A stretch of 64,000 nt of DNA, taken from contig NW_025064926.1 of the NCBI RefSeq assembly GCF_019112545.1, positions 62,001 through 126,000 of the forward strand. The letters run 5' to 3'. The stretch comes from Guyanagaster necrorhizus. Lineage: Eukaryota > Basidiomycota > Agaricomycetes > Agaricales > Physalacriaceae. The position numbers and the translations under genes are program-made. Positions 1 to 64,000 of the stretch are shown one piece after another. Under the pieces are notes generated by a model, which searched no databases, had not been told where the DNA came from, and saw only the letters and a program-made list of their open reading frames with translations. Within the stretch, counting starts at the first letter, position 1; every line of letters starts with the position of its first letter.

Positions 1-363
1 GGGAAAGAACAACCGTCACTTTCGCAGACTTTCTCCGCGTCGCTTAGCCTTCACGATGTTGATACGGAGCCGCTTCAGAATGTCGGTAAGAAGCGTAAAG
101 ATCCGACATGGAGGACAGAGGTGTCGTCATTTTTGGGGGGCTTCTCCGAATCACTTTGTCCTCTGCCTAAGGATGTCGATACGGAGCTTGAATGTTTGGA
201 GAGGATTCGAGAAGCATTCGATTTGGATATGTGGGGGCGCGAGAACTTTATGCAAAAGTCTGAAGAGAACAAAGTCAGGGAAATGTGTCTTCTGGTGGCA
301 GAAGAAGTCGATCGTGCCATTGAAAAGGCGGTGAGGAAAAAGCAGTTGTTTTTGCATCGTTAA
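1..363 (+). CDS. 3' end of an unidentified gene (partial)
   Basis: Frame 1 is open from the first base to a TAA at 361-363, giving about 120 C-terminal residues, so the gene starts outside the window. The tail is hydrophilic and rich in Glu, Lys and Arg. It contains a DVDTE-type motif twice, near residues 15-19 and 59-63, and ends in a likely helix with many acidic and basic residues followed by a basic QLFLHR terminus. I see no membrane segment, signal peptide or known catalytic motif. The composition and CpG content match the neighbouring host genes and not the repeats further right. I do not recognise the family. It could instead be a last exon whose upstream splice site lies in the window, since I cannot see where the exon begins. 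Confidence 0.6.
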   Translation, partial: GKEQPSLSQTFSASLSLHDVDTEPLQNVGKKRKDPTWRTEVSSFLGGFSESLCPLPKDVDTELECLERIREAFDLDMWGRENFMQKSEENKVREMCLLVAEEVDRAIEKAVRKKQLFLHR

Positions 364-1097
364 GACATGCTTGTCGTGTATCTTATCTTATATATAATTA
401 AAATATTTTCAGGACTGAGAACAATGAACTAGTTCTGCTCACTGACTTCAGAAGATCAAAGTCCCATTGTTGCGAGATCTTAGCCTATTCCGACATACAA
501 GCAAACCGAGCACAGAAGTCGATGATTCCTTAGGTTGACAACACCAACACCTGCGCCAAAATAGGAAAATTGATCTTTCCTTCGCTACGGCCACTCATCA
601 GGGGATTGTCCAAGTTCTCTCAAGTAACTCCATAACCTTCGAAAAACTTGTTAAGTCAAGACTAAATCAGGAAAGCTCCTTCCTTGCAGCTTTCCCATGA
701 TGTTGTGTTCGGTGCCTTTACATATCGCAAATTCGCAATGCACTCACACGCGTCTAGAAGAAGCCAATAGGGATTTCGCTTTTAATGCTGTATATCATCA
801 ACAGGTATACAAGCCGTACGACGCTTAGTTTATATGACAGCGACCTCTCTCTCAGAGCCAGTTTTGGTTCGTCAGAGTTCACCACAGTTATATCTCGTCG
901 ACATCTTCGAGTGCTTAAACTTGTCACCGAATTCCGAGCCAACTTGGTACCTAGCGGTATCAAACTTCCTCTCCCGGACGCGTTCTGATTGGTTGGTACT
1001 GTTCTCAGCGTGTCGCTAAAACCACCTTGGTATCTGCGTGGAACTGCTTAGCAAGCGCGGGTTCGATAAGAAGCACGTCCGTCAGCGTTCACTATCG
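364..1097. other. Intergenic region
   Basis: No convincing coding exon or RNA gene. The stretch separates the end of the first gene from the secreted glycoprotein gene and should hold the latter's promoter. An ATG at 1038 lies in frame with the next gene, but a clean signal peptide begins only at 1098. Confidence 0.5.
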
Positions 1098-2611
1098 ATG
1101 GCGTTCCGTTCTACGGTCTTGGTAGTCATCTTGACTCTCTGTTCTGCGTCAGTTCAAGCACAGACGTATAGTGCGACGTACCTTCCCGATAACGTTCCAG
1201 CGACAACCGAAGAAGGGCAGGAAGGTGCGTGAGCTCTTGTTTTGATGCTCCAATCACTTCTAAACTCTCAGTTATAGGAACAAATCAATGCGGAACGTCC
1301 TCAAACCAAACATCGCTGTGCCAAAATGTATATGGTACGTGCAATCTGTTGTCTTCTCCGAGCCGTTCACTCAAGTACCCTCAGTCAATTCCGTAACTGA
1401 CTGGTGTGGTCGCTCCTGCTTCTCTCCCTCGTTCTTTTGCTAATGAACCACAAAGGTGTGTTTTCGGACCTCCGGAGGCAGGGCCGGCATCTACGATCGG
1501 CAATACTGAGGTGCGAATCCGAGGTTTAATATTCTGTACCGTCACCGTTACATCCAATTCAGCGCATCGTAATTTCATGGTGCATCAAGGTTCGTCCATC
1601 CAATGTCTCAAGCCTTGGATTGCTCATACACTGCTTCTAGGACGGCTACAGTACGCGTCTGATACCAGAAGGAACTATTACAGGAGCGCACTTCGTGAAG
1701 ACACCCGACTTTGTGCAAGTTACAGGTATAAAAGCGATACTAATTTCATACTTGACATGTCGAACCTGAGCCTTTAGGTGTTGGTGACCTTACGAAATTG
1801 AACGTCCCAGAAGGTGATGCTGGCGGGGAGTTGGATCCTCATGGTGCGGATGGAAATGGTATGTTGGGGTTTTATTCGGCGGAAGCTTAAACTCAACCAA
1901 TGGATCGGTCAGGCAACCCCGTCGGGGGTCTCGTGTTTTCTAGTGCGTTTGGTGAACTTCAACAGATGCATGAATGGACGGTAAGTCCTACACCGACTAA
2001 AGGTGATGTTACTTCTCACTCCAACATTAAGAACTTCATATCCTCCGAGATGTTCTGCATTCGTGCATGTGTACCGGGCGACATGGCTCCTACGTGGTGT
2101 ACGCTATTTAGCCTCCGTATATATACTTCATTGTCATTTTATTTTACAGGCCAGCACATCTACGACGTTCTCGGGTGTCAATGGAACATGCCTGCAAACT
2201 ACTCCGCAGGTACCTTTGAAGACTGTGAAGGGGATAGTGGAGAGGTGAGGGCATTTTTCAAAATTACTTGCGAATGAAAGTTTATTGATCTTGGCTTTGT
2301 AGCCGATGGGGGTATATGGAACTTCTACATTCTTCCAGGGCGAGCCGGTGACTCCGCCGGCACATGTTGCTCCATCTTCTTCTTTGTGTACTGCTGTGAA
2401 CACAATTAGCGTCGCCTTGGCAACGAGTTCTGCTAGTATTACTGGTAGTAGCTCTGAGACAGGTGGACGCTCGAGTTCCACAGGCACAAGTGCAGGGATG
2501 CCAACAGCGAATAGCGCGGTTGTTCATGGGAAGATAATTGAGGGATGGGGACCGCTTATCCTTTCAATGTTTCTCCTGCTTTTGAGTAGCTTATATGTAT
2601 ACAACCTGTGA
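1098..2611 (+). CDS. Secreted GPI-type glycoprotein, 'macrofage activating glycoprotein' family
   Basis: Eleven exons can be joined in frame: 1098-1224, 1278-1334, 1385-1403, 1456-1510, 1563-1589, 1641-1725, 1778-1858, 1913-1980, 2032-2098, 2150-2244 and 2303-2611. The introns are 50-58 nt with GT-AG ends, and the product is 329 residues. Residues 1-22 form a signal peptide ending in VQAQ. The middle has the conserved blocks of this basidiomycete family as I remember it: a TNQCG-like Cys motif, a WCVFGPPEAG block, a GAHFVKTPDFVQVTGVGD block, a GGELDPHGADG block and an EDCEGDSGEPMGVYGTSTF block. After about residue 240 it becomes Ser/Thr rich and ends in a hydrophobic tail with no charged residues after it, the pattern of GPI attachment. 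It is expected at the cell surface or wall. The start at 1098 is preferred over the in-frame 1038 ATG because the signal peptide follows at once. Its biochemical role is unknown to me. Confidence 0.88.
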
Positions 2612-3512
2612 AACTGATGAAATGGACTACGTATACCGACAGTTTCCACACGGGGTACCACACATTCACGAATCCCGCTGGGGGAATGCTCGAGATCTCG
2701 CATTGTTTTCGCACATGTTTCTCATCACCACCCTGACAACCCCTTGTTCCATTTCTAGGACCTGAGTTTCGGAGGGTTGTGGTCCTCTTTATTGTCATAG
2801 ATAACAAGCATGTGATGCATAGCCAATAACATAGGTTAGATGGTCATGGCAATATCTCTTCATTTTCCCCAAAACGTCGATGCGCGAGCAAGAAATTGAT
2901 AGGAACGGCTTGCACTCATACAAGACAGAGTCTACCAAGCACTGCTTCGTTTCCAAAGGAAAGAAGGTGCTACCAAACTACGCCAGTAATTGTTGTATTT
3001 GTAACGGCTTGAATACTTATTGTAGAGAGTTCGTCGCATCGTCTACGGAACGAGCTCGGCTTTGCGGTCCTCCTACCATGCATCGTTTTCATCTCCGCGT
3101 ACGGTATCGCCTTCATTCCTGCAAACAACACAAAAATAATCCAGGTACTGAAAATCTGGACCCGTGACTTTGTTACCCGCTTTACATTCTCTGCGATGAT
3201 TCAGAAGCGTTACAAATATCCGCTTCCCGCTGGCTTTACGATGGCAGGACTGAGTATCCCACGATGAACGTTCCTTTTGCTGCCGTTAGCTCTATTTCAA
3301 GTACTCTCACATACTTTACCTTTATTTAGCAGAGACAGAGACTTGAAGAATGTTTGAGCATAAAATTCCTGCTTCTATCCCGGTGACTCTGGAGGAAAAT
3401 CATAATCCTGAGTGTTCGGGTGCAGGTGTTCTTCGCCCATTGGACACTCTGCATTGCTGAAATGGCCAAATAACGTATGAATTCCAGCTTTTCCGTCGAC
3501 AACTCTTCTTTT
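2612..3512. other. Intergenic region between the glycoprotein gene and its decayed copy
   Basis: The open frames here (for example 2880-3167) show no recognisable domain and no convincing splice pattern. If the decayed copy downstream was once a full duplicate, its 5' exons may be buried here beyond recognition; I could not align them by eye. Confidence 0.4.
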
Positions 3513-3927
3513 CATATCTACGATATTCTCGGATGTTTGCCTTTTAGAAGACTACGAAAGGAATGTTGAACAGGTAAGGATATCTCCCAATTGGTAGCAG
3601 AGAATGCCGATAAGCCCTGGTTTCCTAGCCAATGGGTGTTTATGAAACTTCTATATTTTCCCAGGCGATGCTGTGATTCCAGAGGCGCATATAGCACCGT
3701 CTTCTTCTTTGTGCGCTGTGAGCACATTTGGCATCTCCTTTTACACGCTTAAAGTTCGCTAATATTACTGGTAGTAGTTCCGAGACGGTCTTCCACAGGC
3801 ACAAGCGCCAGGGCCAGTGCATTTATCAACCGATACTGGCGCAATTTTCCATCGGAAGTTGATTGTGGGCGCTGCTTATCCTTTTTCTATGTCTTTGTCT
3901 TCCGAGTAGCATTCATGTGTACCACAT
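3513..3927 (+). pseudogene. Decayed tandem copy of the glycoprotein gene's last two exons
   Basis: This stretch parallels 2158-2611 in order: an exon piece resembling the CATCTACGACGTTCTCGG block, a GTAAG intron donor, an intron ending in CTAG, then the ATGGGTGT exon with the Ser/Thr-rich tail, including the shared ATTACTGGTAGTAG string (3761-3774). It has lost about 40 bases of the first exon, has several further indels and frameshifts, and has no open frame across it. No upstream exons were found, so the duplication was either partial or its 5' part has decayed fully. It cannot encode the family's product. The alignment was made by eye and the boundaries are approximate. Confidence 0.75.
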
Positions 3928-4434
3928 GTCACATATGAAATCAGCTACTTAAGCTACTTAGCCAAAGAGCCTACTACGACATGCCAGATGCTCATGATGA
4001 AGTGCTCATGACCATCTCGCACCATCTCGCAATCTTTGTATGCGACAGGTTACTCGTCCACCAGCGGATCTATGACACTTGATCTCATCTTTTGCGGTGA
4101 AGACGTTGATTGCCTAGCTCAGATCAATTAGCACATGAATTACCGGGAACACAATATCTTCGTTCACTGCTAGCATCCGAGTCCATGATGGTTCCTGGAA
4201 TTTTTCTATCGAACACCACGATGGAAAACAGGCTAATCATCACCTTCTGGATAGTTCCTACTTACTGTAGATGATCGATTACCCCAAGATCAGATATAAG
4301 ACATGTCACGCATGGGTCGTTACGTTCCTCACGTTGCGGCCAATCAAGTCCCATGATCGTGTCTGCTTTCGCATACATAAAGGAAGCAGATGGGTTCGTA
4401 AAATAACATTCTTTCCTCACTCAAACTCCCCAGC
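3928..4434. other. Intergenic region, probable aquaporin promoter
   Basis: No coding potential recognised. The last 60 bases before the aquaporin ATG are pyrimidine rich (for example TTTCCTCACTCAAACTCCCC), as is common just upstream of fungal start codons. Confidence 0.4.
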
Positions 4435-5801
4435 ATGACGATCCATGGTCCGGGCACTGCTAACCCCAACGTCGTACACTTGGCTGACTTCCAACCCCCC
4501 GCAAAAATATTCACGATATGGGAGCGACACCGACATGCTAAAGCCCGTTGGCTCGCAGAGTGCTTTGCCGAGTTTGTCAGTCTTTTTTGCTCACTTGGGG
4601 GTCATACGGAACGCTTACCTCTCAATGATTGTTAGCTGGGCGTATTCTTCTTCTGTTATGCAGGTTAGTGTCTTCAACACATAGACCTTGTGCGCCTGAT
4701 GCTGACTGCTGTATGCAGGTGTTGGTTCAACGGCGCCGTGGGTGGTCGGAAATGCTATCGGAGAAACAGGGCTTTCCTGTAGGTTACCAACTGATAGATT
4801 ATATTCTCCGTCGTCACCTTGTCATTAGCAATTTTTCAGATCGGAGTAGCCTATGCTTCTGGGATAGTCTTCGCCATCTGCTTCTGCAGTGGAACATCCG
4901 GTGGACATTTCAATCCTAGCGTTACCATCGCCTGCTGTCTGTTCAAAGACTTCCCGAAGATGAAAGGCCTCAGGTCCGTACTCCGACCTCGAACGATGGG
5001 CTCCATTAATTTTGATTGCGTAGATATATCGTGGCACAGATCCTCGGAGGATACGTCGCATGCCTATTGATCTATGTCCAATACAAGCACCTGCTTGACG
5101 AGGCAGAGGGAGCCATGATGCTGGCTGGAACTTTTTCCGAGTTACAGTTTACGCCTAGGGCCCCCGCGGGAATTTTTGGATTGTATCTTCTGCCGGGAGC
5201 GAAGATGGGCCAGGTCTTCCTCAACGAGTTTGTAGCTGTATGTCCTTCTCCGCGTCATCGTTCAGAAATATGAACTCGAATCGGTTTCCTAGGATGTTAT
5301 GTTAGCCATTGTGATATGGGGCTCTATTGATCCGACCAACATTCTGGTACCCCCGCAGGCAAAGCCATACGTGATCGCTTTGGGATAGTGAGCGCGCGAC
5401 TCCTCGTCCCTCCTTGTCCAAGCTGATTAAGTCTGATAGCGCCGTGGCGATATGGGGATTTTCTTTTCCCGGACGTAAGGGTCGATGTTGTCATCTGAAC
5501 AGGACCAAGGCTGATCGCAACGATTTTGCAATATAGTGGCAGCAAATGCTGCGCGTGACGTAGGGGGGAGGTTAGCAGCACTGACCATTTACGGACGCAA
5601 AGGTGCGTCCAAAGTCTTGGAGGCAAACAGAAAACTGAAAGGATTTCAGCTTCCGGGGGCTCATACGCTGCTCTCGCTGCCCTAACGAATGTCCCAGCAA
5701 CGGTGGTTGGAGTGCTCCTGTATGAGCTGTTTTTGGCAGACTCACAGAGAGGTTCGTCCATCCTTGTGTCGAGGTCTGGGCTGAAGGCTGATTACGTCTA
5801 G
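4435..5801 (+). CDS. Aquaporin (MIP family) with divergent NPA boxes
   Basis: Nine exons join in frame: 4435-4575, 4636-4663, 4719-4778, 4829-4973, 5024-5237, 5293-5387, 5440-5474, 5537-5602 and 5650-5801, giving 311 residues. After a short cytoplasmic N-terminus with a WLAE motif come six predicted membrane segments, with FCYAGVGST in the first, GVAYASGIVFAI in the second and LLPGAKMGQVFLNEF in the fourth. The two pore half-helices are SGGHFNPSVTIA and GLAANAARDVGGRL, so the boxes are NPS and NAA instead of NPA and NPA; the Arg of the selectivity filter after the second box is kept. Such altered boxes occur in a group of basidiomycete aquaporins, as far as I recall. The expected role is water or small solute passage across a membrane. 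No stop or frameshift was found, so I regard it as functional. The C-terminal residues after DSQR depend on reading through a possible GT site at 5755. Confidence 0.88.
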
Positions 5802-7772
5802 TGATTCCCCAATCCTCGATGGAATACATCAGAGTACACAAGAATCATGGATGTCTCCACGATCACAATCCTGATCATAGAAATTCACCGCCTTGGTCGG
5901 AGAGCGAGAAGAATGCGATAGCTGAAGCTTGAGGCTTAAAATGTTGTAAGATATATTCGATTGCATTATGCTATAATCACTTTGGACGCCTTCGAAGTGG
6001 GATGACCTAGCTGCCGACTTCAGTAAGAGGTTGACCACGTCTGAGTATTCACCACTGAAAAGGCTGTGAGCACGTACGCTTATGGGTAAAGGTGTGCATC
6101 ACAAAGGATATCATCAGGATCCAGGGTGCTGTTGCTATGAGAAAGACTACCTCATTCATGCATCTAGCAGCCATAGAACAACTAGGCAGCGAAGATAACT
6201 GCTTCGACTAATACGGATGCCACAATCAGCATGGATTTTTAGAGGAAATGCCAAGCGTACCTTGATAAATAGAGATAGGAAAGATAAGTATCAGGCAATC
6301 ATTTTCAACGACTCACGAGACGGGTTAAATAGCTGTTCACGGCTCCAAGCCAGACTATTCTGCCTGCCTGCTTCGCTTCCAAAGGAAAGAAAGAGTCAAT
6401 AATAGCGCTCTTGATCCCTGCACCTGTGGCTCCGTGCCGCCTCCCACGTGGTGCTATCAACGCCGGAGCGAAGCGGCCCGATGACTTCCAACCATTCTTT
6501 GCACTTCAACATTGCCGAGTATTCCAAGAACATTCGAGTTTTGACTGTCAGGCTTCCACTTTTTTTCGACAGGCTATGTCGATATATGCAGAGGCTTCAA
6601 GATATTTTACTGCAAGCAGCACATAATCTCTCAGCATGGCATTTTGTGCTAGCTCGTTGTGGCATCTGGGCTAGTTAATTCGTACCTCCTGGGGACCTAC
6701 GAAAGTCTTTCTTGTTACGATCTGCTCTTTTTAAAATGATAGCAGATCTAAGCAGTGGCCAGTTCTGACTTCAGCGACATCCCATGGCCGCCCCAGCTGC
6801 TCTGCCTACTCTTGCTTCTATATTTATCTTCAGTGCTCTCGAATGATCTTCCATTCGAACTTACGACGGCAAAGCGATGTCAGGATCAGCTGAATGTTCT
6901 ACCTTCCAGAAGACTGTGAGAGTTGACTATTTCGGAACCTTCCAGGCGCCCGTGGACCCTGAAAATATCAGGCCGTGACTGCATATGTGTCTCGTGTCCC
7001 CCTCCCTTGAGCCGCCGGGATGCCCTGGTGCCATATTATTCTCCTCGAATTCGGCTATGTCGAGTTTTATGCTTTCTTGACCACCTGAAAGCATCCTAAT
7101 CCTCCAAAACGTGTTCGGAACTGATTGAGCGTCGTGGGATCGCCATAAACTTTTGAGGACCTCCATATCATCCAGTGATAAATTGCCGACTCCCGTTATA
7201 TTGCCTGTCTGTGATTATCTCCATGTAAGTTGTTCTTTCCCTCTCACTCTCTGACTGCCTGCCGACAACGAAAGGGCAGGAGGCGTGGTCCTGCGTACCA
7301 GCACATGCGACCATTTTGTTATATTTGACACATCGGCACATCGAGAAACATCGCATGGAGGATACTGTTAGATAAAACCGACCGCGAGGGATGTCCTTTT
7401 TGGCAAGAAATTATCGTTCTTGCTTACTCCGACTTTTCGAGGAATGTTGAGTAGAGATACAAGGGTGTAATTGGACAGCGTATGGTGTATATATATAGGA
7501 AGTTGTGGGTAAGGAGACGTGGATGTGACATCAGTATAAACATGTACATGCGTGAAACAGCTCCGAGTCCGGTAGTAATAATGATAATGTGAATAGACAA
7601 ATGATTAGGTCATGAGGTTGAAAATCGAAATCCTGAATGCGAATCTCAAGGCCGCCGTATCAGGAACGACGTTTTGGATGGGAAATTAGAAACCCTATCA
7701 ATTGCAAAGATCCAGTGAGTCCCGGAGCTTCAGCACATGGTAGTCTCGCTTACCAGTGACACTGAATGATCA
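5802..7772. other. Intergenic region without a recognised gene
   Basis: Several short open frames exist on both strands (for example 6217-6402, 6448-6678 and, on the minus strand, 6927-7166), but none shows a domain, a signal peptide or a chain of spliceable exons that I can defend. Base composition and CpG content match the flanking genes, so an unrecognised short gene is possible. I see no transposon remnant or RNA gene. Confidence 0.4.
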
Positions 7773-8606
7773 TCACTGGCATTGCGCCGAGTATAGAATC
7801 TCCTGCTTTCCATCAATACTCGTAGCCATATACGAGATCTCCTGAGAGAACAGCTGCCTAGGCGCGATCGTGATCAAAACCCCCAGTTCGAGAGACGTGG
7901 ACAGAGCGCGCAAGATGACCGAAGGATCCTTTTCCATGAACCTCCAATACGGCGTATTCATCACAGACCTGTGGACCTGAACCTGTGCCATAGTCATAGG
8001 TTGGCCCTCTGGCGCGTACTCAATATCAAAAACGAATTAGCGAGAAGAGACAACACACCCGTCTGCCATTGACTCGACGGCAGGGCTATCCGCCATGTGA
8101 AGAGCTGCTCTTGGACTGCGCAGAACGAGAAAGTCACGGCACAGCCCCCACTAGAGGTAGGAAACTCCTGGCGGAATTCGTATGACTGATAGGATGCTGG
8201 CGAGGAAGGACACGAGGAAGGCATGAGGCGGAGGAACGGGAACCAGGAGGGCATGCTGGAGAGGTCGCCAGCTTGGAGATTATTCCGCAGTCGAACTTTG
8301 AGCCAGTGCTGGTCGCTCTCTGGAAGACAGTTCCAGTCAGGCGGAGAGAACGAACGAGGGATAGGGAATGAACGGGAAGGAGGGATATCGAATACCTTCC
8401 TGGAGGGAGAGTGTGCTGACGGACATGAGGGAGCCTGAGCCCTTCGGAGATAGTATGAAGAGTCTATGAGCAGACACTGGCCGTGAGTGAGGTAGGTAGG
8501 CATTGACTAAGTATAGCTGGACAGCAGATGGAGCACCAAGGATAAGGGAGGAGGGCGGACTAATGGTTGTATCTGTATCGTGGTAGTCCAGCCTCGTGCC
8601 ATGCAT
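7773..8606 (-). CDS. Hypothetical protein, exon structure uncertain
   Basis: The 3' exon is the best supported part: from about 8030 down to the TGA at 7773 it encodes roughly 80 residues beginning near YAPEGQPMTMAQV, with a balanced globular composition including NTPYWRFME and a KQEILYSAQCQ terminus. Upstream, frames down from an ATG at 8606 and another at 8503 are open but lie in different frames and need at least two splices. A candidate intron ends near 8033. I could not build one model that satisfies every junction, so the span only marks where the gene probably lies. The product has no signal peptide or membrane helix that I can see, and I do not recognise its family. A compact 3' exon preceded by Pro/Ser-rich sequence is typical of many unknown fungal proteins. 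Confidence 0.35.
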
Positions 8607-10453
8607 CCCTTTATATCACCCACTTAATGAAAGCAAGAACAATAAGAACAAGAAGAACGCAGTCGGGGTCGGCTACAATCGTGACTATTTGCTCTTGTAC
8701 TTGACAAAAGGGTGTCTGGCGGGTGTAGAATAGTCATGAAAGAATCACATCACCGCCTCGAAGCGTCTTGTTCTACGACGGATACAGAAAGAAGAAGATC
8801 ATGATGGGCGTTATCGAAGACGTACCTTCCAATTTAGGTGGTGCGATAGTGCTGGTCTCCGACCCTCGACCACTAATGACACTTCATTAAAACCGTCACT
8901 GGACCCGCTCTGACTTCTCTCCTGTATATCAGGTTTTCCAGAAATCGGTTGCGATCCAAATGCCCTTGTAGAAGAAATCCATTGTTTCTGGTCCGAGGAA
9001 CGAAGTTCACAGGCGTCACCGCAATGTTGCTGTTACCGGCAGGTGGGAAACTGGACCCACTGTCACAAATTGAGCGGATCTCGGATTCTGGCTGTATTGA
9101 TCATGTTCAGGTCTGTTGGCAGGGTTGCATGATGTTTCTTCAATTGTTTACGTTGCCAATTCGAAAATCAAGGCCAACCGAGAGTGGTACGCGACTCGGA
9201 TGCAGTATTCGTCAAGTCCGCAATTTTCCGCTCAAGTGCGACGCGGTCACGGATTCCGTTCGACTCAAGTGTAGATCATCTCATCCCTGATTGTCCTGTT
9301 TCACGCGACCGGGTTCGTTGACGATGAATGAAGAGTTTGAAGTCCTGATACGTTTGATCATACAGATCGATAGAAAGGTCTACTTGCCTATCACTTATTC
9401 GCACCCTAGATACGCGATATTAACTGACGTTGCACGTGTCAGTTGCAACCTTTCGGTCGAGAAAACCGAGTAGTGTGCCGTGTGGGACTTTGCACCCCAC
9501 TGTACTCGTGCCCCATGACACGAAATCTCAGCTACTCGTCCATCTCAATCATTGGTCAAGTATCAGAATCAGCTCGACCAGTGCGAGCGGGCCCGGGTTT
9601 TTTTGATTCAAGATCCGTTCATTTGAAATGAGTTAGGTTGGTGCACATCCTTGTGATTGTTGTCTTGGAAGAAGTCAGACAAAATAACTTGAGATAGAGC
9701 GGACACCTTGCAAACACTGCCTAAAGATTGACACAGTATATAACCTGTTGACGAGAAACAATTACCTCCACTCTCTTTAGCAGCAAATGAAGACATTTCC
9801 CATGAACTCATGGAATGGTTAGTCTTATTTTCGTACCCCATGGTGGATAGAACGGACCATGCGCTCGATATGTGTATGCGCCATGCCACTTATCTGCGAG
9901 TTCCAATCGCTTTGTTATAACATGGGGATAGCACCTTCTCCATGGGGCGTCTGGAAGTCGTTTCAAACGGAAGATCATCAGAATCTTTCGGGTACGGTAA
10001 ACCATCGGTAAATTGGGAAGCTTGCGAATTCTGTGAATATGTCTATCCAAATGTTAAATCTCATGCACGTGAACACAGATGGAAATCCACAAGATTTGGA
10101 TGAATACAATTCCAGAGCCTCGGAGGAAAACCCATGCAAGCGTGAGAGGAATGGTAGCTATTTAAGACTCTTAGACCACGTTAGGCCTGTCCAATACTAC
10201 GAGGTTCCGCATGTGGACACCTTTCGATATCAAACTGACTCTGCATAACGTGAGCCACTAAGCGTCGCGGATAGTAATCACAACACTTACAGCAATTCCT
10301 TAAGTACTGTCGGAGTCATTTAACAAAGCTTCATAACAAAATGAATGGTTGTCAACGGTACTTCTTCCGATGGGAACCTCTCGACAAGGCCGCCTCCTCG
10401 ATACCATGATCATCAGTCTCTTCTTCCTCTTCCCCTTCGGTCTCTTCTTGTGC
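8607..10453. other. Intergenic region, weak open frames only
   Basis: Nothing firmly coding. On the minus strand a frame from about 10030 to 9608 is open except for one TAA near 9890, with a plausible hydrophilic composition, but it has no recognisable domain and no proven splice sites. The plus-strand ORF 8949-9290 has an atypical composition. No tRNA arms or repeats were identified. Confidence 0.35.
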
Positions 10454-10926
10454 TCAGCCGCCTCCTTTAGTTGGTTCTGCGGCTAGCCGTCCATCCTTGT
10501 CCACTATCTGATGAAACACCATTACATCTTCATTGTCAATAGGCCACTTCTCCCAGTTTCTTCTCACAATAGATTTCAGCCGCTGTAATAGCTCCGCATC
10601 GTATTAAACGATCATCAAAATGATTTTAGTCGCACGGCCTGCGCGCCCGGGATGTAATCCTTAGATCTCGCTGGGATGTCGAACTTTATGATTACGTCCA
10701 CGAGAGAGACAGGGTTCCCTGAAAAAGTCAGTACTTCTGCTAGGACCACGTAAATGGCGAAACGTACCGAGTAGCGACCTCCCTTGCAACTATAATCTTC
10801 ATCATCGCTTTTGAACTTGGTCAATGCGTCCTGACTCCTTGCCAGGTGATCGTGTGAAGGCACCGCAGCAAATCGCGGGGGACGCAATGTGCTACTAAGC
10901 CTAGGAGAGATAGCAAGGATGCTCAT
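10454..10926 (-). CDS. Small hypothetical basic/acidic protein
   Basis: An ATG at 10926 opens a frame with an SPRLSSTLRPPRFAAVPS N-terminus, then DALTKFKSDDEDYSC, then a NPVSLVDVIIKFDIPARSKD block. A convincing 53 nt GT-AG intron at 10583-10635 joins this to a last exon carrying RLKSIVRRNWEKWP and VFHQIVDKDGRL, ending at a TGA at 10454-10456. A second possible intron lies near 10740-10790, but the frame is also open without it. The product is about 110-130 residues and soluble looking. The frame continues past the TGA with a strongly acidic, plausible coding tail, so the stop may be a mutation or the model may lack a splice. I do not recognise the family. Gene reality is moderately likely; the exact structure is not. 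Confidence 0.42.
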
Positions 10927-12893
10927 GGAATTGCCATATAGTTGATCCAGTACACCAAAAAGACATTGGCATGAATCAGACGATATAGCAGGTAGCAGTG
11001 AAGGAGAGTAGGGACTAATCGGTATCTGTGGGAGGTATAAGATAAGCTCTCGAGAGAAGAACAAGACACACAATGTGGAGGTTTCTATGGTCGGACAAGG
11101 TGCGGTCTGGACACCTTGATTCGCAGAAAACAAGTATGCTCCTTTGGTACAGCTTTAAGGACATCGATCGTCGAGGTGTGTACCAAAGTCCAAATCCAGT
11201 GGACGGTCTGCTTCATCTAGCACCTACGAAGTCAATACTAGTCAAGATTTTAACCTTCTGTTGAGACCCGTAGCAACGTCGATATACAGTCAAGGCGGCG
11301 GCCTGCACTGTCCAAGTCAGCCAACAATGACCGCCCAGCGAACCCTGATGGCTGCGCCGAAGGCATCGGACTGCTCCCAGATTTAATGTTCCAGTTCATG
11401 AGTAAGAAAATGCACGCGCAAAGAGAACCTGCGCAGTTTCCCAATGCCGTAATAGTGATGAGTGATGACTTTAGCACGTGCCGAGCCAGGGCACATCCCC
11501 AACCCTGTTTGCTTATCTAATAGTTGCTACTACGTGCTTATCGCTACTCCATTTATTCCAGGTTCATATTCTGACGTGACGCCGTAACCCTTTCAGCCAG
11601 GTCCGGAAGTTTTATAATGCTGATTTCTTAAGGTTCCTATAGACGATGCCTTGGCCACTTCGCTGTGGACGCGAACTTTCGAACATTGGCATTCGAAGCC
11701 CTGCTCGTGGAATACTGAGTATTGAGGAGGTCTGGAGTTGAACGATGTCGGAAGCAGGTCTGGTATACGCAAAAGGGCGTGTCCATCTTCTCAACGCTAA
11801 AGGCTACAACTACCTCTGAATGTGCCAAAGTTTCTATGCAAGAACATATTTGTGTGAAAGTAGCGCATGTGTATACGTCAGCAATAAAGGTAAGCTTCAT
11901 CTTTTGTCTGCGGCTATCAAAGATGAATTCAGTTTATAGTCGATTTGCAAAGATAACCGGGAGCGATGCCTACTATTGCGCCGTGGTGTGCGACGTTGAT
12001 TATCTCAACACGACGTCCCTGTGCATACACCGCCTGTGGAATATGGTCTGCTGATTTCTTGCGGGAAACCCTTTTGCCTGACGGAAATTGACCTCGTCGA
12101 CCCGCCTCGTATGACATCTGAGATGAGGACGTTACTTTCGTCGTCCCTTTTTGTAGTGGCACTGAGAACATCCTCGGCCTTTTCGGATTCAAAGGAATTT
12201 TACGTCTTGACTTCCCCAGAAATCGGAACACCTATGTCCTGCGATGGAGTTCCTTCGTCTGAAATTCGGTGGTAGATGGCGAACAAGGCCCTTCACATGT
12301 TCCACCCATGACATACACGGTTCTCCGAACACCCTTCTATTAGGCGGTTGTGGTCAAGGTGCGGGCGTAAACGGTTCCTCTGACTTGCAATTCAGGGCTT
12401 GCAATGGCAGTGTATACCTTATCCCCGTTTTCCCCCCGCATCTTGAAGGGTCAATCTAAGCTGCACAACTGCTACCGAACGGACCCTAATCTTATCGGCA
12501 TCCCCTCTCCTTGTATACACGGGGCGCCTTATATCCCGCACCACCCCGCAGCGCTAATCAAGCCACGAAGACCAGTCTGACCAGAACGTCGTCAGACACG
12601 TCCTGCAATATTTTACGCTTTGGAATAGTGGTCGATAGCGCGTTATTTTGAAGACGGTTTTTACGCAAAAGGACTTATCTTTATCTTTCTATCCGGCCGC
12701 TGTCAGAATACATCAACAGGACCTTCTCCCTCGAATGTACCCCATATCTTGCCCCTGATTGAGCGACAAAAAGCTCGATCGATTACTCGGATCACGATCC
12801 GCACTCCGCGTGTATAAGAATACTGCGCACCCTGTCTCGCTACTATCTTCCCACCACCTCTCTTTGTCCTCGTCGCTGGAATATTGTCGAATT
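10927..12893. other. Intergenic region upstream of FKBP12
   Basis: Short ORFs on both strands (such as 11722-12054 plus and 11929-12231 minus) overlap each other and show no known domain. The last 200 bases should hold the FKBP12 promoter, including a TATA-like GTATAAGAATA at 12811-12821. Confidence 0.4.
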
Positions 12894-13493
12894 ATGGTAC
12901 GCCCTATGTTCCCCGGGCTTTTGGGACTCCCTGAATGACGTTACGCTGCAGGGTGTTCTTATCGAGACTCTGGCCCCCGGTGACGGTAAAAGCTTCCCCC
13001 AAAAAGGCGGTGAGACTCTTTCCCCATATCTGCTTCTACCCAAGTCCAATATTGTCTCCAGACAGAGTGACAATGCATTATGTGGGTACTCTCAAGGACG
13101 GTTCAAAGTTTGATTCGAGCCGGGATCGGTACGCATTCACTGATATATAAATCGTCTATAACCAACTCATCATCATGCATTCTACATACGGCAGAGGACA
13201 CCCTTTCGTCACGGAGATTGGTGTGGGAAAGGTGATCAAGGGATGGGATGAGGGTATGTCCATCCACCTATGGAGACGCGATATTAATCTCCATTGGTAT
13301 AGCTGTGCCTCAACTATCCCTTGGACAAAAAGCCATCCTTGTGGCATCAGCTGACTATGTACGTCTTTCTCATTATTGCAAGTCTTAAAGCTCACCTGAA
13401 TCATCCTAGGCCTATGGTTCTCGCGGGTTTCCACCCGTAATACCTCCAAATTCAACTCTCACGTTTGAAGTCGAGCTTTTGAAGATTAACTGA
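12894..13493 (+). CDS. FPR1: FKBP12-type peptidyl-prolyl cis-trans isomerase
   Basis: Six exons join in frame: 12894-12896, 12952-13009, 13062-13128, 13195-13253, 13303-13358 and 13410-13493. The total is 108 residues, the usual FKBP12 length. Exon 1 is only the ATG codon. Family landmarks are present in order: [36 protein letters not shown], the hydrophobic [18 protein letters not shown] core with the active-site Trp, then [19 protein letters not shown] and a C-terminal FEVELLKIN strand. This enzyme catalyses proline isomerisation in the cytoplasm and in fungi is the receptor for FK506 and rapamycin; the aromatic residues of the pocket appear intact. There is no signal peptide or additional domain, so this is the small cytosolic form. 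No disruption seen. The introns are 50-66 nt, matching the other host genes. Confidence 0.93.
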
Positions 13494-14640
13494 AAATCGC
13501 TCCGCGGATATGTTTCCTTTGGGCTTTAGGGTTCGGGCGGTTGCCCGTCTGTGTTTACCATCACTAGATTGTCGTGTTTTCTGATCGTTGTATTTGTCTG
13601 TAACTTGGTATATGAATGTGGCACGGACTTGTTACGCTTAAATCTCCACTTACTATTTTGGACGTTTCCCTGGGGCGCATGGCGCGGCAATCGACTTAGC
13701 GTTGATGTCAATGTTGTCATTTTGTTGATTACCGGTCCACGCTATTGGTAACACAGAGTGTAGGAAAGTTTCGTTGCCCTGAAGAGCAATTCAACAGGTA
13801 AATTAGGAGTATTAATGCAAGCAGGAGTAATGCATCCTGGGCTAATAGACTGTACTTAATACTTATTCACCATGACTCGGATAAATGCCGCGTATCACAG
13901 GTCACGCCGCGTATCAGGGTGATCGAGCTGTCGCTAACCGAGTTTATACCAGTTCTTGCGCAACACCGTGTTTGTTGAATATTCCACGTTTCCCCCCATC
14001 GATGACCGTACTTTGAGATCGACATCGGCCTCAGTAATGACGGTTCCATCATGTCGGACACCGTTAACGGCAAGCTTTAATAACTGTAGGGTATCGCAGG
14101 AACATCACTGTCGCACCTTAAGTTCAAGCAAATCTTGTGGTTATTTGACGCGCGCGGCCTTGTAACCCTTTTGTGGTGGCAATCTCCTTCATAAATAACA
14201 AACATGCCAAGGCTGAAGTAGACTTGTTACCGAATCTATCACAAATGAACAGCAGGGCCTAGCCAGCGAGGCACCCGAACACTTGGGTAGCAGGACATCC
14301 GAAGCATTCTGGGCCACTGTCAACATCTAATATCGGTAACACTTTTGTGACTGTGAAGTCCTGTTTCATGATCATAACGCCATTCCAATTTGTGCGTCGC
14401 CATCCCCATTTTAAACGCTGTCGGAGTATACTCTGGTCGTCTGTGTCACCCACACCCCCACGCTCGTGCAATCGTCAGAGGATCGTGTCTCCAGGCACAT
14501 CATCTGGTCGATCTCTGTCCGTTTGCCCTGTGCCCGTATGTCTAATACGACTCGGCTTGTAAGGAGTGCGTGAATAACACGCTCGGCACTACGATGATCA
14601 GAACAGTGGTTCTACGCGGAGGACATACGCCACGTACGAC
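13494..14640. other. Intergenic region between FKBP12 and the DUF6533 gene
   Basis: No coding region recognised on either strand. It contains the FKBP12 3' flank and, on the right, the presumed 3' flank of the minus-strand DUF6533 gene, whose last residues I could not place exactly. Confidence 0.4.
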
Positions 14641-15815
14641 GACAGAAGATGAACAAGGTCACGCTAGCGATGGCCTTTGGTTAACCAGAGTCCTAAACAT
14701 GGAACAAAACACGGACCGGTAGACTAAGAATCATTGCGACGTTGATAACAGATATAACTGTGGGGCCATTAATCGCTTAGCGTCGATGAGGTGTAAAACC
14801 CACCGAACAGGTATGCATAATACATCACACCTGGAAATATAGCGTTGTCAGTGGCACAGACATTGCAGATGATGTGGACATACCATCTCGAAATACCACA
14901 TTAAACAGTGCCGAATCCCCGCCTGTCTTATCTTTACAGGGGAGCCACCCATAAGAAAAAGTACAACGAAGAAAACGTGCATTCTTACAGGCTCTCACGC
15001 CCGCTACGAGCATCAAAAGCAGCATCCCTATTGACTCTCATCAGACCTATTCTGGCGCACTGCTGATAGATGGAACTTGCCAGTATCGTAGATCATCAGG
15101 CACGTCCAACACAAATATAGTATGTCATCACTCGTAGTCACAAAGCAACCTAGGCTTGGGAGAGGTGCTGGGCCGACTGCGAAGGTCAATCGAGAGTGCG
15201 GAGGGAAACGAAGATTAATAGCGTACACTTCATAGACTTGAGAAATACACCCATCATGGCAAAATTTGGCGCCCAGCATAGCAGAAAAAACACAGGAAGA
15301 CCGAATGTTAGTTTTTTGTTGCATTCCCAGACGGCCCAGACGCGAGCCGTGAGGATCACTGCAGAATGTGACATTAGGCTACGTCCAAAAGCTCTTGTGG
15401 AGAGCTTGCCTTCTGAGATAGCGATTCCGGTGGTGAACATCCCTGAGAACGCGTGAAGCATTGGTGACTTTTTTGAGGGCAGGAAATAACTCACAACCAC
15501 TCATGCTGTGACTGATCTGACAATAGCGTATACTGAGTTCTGGGGCGAATTGATCTGGGTGAAGGTTATGGTAGTACTTGTTTAGGAAAGAAAACACACA
15601 CGGTAGAGGACGAGGAAGGCGGTATCGAAAAAGGGTAGATACCGCTGCACGATGTAAAATAGCTTCAGAAGACTCCAAGGAGCACACCACACCAGGTCGA
15701 CTTCCAGTGAGAGCGTGAGAGTGTAATCATATAAGAGCAGCGCGACGCTTGATACTAGAAGAAGTGATATTTGAGTGTCTCGCCAGGCGCATTCACTGAG
15801 ATATCCACCGTCCAT
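14641..15815 (-). CDS. DUF6533-type multi-pass membrane protein
   Basis: The first exon (15815-15602) encodes an N-terminus followed by VALLLYDYTLTLSLEVDLVW, then WSLLKLFYIVQRYLPFFDT, which matches the DUF6533 domain known from Agaricomycetes. A 47 nt intron (15555-15601) leads to YHQFAPELS. Later pieces include GIAISE joined to VILTARVWAVWECNKK across an intron that begins GCAAGC, a GC-AG intron. These are followed by FFLLCWAPNFAMMGVF, a PSLGCFVTTSDDILYLCW block, LFNVVFRDG and MYYAYLF joined to VISVINVAMILSLP. Together they give about seven hydrophobic segments, the layout expected for this family, whose function is not established. The exon junction between YHQFAPELS and the third segment is short or irregular, and the C-terminal end is uncertain. 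The start at 15815 is the first ATG before the hydrophobic block. Confidence 0.78.
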
Positions 15816-16683
15816 ATACTGAGCATGACATTAGACAATGAGCGGACCGCGAGCAACAAAGCGACGCACCCCAACGAGCCTCGTGTGCTGGAATGCAGTC
15901 TCGATGGACTCAAGACTTCCGTTCGTGGAGTCCATGAGAAGGGAGGATAAAGGAGCAGGATTGGAGAGGCACGGTTGTCTTTATGTATTTGGGGAGATCA
16001 AAATACCCAAGTACCAAATGTGATAGATGATGCATCTGTGGAGCTCGATGATCGGAACCATGGGTACGGTCCCGCTAATGCGATTTAGCCAGAGCGAGTC
16101 GATTCAGGGAGTCTCACAGCGGAGAGCACGACAATAGAATTATTGCAGACAGTGGTGAAGCGATCTGATCCAATCAGTGGAGCGCTTTGATAGAGTACCT
16201 TGTCTACCAGTTGAGACGAAGATATATATTCGAACATTATAGTTGCTTGAATGAAGATGGTTGAAGGTGCTGGTCTAGACATAATGTGACTATTCGCATG
16301 AGCATTGCATATTGCAGATTATGAGAGAAGGATAGAAAGAAAAGGTTTTCAGAAATGACAGGAAGACAGATAAAGAGACACTGCAACATTCCAGGGCATT
16401 GATGGACGTTGGGACCGTGATGCAAACAGAACCCCGGTGACTTTGGGTCCGTCTTAGAAAACTCAACTGCTTTACTATCTTGATCCCGACGAAGGGAGGT
16501 AAGTATAAGTATCAAGCCATCGTTAAGAAGACAATTTCTTTATCACTCACCTCGATAGATGACTACGATCAGATTTGAGGCACCAGCCCTTAAGAAAGAA
16601 ACGTGGCACTAAGTCGACACGATTTCCTATCTTCATCGATTACTTGTTGATACCTTGTATGGCTGATACACTACGGACTCACC
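15816..16683. other. Intergenic region
   Basis: Contains the upstream region of the DUF6533 gene and the upstream region of the plus-strand ORF at 16684. Short frames such as 16237-16515 (minus) show no domain. A short plus-strand frame from the ATG at 16558 might be a 5' exon of the next gene, but I could not join it convincingly. Confidence 0.35.
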
Positions 16684-17169
16684 GTGCCTTTTTTCAAGCT
16701 CGGCGGTTACTTCATCCCATTCGACGTCGCGAAAAAATGGGTAATCGAGGACGTGGAATTACAAGCTGCTCTGGATATGGAACTCACGGGGCAAACGGTT
16801 GATGCCCTTTTGGAGAAGAAGCAGAAAGCGCATCTCTTCAACGCTTACGGGTTGGATGTCGCCGCTGTTCGGAAGGTTTGTATGTTGTCCTCGAGTGTGA
16901 TGCTTCGTATATCAGCTACATCTGCGAGGACGATACTTCTCCAATACAGCTGGGAAGATGAGGAGGACGTAGGAAAAGTACAGGACTGCACATGTATCCC
17001 AGAAGGTGGAACAAGGGAAGGTTATCATGCGAAAGTATGGTTGGCGGCTGAGATGAAGCGATTTGATGTGGAGATCAGATGGAGCACGGCAGCCGATGTG
17101 AACACAGAGAGGGCGAGTAAAGTAGAGAGAAAGCTACCAGAGGGTTGTTATTCATGGCGTTTGGCTTGA
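16684..17169 (+). CDS. Hypothetical protein
   Basis: An uninterrupted 161-codon frame. The N-terminal part, with GGYFIPFDVAKKWVIEDVEL and a helical Glu/Lys/Gln-rich stretch, and the C-terminal part, with VWLAAEMKRFDVEIRW and a KVERKLPEGCYSWRL end, both look like genuine globular protein. The middle (about residues 60-105) is less protein-like. In another frame it reads LYVVLECDASYISYICEDD, which suggests that a splice or frameshift in this middle section is missing from the simple ORF. I do not recognise the family. There is no signal peptide or membrane segment. The true start may lie upstream. Confidence 0.45.
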   Translation: MPFFKLGGYFIPFDVAKKWVIEDVELQAALDMELTGQTVDALLEKKQKAHLFNAYGLDVAAVRKVCMLSSSVMLRISATSARTILLQYSWEDEEDVGKVQDCTCIPEGGTREGYHAKVWLAAEMKRFDVEIRWSTAADVNTERASKVERKLPEGCYSWRLA

Positions 17170-17757
17170 ACTCAGGCCACTAGTCACGTCCCTGACATGT
17201 CTTCTTGGCCACACGTACCACCGAAGTCCCGATTCCCGTGCCTCATATGAGTCCGATTAGATAGATATTCGCTCGAAAGTTGCTTCCCGGTAATCTTCCG
17301 GCATCTCTTCGATTCAGGGCGCCCGGAACGGCGTTGTGCAATCCGACTTTGGCCTCGGAGTCATAATCTTCCTCCCTTTCTCATCTCTGCATATAGCGGT
17401 TGTCAAAGACCTGACGAACGAATTCCATTCAGCGATCGTCTTCGTGTCTTCAGGAAGGAGGTCGTTGCTTATTTGCATGCTGCTCCCGTTGATGTACTTA
17501 TCGGCGAGACTGGGGCGAAGTATGACGACGAACAGTCCCAGAGAATCGAATAGTGATACGCCGTTACAAACGATGAGGAAGGTGAGAAATATTGAGCGAA
17601 CGGGCCATTCCATATCCGCGATGTTTGTTTCCATACAGTGCAGCAGGTAAATGAAATCCGGTTCTATAGTCATATATTGGATAAGAATAAGCGAAGGATT
17701 CGTAGCTGTGTGCAACTGAATGATAAATAGATGAGAATGAAAACTCCTGTAGTGAAG
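17170..17757. other. Intergenic region with a possible unassigned exon
   Basis: A plus-strand frame that could start after an AG at 17396 reads QRPDERIPFSDRLRVF and then DVLIGETGAKYDDEQS before a TAG at 17551-17553. Its composition is protein-like, and it could be a last exon linked to the gene at 16684. The overlapping minus-strand ORF 17314-17715 looks like its shadow. Unproven. Confidence 0.3.
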
Positions 17758-19045
17758 TCATGAACCACAGCAATCTCCCCATCTTGAATGGCCGCTCCTA
17801 TCCGTCCCTCTCTCCAATCCCAGCCGAATGGTATCTGCCGCACTAGCATCGCGGATACGCAGCCGCCGAGCCTCTATCCGCTCGTCATATTCCCATCGTG
17901 AGACCACACGCCGAGCAATATATTCAAACACGTCCGAAACACCATCACCAGTCTTAGCAGATGTGTAAAAGAGCTTCGGCCCTCGATCCGGCACGGACGC
18001 CACGGACGGCTCCGGTGTCGTATTCATCGTCGTCGATGAAGACTGTTCCAGGGCAAACAAACTGGGCGTCATGGTAACAACACTCGTGCTGCTTTCGCTC
18101 CCTGTAGACAGGTTCGTCAATCGCCGGGGGCGTTGCACTGAAGCTTGTGGGGATGACTGGTTGGACGGTGGTTCTGGTGACGAGCGCGCGGATTGGTACA
18201 CATCAAAGAGGGACGAGGAAGGCGTGTGGTAGACAGTAAGTGTCGTGTGGGTTGTCGTCATCGTGCCGCCATAGAAACGAGAAGAAGAGAGTGAGCGACT
18301 CTTGGTGATTCGACCGTTAGGAGAATGTGAGGGCGAAGAGCGCTGGTGAGAGTGTATGGAACGCGGGGAGGAAGGAGGATGGTAATACATAGGACGTTCT
18401 GTCACTTGAGAAGAAGATAATTCGACACCACCATCCGCCTCGGCGTCGTCTTCTACGACGTCGAGGTTAATTGGTGTCTCTGGCCGCGACGTTGAGGGAA
18501 TCAGCTTTTCAATGAAACATTGAGCTTCATCTCTAGTGACCGCAGGCTCTCCATTGGCAAGATCCATCTTATTCCCAACCACGACGCAGCAAAAGTCTTC
18601 CGCGTCCTCTTCTGCCAAGGGTGCGCCCTCACGGAATTCTTGCCACCATTTTTTCAGTGCATCCATCGTCTGAGAGGCGTTTACGTCGAACATAAGTAGT
18701 ACCGCATCTGCCCCACGAAAGAATGCTGTCGAAAGACTACTAAAGCGCTCCTGACCGGCTGTATCCTATTGGACATTCAGCATTGTTTACCGCAAAACAT
18801 TGATAATTCGACGCACCCATATCTGAAGAGTCACATATTCACCGTTCTTCGTAGGATGAGGAACTGTCTTGGTGATAAAATCGGTGCCAATAGTAGCCCG
18901 GTAACTATTCGAAAATCGACCAGAAATATACTGTTTGTAAAGTTAGGCATACTGTTACACGAATATTGTAAGTGCGCACCTGAGTACGAAGACTAGTCTT
19001 GCCTACGCCGGAAGCACCGATGACGACAAGCTTGACTGTAAGCAT
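17758..19045 (-). CDS. Rab7-like small GTPase with a long internal insertion
   Basis: Three exons on the minus strand, 19045-18980, 18930-18817 and 18765-17758, are joined by introns of 49 and 51 nt and give 395 residues. All GTPase boxes are visible: the P-loop GASGVGKTS near residue 10, the switch I Thr in a YRATIGTDFITK block, DTAGQERFSSLSTAFFRGAD for switch II, NKMD for base recognition and TSAK near residue 319. The sequence is closest to Rab7/Ypt7, the GTPase of late endosome and vacuole traffic. About 170 residues rich in Ser, Pro and Thr are inserted between NKMD and TSAK, doubling the normal Rab length of about 205. The C-terminus ends GDCCGS, so the paired cysteines needed for geranylgeranylation are kept, though not at the very end. 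The frame is intact through the insertion. Whether it acts as Ypt7 or as a specialised paralogue is unknown. Confidence 0.86.
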
Positions 19046-19249
19046 TCCGTGGTCGCTGCAGGGGTCATGGAGGAATCAGGCAAAGGAAATTGAAATAGTG
19101 CAATCATATCATTTGTGACACTGTCACAAAAATGCTTGTGAGTGCTTGGCAAAACCGTTGCGGGCCGAAGAACCTGAGACCGTTGTAAAGGCGGATTCCA
19201 AGGGTAGAGAGCATTTTCGCAGGCCTCTGCACGGCTCTCGAGGTAATTC

Positions 19250-19988
19250 ACAATCTCTGTCAACACAGAGATACAGAGCTCTGCTTGTCCATGAAGAGGG
19301 GCTGCTAGCACTATCACTGTCTCAGTGCTTGCCTGAGGCTGATTCATGAGACATTGGACTTGTCACAGACTGAGATTGAGGAGTTTCATAAAAAGTGAGC
19401 TGAAAGATCCAAAGCCACTGCTGAACAGTGCCAGGATGCCAGAGCTCACATGGTTGAGGGAGCAGCTTGGGCAGCACTTCACTCAAAGCTTCAATTCCTT
19501 CATCAAATGCTAACCACAAATGATTCTCAGAGCTTCATTGCTGCAGTTCTTGCTGGCATTCTGGGGCTTGATGAAGCTGTCTCACTGAGGATGGCTTCTA
19601 TTTCTCTGATGGTCCTCACTCAAGTGTCTCACCTGGCATCCATTATTGCCACTGGTATTTCAGACTTTCATCTTGCTGAGTCATTCTGCCTCAGACAAGT
19701 TTATGCCACCAAAAAGTAGCTTGACAATCTTATTGCAGTTCTTCAGGCTCAGGCTCTCTCTGAACCCATCACTTGGCCTTTCTGGTGCCTCATTACCCAG
19801 TACCAATATGTCAACTTTTCAAAACTTTTTGCCTTGATGGAACAAGGATATGATCATGATGAGGAGACAAAAGAACTTATAGCAGGATATGCCATTGTCA
19901 GAAAAGATATCTCATCTGTCAAGAAGCCTGTCAGGTCAGAATCCAACTGGTGCAGAGTATATGACACCAAAAATGACAAACAACTTCA
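19250..19988 (+). pseudogene. Decayed coding sequence interrupted by element E1
   Basis: One frame runs from about 19349 to 19988 with only two internal stops, a TGA near 19396 and a TAG at 19717-19719. Its product would be helical and Ala/Leu rich in the first two thirds (for example HMVEGAAWAALHSKLQFL), then SEPITWPFWCLITQYQYVNF and a charged tail with GYDHDEETKELIAGY and RSESNWCRVYDTK. There is no CpG-rich host signature here; the composition changes from host-like to CpG-poor at about 19245. The coding frame is cut at 19988 by the LTR of E1. I do not recognise the family. It may be a host gene fragment or an older transposon ORF. Both stops fit single C-to-T or G-to-A changes. Confidence 0.5.
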
Positions 19989-20456
19989 TGTTAGACCCAA
20001 GCTTCATGTGATCATAGACACATGATAAACTGATGTCACTTTGCACTTCAAGTGAAACATCTGAGTTCACTGATATAAATACTGATCAGTGTGATTGCAA
20101 GGCCTTGGAATAGGCTTGAGAGTAGAATGGTGTAGTAATAAACTTTAGCTCAAAGCTGGGGATTATCAGCAAGAGTGAGCCTACTTATATACTGTACATG
20201 ATAAAGTTAAATATATAACTGCCTATTGTATGTCTCTAAGTCCTTGTGCCCATTGTCCTTAGACATCACTACTGTACACAAAAGGTTGATTGTGTGTTGT
20301 TGAGGGTTGGTCACTGTATCAGAGAATAATGATAGATTGGCTTGTTATAATGACTAAGCCTCTCTCATAGTTCTAAGTGCTTGTCTTAGGCACTCTGACT
20401 AAGAATAAATAGGGGTTAATTTGTGAAAAAAAAGCAAAGATGGAAAAATCATAACA
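19989..20456 (-). repeat. E1 3' LTR
   Basis: The plus strand shows TGTTAGACCCAAG at the left and AAAAATCATAACA at the right, so the 468 bp unit starts TG and ends CA. It is followed by a purine tract read on the minus strand (complement of TTACCCCCTCCTTAAG at 20457-20472), the usual polypurine tract of the element. Confidence 0.8.
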
Positions 20457-20504
20457 TTACCCCCTCCTTAAGACCATCATCCCAATAGTTTAATTTAGAG
20501 ATAA

Positions 20505-23500
20505 TTCATAATCATAGATGGTGTCATCAGCTTTCATATGTTTTTTGTTTACCCATTGGTTGAATTCTGGTCTATAGCCATTCCAACTGACAAGGTAGTT
20601 GACTGTAGTTGTTGTTTCATCATCTTTGGCTCTGACCTTTCATAGTTTATGGTTTAATATTTCATCGATTTCATAATATTCTTCATCATCAATAAGGTTA
20701 GATAGTGGCAGTAGTAGACATTCTTGGTTTGAGAATGCAGAGGTGATGTAAGAGGAAAGGAGGGGTTCATTGAATACATCATGTATACACCAGTTGGATA
20801 GTAGGCATAGTCAGTAGATGGAAGCTCTGACCTTGGTGAGGATGGAAAAGAGTCTGATGTGTTTATCAGCAAGTTTCTGTTTTGAGCAAGAGAGATGGAG
20901 ATTGGTGGTGTCCAGCCAAACTTTGTCATTGAAATTATATTTGTGAGTGGGAAGGCAATGTTTGTCGATCTGCTTCTTCATTGTGGTTGCTGCCTTGAGC
21001 AGCACCATCTTTGTTTTCTGATGAATTTTAGACATGATATTTGCAAAGTCAGCTGATGTAAGTGTGAATATGTGTTGGTGTTGTATCTGAGAGATATTGG
21101 GGTGATGGCCATGGTTGATGAAGAATGGAGTATAACCAGTTGCTGAGTGAAGTCTGTTGTTATGCTGGAATGCAGTAAATGCCAACCATTCAACTCAGTT
21201 ATCTTGATAATAATTAATAAACAGTTATAAATATTTTTTGACCTCTTAGTTAGCATGCTCCATTTGTCTATCAGTTTGTGGATGGTAAGTGGTTGATGCA
21301 TTTCATTAAATGTTTAAGAGTTGGTAGAGATTATCTAGGAATTTAGAGATGAATTGTGGACCACAGTCTGAGATGATGACTTGGGGCATGCCATGTTTGG
21401 CATAGACTTCATCATATAGGATTTTGGCCTACTCTTCTGATGTTAGTTCTGTCAAGCATGTGATAGAGATGATTGCTTTAGAGAAGTGATTGATAATGAT
21501 GAGTATAGTATCATACTCTCTGCATTCTGGTAACTCTATGATCATATCAACTGATATGTGTGTCCAAGGCTCTGATAGAATCTCATTTGGATGTAAGAGT
21601 GTGGCTCAGAGTTGGATAGAGGCTTTGCCAGACTGGTATGTTTTATATTTTTTGATATAGCATTTGATGTTCTGACCCATTTTTGGCCATCAGTATTCAC
21701 AAAGTACAAGTTTCTTCATTTTGGTGATGCCTGGATGTCTCACCATCAGATGATCATGATAGGTGGCAATAATTTCACCATAGAGTTCTTTGTCTCATAG
21801 AATGTAGATTTATCCATCATATTGGATCAAGCCTCTCTCCTTTATCATTCCTCACTCATGGTTCAGGAAAGGTGCCACTCATTGATCCTATTTGCTGTTG
21901 TTCCTTATAGTGCTTTTGATCCACTCATGGATCTTCTCCTCTGTGAGCATTATCATTGCTCTGAAATGCTCTGGTCATAAAAGGATGGCCTCTTCATTGT
22001 TGTTGCTTCCTTGGTCATGATCTGCTCTTCTGCTAAGCAGGTCAGCCTTCTTGTTAGTGAATTCTGCCTTGTGATGTAGCATATACAAATATTGGCTGAG
22101 CTCAGTCACCCAGTGTGCTTGTTGTCAATTTAGTTTTTGGGGTTGTCAGTAGTACTGGAGATTTTGGTGATCTGTCCAAACTTTAAAAGTCAAAGTTGCC
22201 CTGATCAAGTAGTGTCACTATTTTTCTAGGGCCAGCATGATGGTGAGTAATTCCTTATTGTAAATCTCATAGTTGTGTTCTGTGATAGTTAGGGCCTTGG
22301 ATAGGAAGGCAACTGGTTGCCATTTCTCTTTTTGTTCCTGAAATAGAACTGTCCCTATAGCCCTCTCATTTAAGTCTGCTTTGACTTGGAACTTCTCATC
22401 TTGAGTTGGTATGGCAAGAACTACATTCTTTGCCAGGTGCCTCTTGAGATCATTGAAGGCTTCTTATTATGAGATGCCTCATTTCCAAGGAGCATTACTG
22501 GTTAACTGTGTCATTGGGCATATGATCTTGCTATAGTCCCAGGTAAATCATCAATAAAAGTTGGTGAATCTGAGGAAGGACTGGAGTTCCTTCTTTCTGG
22601 TTGGTTTGGGCCATTCCATGACCCCTGCAACCTTAATAGAATTCATCCAAATACTTCCCTCACTAATGATGACTCCAAGATATTCTGTTTTTATTATCTC
22701 AAACTTGCATTTTTTGGCTTTAAAAAATAATTTGTGTTTTCTCATCAGTATTAGGACTTGTCATACTAGCCATCAGTGTTCCTCTTGATTCTTTGACATG
22801 ATCAAGATGTCATCCAGATAGATCATGACCTTTTCTGTAGTGATGAGATCTTTGAAAATATTGTTTATCATCCACTGAAAAGTAGCAGGGAAATTCATTA
22901 ATCTGAAGAACATGACTGTTGGTTTGAACAATCCCTGGTTGGTTCAGAAAGCCATCTTCCACTCATTTCTCTCTTTGATTTATACATTATTGTACTCCCA
23001 TTGTATATCCAGCTTAGTGTAGTATTTGGCACCCCTGAGTTTGTCTATCAACTCAGAGATCAGCAGGAGTGGGTAATAATTTTTGATCATCATTTCATTC
23101 AGCTTGCAGTAGTCTTGGACCAGTCAAAGCTTCTTGTCCTTCTTTTTGACAAAAAAGAATGGTGAGGCCATCAGAAACTTTGAGAGTCTAATGTGTCTAC
23201 TGGTCAGATTCTCCTTGAGGAATGCATTAAGCTTCTGTTGTTCCTGTCTGCTCAGAGGGTAGACCTTGCAGTCTAAGTTGGTGCTTGAGTTGGAGATGAG
23301 CTCTATTGCATGGTTCTAAGATTTTGGCTCTGAGAGTTCATTGAAACTTTCTTTGGCAAATAGATCATAATAATCCTGAGCCCATTCAGATACCATCTTC
23401 TCAAATGACTTCTCTTGTTTTTCTTTGCTAGCCTTAGTGGCTAGGTTATTGGCATGGTGCACTGCCCATATATAAATGGTGGGTTCCAGATTGATCACCA

Positions 23501-23904
23501 AGATAGTCTCCCTGTTCTCTATCTCCTCATCTCATCTGTCTTCAGGATCTTTATCTGGCAATTCAAAAGGAATCTTTTGGTACTTACATCTGACAAAGGT
23601 GATCCAGCTGGTCTTCCAATTAACCAAGGGGTTGTGATAAATAAGCTAGTCATGTCCCAGGAATATCTCCTTGCTCCTGAGATCTGTTACAGCTAGATTA
23701 ATCTGTTTGGAATGATCTCCAATTGTGAGCTGTAGTTCTACAAACTTGGTGATTGACCTGGCTTGGTTCTTTATCCCATCTATGTTGTATACTGGAATGG
23801 GAGTGGCAGTGGCCTGAGTGAGTAACTGGTGTTTATCAATGAAGGCCCAGTTAATGGAACTTCTGGTGCAGCCACTGTCTATTAGCACAGTGACAGAGTG
23901 GGCA
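20505..23904 (-). pseudogene. E1 pol remnant
   Basis: Read on the minus strand from 23904 downward. The protease is at about 23890-23600 with an intact LIDSGCT active site and a KEIFLGHD block. RT follows at about 23330-22551 with a KCKFEIIKTEYLGVIISEGS segment, then RNase H at about 22540-22000, integrase at about 21900-20811 with AFTAFQHNNRLHSATGYTPF, and a chromodomain at about 20700-20505 with YYEIDEILNH and YLVSWNGYRPEFNQW. The order PR-RT-RH-IN-chromodomain identifies a chromovirus. Numerous stops and frameshifts break it. The upstream end is cut by the E6 LTR only a few codons before the protease Asp. Confidence 0.82.
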
Positions 23905-24374
23905 TATTATGATTTTTCTCATTCTATTTAATTTTTTCTATGAATAATCTCTATTTATGCTTAGTCAGAGCATCTAGCCAAAGTGCTTAAGATCATAGGA
24001 TGGGCATAGTCAGCACAACAGGTCTGTTCAATCATTGTCTTTTGATGCAACAGCATATCCAACAATATACAACAGACCTTTTGTATACAGTAGTGATACT
24101 CAAGAACAATAGGCACAAAGGACTTGACAATGTGCAATAGGCAGTAGTATAATTAGCTTCAATCTGTATAGTATATAAGACAGCTTGCTCTTGCTGGTAA
24201 CCCCAGCTTTGAGCTAAAGTTTATCTTCACACTATTACACTCTCAAGCCCATTCTAAAGATCTTGATCACACACTGGTATTATTCACACTAAAGTGAACT
24301 CTGATAGGACACTTGAATGTGAAGTGACATCAGTTTATCATATGAATATAGTCACATGCAACTTGGATCTAACA
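23905..24374 (+). repeat. E6 5' LTR
   Basis: Begins TATTATGATTTTTC, a G-to-A altered form of the family's TGTTATGATTTTTC, and ends TTGGATCTAACA; about 470 bp. The predicted RNA start AGCTTTGAGCTAA (24205-24217) matches the complement of the primer site at 24376-24388 in 11 of 13 positions; the two differences are a TG opposite CA pair. Confidence 0.72.
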
Positions 24375-24429
24375 ATTAGCTTGAAGCTTCTTCTTCTCTT
24401 TCCTCATACACTATAGTGTGGAGAAAAAC

Positions 24430-26390
24430 CAAATGCTCTCTATCAACCCTGAATCATCAAACTTTGACTGAGAGTTCTTCAAACTTCTTGCATCTATCAT
24501 CAGAACACTTCTAGGCTTATTGGTAATCATTCAGCTGTGCTGGGGATGCCAATCAGTTACCACCTGAGCCATCAGACACTATCAAGAATTCTAAAATATC
24601 CATCAAATTTTATACAATATAACCTCTGATCTTCTCTTACATGATATTTCCAGCTCCCAACAAATGTCTCACCAGTCTTAGAGGTGAGCTGTATCTGAAG
24701 CCAGGCCTAGCAGCTCATATTAGAAGAACATTCAAGAAGAAAGACACAAATACTCCCCTAGACTAAGAATAAGCAGAAACAGCAACCAATGTCTTGCAGG
24801 ATTCCAAAACCCATAGATTCCACCCCCTGTTCTAAATCACAAAGATGAGGATCTCCCCACAAACTTTTTTGAGCAGTCACCATCCTCCGATCTCTCTACC
24901 ACCTCCTGTTAGGTCCAAGCATCATGTGAGCCAATACATGTAATGAACAGGTGTCTCTTTGCACTTTGAGGGATCAGCTGAGCTCACTAATGTGTATTCA
25001 TATCAGTGTGTCACAAGGTCTTAGTAGACTTGAGGTAGAATGGTGGTTATAAACTTTAGCTTGAAGCTGGGGTTACCAGCGAGAGTGAGCCCTCATTAAA
25101 TACTGTACATGGTTTACTATTAATACTACATGCTTATTGTGTGTTTCTCTGTCCTGAATGCTCATTGTCCTTGAGCATTGTTACTGTACATAAAAGTCCG
25201 ATTGTGTGTTTGTCATTTGATGTCAGTAGTATCAGAAAACCATGGCAAAGTTAGCTTGTTGTGATGACTAAGCTGTTCCAGCCTGGTTCTAGGCACTCAT
25301 TCTTGATGTTAGACATCTTGACTAAGCATAGATAGGGGTTTTGTGATAGGAAAAGAAGGAAAAATTGTAACACCTCCAGAACCCACAGGATTGCTGACTG
25401 CATCTAGGATTCTCTTAATGCTATTAGATTGGCTCCAGAATCCCAGCATAACTCTTCAGACCTCTCACCTCTCTACATCACTCTAGCATAAAGCTCCACA
25501 AACCTTCACTCTGTCAGAACCAGCAGTAGAATGGGGAGGTCACCTGACCAGTGGACAGATGATAAGCAAAGAGGATGAGAAGTATGAGATAAAATCATTC
25601 ATCAACTATTCTCCACCTGAAACCTTAACATCCTGTTCAACTATAGCACAGCAGTATTACAGGAGGAGCAGTGGGGCAGATCATCTCATCCTTCTGACAT
25701 GGTTGACTACATTCAGGAGAAAGCCCAAAGAGAGACTGAAGAAGCCAAGTGAGACTGACAGAGGAGATAGCAGCAGTGAGAGGCTGAGGTGGCTTGCCTT
25801 GGAAGTGGCTCTCCAGGCTGGTACAGGCTCCAATCAGAGCTTTTGATCTCTACTCCTGTATTCCAGGAATCTAGCACCAATAACAACTATGATCCATAAA
25901 TGGATGGACCTACTGAGATCCTTATCACTGATGAAGCTAAAAGAAGAGGAGACAATAGAATTCCACCTTCAGGGTGGATTGACTTCTGCCCCACTAGCTC
26001 TGAAACTCTCAAATATCCTCCTTTCTGATATACCCCCAGCACAGACACTGCTTTCAAGAATGATGAGTCTATCCTTGGACACTATGGGCTTCAAGTACCT
26101 ATTAATGCTCATGTCTCTGCTCACACTCTCCAAGACTTTCTTGGAAGTAGAGTTGCTTGACAATTCCTCAATGAGCAGTTCTATGGAAACTTCTGCATCT
26201 ATAGCAAAAGAGTAGAGAGTGCATGAGCAATGGATGGGAACTGGTACAACAGCAAAATTAGAAACCATCCTCAGGCAGAATACACTGTCACACTAGCACC
26301 AGCCCCTTCAAGCCCCACTGCTGGACCTAGTATGCAGCCAGAGCAGTGGGTCACCAGCAACAATGATATGCAGGGTACATGTCCAGCCCT
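24430..26390 (+). pseudogene. E6 membrane-segment ORF and gag remnant
   Basis: Just after the primer site a broken frame reads EFFKLLASIIRTLLGLLVII and then QLCWGCQSVTT, clearly the same short ORF seen before gag in E4 and E5. The following 1.5 kb is gag linker sequence, Pro/Ser rich, with the ETSASIA segment near 26190 that aligns with the ETSTSIAEQW segment of E4. The solo LTR S1 (24907-25372) interrupts it. There are many stops and frameshifts and no intact product. Confidence 0.6.
24907..25372 (-). repeat. Solo LTR S1 with 5-bp target duplication CCTCC
   Basis: Starts TGTTAGGTCCAAGC and ends AAAAATTGTAACA, 466 bp, in the orientation of the minus-strand elements. CCTCC stands immediately before (24902-24906) and after (25373-25377), so this is a clean insertion that later lost its interior by LTR recombination. 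Only two CpG remain in it, which indicates considerable age. Confidence 0.88.
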
Positions 26391-27739
26391 ATAATTTGCA
26401 AATTCTGCATAACACACTAGAATATGCTAGTAACTGAGGATCATTAGCCAGTAGAGGGCTATGGCTGAGGCTCTGAGCTGATAGTCATGCTAGTCACCAA
26501 TACTAAGTCCAAAAGGGACTTTGTAAAATAACATAGCCTAAGGATAAAAATCCTAAGTCAGATTTGAACTTAGAAAAGTTCTGCACCACACCTTGGAAAA
26601 TACTAAGTCCAAGTTGGACTTAGAAATGGTACCTCAAATAGAGCCAATTATACATGCCACTAAGACAAGTATATTCTAAGACAGCTAGAGGCATAATACC
26701 ATAGCCAGTTGTGGAGTATTGAGTAAAGACAGCATCATTCAGGAGTAGTAAGAAGAGGAACCCAATGATCTGTGGCTAGCACTCTGAGTTTTGACTCAAA
26801 TGCCTAAGTCCAAATTTCCTAGGTATCAGATGACCTAAGAGACTTAGAATTGAGAGGAATAGAGTGGATAGGACTGGTTGACCAGACCTGACCAGGCCTG
26901 ATCAATCAAGCTACTAAGAATAACTTAGAGGATTAAAACTCTGAGTAGACAGAAAGGAGTTAGATACTCACAGACACTGTAGGCTTAAAATAAAGCTGTG
27001 CAGTGGCCAGGTGGATCTGGGCAAGCCTAGGGGAGTCCAAGAGTGCCACTATTCTGGAATAATAGCATGATTCCACTTTAAACAGGAGAAATATTATTTT
27101 GAATGCTTTATTTATAGATTCAGTATCTATTGTTGGTGTATAAAAGAAGGGAATGGGGGGGAAATAGCAAGCAAGTGACCCACCCCCATATTCAGACCTT
27201 CTAGCCCACTGTTGCTAGTCTCTGGGACAATGGATTTTGAGTTCTGCTTTGACTTAGTGATTTATTTAAGTTGCTTTGTCACTTAGAGAGGATTGGATTG
27301 GATTGGAATAATAACTGTATTTTGGGTTTCAGATTAATTTAGGTTCCAAACTATAAGGGTTTTAGCATCAGAATACAAGTTCTTCAGTTTTGAGGACTGC
27401 TAGCCAGCCAAGAGTGCAGCTAGTCAAGCCTAAGTGCTTGATAGACTTAGTATTTGGGTTTTAGAGTTCATTAGGCTTCAGAATAGTCTAAGTTGATTTG
27501 GAGCACAATTTTGCATTGATTCTAAGTCCTAATTATACTTAAACATTGCTATAAACTACTCTCATGAGTATTGCATCTTTGAAAGCAAGATAGAGTTGAA
27601 TAACTGTCTTTATTAACTGTTTCTTTGATTTTACTTAAGACTGCAAGAGTGCTTCTATTGTACTCAAAACAACCAACCTCAATTGTATTTGGTGATTGCA
27701 TATTGAGTGGTTAGGTGTTGGTGTTTGAGAGTTCATTCC
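26391..27739. repeat. Unassigned CpG-free block, possibly an old LTR
   Basis: No protein similarity to the surrounding gag or pol. It holds a TATA-like GTATAAAAG at 27138-27146, four copies of TAAGTCC scattered from 26508 to 27530, often close to their inverse GGACTTA, and a GATTGGATTGGATTGG tract near 27290-27306. Not one CpG occurs in 26281-27780. It could be a solo LTR of another family or the far end of E6; I could not find terminal TG..CA with a duplication. Confidence 0.45.
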
Positions 27740-29481
27740 TCATTCACCTCTCTTAGTCACTTAGCCATTATCAAGCACATCATCAGCCCCATCTTTTACT
27801 TTCTCCACCTTTATGTCTATGTCCAGTTCTTTGGCTTCTCTCTGCAGTTCTGCAATCTGCATTCAGATGTCCTCTCATGTCTATTTCTTCTTTAGACAAT
27901 CCTTGGACATATGCCTTTTTTGTCTGCAGTTGAAACACTTCTCTTCTTTTTTCAACTGGTTGATGTCCATTGGCTTGCCAGTGCCAGTGTAAGTAGTGCT
28001 GGTTCTGGTCTTCTGTGCAGTGTAGGAAGGGGTGGTGCTGAATTTGAGAGTGGTTCTGCTGGTCTTCCCATTGGTCAAGGAGGTGGACTTCTTCTCAGGT
28101 GTGAGTCCAGTGTTAACAGCCTTCTATTGAGATTACTCCTTATTCATCCCCTTGATTTGCTCTTTTCACATGTCATACTCCTTCAGGATATTGGTGCTGA
28201 TATTGGATATCATTTTGATGTAGGAGGCAGATACTCTAAGTTTGAGGTACTCAACCATCTTTCCATCATCATCAGTGCTGTCCCATATGCTGGTGAGAGT
28301 TCTCAGTCACTCCAACTCATCAAAGTACTTGCTCACTACTTTGTGGCTAGCCATTTGTAGCTTTTTCATCTTATTCTTGTGCACTTCTTGCACTGTCAGA
28401 TCAACAAACTTGTTATGTACTATTTGTTCAAACACTAACTAAGAGGGAAATCAGTGATATTGCTGGGTGGAAGAATAAAACATTGGAGAAATAAGTGTCC
28501 ACCAGTGTTTGGCCTTGCTTTTGAAATAGGAGGTCATGAAGGCTATCTTATTCATGTTAGTTTTGAGGTACATGATGTACACCTTGAAGTACTGCTCACA
28601 GTCAATCAGAAATTGATTGATATCATCAGATGCATCTTTAAAGGGGTGAGGGGTTCAAAGAAGATCAGGTTTGCACTAGAGTATTACTGTGTTCTGGGCC
28701 AGTGCATCTATTGGATTTGGGTATTCATTGAAAGGTGATTGGTGGAATTTAGCTGGCAGTTCAGAAAAGGAGTGCAGGAAGTTGTCATCAGTGACAGGAC
28801 TCTCTTGCAGAGCAGTGTCCTTTCATATGATTACTCTATTTTGGATAGTAAACCCTAATTTTACCACTTCTGGGTCATCCCTAACTGGTTCCTTCCCAGT
28901 TCTGCTCCTCTCAGCTTCATCAGGTGAGGGTTGTGCCTCGAGTAGTTGGCTTCTCTTGCTGGTCCAAGGGTTAGTAAAGCTGGTGGGCTGGGTCATTGGC
29001 TGAGGTTGAGGTTGGGTGGACTGGAAAGCTGAAGAGCAAATGGATGGTATAGCATAATAGAATTGGCTGGTCTGAGTTTGAATAGATGGTGCTATATAGA
29101 CAGCACACTTTAGAGTTGTTAATAGCATTCATAGCATTGGACCAATGTTGAACCTTGACTTGTACAGTGGTAACTCACCAAGTTGATCCTCTGGATGTCA
29201 TCTGTTATAAATATCAATTGCATATTTGGTGGTGGCATATCATAGGATATCCCACCACTCATTACTGTCCACATAAATATACTTCTGCTCCATCTTCAAG
29301 GCTACCCATTTAGCATTCCTCTATAGAAATACTGTTCCTTCATTATACAGTGCCTGATATTCCCCTTCTCTATATTATTATATTTCTTCTGCTAATACTT
29401 CTTCATCAGTTTCTTCAGCCAGGTTCTCTGGATATTGATATTCTTCTGGAAGAGTGAAAGAGTCACTGTTCTCATTGTCCT
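27740..29481 (-). pseudogene. E1 gag remnant
   Basis: On the minus strand an N-terminal acidic segment at about 29450-29380 is followed by a Pro/Gln-rich linker at about 29100-28850 and then a retrotransposon gag core, DASDDINQFLIDCEQYFKVY, near 28600. At the C-terminal end is a CCHC zinc knuckle, CFNCRQKRHMSKDC, near 27940-27900. Gag proteins coat the element RNA and form the particle. Many stops interrupt the frame. The upstream end is cut at 29481 by the E2 LTR, so the protein's first part lies outside the window. Confidence 0.72.
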
Positions 29482-30014
29482 TGTTAAGCCCAAATTCCAT
29501 GTGACCAATAACACATGATAAATGACTGCTACCTTGCACTTCAGGTAAAATGATCAAGTCCACTGATGCATTGTTGGTGCTGTGTGATCAAGGCACTTTG
29601 CAAGTCACTCAAGATAAGATGGTGAAGAATAAACTTTAGCTTGAAGCTGGGGTTACTACAGTGAGAGCTATGCTACTTAAATACTAAATCCTTATTGTTC
29701 TAAGAATATAACTATCTAATTGTCCTTGCTGGTGCTGTGTAGCATTTTGTTCAGCATTGCTAAGATACCTACAAAAAGTATTATTCTGCTGTTGAGCTGT
29801 TACTGCTGTTACTGCTGTGCAATGACAAAAGAGGTGCATCTATCATTGTGCTGCTACAAGGCTCACAGCAGCACAGTAGAATCTGGGCAGTGCTGCTGAC
29901 TAAGTGCTCCCATGATCCTAAGCATCCAAGTCTAGGTGCTCTGACTAAGCAGAAATAGGGGTCAATCCTAAATAAATCAAGAAAAAAAAAAAGAAAATAA
30001 GAAAAATCATAATA
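29482..30014 (-). repeat. E2 3' LTR
   Basis: Begins TGTTAAGCCCAAATTCC and ends AAAAATCATAATA, the last CA having become TA; 533 bp. The polypurine tract complement (TTACCCTCTCCTTAAG) follows at 30015. It is not preceded by a primer site, which shows that it is the 3' LTR of E2 and not the 5' LTR of E1. Confidence 0.82.
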
Positions 30015-30229
30015 TTACCCTCTCCTTAAGACCATCATCCTGATGGCTAATTTAGAGATAAGTCTGCTGGTCTATATGCAGTATCCACAGTCCTTTCCAG
30101 TCTTGCAGGTGGCTGATCTGCTGGATTGCAGATATTGTGGCTCAGTAGAGTATAATATTGAATATGTCCCCTGTTGACAATCTATTGGATTCAAAATTTA
30201 GATGGATGTATTTGCCTATATCCATCTTG

Positions 30230-33200
30230 TTGTTTTGTTGTTCATAGTCATATATTGCTTCTTTGGCATCCATATACTTCTTATTGACCTATTGATTTGA
30301 TTCTGGGCTGTATTCTTTCTAGCTGACTAGATAGTCAACAGTTGTTTTTATGCCTTCACCTTGTGCTTTTATCTTTCAGTATTTGTGGTTTAAGACTTTA
30401 TCGATTTCATAGTGTTTTTCATTGTCAATGAGTTCTGGTGGAGGTGGTCATAGTCATTCTTGGTTTGGAAAGGCTGGTGCAATGTATAGTGTTAATAATG
30501 TCTCATTGAAGACATTATGAACTTTTCAAGTTGTTAGTAACTGCAACTTGTAAGCTGAGTTGCCAACTTTGGTGAGTATGAGAAATAGTCTTGTCTATTT
30601 GTCTGCCAATTTCTGTTTTGGCTGGGGTAGATAAAGATTTGTTGTATCTAACCAGACCTTGTTGTTGATTGAATACTCATGTGCCATCCTTCGATGTTTG
30701 TCATGCTGCTTCTTCATAGTTGAAGCAGCCTTTTTGAGAGCTGTCTTTGTCTCATTGTGGATTTTTGCCATTTCATAGGCAAAATCTGTTGGCACCAGTG
30801 TTGTCATGTATACCCATTCACTTTGGGTGACTGGTGAGTGTCATCTGTAGTTGATAAAGAATGAGATCTTGCCTGTAGCTGAATAAATCCTATTGTTGTG
30901 TTGGAAAGCAGCCAGTGCTAGCCACTCTGTCCAATTGTCTTGTCAATAATTGATGAAAAGTCAAAGATACTTTTCAACCTCTTGATTCACTTGCTCTGTC
31001 TGACCATCTGTCTGGGAGTGATATGCTGTAGAGATATTCTATTTGATATTGAGGAGTCAGTACAAGTTGTTTAGGAATTTAGAGATGAATTGTGGCCCTC
31101 TGTCTGAAATTACTACTTGAGGCATGCCATACTTTGCATAAACCTCATCTCATAGGATTTTTGCCCATCCTTCTGATATTAATTCTGTTGAACGGATAAT
31201 CAGAATGATCACCTTTGAGAAGTGATCAACTATGATGATGATTGTATCATAGCTGTCACTTTTGGGAAGTCTGGTTATCATATCCACCAAGATGTGGGTC
31301 TATAGTGACAAAGAGACCTCATTTGGGTGGAGTGGTGCTGCTCATAGTTGAGTTAAGGATTTGCCACACTGATAAGCCTTGCAAGCCTTGACATATCAGG
31401 TGATATCATGGTCCATCTTGAGCCACCAATATTCCTGTAGGACAAGTTTCTTTGTTTTAGCAATGCTAGAGTGTTCAGCCATTGCATGATTATGACATGT
31501 GGCAATGATATCACCATGAAGTTTCTGATCTCTTAGAATATAGATTCATCCATCATAATGGATCAATCCCTCTTCTTTCTTCAGTCCTTGCTCATGATTG
31601 AGTGAGAGAGCTATTCATTGATCCCACTTGTAGGGATCTCAGGTCGCACTCTTGATGTGTTCATGCACTTTCTCTTCAGTGGGCATTATCATTACCTGGA
31701 AGTGTTCTGATCATAGAAGTATGACTTTCTTGTTGCTGTCTCCCCTTTGATCATAGTCAGCCCTCTGGCTGAGAAAGTCAGCCTTCTTGTTTGCTGTGTC
31801 AGCCTTATAGTGCAGCATATACTCATATTCTGATAATTCTGTAACTCATCAGGCTTGTTGGTGATTGAGCTTTTGGGAAAGTCAGAAGTATCAAAGGTTC
31901 TGATAATCTGTCCAGATCTCAAAGATCTGGACTGCTCCAATGAGATAATGCCACCATTCAGCTAGGGCAAGCATTATGGTAAGGAGTTCTTTGTTGTAGA
32001 TTTTATAGTTGCATTCTGTGACAGTAAGCACTTTTGACAAGAAGGTGACTGGTTGCTACTTGCCATCCTGTTTCTGAGAGAGGATTGCCCCAATGGTGCT
32101 CTTACTCGAGTTTGCCTCTACTTGGAACTTTCTGTCCTGAGTTGGAATTGCCAGGACAACATCCTCAGCCAATTGGTGTTTAAGATCATCAAACACTGAT
32201 TGTTGTGATAGCCCTCAAGTCCATGGTACATTTCTGATTAATTGTGTTATAGGTCAGACTATTTTGCTATAGTCCCAAATGAACTGATGGTAGAAGTTGG
32301 TGAAGCCAAGAAATGATTGTAATTTCTTCTTCTTGGTTGGTCCCAGCCATTCTGTTACCTCTGCCACTTTGATAGAGTCCATCCTGATGCTTCCTTCACT
32401 GATAATGACTCTGAGGTATTCTGTTTCCAATACCTTGAATTTATATTTCTCAGCTTTGAGGAATAGACAGTGCTTCCTTATTAAGGCTAGTATCTATCAT
32501 GCTAGCTATTGGTGTTCCTCCTTGGTCTTGGACATAATTAGAATATTGTTCAAGTAGATTGTAATCTTTCCAATAGCAATGAGATTCTTGAAGATGTCAT
32601 TTATCATCCACTGAAAGGTGGCTGATGAATTTATGAGACCAAAGAACATGACCATTGGTTTGAACAATCCTCTGTTGGTTTGAAAAGCAGCCTTCTATCC
32701 ATTGCCTTCTTTGATACAGACATTGTTATATTCCCATCAGACATCCAGCTTGGTATAGTACTTAGCACTCTGAAGTTTGTCCATTAATTCTGAGATCAAC
32801 AGAAGCAGATAATGATTTTTGATTATCATTTTATTGAGCTTCTGATAATCCTGTACAGGTCAGAGTTTTTCATCCTTCTTTTTGATGAAGAAGAAGAGAG
32901 AGACCATCAGAGACTTTGATGGCTGAATCCATCTGCTGGATAAGTTTTTATCAAGAAACTTATTCAGTTCTTATTGCTCATTGTTGCCAAGTGGATAAAC
33001 CTTGCAATTCAGATTGGCATTAGCATTGGGAATCAGTTCTATCACATGGTCCCAAGGTTTTGGGTCAGGTAATTCATTGAAACTTTCTTTTTAGAATAAG
33101 TCCTGAAAGTCTCATGCCCACTCAGGCACCATTTCTTTGAACATTTTTTCCTCCTTGTCAGTATTAGCCTTTGCTGCCAAATTATTTGCATAGTGTATAG

Positions 33201-33960
33201 CTCGAATGCAAATGGCTTGTTGCAAGTCAATGGCAAGAATTGTTTCACTATCTTTCATCTCTTCATTTCACCAATCTTTGAGATCTTCATCCAGTAGTTC
33301 AAATGGAATTTTCCAACAGTGGCATCTGATAAAGATGATGCATCCAGTTTTTCAGTTGATTAGCAGATTGTGTCGAATCAACCAATCATGACCAAGAAAT
33401 ATCTTCTTGGTTTCTAAGTTGGTCATAGCCAAGTTGATTCATTCTGAATGGTTGCTGATAGTGAGTCTAAATTCAACATATTTAGTGATCAAACCGACTT
33501 GATTCTTTGTCTCATCTGCATTATAGACTGGAATGGGAGCTGCTGTAGCCTGGGTAGGAAGATTGTGCTTGGTGACAAAAGCATAATTGATGGAACTCCC
33601 AGTGCACCCACTATCAATCAGAGTAGTGACTTTATGGATGCTCTAAGACATGAGTGTCTCAATTCAGACTTTGGCCAATAGGTCTTGTCCTGAGGTCTTA
33701 GATCATTGGATGAACTTCCATGGTCTGTGTAGTTCATTGAGCCATTCCAGGGCTCGACATCATTCTGCTTCTCACATTCCAGTGATCATGTTGTCAATCA
33801 TCTCCTCAACTCAGATCTTGTGTACTCAATTCTTGAGTACAGCCTTTGCCACTTCTTTATTCTTTGCATCACTGATGGCTCACCAAGTCCATTTGGTATC
33901 GAATGGCTTTAGCCAACCAATAAGACCCTCTGCTCTGATTCAGCCCATAGGCAGTTGAGT
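30230..33960 (-). pseudogene. E2 pol remnant
   Basis: The minus-strand order from high to low coordinates is as follows. A protease near 33640-33290 has an intact LIDSGCTGSSI active site. RT lies at about 33100-32300, RNase H at about 32200-31690 and integrase at about 31640-30595, the last ending in a NKVWLDTTNLYLPQPKQKLA core. A chromodomain region lies at about 30440-30230. Protein order and wording closely follow E4 and E5. Many in-frame stops and small indels rule out a functional polyprotein. The first part of pol (before the protease) is at about 33960-33650 with the SATHAV-type linker decayed. Confidence 0.78.
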
Positions 33961-34454
33961 TGATTCCTCATTCAATGCCCATTTAATGGTATTAGATTTA
34001 GTGTTAGCCTTTTTGATGCTCAATGATGACACACCAGTAGAGCCCTCTGCCCTTGTTCAGCTTATGAGTGATTGAGATGATTTCTTGAGCGATTTTAGTG
34101 TCTGAGTGATAATGTTGGGTATATTCAAATGCATGCATAATTTAGACATAGGGAATGGTACTACAAGAATAAAGTCAGTCTATTCAATGGCTGGTTGTGA
34201 CAAACCACTCTTTAATGATTTGGCTGAGTCAGTGGAATCACTCACTGCTTGGCCTCATCTTTTATCTTCTCAGATTTGTTGTCAACCCTAAGGTCTTCAT
34301 CTTCCTTTATCAACTCAGTGATTTGCATCCATATGTCTTCTTGAGTGCACTTATTCTTCTTCTGGAGACAGTTTTGTGCCATGTGGCCCTTCTGACCATA
34401 ATTGAAACACTTTCTCTCCTTCTTGAGGTGATCTATGTCTATTGGCTTACTCAT
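33961..34454 (-). pseudogene. E2 gag C-terminal piece with damaged zinc knuckle
   Basis: The minus-strand frame 34454-34242 reads a DHLKKERKC entry into the nucleic-acid-binding knuckle CFNYGQKGHMAQNC, in which the second Cys has become Tyr (TGT to TAT, a G-to-A change). A charged tail, LIKEDEDLRVDNKSEKIKDE, follows. The piece is interrupted upstream by X. In E4 and E5 the same place reads CFNCGQ, so the Tyr is a copy-specific defect. Confidence 0.72.
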
Positions 34455-36315
34455 TGAAGAGGATCTGAGTGTGCACAAGGTGAAAACAGATACAGCAGAG
34501 CTTTATCCACTGATCACACTCACACCAACACACACACAAAACTCTTAGTTCATAAGGGGATTATAATGCAATAAAAGTAGTAATCAACAAATATAATTGT
34601 CCTCTTCAATGAGATCACAGCATGTGAACAGTGATAGTATGCTTATAATAGTCTGAGATCTCTCTAGGTCTCAAGGCTTTTTGTTTTATCAGAACAAGAG
34701 GTGGCAACAGGTGTCACCAGGCCTCAAGGCAAAGGATACTGCAGCTCAATACAATATGTTGAAACACTCTCACAAAACTCTCCAAATCATCCTAAGCACA
34801 GCTCAGATCACCTCAAAATCTCTAACACACACAATACATAACTCAAAGCTTCATGCTCTAAGCAAAAACTAATCACAAACACATCCACAAGTGCCAAAGA
34901 GTACAGATCTCTGTTCACAAGTTTCCAAACCGATTGTAGACCCACAGGATTCAAACCTATGCAATCCAGAGACACAAAACACAGTAAAACACCATCTGAC
35001 AAACCAAAGGGTTTGAACCTCTGCCAATCTGCAGAAATAACACAAAAGTGCACACTAATCAAGCCAAAGGGTTGAACCTCTGCCACCTGTAGTGCTGCAC
35101 ATCACAAATACCTCAAAAAACTCAAGATGGTGCCCTTCAGACACTGCTCTCTTATTCTTAGGTTAGAGCACAATCTGAAACCTCTTATCGAACCAGGCTC
35201 AAGTTCTTCATGAGCTTCAATGCCTTGCTTAGTGCTCACAGCTCTCTTTACAATGTTCAATAATACATTTATTCTCTTGTCCAAAGTTACAAATACAAAC
35301 TCAGAGCCAGAGTGCAAGGCTTTTTGTGCTCAATACATCACAACTGTGAGGGTTAGAAACTCTCTCTTCTACTCATACAATGCAGTATTTAAATACTCTA
35401 CTATGGTACTTACTAATACAATTCTACTATGGTATCTTCAAAGTGCAGGACTCCATGCTGGGTTCCATGGGTACTATTCACATGTGTATCACAGTTGCTG
35501 TGCTTATTTGCTTCTGAGCTAGGACTGTGTAATGTTTCTTCACTAGCTGACCTCAGCTAGCTGGCCTAACCAAATCTGCTTATTTTTCTCTTACCTCAGT
35601 GACACATCCCTGACAGCAGTAAACTGTTCTGGACCCTCAGAGTTATCTCTCATATCTGGAGTCAGCTATAATAGTTATGTTCTCTTCTTCAGTGTCTCAA
35701 TATTCCCTCTGGCATATAAAATGCACTGCTTCTAGCCTGGCATGTATTAATTAACTTATCCAATATGGTATATATCATACCACAGTATGATGCAGGGTCC
35801 CTTACTGTGTTAAGCATGCTAAAGCACTGTAAGTATGTGTGTGAGTCTCTGAGCAGTATATGTGCTATTCATCTCTGAGAGTAGTATTCCTCTATCTATC
35901 CTCTTGTTGCCATCATTGCATTTCTCTGTTCAGCACCCAGTTATTCAGATACCTTTCTTTGGATCCTGGATCTCTGTTCTAAAGCATGTTCCATCAGTGC
36001 ATCATTAATCAATGTGATCAGGATTGCCAATTATATTTCAATCATGTTCTTTTTATTTTTAGCATGCCCTCTTATAATGGTATTGGCACATTTAGGGCCA
36101 AGTGCTAGGACCTCACATGCAGTCTAACCCCTCTGGTATTAGTCTGCTACTAGACCATGCACCCTACTCCTTGTTACTTCAGTTTAGTCTTATGATGGCT
36201 AGGTTTTTATGCACTCTTATTTTATTCTCAGTTACATGCTTACTGGACTGAAATGCAGTCCATGTATTCTCAATTTTTGCAATTTTACATACCTGAACAT
36301 GAAGAGGGCATGTCA
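34455..36315. mobile_element. X: 1.86 kb non-coding insertion in E2 gag
   Basis: Comparison with E5 gag shows that E2 sequence stops after GGCTTACTCAT (34454) and resumes at CCATTCCAG (36316). The insert starts TGAAGAGGATCTG and ends GGGCATGTCA, so it has TG..CA ends, with TCAT/CCAT as a probable 4-bp duplication carrying one transition. There is no ORF of note. Features inside are a TATTTAAATA near 35390 and near-repeats of CAAAGGGTTTGAACCTCTGCC-like sequence at 35007-35027 and 35066-35080. It could be a long solo LTR or a non-autonomous LTR unit of another family. It shares no sequence that I can see with the other LTRs. Confidence 0.62.
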
Positions 36316-36911
36316 CCATTCCAGTAAATATTGTGCCTATATTGGTTTGCTTCTTACTATATGAGAAAGTTGGAGCTGAGTCACTGGGCTTAGCAGATGT
36401 GGTCACATTGGAGGTGGAGGGCTTCATGCCCTGTCCCTGATTCTTGTGATCACCCCATGATAAGATGGACATTTCCACCTTCTGTTACTGCTGCTTTCTG
36501 TATATTGTGATGATTCTTGCCTTCCATTCATCATATCTGATCAAAATGCTGTGTCTAATATTGGAAATAATCTTGAGATAGGAGAGCAGAGCTCCTATCT
36601 TCATATATTTGACCATTCACCCAGTATCAGCAACATCATCCTGGACACCAGTGAGCTTGCTGAGCTGTTCTAACTCATTAAAGTAGTCTGTGGCCAGCTT
36701 GTTGGCCATCTTGAAGTCTTTCATCTTCTGCTTATGGACTTCTTGGACAGTGAGATCTGTGAATTTGTTGACAATCATCTGTTTAAAGACCAGCTATGAG
36801 AGATACTGGTGGTGCAACTGTGTGATGGACCAGAATGTGAGAGAGACAAGAACCCATTATGTTTTGGCTTTGTTTGCCATGTGGGTTGCTATGAACATCA
36901 TCTTGTACATG
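36316..36911 (-). pseudogene. E2 gag middle piece
   Basis: Continues the gag of E2 upstream of the zinc knuckle: a Ser/Thr-rich linker (NVTTSAKPSDSAPTFSY) and, near 36850-36600, the gag core region with the DLTVQEVHKQKMKDFKMANK-type helix, parallel to E5 near 58270-58210. Stops interrupt it. It is cut at 36911 by E3 and continues at 62263. Confidence 0.7.
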
Positions 36912-37409
36912 TGTTACACACATGCTGCCGGCCTCCATGTCACCTCAACCAACCATGAATTCAATCATGCTACCCACCAGACTCTGGCCACTTCCCATTA
37001 CCTACCAATTTCATTTCACCATTATCATTTCACATCTGTATTTCACATTGTAATATCTAGACCCTGAACTCAGTAGTGAATACTGACACCAGAATCCAAT
37101 GGAACCCAACTTGGAATTAGCTACCATTAGTATATAAAGCCATGTACATCATCATAACTATTCAGTTCGAATATCAACTTGGATAAGCCATCTACACTTC
37201 ACACTCACTTCCACTCCTCCCTACCTCATCTGTCAGATTCCACTCTGAAGAATATTCCTATTCACTTCTCTAATGAAACTCTGTTCTGTCCATCCAGATC
37301 CTTGGGCTCTGACTCAAAGGTGACATTGCCAATAGCTTTGTTGATGCCCATGCACTCCACTGAACTCCATGTATGCACTCAAGCCTACTCGATTGGCATG
37401 TTTCTAACA
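36912..37409 (+). repeat. E3 5' LTR
   Basis: Starts TGTTACACACATGCTGCC and ends GGCATGTTTCTAACA, 498 bp. A TATA box (TATATAAAG, 37131-37139) precedes the predicted RNA start near 37163 by about 30 bp. The 3' copy at 61765 is the same length. Confidence 0.88.
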
Positions 37410-37412
37410 GTA

Positions 37413-37423
37413 TATTCGAACTG
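37413..37423 (+). promoter_or_regulatory. E3 self-priming primer site
   Basis: TATTCGAACTG, three bases after the 5' LTR, is the exact complement of CAGTTCGAATA at 37163-37173 in the same LTR, where the RNA should begin about 30 bp after the TATA box. Eleven paired bases is the length known for Tf1 self-priming. Confidence 0.75.
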
Positions 37424-37505
37424 GAACCTTTAAGTCAAAAATTTTATCATATCCATCACATTTACTTAACCCACAGAAACTGATTCTGAACAAACTCATT
37501 CAAAC

Positions 37506-38561
37506 ATGTTTTCCATGAAAGACATTCTGGCCTCTGCCTCAAAGGAACAATCAGGTCTTTTTGGATCAGCCTCCAGTGGAGGACAACCTTCCTATAGGAA
37601 AACCTACTATCACTCTAGCTTCACTACCCACCAACTTAATTATGATAACTTCTCTAACTCTTTCGACACCACCAGCATCCCAACCAATAGGGTCCAAAGG
37701 GCCAGCCTGATGTATAGTGCCCAAACTGACCCTCCAATAGACCCCTTATCCCTGGACAACCTGCATGGAAATCCAGACAGCTCAGACTCAGAGGGCAGAG
37801 ATGAAGACACTCCCACTCATACTCCCATCTGACAGGAACCAGGTGGCAATCCACCAAACCCTTTTCCAGGAGGACCAGGAGGATCCAATGAATCAGACAT
37901 TCTTAACCCCAATCCACAGAATTCACCAGCCTGGCAATTCTCCTATGCAGCTTTCCTAGATGAGCTTCATAGCAACTTTGGCCTCTTTAATGCCATCAGA
38001 GATGCTGAAGATGCATTAAAACATCTTTGGATGTGCAATGAAGATCAGATCATGAAGTATATGGTCTAATTCAACCAGTATACTTCACAAATTGGGTATG
38101 GAGATAACTCTCTCCACCACACTTTTTACTGTGGCCTCTGCATCCATATCAAGAATGATATAGCACACTATGAGAAGCCAAACAACCTTTGTGATATGCA
38201 CTTCCTCACCCAAGAACTTGATGCTCGCTACTGGATCCGAAAGACCGAAATTGCCTATAAAAACCAGGACAATAAAATTTTCAGCCCCAAATCCAAGGGA
38301 TCTAACACATCTTTCTCAGACTCCAGCTCCACACCAAAACCTACCACCTCTAAGCCCTATGCTGACAAGCTAGGCAAAGATGGCCATCTTACTCAAGAAG
38401 AAAAAGACCACAGACACTAGAACAATCTTTGCATGTTCTGTGAAGCCAAACACAAGACTGAGGACTGCAACAAGCAGAAGGCAGCAGCCTTCACCAAGGG
38501 TCATGCAGCAGAAGTCAACACCACTCCTGTGGAACTGGCCCTGACAGAGTCGGAAAACTAG
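37506..38561 (+). pseudogene. E3 gag with internal stops
   Basis: One frame runs from the ATG at 37506 to a TAG at 38559-38561 with three internal stops, at 37830, 38067 and 38418. The first part is Ser/Pro/Asp rich. A middle block contains FLDELHSNFGLF and AEDALKHLWM, like gag capsid helices, and further on WIRKTEIAYKNQDNKIF. The terminal knuckle reads CMFCEAKHKTEDC, a CX2CX3HX4C spacing one residue shorter than the normal CCHC. This family's Gag is unrelated in sequence to that of E1, E2, E4 and E5. No intact product is possible. Confidence 0.75.
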
Positions 38562-38589
38562 AAAGCAATCCTGTTCCCTTCATGTGAGT

Positions 38590-41500
38590 TCAGGGTTGCA
38601 TTGACTCTATTCACACACTGGAGTTCATCACTCTCAATGCAACATCCCTTTCCAACCACTCCTTCCACATCCCCTTCTCAGCAGAATTACCAACTACCAT
38701 AAAACCCAATGGTTCTCCAACTTGTATCATTCTGTGTTTTCTTGCTCTAATTGATTCTGGCTCTAGCCACTGCTTTGTTGACACTAAGTATATAGCTGCC
38801 AATGAAATTTCCATTAAAACCATCTCTAGTGTACAACTTCGATTATTTGATGGCTCCATCGGAAGCTGTATATCTCAAGTTGCAATCATCTCCATCTGTT
38901 TTTCATCTGAAGACACCTTCCCCATCGACTTCTATATCACTCTTCTGGATTCATCTTGCAATCTTGTCCTAGGATACAACTGGCTCTCCTGCTACAATCC
39001 ACTGATTGACTAGGCTGAGAACAGTATCATTTTCTGCTCAAGCTACCAAGACCTCACTCCAACCAATTCTGCAGCTCCCACTGCATTCCAGAGACTTCCA
39101 TGTCCACAGGACAACAGTCTACCCCTCTCTGAGCCTCCCAGCTCAAATCTGGGACTTCTGTGCCCACTAGACTCTATCAGTCCAACTCTTGGGGCTTCAC
39201 CTCATCTTAAATCAACTCCAGGTAACTGGCAGACTCTATTCCCATATGAACCCATCTACTCCTATCCTCCCTCAGAGTCTTACTATGAAAGCACACTCAA
39301 AGATCTCCATCATATCTGCTGCTGCATTTGTCTGAGCCAGTGCAGAAGAAGGTGCTCAGCAGTTTATACTGCAGTCTTTCTTGCCTAATATTGGAGCCAA
39401 AGCCACATCTGCAGAACCTGTTAAGCCCAAATCCCATGTGACAATCAACATATGATAAATGGTTCGGTACCTCGTACTTCAGGTATGTCCGACCGAGTTC
39501 ATATATGTGTTGAGAGTATTGTGTGGTTCAAGACCCGACGAATTAGTTGAGTTCGAGATAAGATGGTGGTGTGTAAACTTTAGTTCAAGACTGAGGTATT
39601 ACAGCGAGAACTAAGCTACTTAAATACTGTTCTGTTATCGCGTTATAAATATCCGTTCACAAAAGATGTGGTCTGCTGTAGAGCTGTTCCCCCTACCATT
39701 GCCAGGCTCTCCACAAAAGCTGTGGTTTTGCTGCGGAGCTGTGGTTGTGCACTGCAATTTGGAGACGAAAGGAGCACTGTCTCTCCCTTCACAGCACACA
39801 GCAGCGCCATAGGAGAATTACCAACTGGGGTGCTGAGCTAAGCATTCCCATGGTTATAAGCACTGGCCTAGGTGCCCTGACTAAGCAAAGATAGGGGTCA
39901 TTTCCAAGGAAAAAGAAAAGAAAATAGAAGGAAAAGAGGAAAAATCGTAACAGAACCAGCAGATCTTTCATCAGTGCTAGTAGAGTACCACAATTTTACA
40001 GATGTCTTTAGCGATACCCTCTCCAAAAAGCTACCTGAATATAGGCTGTACGATCTCAAAATCAACCTTGAGGAAGGAACATCTTCACCGCTTGGCCCCA
40101 TTTATTCTCTCTCAGAATCTGAACTCAAGACCCTATGAGAGTTTATTGATGATAATCTGTGCAATGGGTTTATTACTCCATCCTGCTCTCCACACAGGGC
40201 TCCAGTTCTATTTGTCAAGAAAAAGACCAGTGAACTCTGACTTTGCATTGACTACCATGGCCTAAATAAAATCTTCAAGAAAGATTGCTATCTCCTCCCT
40301 CTCATTTCTGATCTCCTTGACTCTGCCTGCTCCACATGCATCTACACCAAGCTTAACCTTAGGCATGCCTACTATCTCATTCACATAGCTAAAGGGGATG
40401 AATGGAAAACAGCCTTCTGAATCTGTTATGGTTTCTTCGAATGGCATGTCATGCCTTTTGGCCTCACAAATGCTCCAGCAGTATTCCAACAATTTGTGAA
40501 TGATATATTCTCTGACATGCTCAACATATCAGTAGTGGTCTACCTCAACAACATCCTCATATATTCCGACAACCCAGAAGATCATCAGAAACATGTTCAA
40601 GAGGTCCTATGCAGGCTTAGAGCTAATAGACTCTACTGCAAGGGCTCCAAATGCAAATTCAACCAGAACTCCATGGAGTATTTAGGCTACATCCTATCAC
40701 CTGAAGGACTTTGCATGTCAGAAGAAAAAGTCAAGGCCATTATTGACTGGCCAGTGCTGCAAAAAGTCAAAGACATCCAATCCTTCCTTGGCTTTGCCAA
40801 CTTCTATTGCTGCTTTATACACAGATATAGCAACATCGTCATTCTTCTTACATGACTCATCCACAAGAGAACTCCATGGAAATTTGATGACAAATGCTTA
40901 GCTGCCTTCAATGAATTGAAAAAGGCCTTTACACATGCTCCCATCTTTAATCACTGAGTCTCCAATCAAAAGATAGTGATGGAAACCGACATCTCTGATT
41001 ATGCCATTGCAGCTATCCTCTCCATCTACCTTGAAGATGGCAAAATTCATCCAATTGCATTCTGCTCCTAAAGCCTCCACAATGCTGAGCTCAACTATGA
41101 CACCCATAATAAGGAGCTCCTGGCCATTTTTGAAGCTTTTAAATATTGGTGGCACTACCTTGAAGGCTTTGCAGACTCCATCAATGTCATAACAGACCAC
41201 AAGAACCTTGAATACTTCACCACCACTAAGATTCTAACCTGCAGACAAGTCTGCTGGTCTGAATACCTATCCCAGTTCAACCTAGTAATACATTTCTGCT
41301 CTGGAAAACTTGGTGAAAAACTGGATGTGCTCACTAGATGATGGAATGTCTACTCTAAAGAGAGAGATAGCCAATATGCCCAAGTCAACCCCCACAACTT
41401 CTGACCCATGTTCACCCAAGAACAACTTTCTGCATCACTCTATGCAACTTATCTTGAAGGCCCTACCCTCTGAGCCAGTGCCATCATGGACATTGACAAG

Positions 41501-42991
41501 CTCCACATCAATATCAAACAAGTACAATCTTCTGACCCTACATTCTCTGACAGCCTCCACCAGGCTAAGGCCACTTTGAAATCCTCCCCCTCTCAGTGGT
41601 CCATTGATGAATCAGACATCCTCCACTTTGAAGGCCACATCTATGTCCCAGAGTCTAGAGATCTCTATCTCCATATACTACAGAATAATCACAATCACAT
41701 TTTAGCAGGCCACTTTGGTCAAAACCAGACATTGGAACTAGTCTGGTGGAACTATACCTGGCTAAAGATGTGTGAATACGTCTGACACTATATTAAGTCC
41801 TGCACAGTTTGTGGATGCAATAAGGCACCTAGACACCACCTCTATGGGTTACTCAAACCTCTGCTAATTCCTGAACAGCCATGGGTTTTCATTTCCATAG
41901 ACTTTATTGAACAACTACTGGACTCCAATGGATTCACTGCCATCTTAGTAGTCATAGACCAAGCTAGCAAGCAAGTCATCTTCATTCCCACTCACAACAC
42001 CATTAACTCTGTGGAGCTTGCCCAACTTTTCCTTATCCATGTATTCTCCAAACATAGAGTACCCAGTCACATCACATCTGACTGCGGCTCTGAATTCATC
42101 TCCCAATTTACTCATGCCTTAGCCATGGCCCTTGACATAGAGCTCCATCTTACCTCTAGTTACCATCCAGAGGCCAATGGACAAACCAAACAGGCAAACT
42201 AAACTCTGGAACAGTACATTCGTATCTACTGCTCCTACCAACAGGACAACTGGGACACCCTCCTACCCATTGCTGAATTTGCCTACAACAATGCCCCTAA
42301 CATGTCTACTGGAATTTCCTCATTTTTTGCTAACAAGGGTTACCACCCCAACATCACTGTTCACCCTGAAAGGGACATCACCTCTGCCTGGGCCCAAGAT
42401 TTTGCAGTCAACCTTAATGAACTTTATCAATTACTGAAGGATGAAATTTCTGAAGCTCAGTCTCACTACAAGATCCAAGCAGATAAGCATCAGATTCTGG
42501 CACCCCTATTCACAGTGAAGGACAAGGCCTACCTCAGCTTCAAACATATTAAAACCACCTGCCCAACCAGAAAATTTTCAGAAAAATACCTTGGTCCTTT
42601 CAAAATCATAGCCCAACCTGGTACTCACTCCTTTACTCTGAGGCTTCCACCAGATCTCTGGTCCACTCACCCTGTCTTCCATATGTCACAATTGGAACCC
42701 ATAGAATAAAACACCATTCCTAACTGAATCCAACCACTACCATCTCCAGTTGAAGTCAATGGAGAAGAACATTTCGAAATAGCCCAAATCCTCAACTCTA
42801 AACTGGACTGCTGGTTCTGCTGCCCACTGTTGTACAAACTCCAGTGGCTAGGATACAAAGGTACTAACAAAGAATTTGCTTAGTTATCAGCCTCTGAGTT
42901 CTCTATTGACAAATTTATTAAAGAATTCCACCACCGATACCCAGACAAACCAGGACCCTTGTCCAAAGTCATTCAAACATCCTATTCCTAA
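38590..42991 (+). pseudogene. E3 pol (PR-RT-RH-IN-chromodomain) with stops
   Basis: The aspartic protease at about 38700-39010 has an intact ALIDSGSSHCFVD active site and a NLVLGYNWL block. The solo LTR S2 interrupts pol at 39419-39952. RT follows, with [13 protein letters not shown], then [15 protein letters not shown] at 40449-40493, but the catalytic box is YLNN (40541-40552) instead of YLDD. RNase H has a VMETDISDYAIAAIL block near 40980, and the integrase zinc motif contains HNHILAGHFGQ. The integrase core has SIDFIEQ, SDCGSEF and a DDE Glu in EANGQTKQ-N-LEQ context. A chromodomain-like EEHFEIAQILNSKLD follows near 42760, ending in a TAA at 42989-42991. At least ten stops are scattered through it, almost all explained by C-to-T or G-to-A changes. 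Confidence 0.82.
39419..39952 (-). repeat. Solo LTR S2 in E3 pol, 5-bp target duplication GAACC
   Basis: Begins TGTTAAGCCCAAATCCC and ends AAAAATCGTAACA, 534 bp, bracketed by GAACC at 39414-39418 and 39953-39957. It belongs to the E4/E5 LTR family. It keeps about 15 CpG, far more than the other LTRs, so it is the youngest or least mutated copy here. Confidence 0.9.
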
Positions 42992-44038
42992 TACAATGCT
43001 ACTCTGGACACCACCAGCACCCCACCTTACCATTTCAATTCTAACCACTAATTACTACCATTTCAATTACTCTTACACTTTTAAATCAAAATCTTGTATT
43101 TACATTTTCTTTCTCCACTACCAACATCTGATGCCTTTTTCTATATACTTCATACAAATATTTTACAAAAAAGCAGAACCTGACAGGCCTGCACCAGAAC
43201 CCAAACTCTCCCTCTGCTCCTTCAACTCCTCTATATCCTTGTCCAGCCCCTTCAACATTGCCTCCCAAAGATCCTCCACCTCCTGATCTCTCTCATCCTT
43301 GAAAATCAGTCAAGCCTTCTTTCAGGCCTCCACCTCAGACTCTGAAAACAGCTCCAAAAGAGACAACATATCATCAAAACCATAGTCATCTTGAAGACCT
43401 GCCACAGTACTATGAATATCCACCACCTCGTCCACCAACTCATCCACACAATGCATCAACTTGCATATCAATTTTGAAAGTTGGTGGAGACCAGCAGAGA
43501 CCTTCACACTGCTGATCACCTCACTTGTGGTGACACCCTTGTTGAATGAACAGGTGGTTTTCTTGACCTTGCAGTGAGAGCAAGTTCACCCTTGACTGGC
43601 ATCTTTGGTTACCAGTTGTGCATAACACTATGCACCATCTTGACAACAATGCACACAACTCCCTGAAAACAAAAGCTAAGTTAAGCCATAAAAGAAAACC
43701 AAGACACTTACTTTCACCATCCAACAATTCTTTGCCCCCTGCTGGTCCTGCCACTTCCAACTTCATCTGCTTTTTGGAGCTAACAACCATCTCTGTCCCA
43801 CTACCATCCACTACACTCTTTGACCTGAACTTGCATTTACAGCCCTTCTCTGCTGGATCCACTACCCTTCTCTTTCCCTCTTGCACCTTCTTCCTCCTCT
43901 CCAGAGTCCCCTCGGATTCCTCAGACTCATTGTCCCCCTCAGTCTCTTTGTCCTGCTCATCATTGGACTCTGGAGGCACAGGGTGAGCCACCTTCTTGAA
44001 GCAAAGACCAGGGCCAGGACTAAACTGTTCCACCAACT

Positions 44039-44569
44039 GTTACGATTTTTCCTATTTTCTTCCTATTTTTCTTTCTTTTTCCTTGGAAATGACCCCTATC
44101 TTTGCTTAGTCAGGGTGCTTAGGCCAGCGCTTAGGACTGTGGGAAAGCTTGGTCAGCAACCCAGTCAGTCAGTATCATACTGTATGGCTATGTGCTGTGA
44201 AGGGAGAGACAATGTCCCTTTTGTCCTCCAACTGCAGCGCAGCAGTAACAGCACACAGCAGGACAATAGCTTTTGTGGGGAGACTGGCAATGGTAGGGGA
44301 AACAGCATAACAGCAAGACAACAGCTTTTGTGAACATTTATTTATAGTACGATAACAGAACAGTATTTAAGTAGCTCAGTTCTCGCTGTAATACCCCAGT
44401 CTCGAACTAAAGTTTTACTTCACCATCTTATCTTGAGCTCCTACTACTTGCAATGCCTTGACCTCACAACACTCTCATCATATCAGTGAACTCAGTCGGA
44501 CATACCCAAAGTGCAAGATACTGAACTGTTTATCACATGTTGATTGTCATATGGAATTTGGGCTTAACA
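44039..44569 (+). repeat. E4 5' LTR
   Basis: Starts TGTTACGATTTTTCC and ends TTTGGGCTTAACA, 531 bp. A TATTTAA box lies at 44364-44370, and the predicted RNA start, AGTCTCGAACTAA, at 44398-44410. Confidence 0.92.
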
Positions 44570-44570
44570 A

Positions 44571-44583
44571 TTAGTTCGAGACT
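44571..44583 (+). promoter_or_regulatory. E4 self-priming primer site
   Basis: TTAGTTCGAGACT lies one base after the 5' LTR and is the exact complement of 44398-44410 within that LTR. The match of 13 of 13 bases, about 30 bp downstream of the TATA-like box, fits priming by the RNA's own 5' end, as in Tf1/sushi elements, and no tRNA end (TGG start) is seen. Confidence 0.8.
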
Positions 44584-44624
44584 TCTTGCTTCTCTTCTCA
44601 AGTCTAAATTGCTTTGAGAACTGA

Positions 44625-44771
44625 ATGCCCCCTACCTTAAATCCATCTGACCCAAACTTTACTCACGAGTTCTTTGAACTCTTGGCTTCTATCATAGGAA
44701 CCTTGATCGGTTTATTGGTGATCATACAGCTGTGCTGTGGATGCCAATCTATTACTGCCTGGGCTATTTGA
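44625..44771 (+). CDS. E4 ORF0: small protein with a membrane segment before gag
   Basis: The ATG at 44625 opens MPPTLNPSDPNFTHEFFELL followed by a strongly hydrophobic run (ASIIGTLIGLLVIIQLC), long enough to span a membrane once. A TGA at 44769-44771 ends the frame; in E5 the same position is CGA and the frame continues with HYHEFQHIRTIL to residue 77, so the E4 stop is probably a CpG mutation. The same peptide is recognisable in E5 (60831-60598) and, broken, in E6 (about 24430). The gag frame overlaps its 3' half in another frame. A membrane ORF in front of gag is unusual for Ty3/gypsy elements; the function is unknown to me. Confidence 0.6.
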   Translation: MPPTLNPSDPNFTHEFFELLASIIGTLIGLLVIIQLCCGCQSITAWAI

Positions 44772-44808
44772 CACTACCAAGAGTTCCAACACATCCATAC
44801 GATCCTTC

Positions 44809-47628
44809 GAAATGTCACATCAGACCTCCCCTTCCATGACATCCCTGCCTCTGTCCAAAACTCCATCCGACACCCCAAAGAAACAGAAGACGAGCCTGAG
44901 AGCTCAACTCAAAGACGTTCTAGGGAAGAGGAGCAGCAGCAGCAGCAACACGGATACCCTCCAAGACTCCCGTCGGCAGTCATCTGAGACCCTGGAAACC
45001 CTTGGGCTACAGGGTTTCAACGATCCTGACCCAACACCCCTGCCCCCACCCCCGAGCGCAGCATCACTGCATCAAGAACAACTGTTGCCCAGTCTGGAAT
45101 TGGGTGCTGGACTAGAGACTCCCTGGATGCCATTCAGATGGCTCCAGGCACCAGAAGTACTGCAAGGAGCAGTACAAGAGAAACAAGGGTCAGTAGCCCT
45201 GACCCCTTCTTCGATGACACCAACAGAAGCAAAGTCCAATACTGGCAAGCAGCATCAAGAGCAGCCAGTAGACTGGAACAGGAGCAAGGAGGAACTCCAT
45301 GCCTACCAAGGTGTGATTCAGTGGTACCAAACTCAATACGGCCAACCCTCCACTCCCTTGCCAGATACCTCGATACCACAGCCAGCACTCCTGACTCTCC
45401 GATCTAAAAACTGGCCACTCCTATCAGTGAGCCCGATCCCTGAACCGGACCAGCCAGAGTCATCCATGCTGATGACTACCATCGGGGGGAGCTGACACTC
45501 CTCGACGACGACTGCTCATTATCATATGGGACAGACACCATCGCTGAAACTGACAATATCCCCATCTGAGGAGATAGGATACCATCAGACCTTGGATCAA
45601 TCAGGGGTGATGACAAACATATTGACCCCACCGGGGACCTCAAAAGGGTCCTCGATGGGTCAATCGCCACCCTCTTCCTCCACCCCCACTTCTACAGAAA
45701 CTTCCACCAGTATCGCAGAGCAGTGGCACCGCCAGCAGAAGGAGAGGAGGAGCAGTCCGACTGGGAGCCTGCTCTCTGACTCAGATCCGATGATGCTGAG
45801 TCAAGTACTCAGCCCCGACCTACTCGCCCCAGAAACCTTCAGCCAGCATGGCAGTTCCCTCTTCAGAGGGACCACCGACAAGAGAGCTGAAGGGGATGAT
45901 GAGGCTGAGGAGGAGGACCAAGAGGGCCCAGTGGTGGACTCCATCCTTGAATGGGGGAGCATCGTCAGCATGACCACACACCAAGAACAGGAAAAAAAGC
46001 GATGAGAACGAGAAGCATGGGAGGAGGAGTTTGTTTGGCTATACCAGAAACAGGTAGCCAAATTATGGAGGGATGATCGCTGGCTGCGATTGTCCCTGGG
46101 GCGAAGGTATGTGGCTGCTGATCCTGTGGAATGGGAGGAGATTTTACAGTATGCTACGACTGAGCATGCCATTTTTAATTTCAATCAGTGCTTCTTACAC
46201 TATCAGATGATGATGATGCCACCATATCAATCAAGATTTGGCAAATGGGAAGCACCAAAGCCATGGATGCCAAGTGTAATACCACCCAAAATAGCAAACA
46301 CGGCATCCTCAATACGAATAGCAACATCAAGGTACTCATTTGCCACATCAGCCGTCCGCAGCATGGCATCTCGGCTGACCTGGTCCTATGCGCAGCTAAG
46401 GATTTACCACCCGAATCCCTGGACCAGCACAGGAAGCCGATTACTAGGGGGACAGCCACCTCCTGATGAGACAACTGGGTCAGCACCGGCCAATGAGAAG
46501 AAGGATGACCCTGAGGCAATGGTGCAAGGATGGACTATCAAAGATGGGAGGATCATCAAGAAGGAAGGCCCATCAGTGCCAAGAAGCCCTGTCACTGATG
46601 ATGGGTCCTTACATTCCTTTCCAGGGCCCCCGATGGATTGGGCTGGTCCCCCTGGAGGGGAACTTCCAAATCCGATGTCATCTCTTGATCCGAAGGTGCA
46701 TATATTAAATGTCAGGCCAACACTTAGATGGGACCCTCTTCCCTTTAAAGGGGCTTCAGACGATATCAACCGATTCCTCATGGACTGCGACCAGTATTTT
46801 CAGGTCTTTGCCTCGTACTTCCTTTATGATATGTACAAGGTGAACTACACTACCACCTACTTTAAGAATAAGGCAAAAGTATGATGGGTATTATTGGCCC
46901 CTAACTTCTGGTCGACCACGCGGCAATGTAACCGATACCCTGCCTGGGCAGTATTGAAGCAGATGATCTATGACAAGTTCACGGATCCAGCGGTCCGAGA
47001 AGTCCACAAGGCAAAGATGAAGGAGTACAAGATAGGCGACAAGGTGGCACCCAACTACTTCGACAAACTGGAATGACTCAGAAAACTCGCAGGAGTCCAG
47101 GAGGACATCACTGACTCAGAACAGATGGTCGAGTACATGAAGCAGGGAGTGCCACCTCATTACCTGAAGACCATTTCAGATCTTGGCCATAGTGTGCCAG
47201 TCGGCTATGACGATTGGAAGGTCCGAATCGTCCTAATGTGGCAAGAACGACAGCGACAGAAGGCAGAGGCAATAAACCTGTGGGACCAGCACAGGTACCA
47301 GGGACAGGGCTCGAGGCCCTCCATCTCTCACATGATCACGTCCGCCAGGCCTGGCAGCTCAGCCCCAACTTCCAAGAATGACGGGAAGCAAACTGGTAAG
47401 GGCCCAACTACCAGAACAGGCAAGCAGACTGACATGGATCATCTCAAGAAGGAGAGAAAGTGCTTCAATTGTGGCCAACCAGGCCACATGGCACAGAACT
47501 GTCTGGAGAAGAAGAACAAGCGCACGCGGGAGGACATCAGGGCACAAATTGCTGAACTAACAAAGGAGACACAGGACCTTGGAGATGACGACAAACCTGA
47601 GGAGGTAAAAGACAGGGCCAAGCAGTAG
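44809..47628 (+). pseudogene. E4 gag with internal TGA stops
   Basis: A single frame (codon starts 1 mod 3) can be followed from MSHQTSPSMTSLPLSK at 44809 to the TAG at 47626-47628, about 940 codons, broken by TGA at 45493, 46003, 46882 and 47074. Blocks in order are a low-complexity Ser/Pro/Gln region, a WEEILQYATTEHAIFNFNQ helix near 46135-46190, a DDPEAMVQGWTIKDGRIIKK block and a LHSFPGPP motif. Then come the retrotransposon gag core, GASDDINRFLMDCDQYFQVF, near 46750 and the zinc knuckle CFNCGQPGHMAQNC (47464-47505), followed by a charged tail. Every stop is TGA and explained by CGA or TGG. The product would be the particle protein. The true start may be further upstream in the ORF0 overlap. 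Confidence 0.82.
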
Positions 47629-50600
47629 GCGATTCAACTGCCTTGGCCAAAGAAACGAGTAATGAGTCACAATCTGCTGGACAGACTGACATTTTATCCT
47701 CTCTAGTATTACCACCTATGCCTAAATTATGCGTGCATTTGAATATACCTGACCCCATTACTCAGAAACTAGAATCGCCCAAGGAATCGACTTCTATAAC
47801 TCAAGCACCGACGAAGGGCCAAAGAAGGGCAGAGAGCCCTAATAAAGGTACATCAACATTTAAAGTTCATCAAACTAAAAATATAGAACAGACTCAACTG
47901 CCTTCAGACCAAACAGGGGCAGCACACTCCACCACATGGCTCAAACTATTCAACACCAAATGGACATGGCGAGCCATCAAAGATGCCAAGGACGAAGAAA
48001 TGGCAAAAGCTGTACTCAAGAATTGGGTACACAAAACCCACCTCGAAGAAGTGATTGATGATATGATCACAGGAATGTGAAAAGCAGAGAGATGCTGGGC
48101 CCTAGAATGGCTTGACGAACTACATGGACCATAAAAGTTCATTCGATGAACTAAATCCTCAGGACAGGATCTAATAACCAAGGCACAGATCGAGACATTG
48201 ACGTCTCGATCTACCCATGCAGTCACCACTCTGATCAATAGCAGCTGCATGGGGAGTTCCATCAATCGAACCTTCATCACCAAACACAAACTGCCAATAT
48301 GGGCAACAGCAGCACCAATTCCCATCTATAATGCAGATGGAACAAAGAACCAAGCAGGATCGATCACCAAATACGTAGAGCTCTGGCTCACCATCAGCGA
48401 TCACTCAGAACGGATCAACTTAGCCGTAACCAACCTAGGAATAAGGGAGGTATTCCTTGGACATGATTGGCTAATCAGACATAATCTGTTAATTAACTGG
48501 AAAACCAGGCACATCATCTTTGCACGATGTCACTGCTGGAAAATTCCATTTGAACTACTGGATGAAGATCCCGAGGACTGATGGGATGAGGAAATAGAAG
48601 ATGGCAAAACAATACTCGCCGTCAATATACAAAGGGCCATTAGCATTTGTGCAATGCACCATGCTAATGACCTAGCAGCAAAGGCTAATGCTGGAAAGGA
48701 GGAAAAAACATTCAAAGAAATGGTACCTATGTGAGCACACGATTACCAGGATTTATTCAAAAAAGAAAGTTTCGATGAACTACCTGACGCAAAACCCTGG
48801 GACCACATGATTGAATTAACTCCTAACACTAACACCAACCTAGATTGCAAGTGCTATCCACTTAGCAATAATAAACAACAGGAACTGGACAAGTTCTTGA
48901 AAGAGAACTTATCCAGTGGGAGGATCTGGCCATCAAAATCACCAATGGCGTCACCCTTCTTTTTTGTTAAAAAGAAGGATGGGAAGCTCCGACCAGTACA
49001 AGATTATCGGAAGTTAAACGAGATGACGATCAAGAATCATTACCCACTTCCTTTAATCTCGGAGCTAATGGATAAACTTCAGGGTGCAAAGTACTATACC
49101 AAACTGGACGTTCGGTGGAGGTACAACAATGTGCATATCAAAGAAGGCGATGAATGGAAGGCAGCTTTTCGAACTAACCGTGGTTTGTTCGAACCGACGG
49201 TCATGTTCTTTGGACTAACCAATTCACCGGCCACCTTCCAATGGATGATGAATGACATCTTCAAAGATCTCATTGCCATGGGGAAGGTCACAATCTATCT
49301 GGACGATATACTCATTATGTCCAAAAAGAAGGAAGAACACTGAATGATAGTATGGCAGGTGCTATCTTTGATGAGGAAGCATCAACTCTTCCTCAAGGCT
49401 GAAAAATGTGAGTTCGAGATACTGGAAACAGAGTACCTCGGAGTCATTATCAGTGAAGGAAGCATTCGGATGGATCTCATCAAAGTAGCAGGAATAACCG
49501 AATAGCCAGAACCAATGAAGAAGAAGGAATTACAATCTTTCCTTGGATTCACCAACTTCTACCAATGGTTCATCTGAGACTATAGCAAAATAGTCCATCC
49601 AATGACACAATTGACCAGAAATTCCCCATGGAGCTGGGGAATTTCCCAGTGAGCAGTGTTTGATGATCTTAAACACCAACTGGCTGAAGACATCATCTTG
49701 GCCATACCAAGCCAAGATGGGAAATTCCGAGTGGAAGCCGACTCTAGTGAAGGCACAGTTGGAGCCATACTCTCACAGGAGCAGGACAATAAATGGCGAC
49801 CAGTTGCATTTATGTCAAAGGTGCTCACAGTAACTGAGCACAACTATGAAATCTATGACAAAGAACTCCTCACCATAATGCTCGCCCTTGCCAAATGGCA
49901 GCATTATCTCATTGGAGCTAATCAGACTTTCGAGATCTGGACAGATCACCAGAACCTCTGATACTTCCAACAACCACAAAAGCTGAATCACAGACAGGCC
50001 AGATGGGTTATGGAACTATCTGAATATGAATACATGCTCCATCACAAAGCTGGAGTAGCAAACAAGAAAGCCGATTTCCTCAGCCACAGGGTGGATCATA
50101 ACCAAGGAGGAGATGACAACAAGGAGGTCATGTTACTATGGCTGAAACACTTCCGGGCAATGGTCATGTCCATGGAAGAAGAGATGCATGAACGCATCAA
50201 AAGTGCCACTCGGGATCCACACAAGTGGGATCAAAGAATAGCCCCATCACTCAATCACGAGCATGGGCTAAAGAAAGAAGGAGGATTGATCCACTATGAT
50301 GAGCAGATCTATATCCCAAGAGATCAAAAGCTATGGGGTGATATCATCACCACATGCCATAATCATGTGACCGCCGGACACCCTGGGATTGCTAAAACTA
50401 AGGAACTAGTCTTGAGGGAATATTGGTGGCTGAAAATGGACCATGATATCACCTGATATATCAAGGCTTGCGAGGTCTGCCAATGAGGCAAGACTTCAAC
50501 ACAACTCAGAGCAGCACCACTCCACCCAAATGAGGTCCCTTCATCATCATGGACCCACATTTCGGTGGATATGATAACTGGACTCCCTGAAAGTGACGGC

Positions 50601-51917
50601 TATAATGCAATCATCATCATCATCGATCGCTTCTCGAAGGCAATCATTCTGATCACCTGCTTGACAGAACTGACATCCAAGGGATGGGCAAAAATACTAT
50701 GAGATGAGGTTTATGCAAAATACGGCATGCCTCAGATAGTGATTTCAGACAGGGGACCACAATTCATGTCCAAATTCTTGGATGACTTATACAGACTCCT
50801 CAACATCAAAAGGAATGCTTCAACGGCATATCACCCACAGACAGATGGCCAAATAGAATGGGCCAATCAAGAAATTGAAAAGTATCTATGACTTTTCATC
50901 AGCTACAGACAAGATGACTGGACAGAATGGCTAGCATTAGCAGCATTCCAACATAACAACAGAATTCACTCCGCCACTGGGAAAACACCGTTCTTTGTGA
51001 ACTATGGGTGAAATCCACCAGTTGTGCAAACTGGTCAGATTCATACAACAACACCAGCCTCAATGGACTTTGCAACAACAATGGCAAAAATCCACGAGAA
51101 AACCAAGGCTGCACTCGACAAAGCCACTTTAACCATGAAAAAGCAGTATGACAAACACAAGAGACCAGAACATGAATATTCAACCAATGACAAAGTTTGG
51201 TTGGATACAACAAACCTTCACTTACCGAGGCCAAAACGAAAATTGGCCAACAAATGGACAGGCCCCTTCAAAGTAATCAAAAAAATCGGCAACTCTGCAT
51301 ACAAGTTGCAGCTCCCAGCGACTTGGAAAGTCCATGATGTCTTTAATGAAGCATTATTGACACTATATGTGGCACCAGCCTTTCCAAACCAAGAGCATCC
51401 ACCTCCACCACCAACAGAACTCATTGATGACGAAGAACATTATGAAATCGATGAAGTTCTAAATCACAAAACACGTCATGTTAAAGCACGCAGTGGAGGC
51501 ATGACAACAACTATTGACTATCTAGTCAGCTAGAAGGGTTATGGTCTGGAGTCAAACCAATGGGTCAACGAAAAATATATGAACATGAAAGATGCAATCT
51601 GAGATTACAAGCACAGAATCAACAAAATGGACACCAACAGTGGTCATGTTTAATATTATATCCGAAAAAGATGCGGCAACAATGGGAACAGGATGATATC
51701 TAGTCAGATATACATCAACCAACCTGCTGACAGCAGAGGACATGTACAAGAGAATGATGAAGATGACTCTGTCCATTCCTTCAACCAACCTGGCAATACC
51801 ATTAACGAAAGACAGCAGGATGATGAAGATGGTGGTCGGACATATAACCCAAACAACCAGCCTTCAATGGGTTCAGCAGATCGGCCATCTCCTGCTAGCC
51901 ACGACAACTTATTCTAA
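47601..51917 (+). pseudogene. E4 pol: PR, RT, RNase H, integrase, chromodomain, with many stops
   Basis: The pol frame opens just after 47600 and overlaps the gag end by about 28 nt in the -1 frame. The protease near 48198-48560 has LINSSCMGSSINRTF where DSG is expected. RT at 48807-49560 has [20 protein letters not shown], the YLDD box (near 49300) and LGVIISEGS. RNase H at 49656-49961 has RVEADSSEGTVGAILSQEQ. The zinc-binding HNHVTAGHPG..CEVC precedes the integrase core with VDMITG, ISDRGPQF and the DDE Glu in ANQEIEKY. The chromodomain near 51425-51610 has YEIDEVLNHKTR and KGYGLESNQWVNEKYM. A polar tail ends at 51917. Upwards of 15 in-frame stops are all C-to-T or G-to-A products of CGA, TGG or CAA. 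Confidence 0.88.
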
Positions 51918-51954
51918 CTTAACCATCGGGACAATGGTCTTAAGGAGAGGGTAA

Positions 51955-52486
51955 TGTTACGATTTTTCCTATTTTCTTCCTATTTTCCTTTCTTTTTCCT
52001 CAGAAATGACCCCTATCTTTGCTTAGTCAGGGCACTTAGGCCAGCACTTAGGACTGTGGGAAAGCTTGGTCAGCAACCCAGTCAGTCAGTATCATACCAT
52101 ATGGCTATATGCTGTGAAGGGAGAGACAATGTCCCTTTTGTCCTCCAACTGCTGTGCAGCAGTAACAGCACATAGCAGGATAATAGCTTTTGTGGGGAGA
52201 CTGGCAATGGTAGGGGAAACAGCATAACAGCAAGACAACAGCTTTTGTGAACATTTATTTATAGTACGATAACAGAACAGTATTTAAGTAGCTCAGTTCT
52301 CACTGTAATACTCCAGTCTCGAACTAAAGTTTTACTTCACCATCTTATCTCGAGCTCCTGCTACTTGCAACACCTTGACCCCACAACACTCTCATCATAT
52401 CAGTGAACTCAGTTGGACATACCTGAAGTGTGAGGTACCAAACTGTTTATCACGTGTTGATTGTCATATGGAATTTGGGCTTAACA
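51955..52486 (+). repeat. E4 3' LTR
   Basis: 532 bp with the same ends as the 5' LTR and preceded by the purine tract AAGGAGAGGGTAA (51942-51954). It differs from the 5' LTR almost only by transitions, several of them TG opposite CA. Confidence 0.92.
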
Positions 52487-52807
52487 CCAACACTTGATGC
52501 AGCTAGAAATCAACAGCCTCCATGGAGGTTATTTGCAACCCATCCTCCATAACCATCCTCTCTGACTCTACCTCCTCAGTTTCAGCCCTCACCACTGTCT
52601 TTACTGCCTCCCTCTCCTCAGCCTCCCTCTGAGCTGCCTCTCTCAATGCCTCCTCTGCCTCCTTCACTCACCTCTCTGTGGCCTGCCAAACCTCCTCTCT
52701 CTTCCTCTCCAATTTCTCTCTCTGCTCCTTTTTCCATGACTTCCAGGCCATATGGTCCACCCAGGCTCTCTCCTCCCACTCCCGCTCCCCTTGCCATTCC
52801 AAATGGC

Positions 52808-53350
52808 TGTTAAGCCCAAATTTCACATAACAATCAACACGTGATAAACAGTTCGGTACCTCACACTTCAGGTATGTCCAACTGAGTTCACTGATATGAT
52901 GAGAGTGTTGTGGGGTCAAGGCGTTGCAAGTAGCAGGAGCTCGAGATAAGATGGTGAAGTAAAACTTTAGTTCGAGACTGGGGTATTACAGCGAGAATTA
53001 AGCTACTTAAATACTGTTCTGTTATCTGACTATTAATAGCTGTTCACAAAAGATATTGTTCTGCTGTAGAGCTGTTACCCCTGCTGTTGCCAGGCTCTCC
53101 ACAAAAGCTGTTGTCTTGCTGTTGTGCTGTTACTGCTGTTACTGCTGCACTGCAGTTGAAGGACAAAAGGGACATTGTCTCTCCTTTCACAGCACACAGC
53201 AATGCGATAGGAGAGTGACTGACTGGGCTGCTGAGCTAAGCATTCCCATGGTCCTAAGTGCCAGCCTAAGTGCCCTGACTAAGCAAAGATAGAGGTCATT
53301 TCCAAGGGAAAAGAAAAGAAAATAGGAGAAAAATAGGAAAAATCGTAACA
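52808..53350 (-). repeat. E5 3' LTR
   Basis: Begins TGTTAAGCCCAAATTTC and ends AAAAATCGTAACA on the plus strand; 543 bp. The purine tract complement TTACCCCCTCCTTAAG follows at 53351. Confidence 0.92.
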
Positions 53351-53382
53351 TTACCCCCTCCTTAAGACCATCATTCTGATGG

Positions 53383-56300
53383 TTAAGTTAGGGAAGACCC
53401 CCCTCCTTCAGAAGGAGGTGGCCGATCTGCTGGACCCATCCGTCGGTTTGAAGATTCATAAAGACATTGACCATTGGTTGGGTTTTTCTCTAGTCGCAGG
53501 ATCTCGAACTGCGAGAGCAGTTGGTCGTAGGTGCCTTCCATCGTTATGTCGTGACTTTCTGTTTGTCGCAGGCTGCCTGTGGATTCATTGTGTACTTGGG
53601 TGACATTGCTCTTTGTTGTATGTCCCATAGTAACTTTGTTGTTGCACAGTTCATAGTCGTGAATTGCATCTTCCGCATTCATGTATTTCTTGTTGACCCA
53701 CTGGTTTGACTCGGGTCCATAGCCTTTTCAACTAACCAAGTAATCGATGGTTGTTGTCATGCCTCCACCCCATGCTTTAACCCTTCGGGTTTTGTGGTTT
53801 AGAACCTCATCGATTTTATAATGTTCTTCATTGTCGATGAGTTCAGCTGGTGGTGGAGGTGGTCATTCCTGGTTTGGAAAGGCTGGTGTGATGTATGGTG
53901 TCAACAATGTTTCGTTAAAAACATCATGAATTTTCCAAGTTGCTGGGAGCTGCAACTTGTATGCGGATTTGCCAATTTTCACGATCACCTTGAAGGGTCC
54001 AGTTCGTTTGTCTGCCAGTTTCTGTTTTGGCCATGGGAGATAGAGATTCGTTGTATCCAACCAAACTTTGTCATTGGTTGAATATTCATGTGCTGCCCTT
54101 CAGTGCTTGTTGTACTGTTTCTGCATTGCTGAAGCAGCCTTTTCAAGGGCAATCTTGGTCTCTTCATGGATCTTTGCCATTGTCGTTGTGAAGTCCATTG
54201 AAGCAGGTGTTGTTGTATGAACCCGACCAGTTTGCGCAACTGGTGGGTTCCATCCATAATTCACAAAGAACAGTGTTTTACCTGTTGCAGAGTGAATTCG
54301 GTTGTTGTGCTGGAATGCTGCAAGTGCAAGCCATTCCGTCCAGTCATCCTGTTGATAACTGATGAAAAGTTGCAAGTACTTTTCAATCTCTTGGTTGGCC
54401 CATTCTGTTTGGCCATCTGTCTGTGGATGATATGCCATTGAGGCATTTCTCTTGATGTTGAGGAGCTGGTACAAATCGTCCAAGAATTTGGAAACAAATT
54501 GTGGCCCTCTGTCTGAAATCACTACTTGAGGCATGCCATACTTTGCATAAACCTCATCCCATAGTATTTTTGCCCATCCCTCAGATGTCAATTCTGTTGA
54601 ACAGGTGATTGGAATGATCGCCTTCGAGAAGCGATCGACTATGATGATGATTGTGTCATAGCCATCACTTTCAGGAAGTCCGGTTATCATATCCACTGAG
54701 ATGTGGGTCTATGGTGACGAAGAGACCTCATTCGAGTGGAGCGGCGCTGCTCTGGGTTGTGTTGAAGTCTTGCCTCATTGACAAACTTCGCATGCTTTGA
54801 CATATCGGGTGATATCATGGTCCATTTGAGGCCACTAATATTCCCTCAAGACCAGTTCCTTGGTCTTAGCGATTCCAGGATGTCTGGCAGTCACATGATC
54901 ATGACATGTGGCAATGATATCACCCCGCAGTCATTGATCTCTTGGGATATAGATCTATTCATCATAACAGATCAATCCTCCTTCTTTTTTCAGCCCACGC
55001 TCATGGTTGAGAGATGGGGCTATTCTTTGATCCCATTTGTGGGGATCTCATGTGGCGCTCTTGATGTGTTCATGCATCTCTTCTTCCGTGGGCATAATCA
55101 TTGCCTGGAAGTGTTCCGATCATAGTAACGTGACCTCTTTGTTGTCATCTCCTCCTTGGTTATGATCCACCCTGTGGCTGAGGAAGTCGGCCTTCTTGTT
55201 TGCTATGCCAGCCTTGTGGTGTAGCGTGTACTCATATTGTGATAGTTCTGTGACCCATCTAGCTTGTCTGTGATTAAGCTTTTGTGGTTGTTGGAAATAT
55301 CAGAGATTTTGGTGATCTGTCCAGATCTCAAATGTCTGAGTGGCTCCAATGAGATAATGCCACCATTCGGCAAGGGCAAGCATTATGATGAGGAGTTCTT
55401 TATTGTAGATTTCATAGTTGCGCTCCATAACTGTGAGTGCCTTTGACATAAATGCAACTGGTCACCATTTATTGTCTTGTTCCTGGGACAGCACGGCTCC
55501 AATTGTGCCTTCACTGGAGTCGGCTTCTACTCGGAACTTCCCATCTTGGCTTGGTATAGCCAGGATGACGTCTTCTGCTAATTGGTGTTTAAGGTCATTA
55601 AATGCTTCCCATTGGGAAATTCCCCAAGTCCATGGGGAATTCCCGGTTAATTGTGTCATTGGTCAGACTATTTTGCTGTAGTCTCTAATGAACCAGCAGT
55701 AGAAGTTTGTGAATCCTAGGAAGGATTGAAGCTCCTTCTTCTTTGTCAGTTCCGGCCACTCGGTTACTCCTGCTATTTTGATGGGATCCATCCAAATGCT
55801 TCCTTCGCTGATAATGACTCCGAGGTATTCTGTTTCTAATACCTCGAACTCACATTTTTCAGCCTTGAGAAAAAGTCGATGTTTCCTCATCAAGGACAGT
55901 ACTTGTCATACTATCCTCCAGTGTTCCTCCTTGGTTTTAGTCATGATGAGTATATCATCCAAATAGATTGTGATCTTTCCAGTGGTGATGAGATCTTTGA
56001 AGATGTCGTTCATCATCCACTGGAAAGTGGCTGGTGAATTGGTGAGTCCAAAGAACATCACCGTTGGTTCGAATAGGCCACGATTGGTCTGGAAGGCGGC
56101 CTTTCATTCGTCGCCTTCTTTAATGTGTACGTTGTTATACCCCCATCAGACATCCAACTTGGTATAATATTTGGCACCTCAGAGTTTGTCCATTAACTCT
56201 GCGATTAAGAGAAGTGGGTAATGATTCTTGATCGTTATTTCATTTAGCTTCCGATAGTCTTGTACCGGTCGGAGCTTCCCATCCTTTTTTTTGATGAAAA

Positions 56301-57640
56301 AGAAGGATGATGCCATCGGTGACTTTGATGGTTGGATCCTCCCACTGGATAGGTTCTCTTCTAAGAACTTGTCCAGTTCCTGTTGCTCGTTATTGCTAAG
56401 TGGATAGCACTTGCAATCTAGGTTGGCATTGGCGTTAGGAGTTAATTTGATGGCATGGTCTCAGGGTTTTGTGTTGGGTAGTTCATCGAAACTTTCTTTT
56501 TCGAATAAATCCTGAAAATCATGGGCCCATATGGGTACCATCTCCTCGAACATTTTCTCCTCCTTTTCCACATTGGCCCTTGCCGCTAGGTCATTAGCAT
56601 GGTGTGTCTGAATGTTAATGGCCCTTTGGAGGTCAATAGCCAAGATTGTCTCACCATCCTCCATTTCCTCATCCCACCGATCTTTAGAGTCTGCATCCGG
56701 TAGTTCAAATGGGGTTTTGCAGCAATGACACCAGGTGAAAATGATGCGTTCGGTTTTCCAATTGATTAGTGGGTTGTGTCTAATCAGCCAGTCATGTCCG
56801 AGGAAGATTTCTTTGGTCCCAAGATCTGTTACTGCCAGGTCGATTCTTTCTGAATGATCACCGATGGTGAGCCTGAGCTCAACATACTTGGTAATTGACC
56901 TGGCTTGGTTCTTGGTTCCATCTGCGTTATAAACAGGGATAGGGGTTGCCGTTGCCCTAGTAGGTAATTTATGCTTGTTGACGAAAGCTCTGTTGATACT
57001 GCTTCCAGTGCAGCTGCTGTTGATTAAGGCAGTGACTGCATGGGTTGATCGGGATGTTAACATCTCGATCTGAGCCTTGGTTAATAAGTCGTGCCCTGGA
57101 ATTTTAGTTTGCTGGATGAATTTCCATGGGCCATGTAATTCATCCAACCATTCCAGGGCTCGACACCATTCTGCAGCTTTCATCCTGGTGATCATTTCAT
57201 CGATCACTTCCTCAGCTCGGGTCTTGTGTACCCAGTTTTTAAGTATGGCTTTCACCGTTGCCTCATCCTTGGCATCTTTGATGGCTCACCAAGTCCATTC
57301 AGTATCAAATGGCTTGAGCCATGTTGTGGGGTTCTCTACCCCTGTTTGGCCTGAAGGCGATTGAGTCTGCTTCATATTTTTAGTTTGATGAACTTCTAAT
57401 GAAGACGTACCTTTATTAGGGCTCTCTGCCCTTCTTCGGCCCTTCATCGGCACTTGAGTCATAGAAGTCAGTTCCCTAGGCGATTCTGGTTTCTGGATAA
57501 TGGGGTCGGGTATATTCGAATGCACGCATAATTTAGGCATGGGCGGTGATACTAAAGGAGATAGAATGTTAGTCTGTCCAGCAGATTGTGACCCGTTACC
57601 CGTTTCTTTAGCTGAGACAGTTGAATCGCCTACTGCTCGG
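53383..57640 (-). pseudogene. E5 pol: PR, RT, RNase H, integrase, chromodomain
   Basis: Read from 57640 downward. The longest open part is 57255-56461 (264 codons), including the protease with LINSSCTGSSINRAF, again lacking DSG. RT runs at about 56450-55660, RNase H at about 55659-55300 with FRVEADSSEGTIGAVLSQ, and the integrase core at 54696-54100 (198 codons) with DMITGLPESDGYDTIIII, ISDRGPQFVSKF and ANQEIEKYLQLF. A chromodomain near 53830-53690 has KIDEVLNHKT and a TAG in place of the Trp before KGYGPESNQW. The tail ends at 53383. The same -1 frame relation to gag as in E4 holds. The RT and chromodomain regions carry stops, so no full polyprotein is possible. Confidence 0.88.
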
Positions 57641-60600
57641 CCCTGTCTTTTACCTCCTCGGGCTTATCGTCATGCCCAAGGTCCTCGTCTTCCTTCATCA
57701 ATTTGGCAATCTGCGCTCGAATTTCTTCCCTGATGCACTTGTTCTTCTTCTGAGGGCAGTTCTGTGCCATATGGCCCTTCTGGCCACAATTGAAACACTT
57801 CCCCCCCTTTTTGAGGTGATCCACATCCATCGGCTGACCCGTTCTGGTATATGTCATGCCTGTACCGGTTTGCTTTGTTCTATAAGAAGTTGAGGTCGAG
57901 CCCCCAAGCTTGGCAGATGTGGTCGTACTGGGGTTAGGGGGCCTCGGACCCTGTCTCTGTCCCTGGCTTCAATGGCCATAGGCCAGGGTGGTCGCTTCTG
58001 CCTTCTGTCATTGTCATTCCTTGTACATCATGATGATTCAGCTCTTCCATTCGTCATAGCCGATGGGTATATTCCGGCTGATGTCTGAGATGGTTATGAG
58101 GTAATGGGACAGCAAGCCCATTTTCATATATTCGACCATTCATCCAGTGTCAGCAACATCTTCCCGGACTCCTGTGAGAGTGCCGAGTCATTCTAATTCA
58201 TCGAAGTAATCCATAGCTGGCTTTCTAGCCATCTTGAATTCCTTCATCTTCTGTTTGTGGACTTCCTGGACTGCGGGATCTGTGAATTTGTCCCTGATCA
58301 TTTGTTTGAAGACTGGCCATGCAGGGTATCAGTGATGGTCCCTGGTAGTAGACCAGAAAGTGGGGGCAATTAGAACCCACCACACTTTGGTCTTGTCTGC
58401 CATGTGAGTGATGGCAAACATTACTTTGTACATGTCGGTGAGGAAGTATAGGGCGAATACTTGAAAGTATTGGTCGCAATCGACCAGGAAACGATTGATA
58501 TCATTGGATGCTCCCCGAAAGAGGCAGGGCTCTGCGCAAAGGATTGGTTTGACCTGAAGAATTTGAGCGGCGGCATTGAGGGCAGGCATCAGATTCGGGA
58601 GTCCACCATAGGGCAGCTGTGCCTATCCCTTTGGAGGCCCTGGGAATGAATGAAGGGATCTGTCATCGGCGACAGGACTTCCCGGCTTTGGGGCTTCCTT
58701 TCGCATGATCCTCCCATTCCTAATAGTCCAACCCTGGGCAAGCGCTTCAGGGTCATCTTCAGTTGGGGGAGGCGGTTCCAGTACTGGAGCCTCACTGCCT
58801 TCAGCCTCATCTGGAGGTGGCTGTCCAGCAAAGGGTCGCAGAAAAGGTGGCAGTCTCCATGATCCGGGATGATGCCAGGCTGCCTGTGGTCGGCTCCTGA
58901 CAAGCCAAGAAGCCATGCTATGAACGGCTGATGTGGCAAACGAGTACCGAGAAGATGCTGTTCAAATTGAAGATGCCATGTCTGCCGTTTTGGACAGCAT
59001 TATGCTCGGCATCCACATTCTTGGTGCCATTCTTCTGCCGTACTTCGGCTTGTATGGTGGTAATGGTCCCATCTGATAATGTGAGTATCTCTGATTAAAA
59101 TTAGAAATGGCCTGCTCAGTGGCCGCATACTGCAGAATCTCCTCTTTTTCAATAAAATCCGCAAAAGTATACCTTTGTCCCAAGGACGATCTTAACCAAA
59201 GATCGTCCTTCCACAACTCAGCTACCTGCTCTTGGTACAGCCGAGTGAACTCCTCCTCCCTTGCCTTGTGTGCTTCTCATCGCAATTCTTTGTCTGTCAT
59301 TAGTTTGAATCTCTCCTTCCAGCTAGAGAGAAGATCCCCGCCCTCCTGATGGAGGTCCACCTCCTCGGCCTCGTCGTCCACGTCGGTTCCCTCCTCGTCC
59401 TCAGGGAGGGAACTGCTGAGCAGGTCATAGATTGCCAGCTCGGTCAGACTGGGGCTGCGTACTGGGCCTAGCATCACTAGGTCCAGGGTGAGGAGTAGGC
59501 TGTCATTTGGGCTGCTCTGGCAGCTTCTCGACGCTTGTTGTTGCTCCTGGCACTATTGCTCTGCGATACCGATGGAAGTTTCTGTAAAACTTCGGGTTGA
59601 GGAAAAGGGCTGCAAAGGCCCCATCGAGGAACCTCTTGAGATCACCGGTGGGGTCGATACCCTCATCATCTCCCCCGATGGTGCCTCTTTCAGCTGGAAT
59701 TCCATCTCCTCGGACTGGGATGTCCTCCATCTCTGCAATGGTATCAGTCCTGTAAGATAACAGGCGGTTGTCATCGAGGTGGGGCTGGGTCTCTTCTTCA
59801 TGGTAGTCGGCCCAGGGATCAGGCTCACTGGCGGGGATGGCAGGTTCCCTGAAAGGTGAGTCAGGCGTGGTGGTTCTGACAATGGTTGTGGTTCTACTAC
59901 CTCCCTCGCCTCTTCTACGCTCCTCTGCTGCTCATGCCCGGAGGTACCTTCCAAAGAGGGTGTTCTCCCTCATAATCTCATTGTCGATATATGCCTGGTC
60001 CTGCCTGTACTCGGGAAGGTCTTGGGCACGTTGTACCGGGTTCTCTCTTGAGGGGTCTGGGACGACGGGGCTGGCTGGTCGCGTTCTGCTTGGTACCGCT
60101 GGTACGCTTTCTGTTCTGCTAGTATTACTGCCAACTGGGCGGTGCTCCAGCCTGTCGGCCTTGGTGGCAGTGGCTCGCCACCAGTGGCGCTCGTTGCTGT
60201 CGTCGTGCCAGTAATTATTGTTTCTGCTGTTAATGCTGCTGTGTCGTGTAGATGGAGTATGTCAGGACCCGCAGCCCCTGGAACCACTGGTTCCTCAAGC
60301 CATCCATGAGACATCCAGGGAGTCTCAAGCACGGTGCCCAAGGCTGGTGCTAGAGGCAGGAGTTGTTGGCCTGGTTGCTGGGATACTGTGCTGGAGGAAC
60401 AGGATGGGGGTGTCAGGTCTGGGTCATCAGAACCCTGCAGCTCAAGGGTTGTCAGGGTTTTGGATGACTGCTGTCAGAGGTCATGGGGGGTATGTGTGCT
60501 GCTGATGCTGCTCCTCTTCTTCTTCCCTAGCATGCCCTTGAGCCAAGCTCCCAGAGACACTTTTTGGGTCAGTTCCTTCAGCAGGTTGAAAAGACTGTCA

Positions 60601-60677
60601 GGCAGAGGCAGGGATATCGTGGAGGGGGAGGTCTGGCATGACATTGCAGAGGATGGTTCGAATATGTTGGAATTCAT
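57630..60677 (-). pseudogene. E5 gag with frame breaks
   Basis: From 60677 (MNSNIFEPSSAMSCQTS) downward come the low-complexity Thr/Pro region with LETPWMSHGWL near 60330, the RYTFADFIEKEEILQYAATE block near 59170, and GQPPPDEAEGSEA and WTIRNGRIMRKEAPK near 58840-58700. These are followed by the gag core GASNDINRFLVDCDQYFQVF near 58520, a linker, and the zinc knuckle CFNCGQKGHMAQNC near 57795-57754, ending at a TAG at 57630-57632. The blocks are collinear with E4 gag. Several stops and at least one frameshift separate them. The start region overlaps ORF0 in another frame, as in E4. Confidence 0.8.
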
Positions 60678-60831
60678 GATAGTGCCTGATTGTCCAAGCT
60701 ACGATCGATTGGCGTCCATAGCACAGCTGTATGATCACCAGAAGACCGATCAAGATTCCTATAATAGATGCCAAGAGTTCAAAGAACTCATGGGTAAAGT
60801 TTGGGTTAAAAGGGTCAAGGGCAGGAGGCAT
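60598..60831 (-). CDS. E5 ORF0: small protein with a membrane segment
   Basis: An intact 77-codon frame: MPPALDPFNPNFTHEFFELL, a hydrophobic run (ASIIGILIGLLVIIQLC), then GRQSIVAWTIRHYHEFQHIR and a DLPLHDIPASA end. It matches E4 ORF0 at most positions through the membrane segment and beyond the E4 stop. It starts about 45 bases from the primer site, so it is the first ATG-led frame on the element RNA. No cleavable signal peptide is evident because the N-terminal 20 residues are polar; a single-pass anchor is more likely. Confidence 0.65.
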   Translation of the reverse strand: MPPALDPFNPNFTHEFFELLASIIGILIGLLVIIQLCYGRQSIVAWTIRHYHEFQHIRTILCNVMPDLPLHDIPASA

Positions 60832-60873
60832 TCAGTTTCTCAGCACAATTGGGCTTGAGAAAAGGAATGAGAA

Positions 60874-60886
60874 AGTCTCGAACTAA
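60874..60886 (-). promoter_or_regulatory. E5 self-priming primer site
   Basis: On the minus strand this reads TTAGTTCGAGACT, one base from the 5' LTR, and is the exact complement of the LTR segment 61047-61059, which lies about 30 bp downstream of the TATTTAA box at 61087-61093. Confidence 0.8.
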
Positions 60887-60887
60887 T

Positions 60888-61508
60888 TGTTAAGCCCAAA
60901 TTCCACATGACAATCAACACGTGATAAACAGTTCGGTACCTTGCACTTCGGGTATGTCTGACTGAGTTCACTGATGTGAAGAGAGTGTTGTGAGGTCAAG
61001 GCATTGCAAGTAGCAGGAGCTCAAGATAAGATGGTGAAGTAAAACTTTAGTTCGAGACTAGGGTATTACAGCGAGAACTAAGCTACTTAAATACTGTTCT
61101 GTTATCTAACTATTAATAGCTGTTCACAAAAGATATTGTTCTGCTGTAGAGCTGTTACCCCTGCTGTTGCCAGGCTCTCCACAAAAGCTGTTGTCTTGCT
61201 GTTGTGCTGTTACTGCTGTGCTGCAGTTGAAGGACAAAAGGGACATTGTCTCTCCCTTCACAGCATACAGCAACTGCTGTTGTGCTGTTACTACTGTTAC
61301 TGCTGCACCGCAGTTGAAAGACAAAAGAGACATTGTCTCTCCCTTCACAGCACACAGCAACGTGATAGGAGAGTGACCGACTGAGCTGCTGAGCTAAGCA
61401 TTCCCACAGTCCTAAGCACCAGCCTAAGCGCCCTGACTAAGCAAAGATAGGGGTCATTTCTAAGGGAAAAGAAAAGAAAATCGGAGAAAAATAGGAAAAA
61501 TTGTAACA
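60888..61508 (-). repeat. E5 5' LTR with internal tandem duplication
   Basis: 621 bp, 78 longer than its 3' partner, because a segment containing GCTGTTGTGCTGTTACTGC and the AAAGGGACATTGTCTCTCCC motif is present twice in tandem at about 61190-61365. Ends are TGTTAAGCCCAAATTCC and AAAAATTGTAACA. Confidence 0.9.
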
Positions 61509-61764
61509 ATGGCTCTCCATGGCTTCTGCATATTCTTTCTCTGCAGTTCGCCATTCCAGATGAAACAATTCCTTGGCCTCTTCAAGGCCATCAGGGGTGG
61601 ACCCCCTCATCAGAGGCTTGAGAGTGCATGAGCGATGACATAGGCAAAGATGGTGGTTTCAGTACAAGCTGCAAAACTCCCACAGCCATCAACAATTTTC
61701 CATATGGCTCCACCAGCCATCGGGATCTGCACTCTTGAGGGCAAGAACACTAAGGGGAGGATAC

Positions 61765-62262
61765 TGTTACATGCATGCTGCCAGCCTCTATGTCACCTCA
61801 ATCAACCACGAATCCAATCATGCTACCCACTGGACTCCAGCTGCTTTCTATTACCTATCAATTTCATTTCACTATTATCATTTCACATCCATATTTCACA
61901 TTGTAATATCTAGACCCTGAACTCAGTAGTGAATACTGACACCAGAACCCAATAGAACCTGACTCAGAATTAGCTACCATTAGTATATAAAGCCATGTAT
62001 ATCATCATAACTACTCAGTTCGAATATCAACTTGGATAAGCCATCTACACTTCGCACTCACTTCCACTCCTCCCTACCTTATCCATCGGATTCTGCTCCA
62101 AAGGATATTCCTATTCACTTCTCTAATGAAACTCTGTTCTGTCCATCCAGATCCTTGGGCTCCAACTCAAAGGTGATGTTGCCAATAGCTTCGTCAACAT
62201 CCATGCACTCTACTGAACTCCATCCATGCACTCAAGCCTACTCAATTGGCACACTCCTAACA
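61765..62262 (+). repeat. E3 3' LTR
   Basis: Starts TGTTACATGCATGCTGCC and ends GGCACACTCCTAACA; 498 bp, equal in length to the 5' LTR, with mostly transition differences. The ACATG duplication follows at 62263-62267, and the gag of E2 then continues. Confidence 0.9.
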
Positions 62263-64000
62263 ACATGTCGAGAAGGAAGTATAAGGCAAATACTTGGAAG
62301 TATTAATTGCAGTCAACAAGAAAGTGATTGATATCATCTGATAGTCCTTTAAAAAATTATGGCTCACTCACAAGAGTTGGTTTGACATTAAAAATTTGAG
62401 TGTTGGCTGTGAGAGTGGCCATAAGGTTTGGAATCCCATCAGTGGGTGGGACCATCCTTGCTGGTGGAGGCTCTGGAAATGAATGGAGGGAGCTGTCATC
62501 AGTGACAGAACTTTCCAGTGGTAGTATTTCTTTTTGCATGATCCATCTATTCTTGATGGTCCAACCCTGAACAATTGCTACAGAGTCATCTTCCATAGGA
62601 TCAGCTGGAGTCTCTGGTGCCTTTCCACTACTCTCAGCTTCATCTGGCAGTGGTTGACCAGCAAATGGTTGCTAAATCAGCAGCTTCTATGAGTTCAAGT
62701 AGTGGCTGCTCAATTGGGATCAGCCCTTGACAAGCTGAGATGCTGTGCTGTAGATGATCAAAATGGCAAATAAGTATCTTGATGACATCATTCAGATTGA
62801 GGGAGCCATATTGGTCAGCTTGCTCAGCATCACACTTAGCATCTATGGTCTTGGGATTGTGCCATACTTTGGTCTATATAGTGGCAGTGCCTACATCTGA
62901 TATCCTAAATATCTTTTATTGTAAATAAAAATGGTCCACTCTATGGCTGCATATTGCAAAATTTCCATGTGCTCAATCCTGTTGGCAGCAGTATACCTCT
63001 GTCCTATAGCTGACACCAACCAGATGTCATCTGTCCATAGTGTAGTTGTACCATCTCAGTACAACTCTATAAAATCCTTCTAGCATGTCTCCTGCACCAG
63101 TTTCTTCAGCTTCTCTTCATGCATTTGTATGTCTCACATGCTGACCCAGTCAGTTTGAGGATCCTTGACTTTCTTGTTGGGATTCTCTTCCCTCTTGTCA
63201 TTTGTATTCTCACTGTTGGTCTCACCTATGTCTCTCTCAAAGAGAGAACTGTTGCATGAGTCATAGATCTCTGGAATGACCATGCTGGGGCTGCATGCTG
63301 AGTTTGGTATCATCAGATCCAGATTGAGGAGTAGGCTGCTACTCAGACTGCTCCTGCTGCTCCTTGACTCCTTCTCTTTCTGCTGCTGCCACCATTGCTC
63401 TGCAATACCAGCAGAAGTTTTAGTAGAACCATAGGTTGAGAAAAAGAGCAGCAAAGTTCTCATCAAGAAACCTCCTGATGTCTCTAATGGAGTCAATGCT
63501 CTCATCATCTCCCCTGATGGTTTCTTGGTCTGCTGATATCCCATCTCCTCTGATGGGGATATTATCAGTTTCTGCAATGGTATTGGTTCCATAAGATAGT
63601 GAGCAGTCATTATTGAGATCAAGCAACACCCTTTAGTGGATGTCATCCATGTGGATGACTTCTTTGGTGGGTTCTGCCCAGAGATTGGGCTCAGTGGCAG
63701 AAGTGCTAGATTCCTAGAACAGAGTGTCAGATATGCTGTTGGTGGTGATACCAATGAGCATATTAGTTCTGGAGCCTCCTGAATCTCTCCTCTGGTCTGC
63801 TGCCTCTTGTGCTCAGAGGTACCTCCTGAAGAGGGTATTCTCTCTCATGATCTCATTGTCAATATGTGCCTGCTCCTGGAGGTACTTGGCAATGGTATTG
63901 GCATATCAAACTTGGTCCTCTCAGGAGAGAACTGGACTGACAGTGTCAGCTTGTTGTGATACATGCAATGATGTTCATATGTGGCTTGTTCTGCTTATAA
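62263..64000 (-). pseudogene. E2 gag N-terminal piece, running off the window
   Basis: Directly after the ACATG duplication of E3 the minus-strand gag of E2 resumes with the DDINHFLVDCNQYFQVFALYF-type core near 62340-62270. Upstream lie a linker with SFPEPPPARMVPPTDGIPN near 62470-62410, the Pro/Asp-rich region and, at 63754-63134, a 206-codon open stretch corresponding to E4 45526-46005. Stops separate these blocks. The membrane-segment ORF and the 5' LTR expected next would lie past 64000. Confidence 0.75.

Follow-up and report, generated by a model that had tools for sequence, protein, structure and literature searches.

A large family of LTR retrotransposons in Guyanagaster necrorhizus carries, between pol and its 3′ LTR, a resident gene in antisense orientation that has a predicted intron and a Cys-rich exon under coding selection. 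From the sequence evidence, we favor, at slightly better than even probability, a Ty3/Gypsy-type accessory gene whose transcript probably starts at the 3′ LTR, undergoes splicing, and encodes a nuclear regulator of the element, Cys-rich and with coiled coils. The following features were placed in element E3, which lies in the window (the whole stretch of DNA analyzed, 64,000 nucleotides of contig NW_025064926.1).

36912-37409, plus strand: 5′ LTR of E3; target duplication ACATG at 36907-36911
40000-42991, plus strand: pol region of E3, interrupted by stops
42203-42706, plus strand: open stretch with the integrase end of E3 pol, SH3_Tf2-1 (PF24626)
43163-43662, minus strand: exon 2 of the antisense gene, carrying CX2CX6C-X14-CX2CX6C; four in-frame stops in the E3 copy
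43663-43711, minus strand: predicted intron of 49 nt, GTAAGT..CTTAAC..TTTCAG
43712-44037, minus strand: 3′ piece of exon 1, with basic stretches
44038-52486, plus strand: E4, an LTR element inside the antisense gene; CCAAC at 44033-44037 and 52487-52491
52492-52807, minus strand: middle, Glu/Lys-rich piece of exon 1 (coiled coil judged by eye), interrupted by two in-frame stops
52808-61508, minus strand: E5, an element of the E4 family, reversed; ATGGC at 52803-52807 and 61509-61513
61514-61764, minus strand: 5′ piece of the antisense gene, extending to the 3′ LTR; ATG at 61610 and at 61641
61752-61764, plus strand: purine-rich tract ahead of the E3 3′ LTR
61765-62262, plus strand: 3′ LTR of E3, its U3 upstream of the antisense gene; ACATG at 62263-62267

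The carrier was assigned to the Ty3/Gypsy LTR retrotransposons on the basis of its LTR pair (88.96% identical), 5-bp target duplication, purine tract, and Tf2-like integrase end. In E3, the antisense gene occupies the interval from pol to the 3′ LTR and falls, as a sequence-only reading had stated, within the element's own duplication, as ACATG flanks both LTRs. That reading had also proposed a minus-strand gene of about 413 codons, starting at 61610 and broken up by E4 and E5 with exact target duplications. The coding pieces (97, 316, 326, and 500 nt) indeed sum to 1239 nt, or 413 codons including the final stop, and the breaks carry the CCAAC and ATGGC duplications; the pieces follow one another without such breaks in another copy, L029 (pol up to 6894, gene pieces at 7066-7928, 7938-8257, and 8253-8524, LTR from about 8525). 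The start of E4 had to be corrected to 44038. RVT_1 of E4 falls in 48735-49340, and rve and RVP_2 of E5 were found on the minus strand. Both CX2CX6C motifs are present in exon 2, and the intron was recovered at the exact coordinates given before. Although this structure was borne out, the E3 copy of the gene is a dead pseudogene: the exon 2 stops comprise three TGA and one TAG, and the middle piece is interrupted as well. Its 5′ piece is 17 nt shorter than that of L029. The second CX2CX6C half includes a basic CK.KKT.C stretch, and a basic KK.xKL-type stretch, a putative nuclear localization signal, recurs in the 12 copies inspected.

Other E3-type elements of the host genome, where the sequence-only reading had advised looking for the gene, mostly hold it in the same slot. 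It was found in the same place and orientation at 133 of the 150 pol ends scored; of the remainder, 6 have a partial gene, 4 have the gene 1.9-3.4 kb off, and 7 have none in the stretch read. No same-strand pair of gene and pol within 2.5 kb was found among 150 gene and 150 pol matches. LTR and gene occurred together in 13/13 copies, 12 of which also had the pol end, and 17 of 41 LTR matches, among those listed, are 3′ LTRs at 1417-1469 nt from the gene. In all four full-length elements examined, 5-bp target duplications enclose the gene. Distances for pol and for the gene were correlated (Mantel r of 0.81 for 26 copies; 0/2000 permutations), and the two sequences diverged in step. From its normal place in 133/150 pol-bearing copies and this co-divergence, we conclude that the family carries the gene as a resident component; insertion into the E3 copy alone is ruled out by the family-wide presence.

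Copies lacking the gene, which had been named beforehand as evidence against such a reading when joined to a separate insertion boundary in E3, do exist (L046, L047, and L051), but the E3 copy shows no such boundary. The junction of L046 is unlike that of L047 and L051, and all three copies sit within the gene-bearing clade of the tree; therefore, they represent secondary deletions rather than the ancestral state. Their existence means that the gene may be dispensable. The gene had also been proposed for a search outside elements. Among 40 gene matches lacking a scored pol partner, the flanks of 20 were read; pol is present in 15, and in the remaining 5 element sequence adjoins the gene, so that no free-standing copy was present among these 20.

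The intron begins with GTAAGT and ends with (C/T)AG in 24/24 aligned copies, where it measures 48, 49, 51, or 54 nt; both exons hold frame while intron length changes off the triplet. Splicing of the antisense gene is thus a prediction from conserved sites. At least 188 places match the intron donor (94 + 94 intron-bearing donor matches), as against one match to the spliced junction, with a junction pattern that would overlook strongly diverged copies. The sequence around that single match is not homologous to the gene, and intron-less retrocopies were therefore rejected. These counts agree with the earlier proposal that an antisense intron stays in place through copying. On the plus strand the intron reads CT..AC, and it would persist because the element copies through its sense RNA, in which CT..AC is no splice substrate. 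An intron retained through reverse transcription by virtue of the opposite strand makes a clean natural case of this strand logic.

Selection on the frame was assessed on 57 of 59 aligned copies for the tree, stop, and omega counts (L049 and L066 left out), with E3 entered in alignments as its 43160-44039 piece only. L029, L031, and L033, duplicates of L010, L011, and L013, were removed from one codon-model set, and alignment columns missing in the reference copy were excluded from counts. The gene frame of exon 2 is stop-free in 18/57 copies, whereas each of the five other frames is stop-free in 0/57, which rules out a chance frame. Internal branches carry 11, 5, and 23 exon 2 transversions at first, second, and third codon positions, respectively (P = 0.0009 for the third), and the six Cys are 93% identical versus 74% across codons 1-45. 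Omega near 1 had been named as an outcome that would speak against a functional gene; values for exon 2 are below 1 but not very low, at 0.594 in the 18 copies with intact exon 2 and 0.775 over all 57, and shifted frames in the 18 intact copies gave 0.934 and 1.618. In the same 11 copies, the pol end gave 0.597 versus 0.745 for exon 2, so that the gene is somewhat less constrained than pol. The element-strand frame sharing third positions returned a nearly equal omega (0.788 and 0.779). In exon 1, the codon-position signal is absent on internal branches (38/30/40), and omega is 0.74-0.90, computed on 53-54 copies. The stop-free frame, conserved Cys, and codon-position pattern of exon 2 therefore indicate selection on protein. 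The Cys exon is under coding selection, and the case for exon 1 is weaker.

Domain and protein searches placed the product in no established family. Zn_clus (PF00172) scored 7 bits against a gathering cut-off of 21 in one copy and matched 2/8 copies with a best E of 3.9; the best Pfam match was a weak one to Telomere_reg-2 (6/8 copies, best E of 0.0035; 13.1 bits against a cut-off of 23.6 in one copy). Pfam accepted no DNA-binding family, no bZIP family was among its matches for one copy or for eight, and TRP28 (PF04195) was unmatched up to an E of 10 in one copy and then in eight. Protein searches with the gene returned 7,993 and 311 candidates, none at an E of 0.001, among proteins of about 268-852 aa only, a range that does not cover exon-sized predictions; a control search with the pol end found 2,654/2,667. 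No solved structure resembled the gene product up to an E of 1.

Under the favored reading, the antisense mRNA would begin in U3 of the 3′ LTR, extend in the direction of pol, and lose a single intron. The protein may dimerise through its coiled coils and enter the nucleus via its basic stretches, where the six-Cys module, presumably zinc-binding, would contact DNA or chromatin; it could thus act in trans to set how family members are expressed or integrated. Tentatively, and at well under even probability, we further propose an own regulator like HBZ, in which a nuclear zinc-cluster-like protein made from a spliced antisense mRNA begun at the 3′ LTR, its intron strand-protected from the copying cycle, would control the family in trans, and gene-less deletion copies would live off it. 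Within a single genome, the family provides 188 or more donor matches, an intron that would mark antisense mRNA unambiguously, a mutable Cys motif, and natural gene-less copies.

Several other explanations were weighed. Instead of regulating transcription, the protein might act post-transcriptionally, in particle assembly, cDNA nuclear entry, or the choice of integration sites. Its Cys-rich and basic composition and its coiled coils are also compatible with RNA binding or chromatin tethering, but the halves of its Cys module are CX2CX6C and not the CX2CX4HX4C of the retroviral nucleocapsid knuckle. We regard this role as rather improbable, even with nuclear entry raised for plant antisense ORFs in a review (PMC7264820). 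It is less probable still that the antisense RNA itself matters, through double-stranded RNA, self-silencing, or transcript interference, with the protein incidental. The same review notes that siRNA can arise from antisense transcripts of LTR elements (PMC7264820), and the conserved intron and orientation would fit such a role; an RNA role requires no frame, however, and exon 2, with its open frame, conserved Cys, and codon-position pattern, points to selection on protein.

We find it very unlikely that the frame arises incidentally from the region's sequence and codes for nothing. The moderate omega over all copies, the close value of the mirrored frame, and the slight codon-position signal of exon 1 would fit such a reading, but the stop, codon-position, omega, and Cys results of exon 2 would not, nor would two exons that hold frame across off-triplet changes in intron length. 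Equally doubtful is the cargo system of the sequence-only reading, in which the element captured and shuttles a host transcription-factor-like gene. Its appeal lies in the host-like intron and in the zinc-cluster-like motif, a kind typical of fungal regulators. We set it aside given the presence of the gene across the family and its divergence in step with pol; moreover, no free-standing copy was seen in the 20/40 flanks read, and no host relative emerged among the proteins of about 268-852 aa searched.

The favored reading, an accessory gene encoding a regulator, can be set against known systems. In the fungal Zn2Cys6 cluster, 5-12 residues link the two halves. The E3-family protein has two CX2CX6C halves in common with Zn2Cys6 (PF00172) but differs in its 14-residue linker, in having the basic half second, and in a Pfam score far below cut-off. 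HBZ of HTLV-1, the model proposed here, is a retroviral bZIP protein, a nuclear coiled-coil regulator encoded by a spliced antisense gene begun at the 3′ LTR; the E3-family gene differs in having no bZIP match, and its promoter and transcript are putative.

PMC7264820 catalogs antisense genes carried by LTR retrotransposons in plants and in Botrytis, whose roles have yet to be determined. Among them is brtn, the additional antisense gene of Boty/BcGypsy1 in Botrytis cinerea (Zhao et al. 2011, as cited in PMC7264820 and PMC8365987), which the former classes with the antisense ORFs of the pol-3′ LTR interval. Boty, compared by its description there only, is likewise a fungal LTR element carrying an extra antisense gene, but its host is an ascomycete, whereas that of the E3 family is a basidiomycete. 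The plant aORF-3R (Grande gene23, RIRE2, and PvRetro13) are described in the same review as antisense ORFs that most copies carry in the pol-3′ LTR interval, with a nuclear product reported for Grande (PMC7264820). The E3-family gene resembles them in its position, in being antisense to gag-pol, in its presence in most copies, and in a conservation similar to that of element proteins, if somewhat weaker than pol. It differs in its predicted intron, a word absent from PMC7264820, and in its Cys module, which the accessible part of that review does not mention; no Pfam family in common was found. Retand TRP28 antisense ORFs are family-wide, lie in the same slot, and are predicted to bind DNA, and no intron is mentioned for them in the accessible part of PMC11963269; the E3-family gene shares the family-wide slot, but has a predicted intron and no match to TRP28. 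In the open-access literature searched, we recognized neither a basidiomycete example nor an element whose antisense gene bears an intron. The antisense slot is thus already known from Grande, RIRE2, Retand, and Boty brtn, and what sets the E3 family apart is the predicted antisense intron together with the six-Cys motif.

The antisense gene of E3, a Ty3/Gypsy-type LTR element, is a real, conserved, intron-bearing accessory gene resident in the E3 family. It would encode a Cys-rich protein in two exons on the minus strand, between pol and the 3' LTR, and in the window it is interrupted by two nested LTR elements of one family, E4 and E5, as follows.

36912-37409 and 61765-62262: LTRs of E3, with the target duplication ACATG flanking both
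44038-52486: E4, inside E3, with a CCAAC duplication
52808-61508: E5, inside E3, with an ATGGC duplication
From beside the 3' LTR down to 43163, minus strand: antisense gene of E3
43663-43711, minus strand: predicted intron of the antisense gene, GTAAGT..CTTAAC..TTTCAG (the plus strand reads CT..AC)

The three pieces in which the sequence-only reading had followed this gene, with a length of about 413 codons, were traced, and in L029, a family copy without E4 and E5, they are contiguous between pol and the 3' LTR. The E3 copy of the gene is dead: besides the two insertions, exon 2 carries three TGA and one TAG in-frame stops, the middle piece carries two further stops, and the 5' piece lacks 17 nt relative to that of L029. 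E3 gag-pol also contains a solo LTR from the E4/E5 family (approximately 39404-39960), so this family struck E3 three times. By eye, the E3 flanks (36860-36911 and 62268-62330) continue into each other and resemble the E5 gag part at 58400-58470, and E3 seems to be housed in an older E5-like element. Elsewhere in the window, a 335-residue open frame on the minus strand (17761-18765) matches the Ras-family GTPases (PF00071, E 1.7e-19) and is likely a host gene amid repeats.

The host genome (53.3 Mb, 109 contigs) was searched with the pol end (the 3', integrase end of pol) and with the antisense gene; the best 150 of 2,032 and the best 150 of 282 candidates were scored, respectively, and the resulting copy numbers are lower bounds. 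Among 13 copies inspected, three of them identical with L029, L031, and L032/L033, the gene and 3' LTR were present in all and the pol end in 12 (missing in L023). The gene lay in antisense orientation 873 to 987 nt (median, 963) from pol in 110 of the 150 scored pol ends and 2.7 to 3.4 kb away in 3; no same-strand gene-pol pair occurred among the 150 scored pol ends and 150 scored gene matches. For the other 37 pol ends, a second search with a diverged gene copy placed the gene normally in 8 and at 1.9 kb in 1, and an intron donor match added 1 more. Comparison of the stretches after pol found the whole or most of the gene in 14 (including L066, with ~220 nt missing from the gene's 3' end), part of it in 6 (L048, L049, L060, L063, L065, and L068), and none in 7 (L046, L047, L051, L053, L056, L057, and L059). 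In L057 an E4-like LTR directly follows pol, so the gene may lie farther on. Totals over the 150 were thus 133 in the normal place, 6 partial, 4 at a distance, and 7 with none in the stretch compared. Forty gene matches had no scored pol partner; flanks were inspected in 20, with pol found in 15 and not in 5, of which L075, L076, L083, and L087 retain the element spacer next to the gene. The fifth, L080 (C22:818000-819520), is an internally deleted E3 relative with most of pol gone and the gene end retained, a mirror image of gene-less copies. A protein search with the pol end returned 2,654 relatives; the organisms named among the matches listed were Amanita brunnescens and Armillaria ostoyae, and the element's host is probably a mushroom-forming fungus.

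As the sequence-only reading had proposed, the gene travels with the element: 5-bp duplications outside the LTRs enclose it in E3, L029, L031 (TATCC, taken 2 nt past the LTR end), and an element on C55, whose LTR pairs are 86.7 to 92.8% identical. The further proposal of a cargo system gave way to that of a family-wide resident gene diverging in step with pol, as gene and pol distances agree (Mantel r 0.81, 26 copies, 0/2000 permutations). Copies lacking the gene, which that reading would have counted against itself if the E3 copy also showed a separate insertion boundary, do exist, but in the pol tree L046, L047, and L051 group with gene-bearing copies in a clade of short branches and are therefore secondary deletions. 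In all three, sequence runs from near the pol end straight into the last 80 to 100 nt ahead of the LTR. L047 and L051 share a junction at a repeated ACCAACA, and that of L046 differs. The shared junction reflects either a single deletion that spread or a repeat used twice: by LTR distance the two copies are mutually nearest (0.047), and the pol tree, with weak support and 339 nt for L051, leaves them unpaired. Any transposition of such copies subsequent to the deletion would imply that the gene works in trans or is dispensable.

To count substitutions, transversions were chosen because all gene copies decay through transitions (kappa 26 to 50). Such an excess is expected of cytosine deamination in silenced repeats; one Arg codon of exon 2 is a stop in 21/58 copies. 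Exon 2 was stop-free in the gene frame in 18/57 copies and in each other frame in 0/57; for exon 1 the count was 14/57, with 0 to 3 in other frames. Exon 2 transversions were in excess at codon position 3: counts at positions 1/2/3 were 11/5/23 for internal branches (p 0.0009) and 23/19/35 for terminal ones (p 0.018); the corresponding counts for exon 1 were 38/30/40 (p 0.24) and 33/42/58 (p 0.009). Over all copies, omega was lowest of the six frames in each exon (0.775 in exon 2 and 0.742 in exon 1), with the element-strand frame that has third positions in common close (0.788 and 0.779). Coding conservation, on which the sequence-only reading had staked the gene, was clearest in exon 2 of intact copies (0.594, n = 18; shifted frames, 0.934 and 1.618) and weaker in exon 1 (0.794, n = 11; shifted frames, 1.093 and 1.154). 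Among 11 copies, the pol end had an omega of 0.597 and exon 2 one of 0.745; for exon 1, in ten of the 11, the value was 0.896.

Within exon 2, the six Cys of the module CX2CX6C-X14-CX2CX6C averaged 93% identity across 58 copies, against 74% for codons 1 to 45 overall. The label Zn2Cys6 fails on Pfam score and on linker length, so the module is termed zinc-cluster-like only. Pfam gave weak matches alone, the best being Telomere_reg-2 (6/8 copies, E 0.0035, under the cut-off in the copy shown). A basic KK.xKL-type stretch is repeated in 12/12 copies inspected, a putative coiled coil was recognized by eye, and ATG occupies two candidate start positions, one in 26/40 copies and the other in 30/41. 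We infer that the product may be a trans-acting nuclear regulator.

All 24 aligned copies have a GTAAGT donor and a (C/T)AG acceptor, and 23 have a branch-like CT(T/C)AAC or TTTGAC (unclear in L043). Intron lengths are 49 nt in 16, 51 in 6, 54 in 1, and 48 in 1; 49 and 51 are unequal modulo 3, yet the phases required for splicing are kept in both exons. At up to 3 mismatches, the spliced junction, a probe blind to strongly diverged copies, had a single match in the host genome (C2), without gene or pol homology around it, versus 94 + 94 intron donor matches. Persistence of the intron fits replication via sense RNA. Because 51 is divisible by three, RNA from L034 to L037, L039, and L040, the copies with a 51-nt intron, would also remain in frame if unspliced; the frame open through the intron spans at least 370 codons in 5/6 copies and 337 in L040.

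Two papers on antisense element genes, PMC7264820 and PMC11963269, do not contain the word intron, and the former calls for examination of antisense spliced transcripts. The slot itself is already known from other elements: sections 5 and 7 of PMC7264820 place antisense genes between pol and the 3' LTR in Grande1, RIRE2, Retand, and PvRetro13, as well as fungal Boty, whose antisense gene brtn is credited to Zhao et al. 2011 in PMC8365987. In Retand, TRP28 antisense ORFs with predicted DNA binding occur in 97% of clusters, according to PMC11963269.
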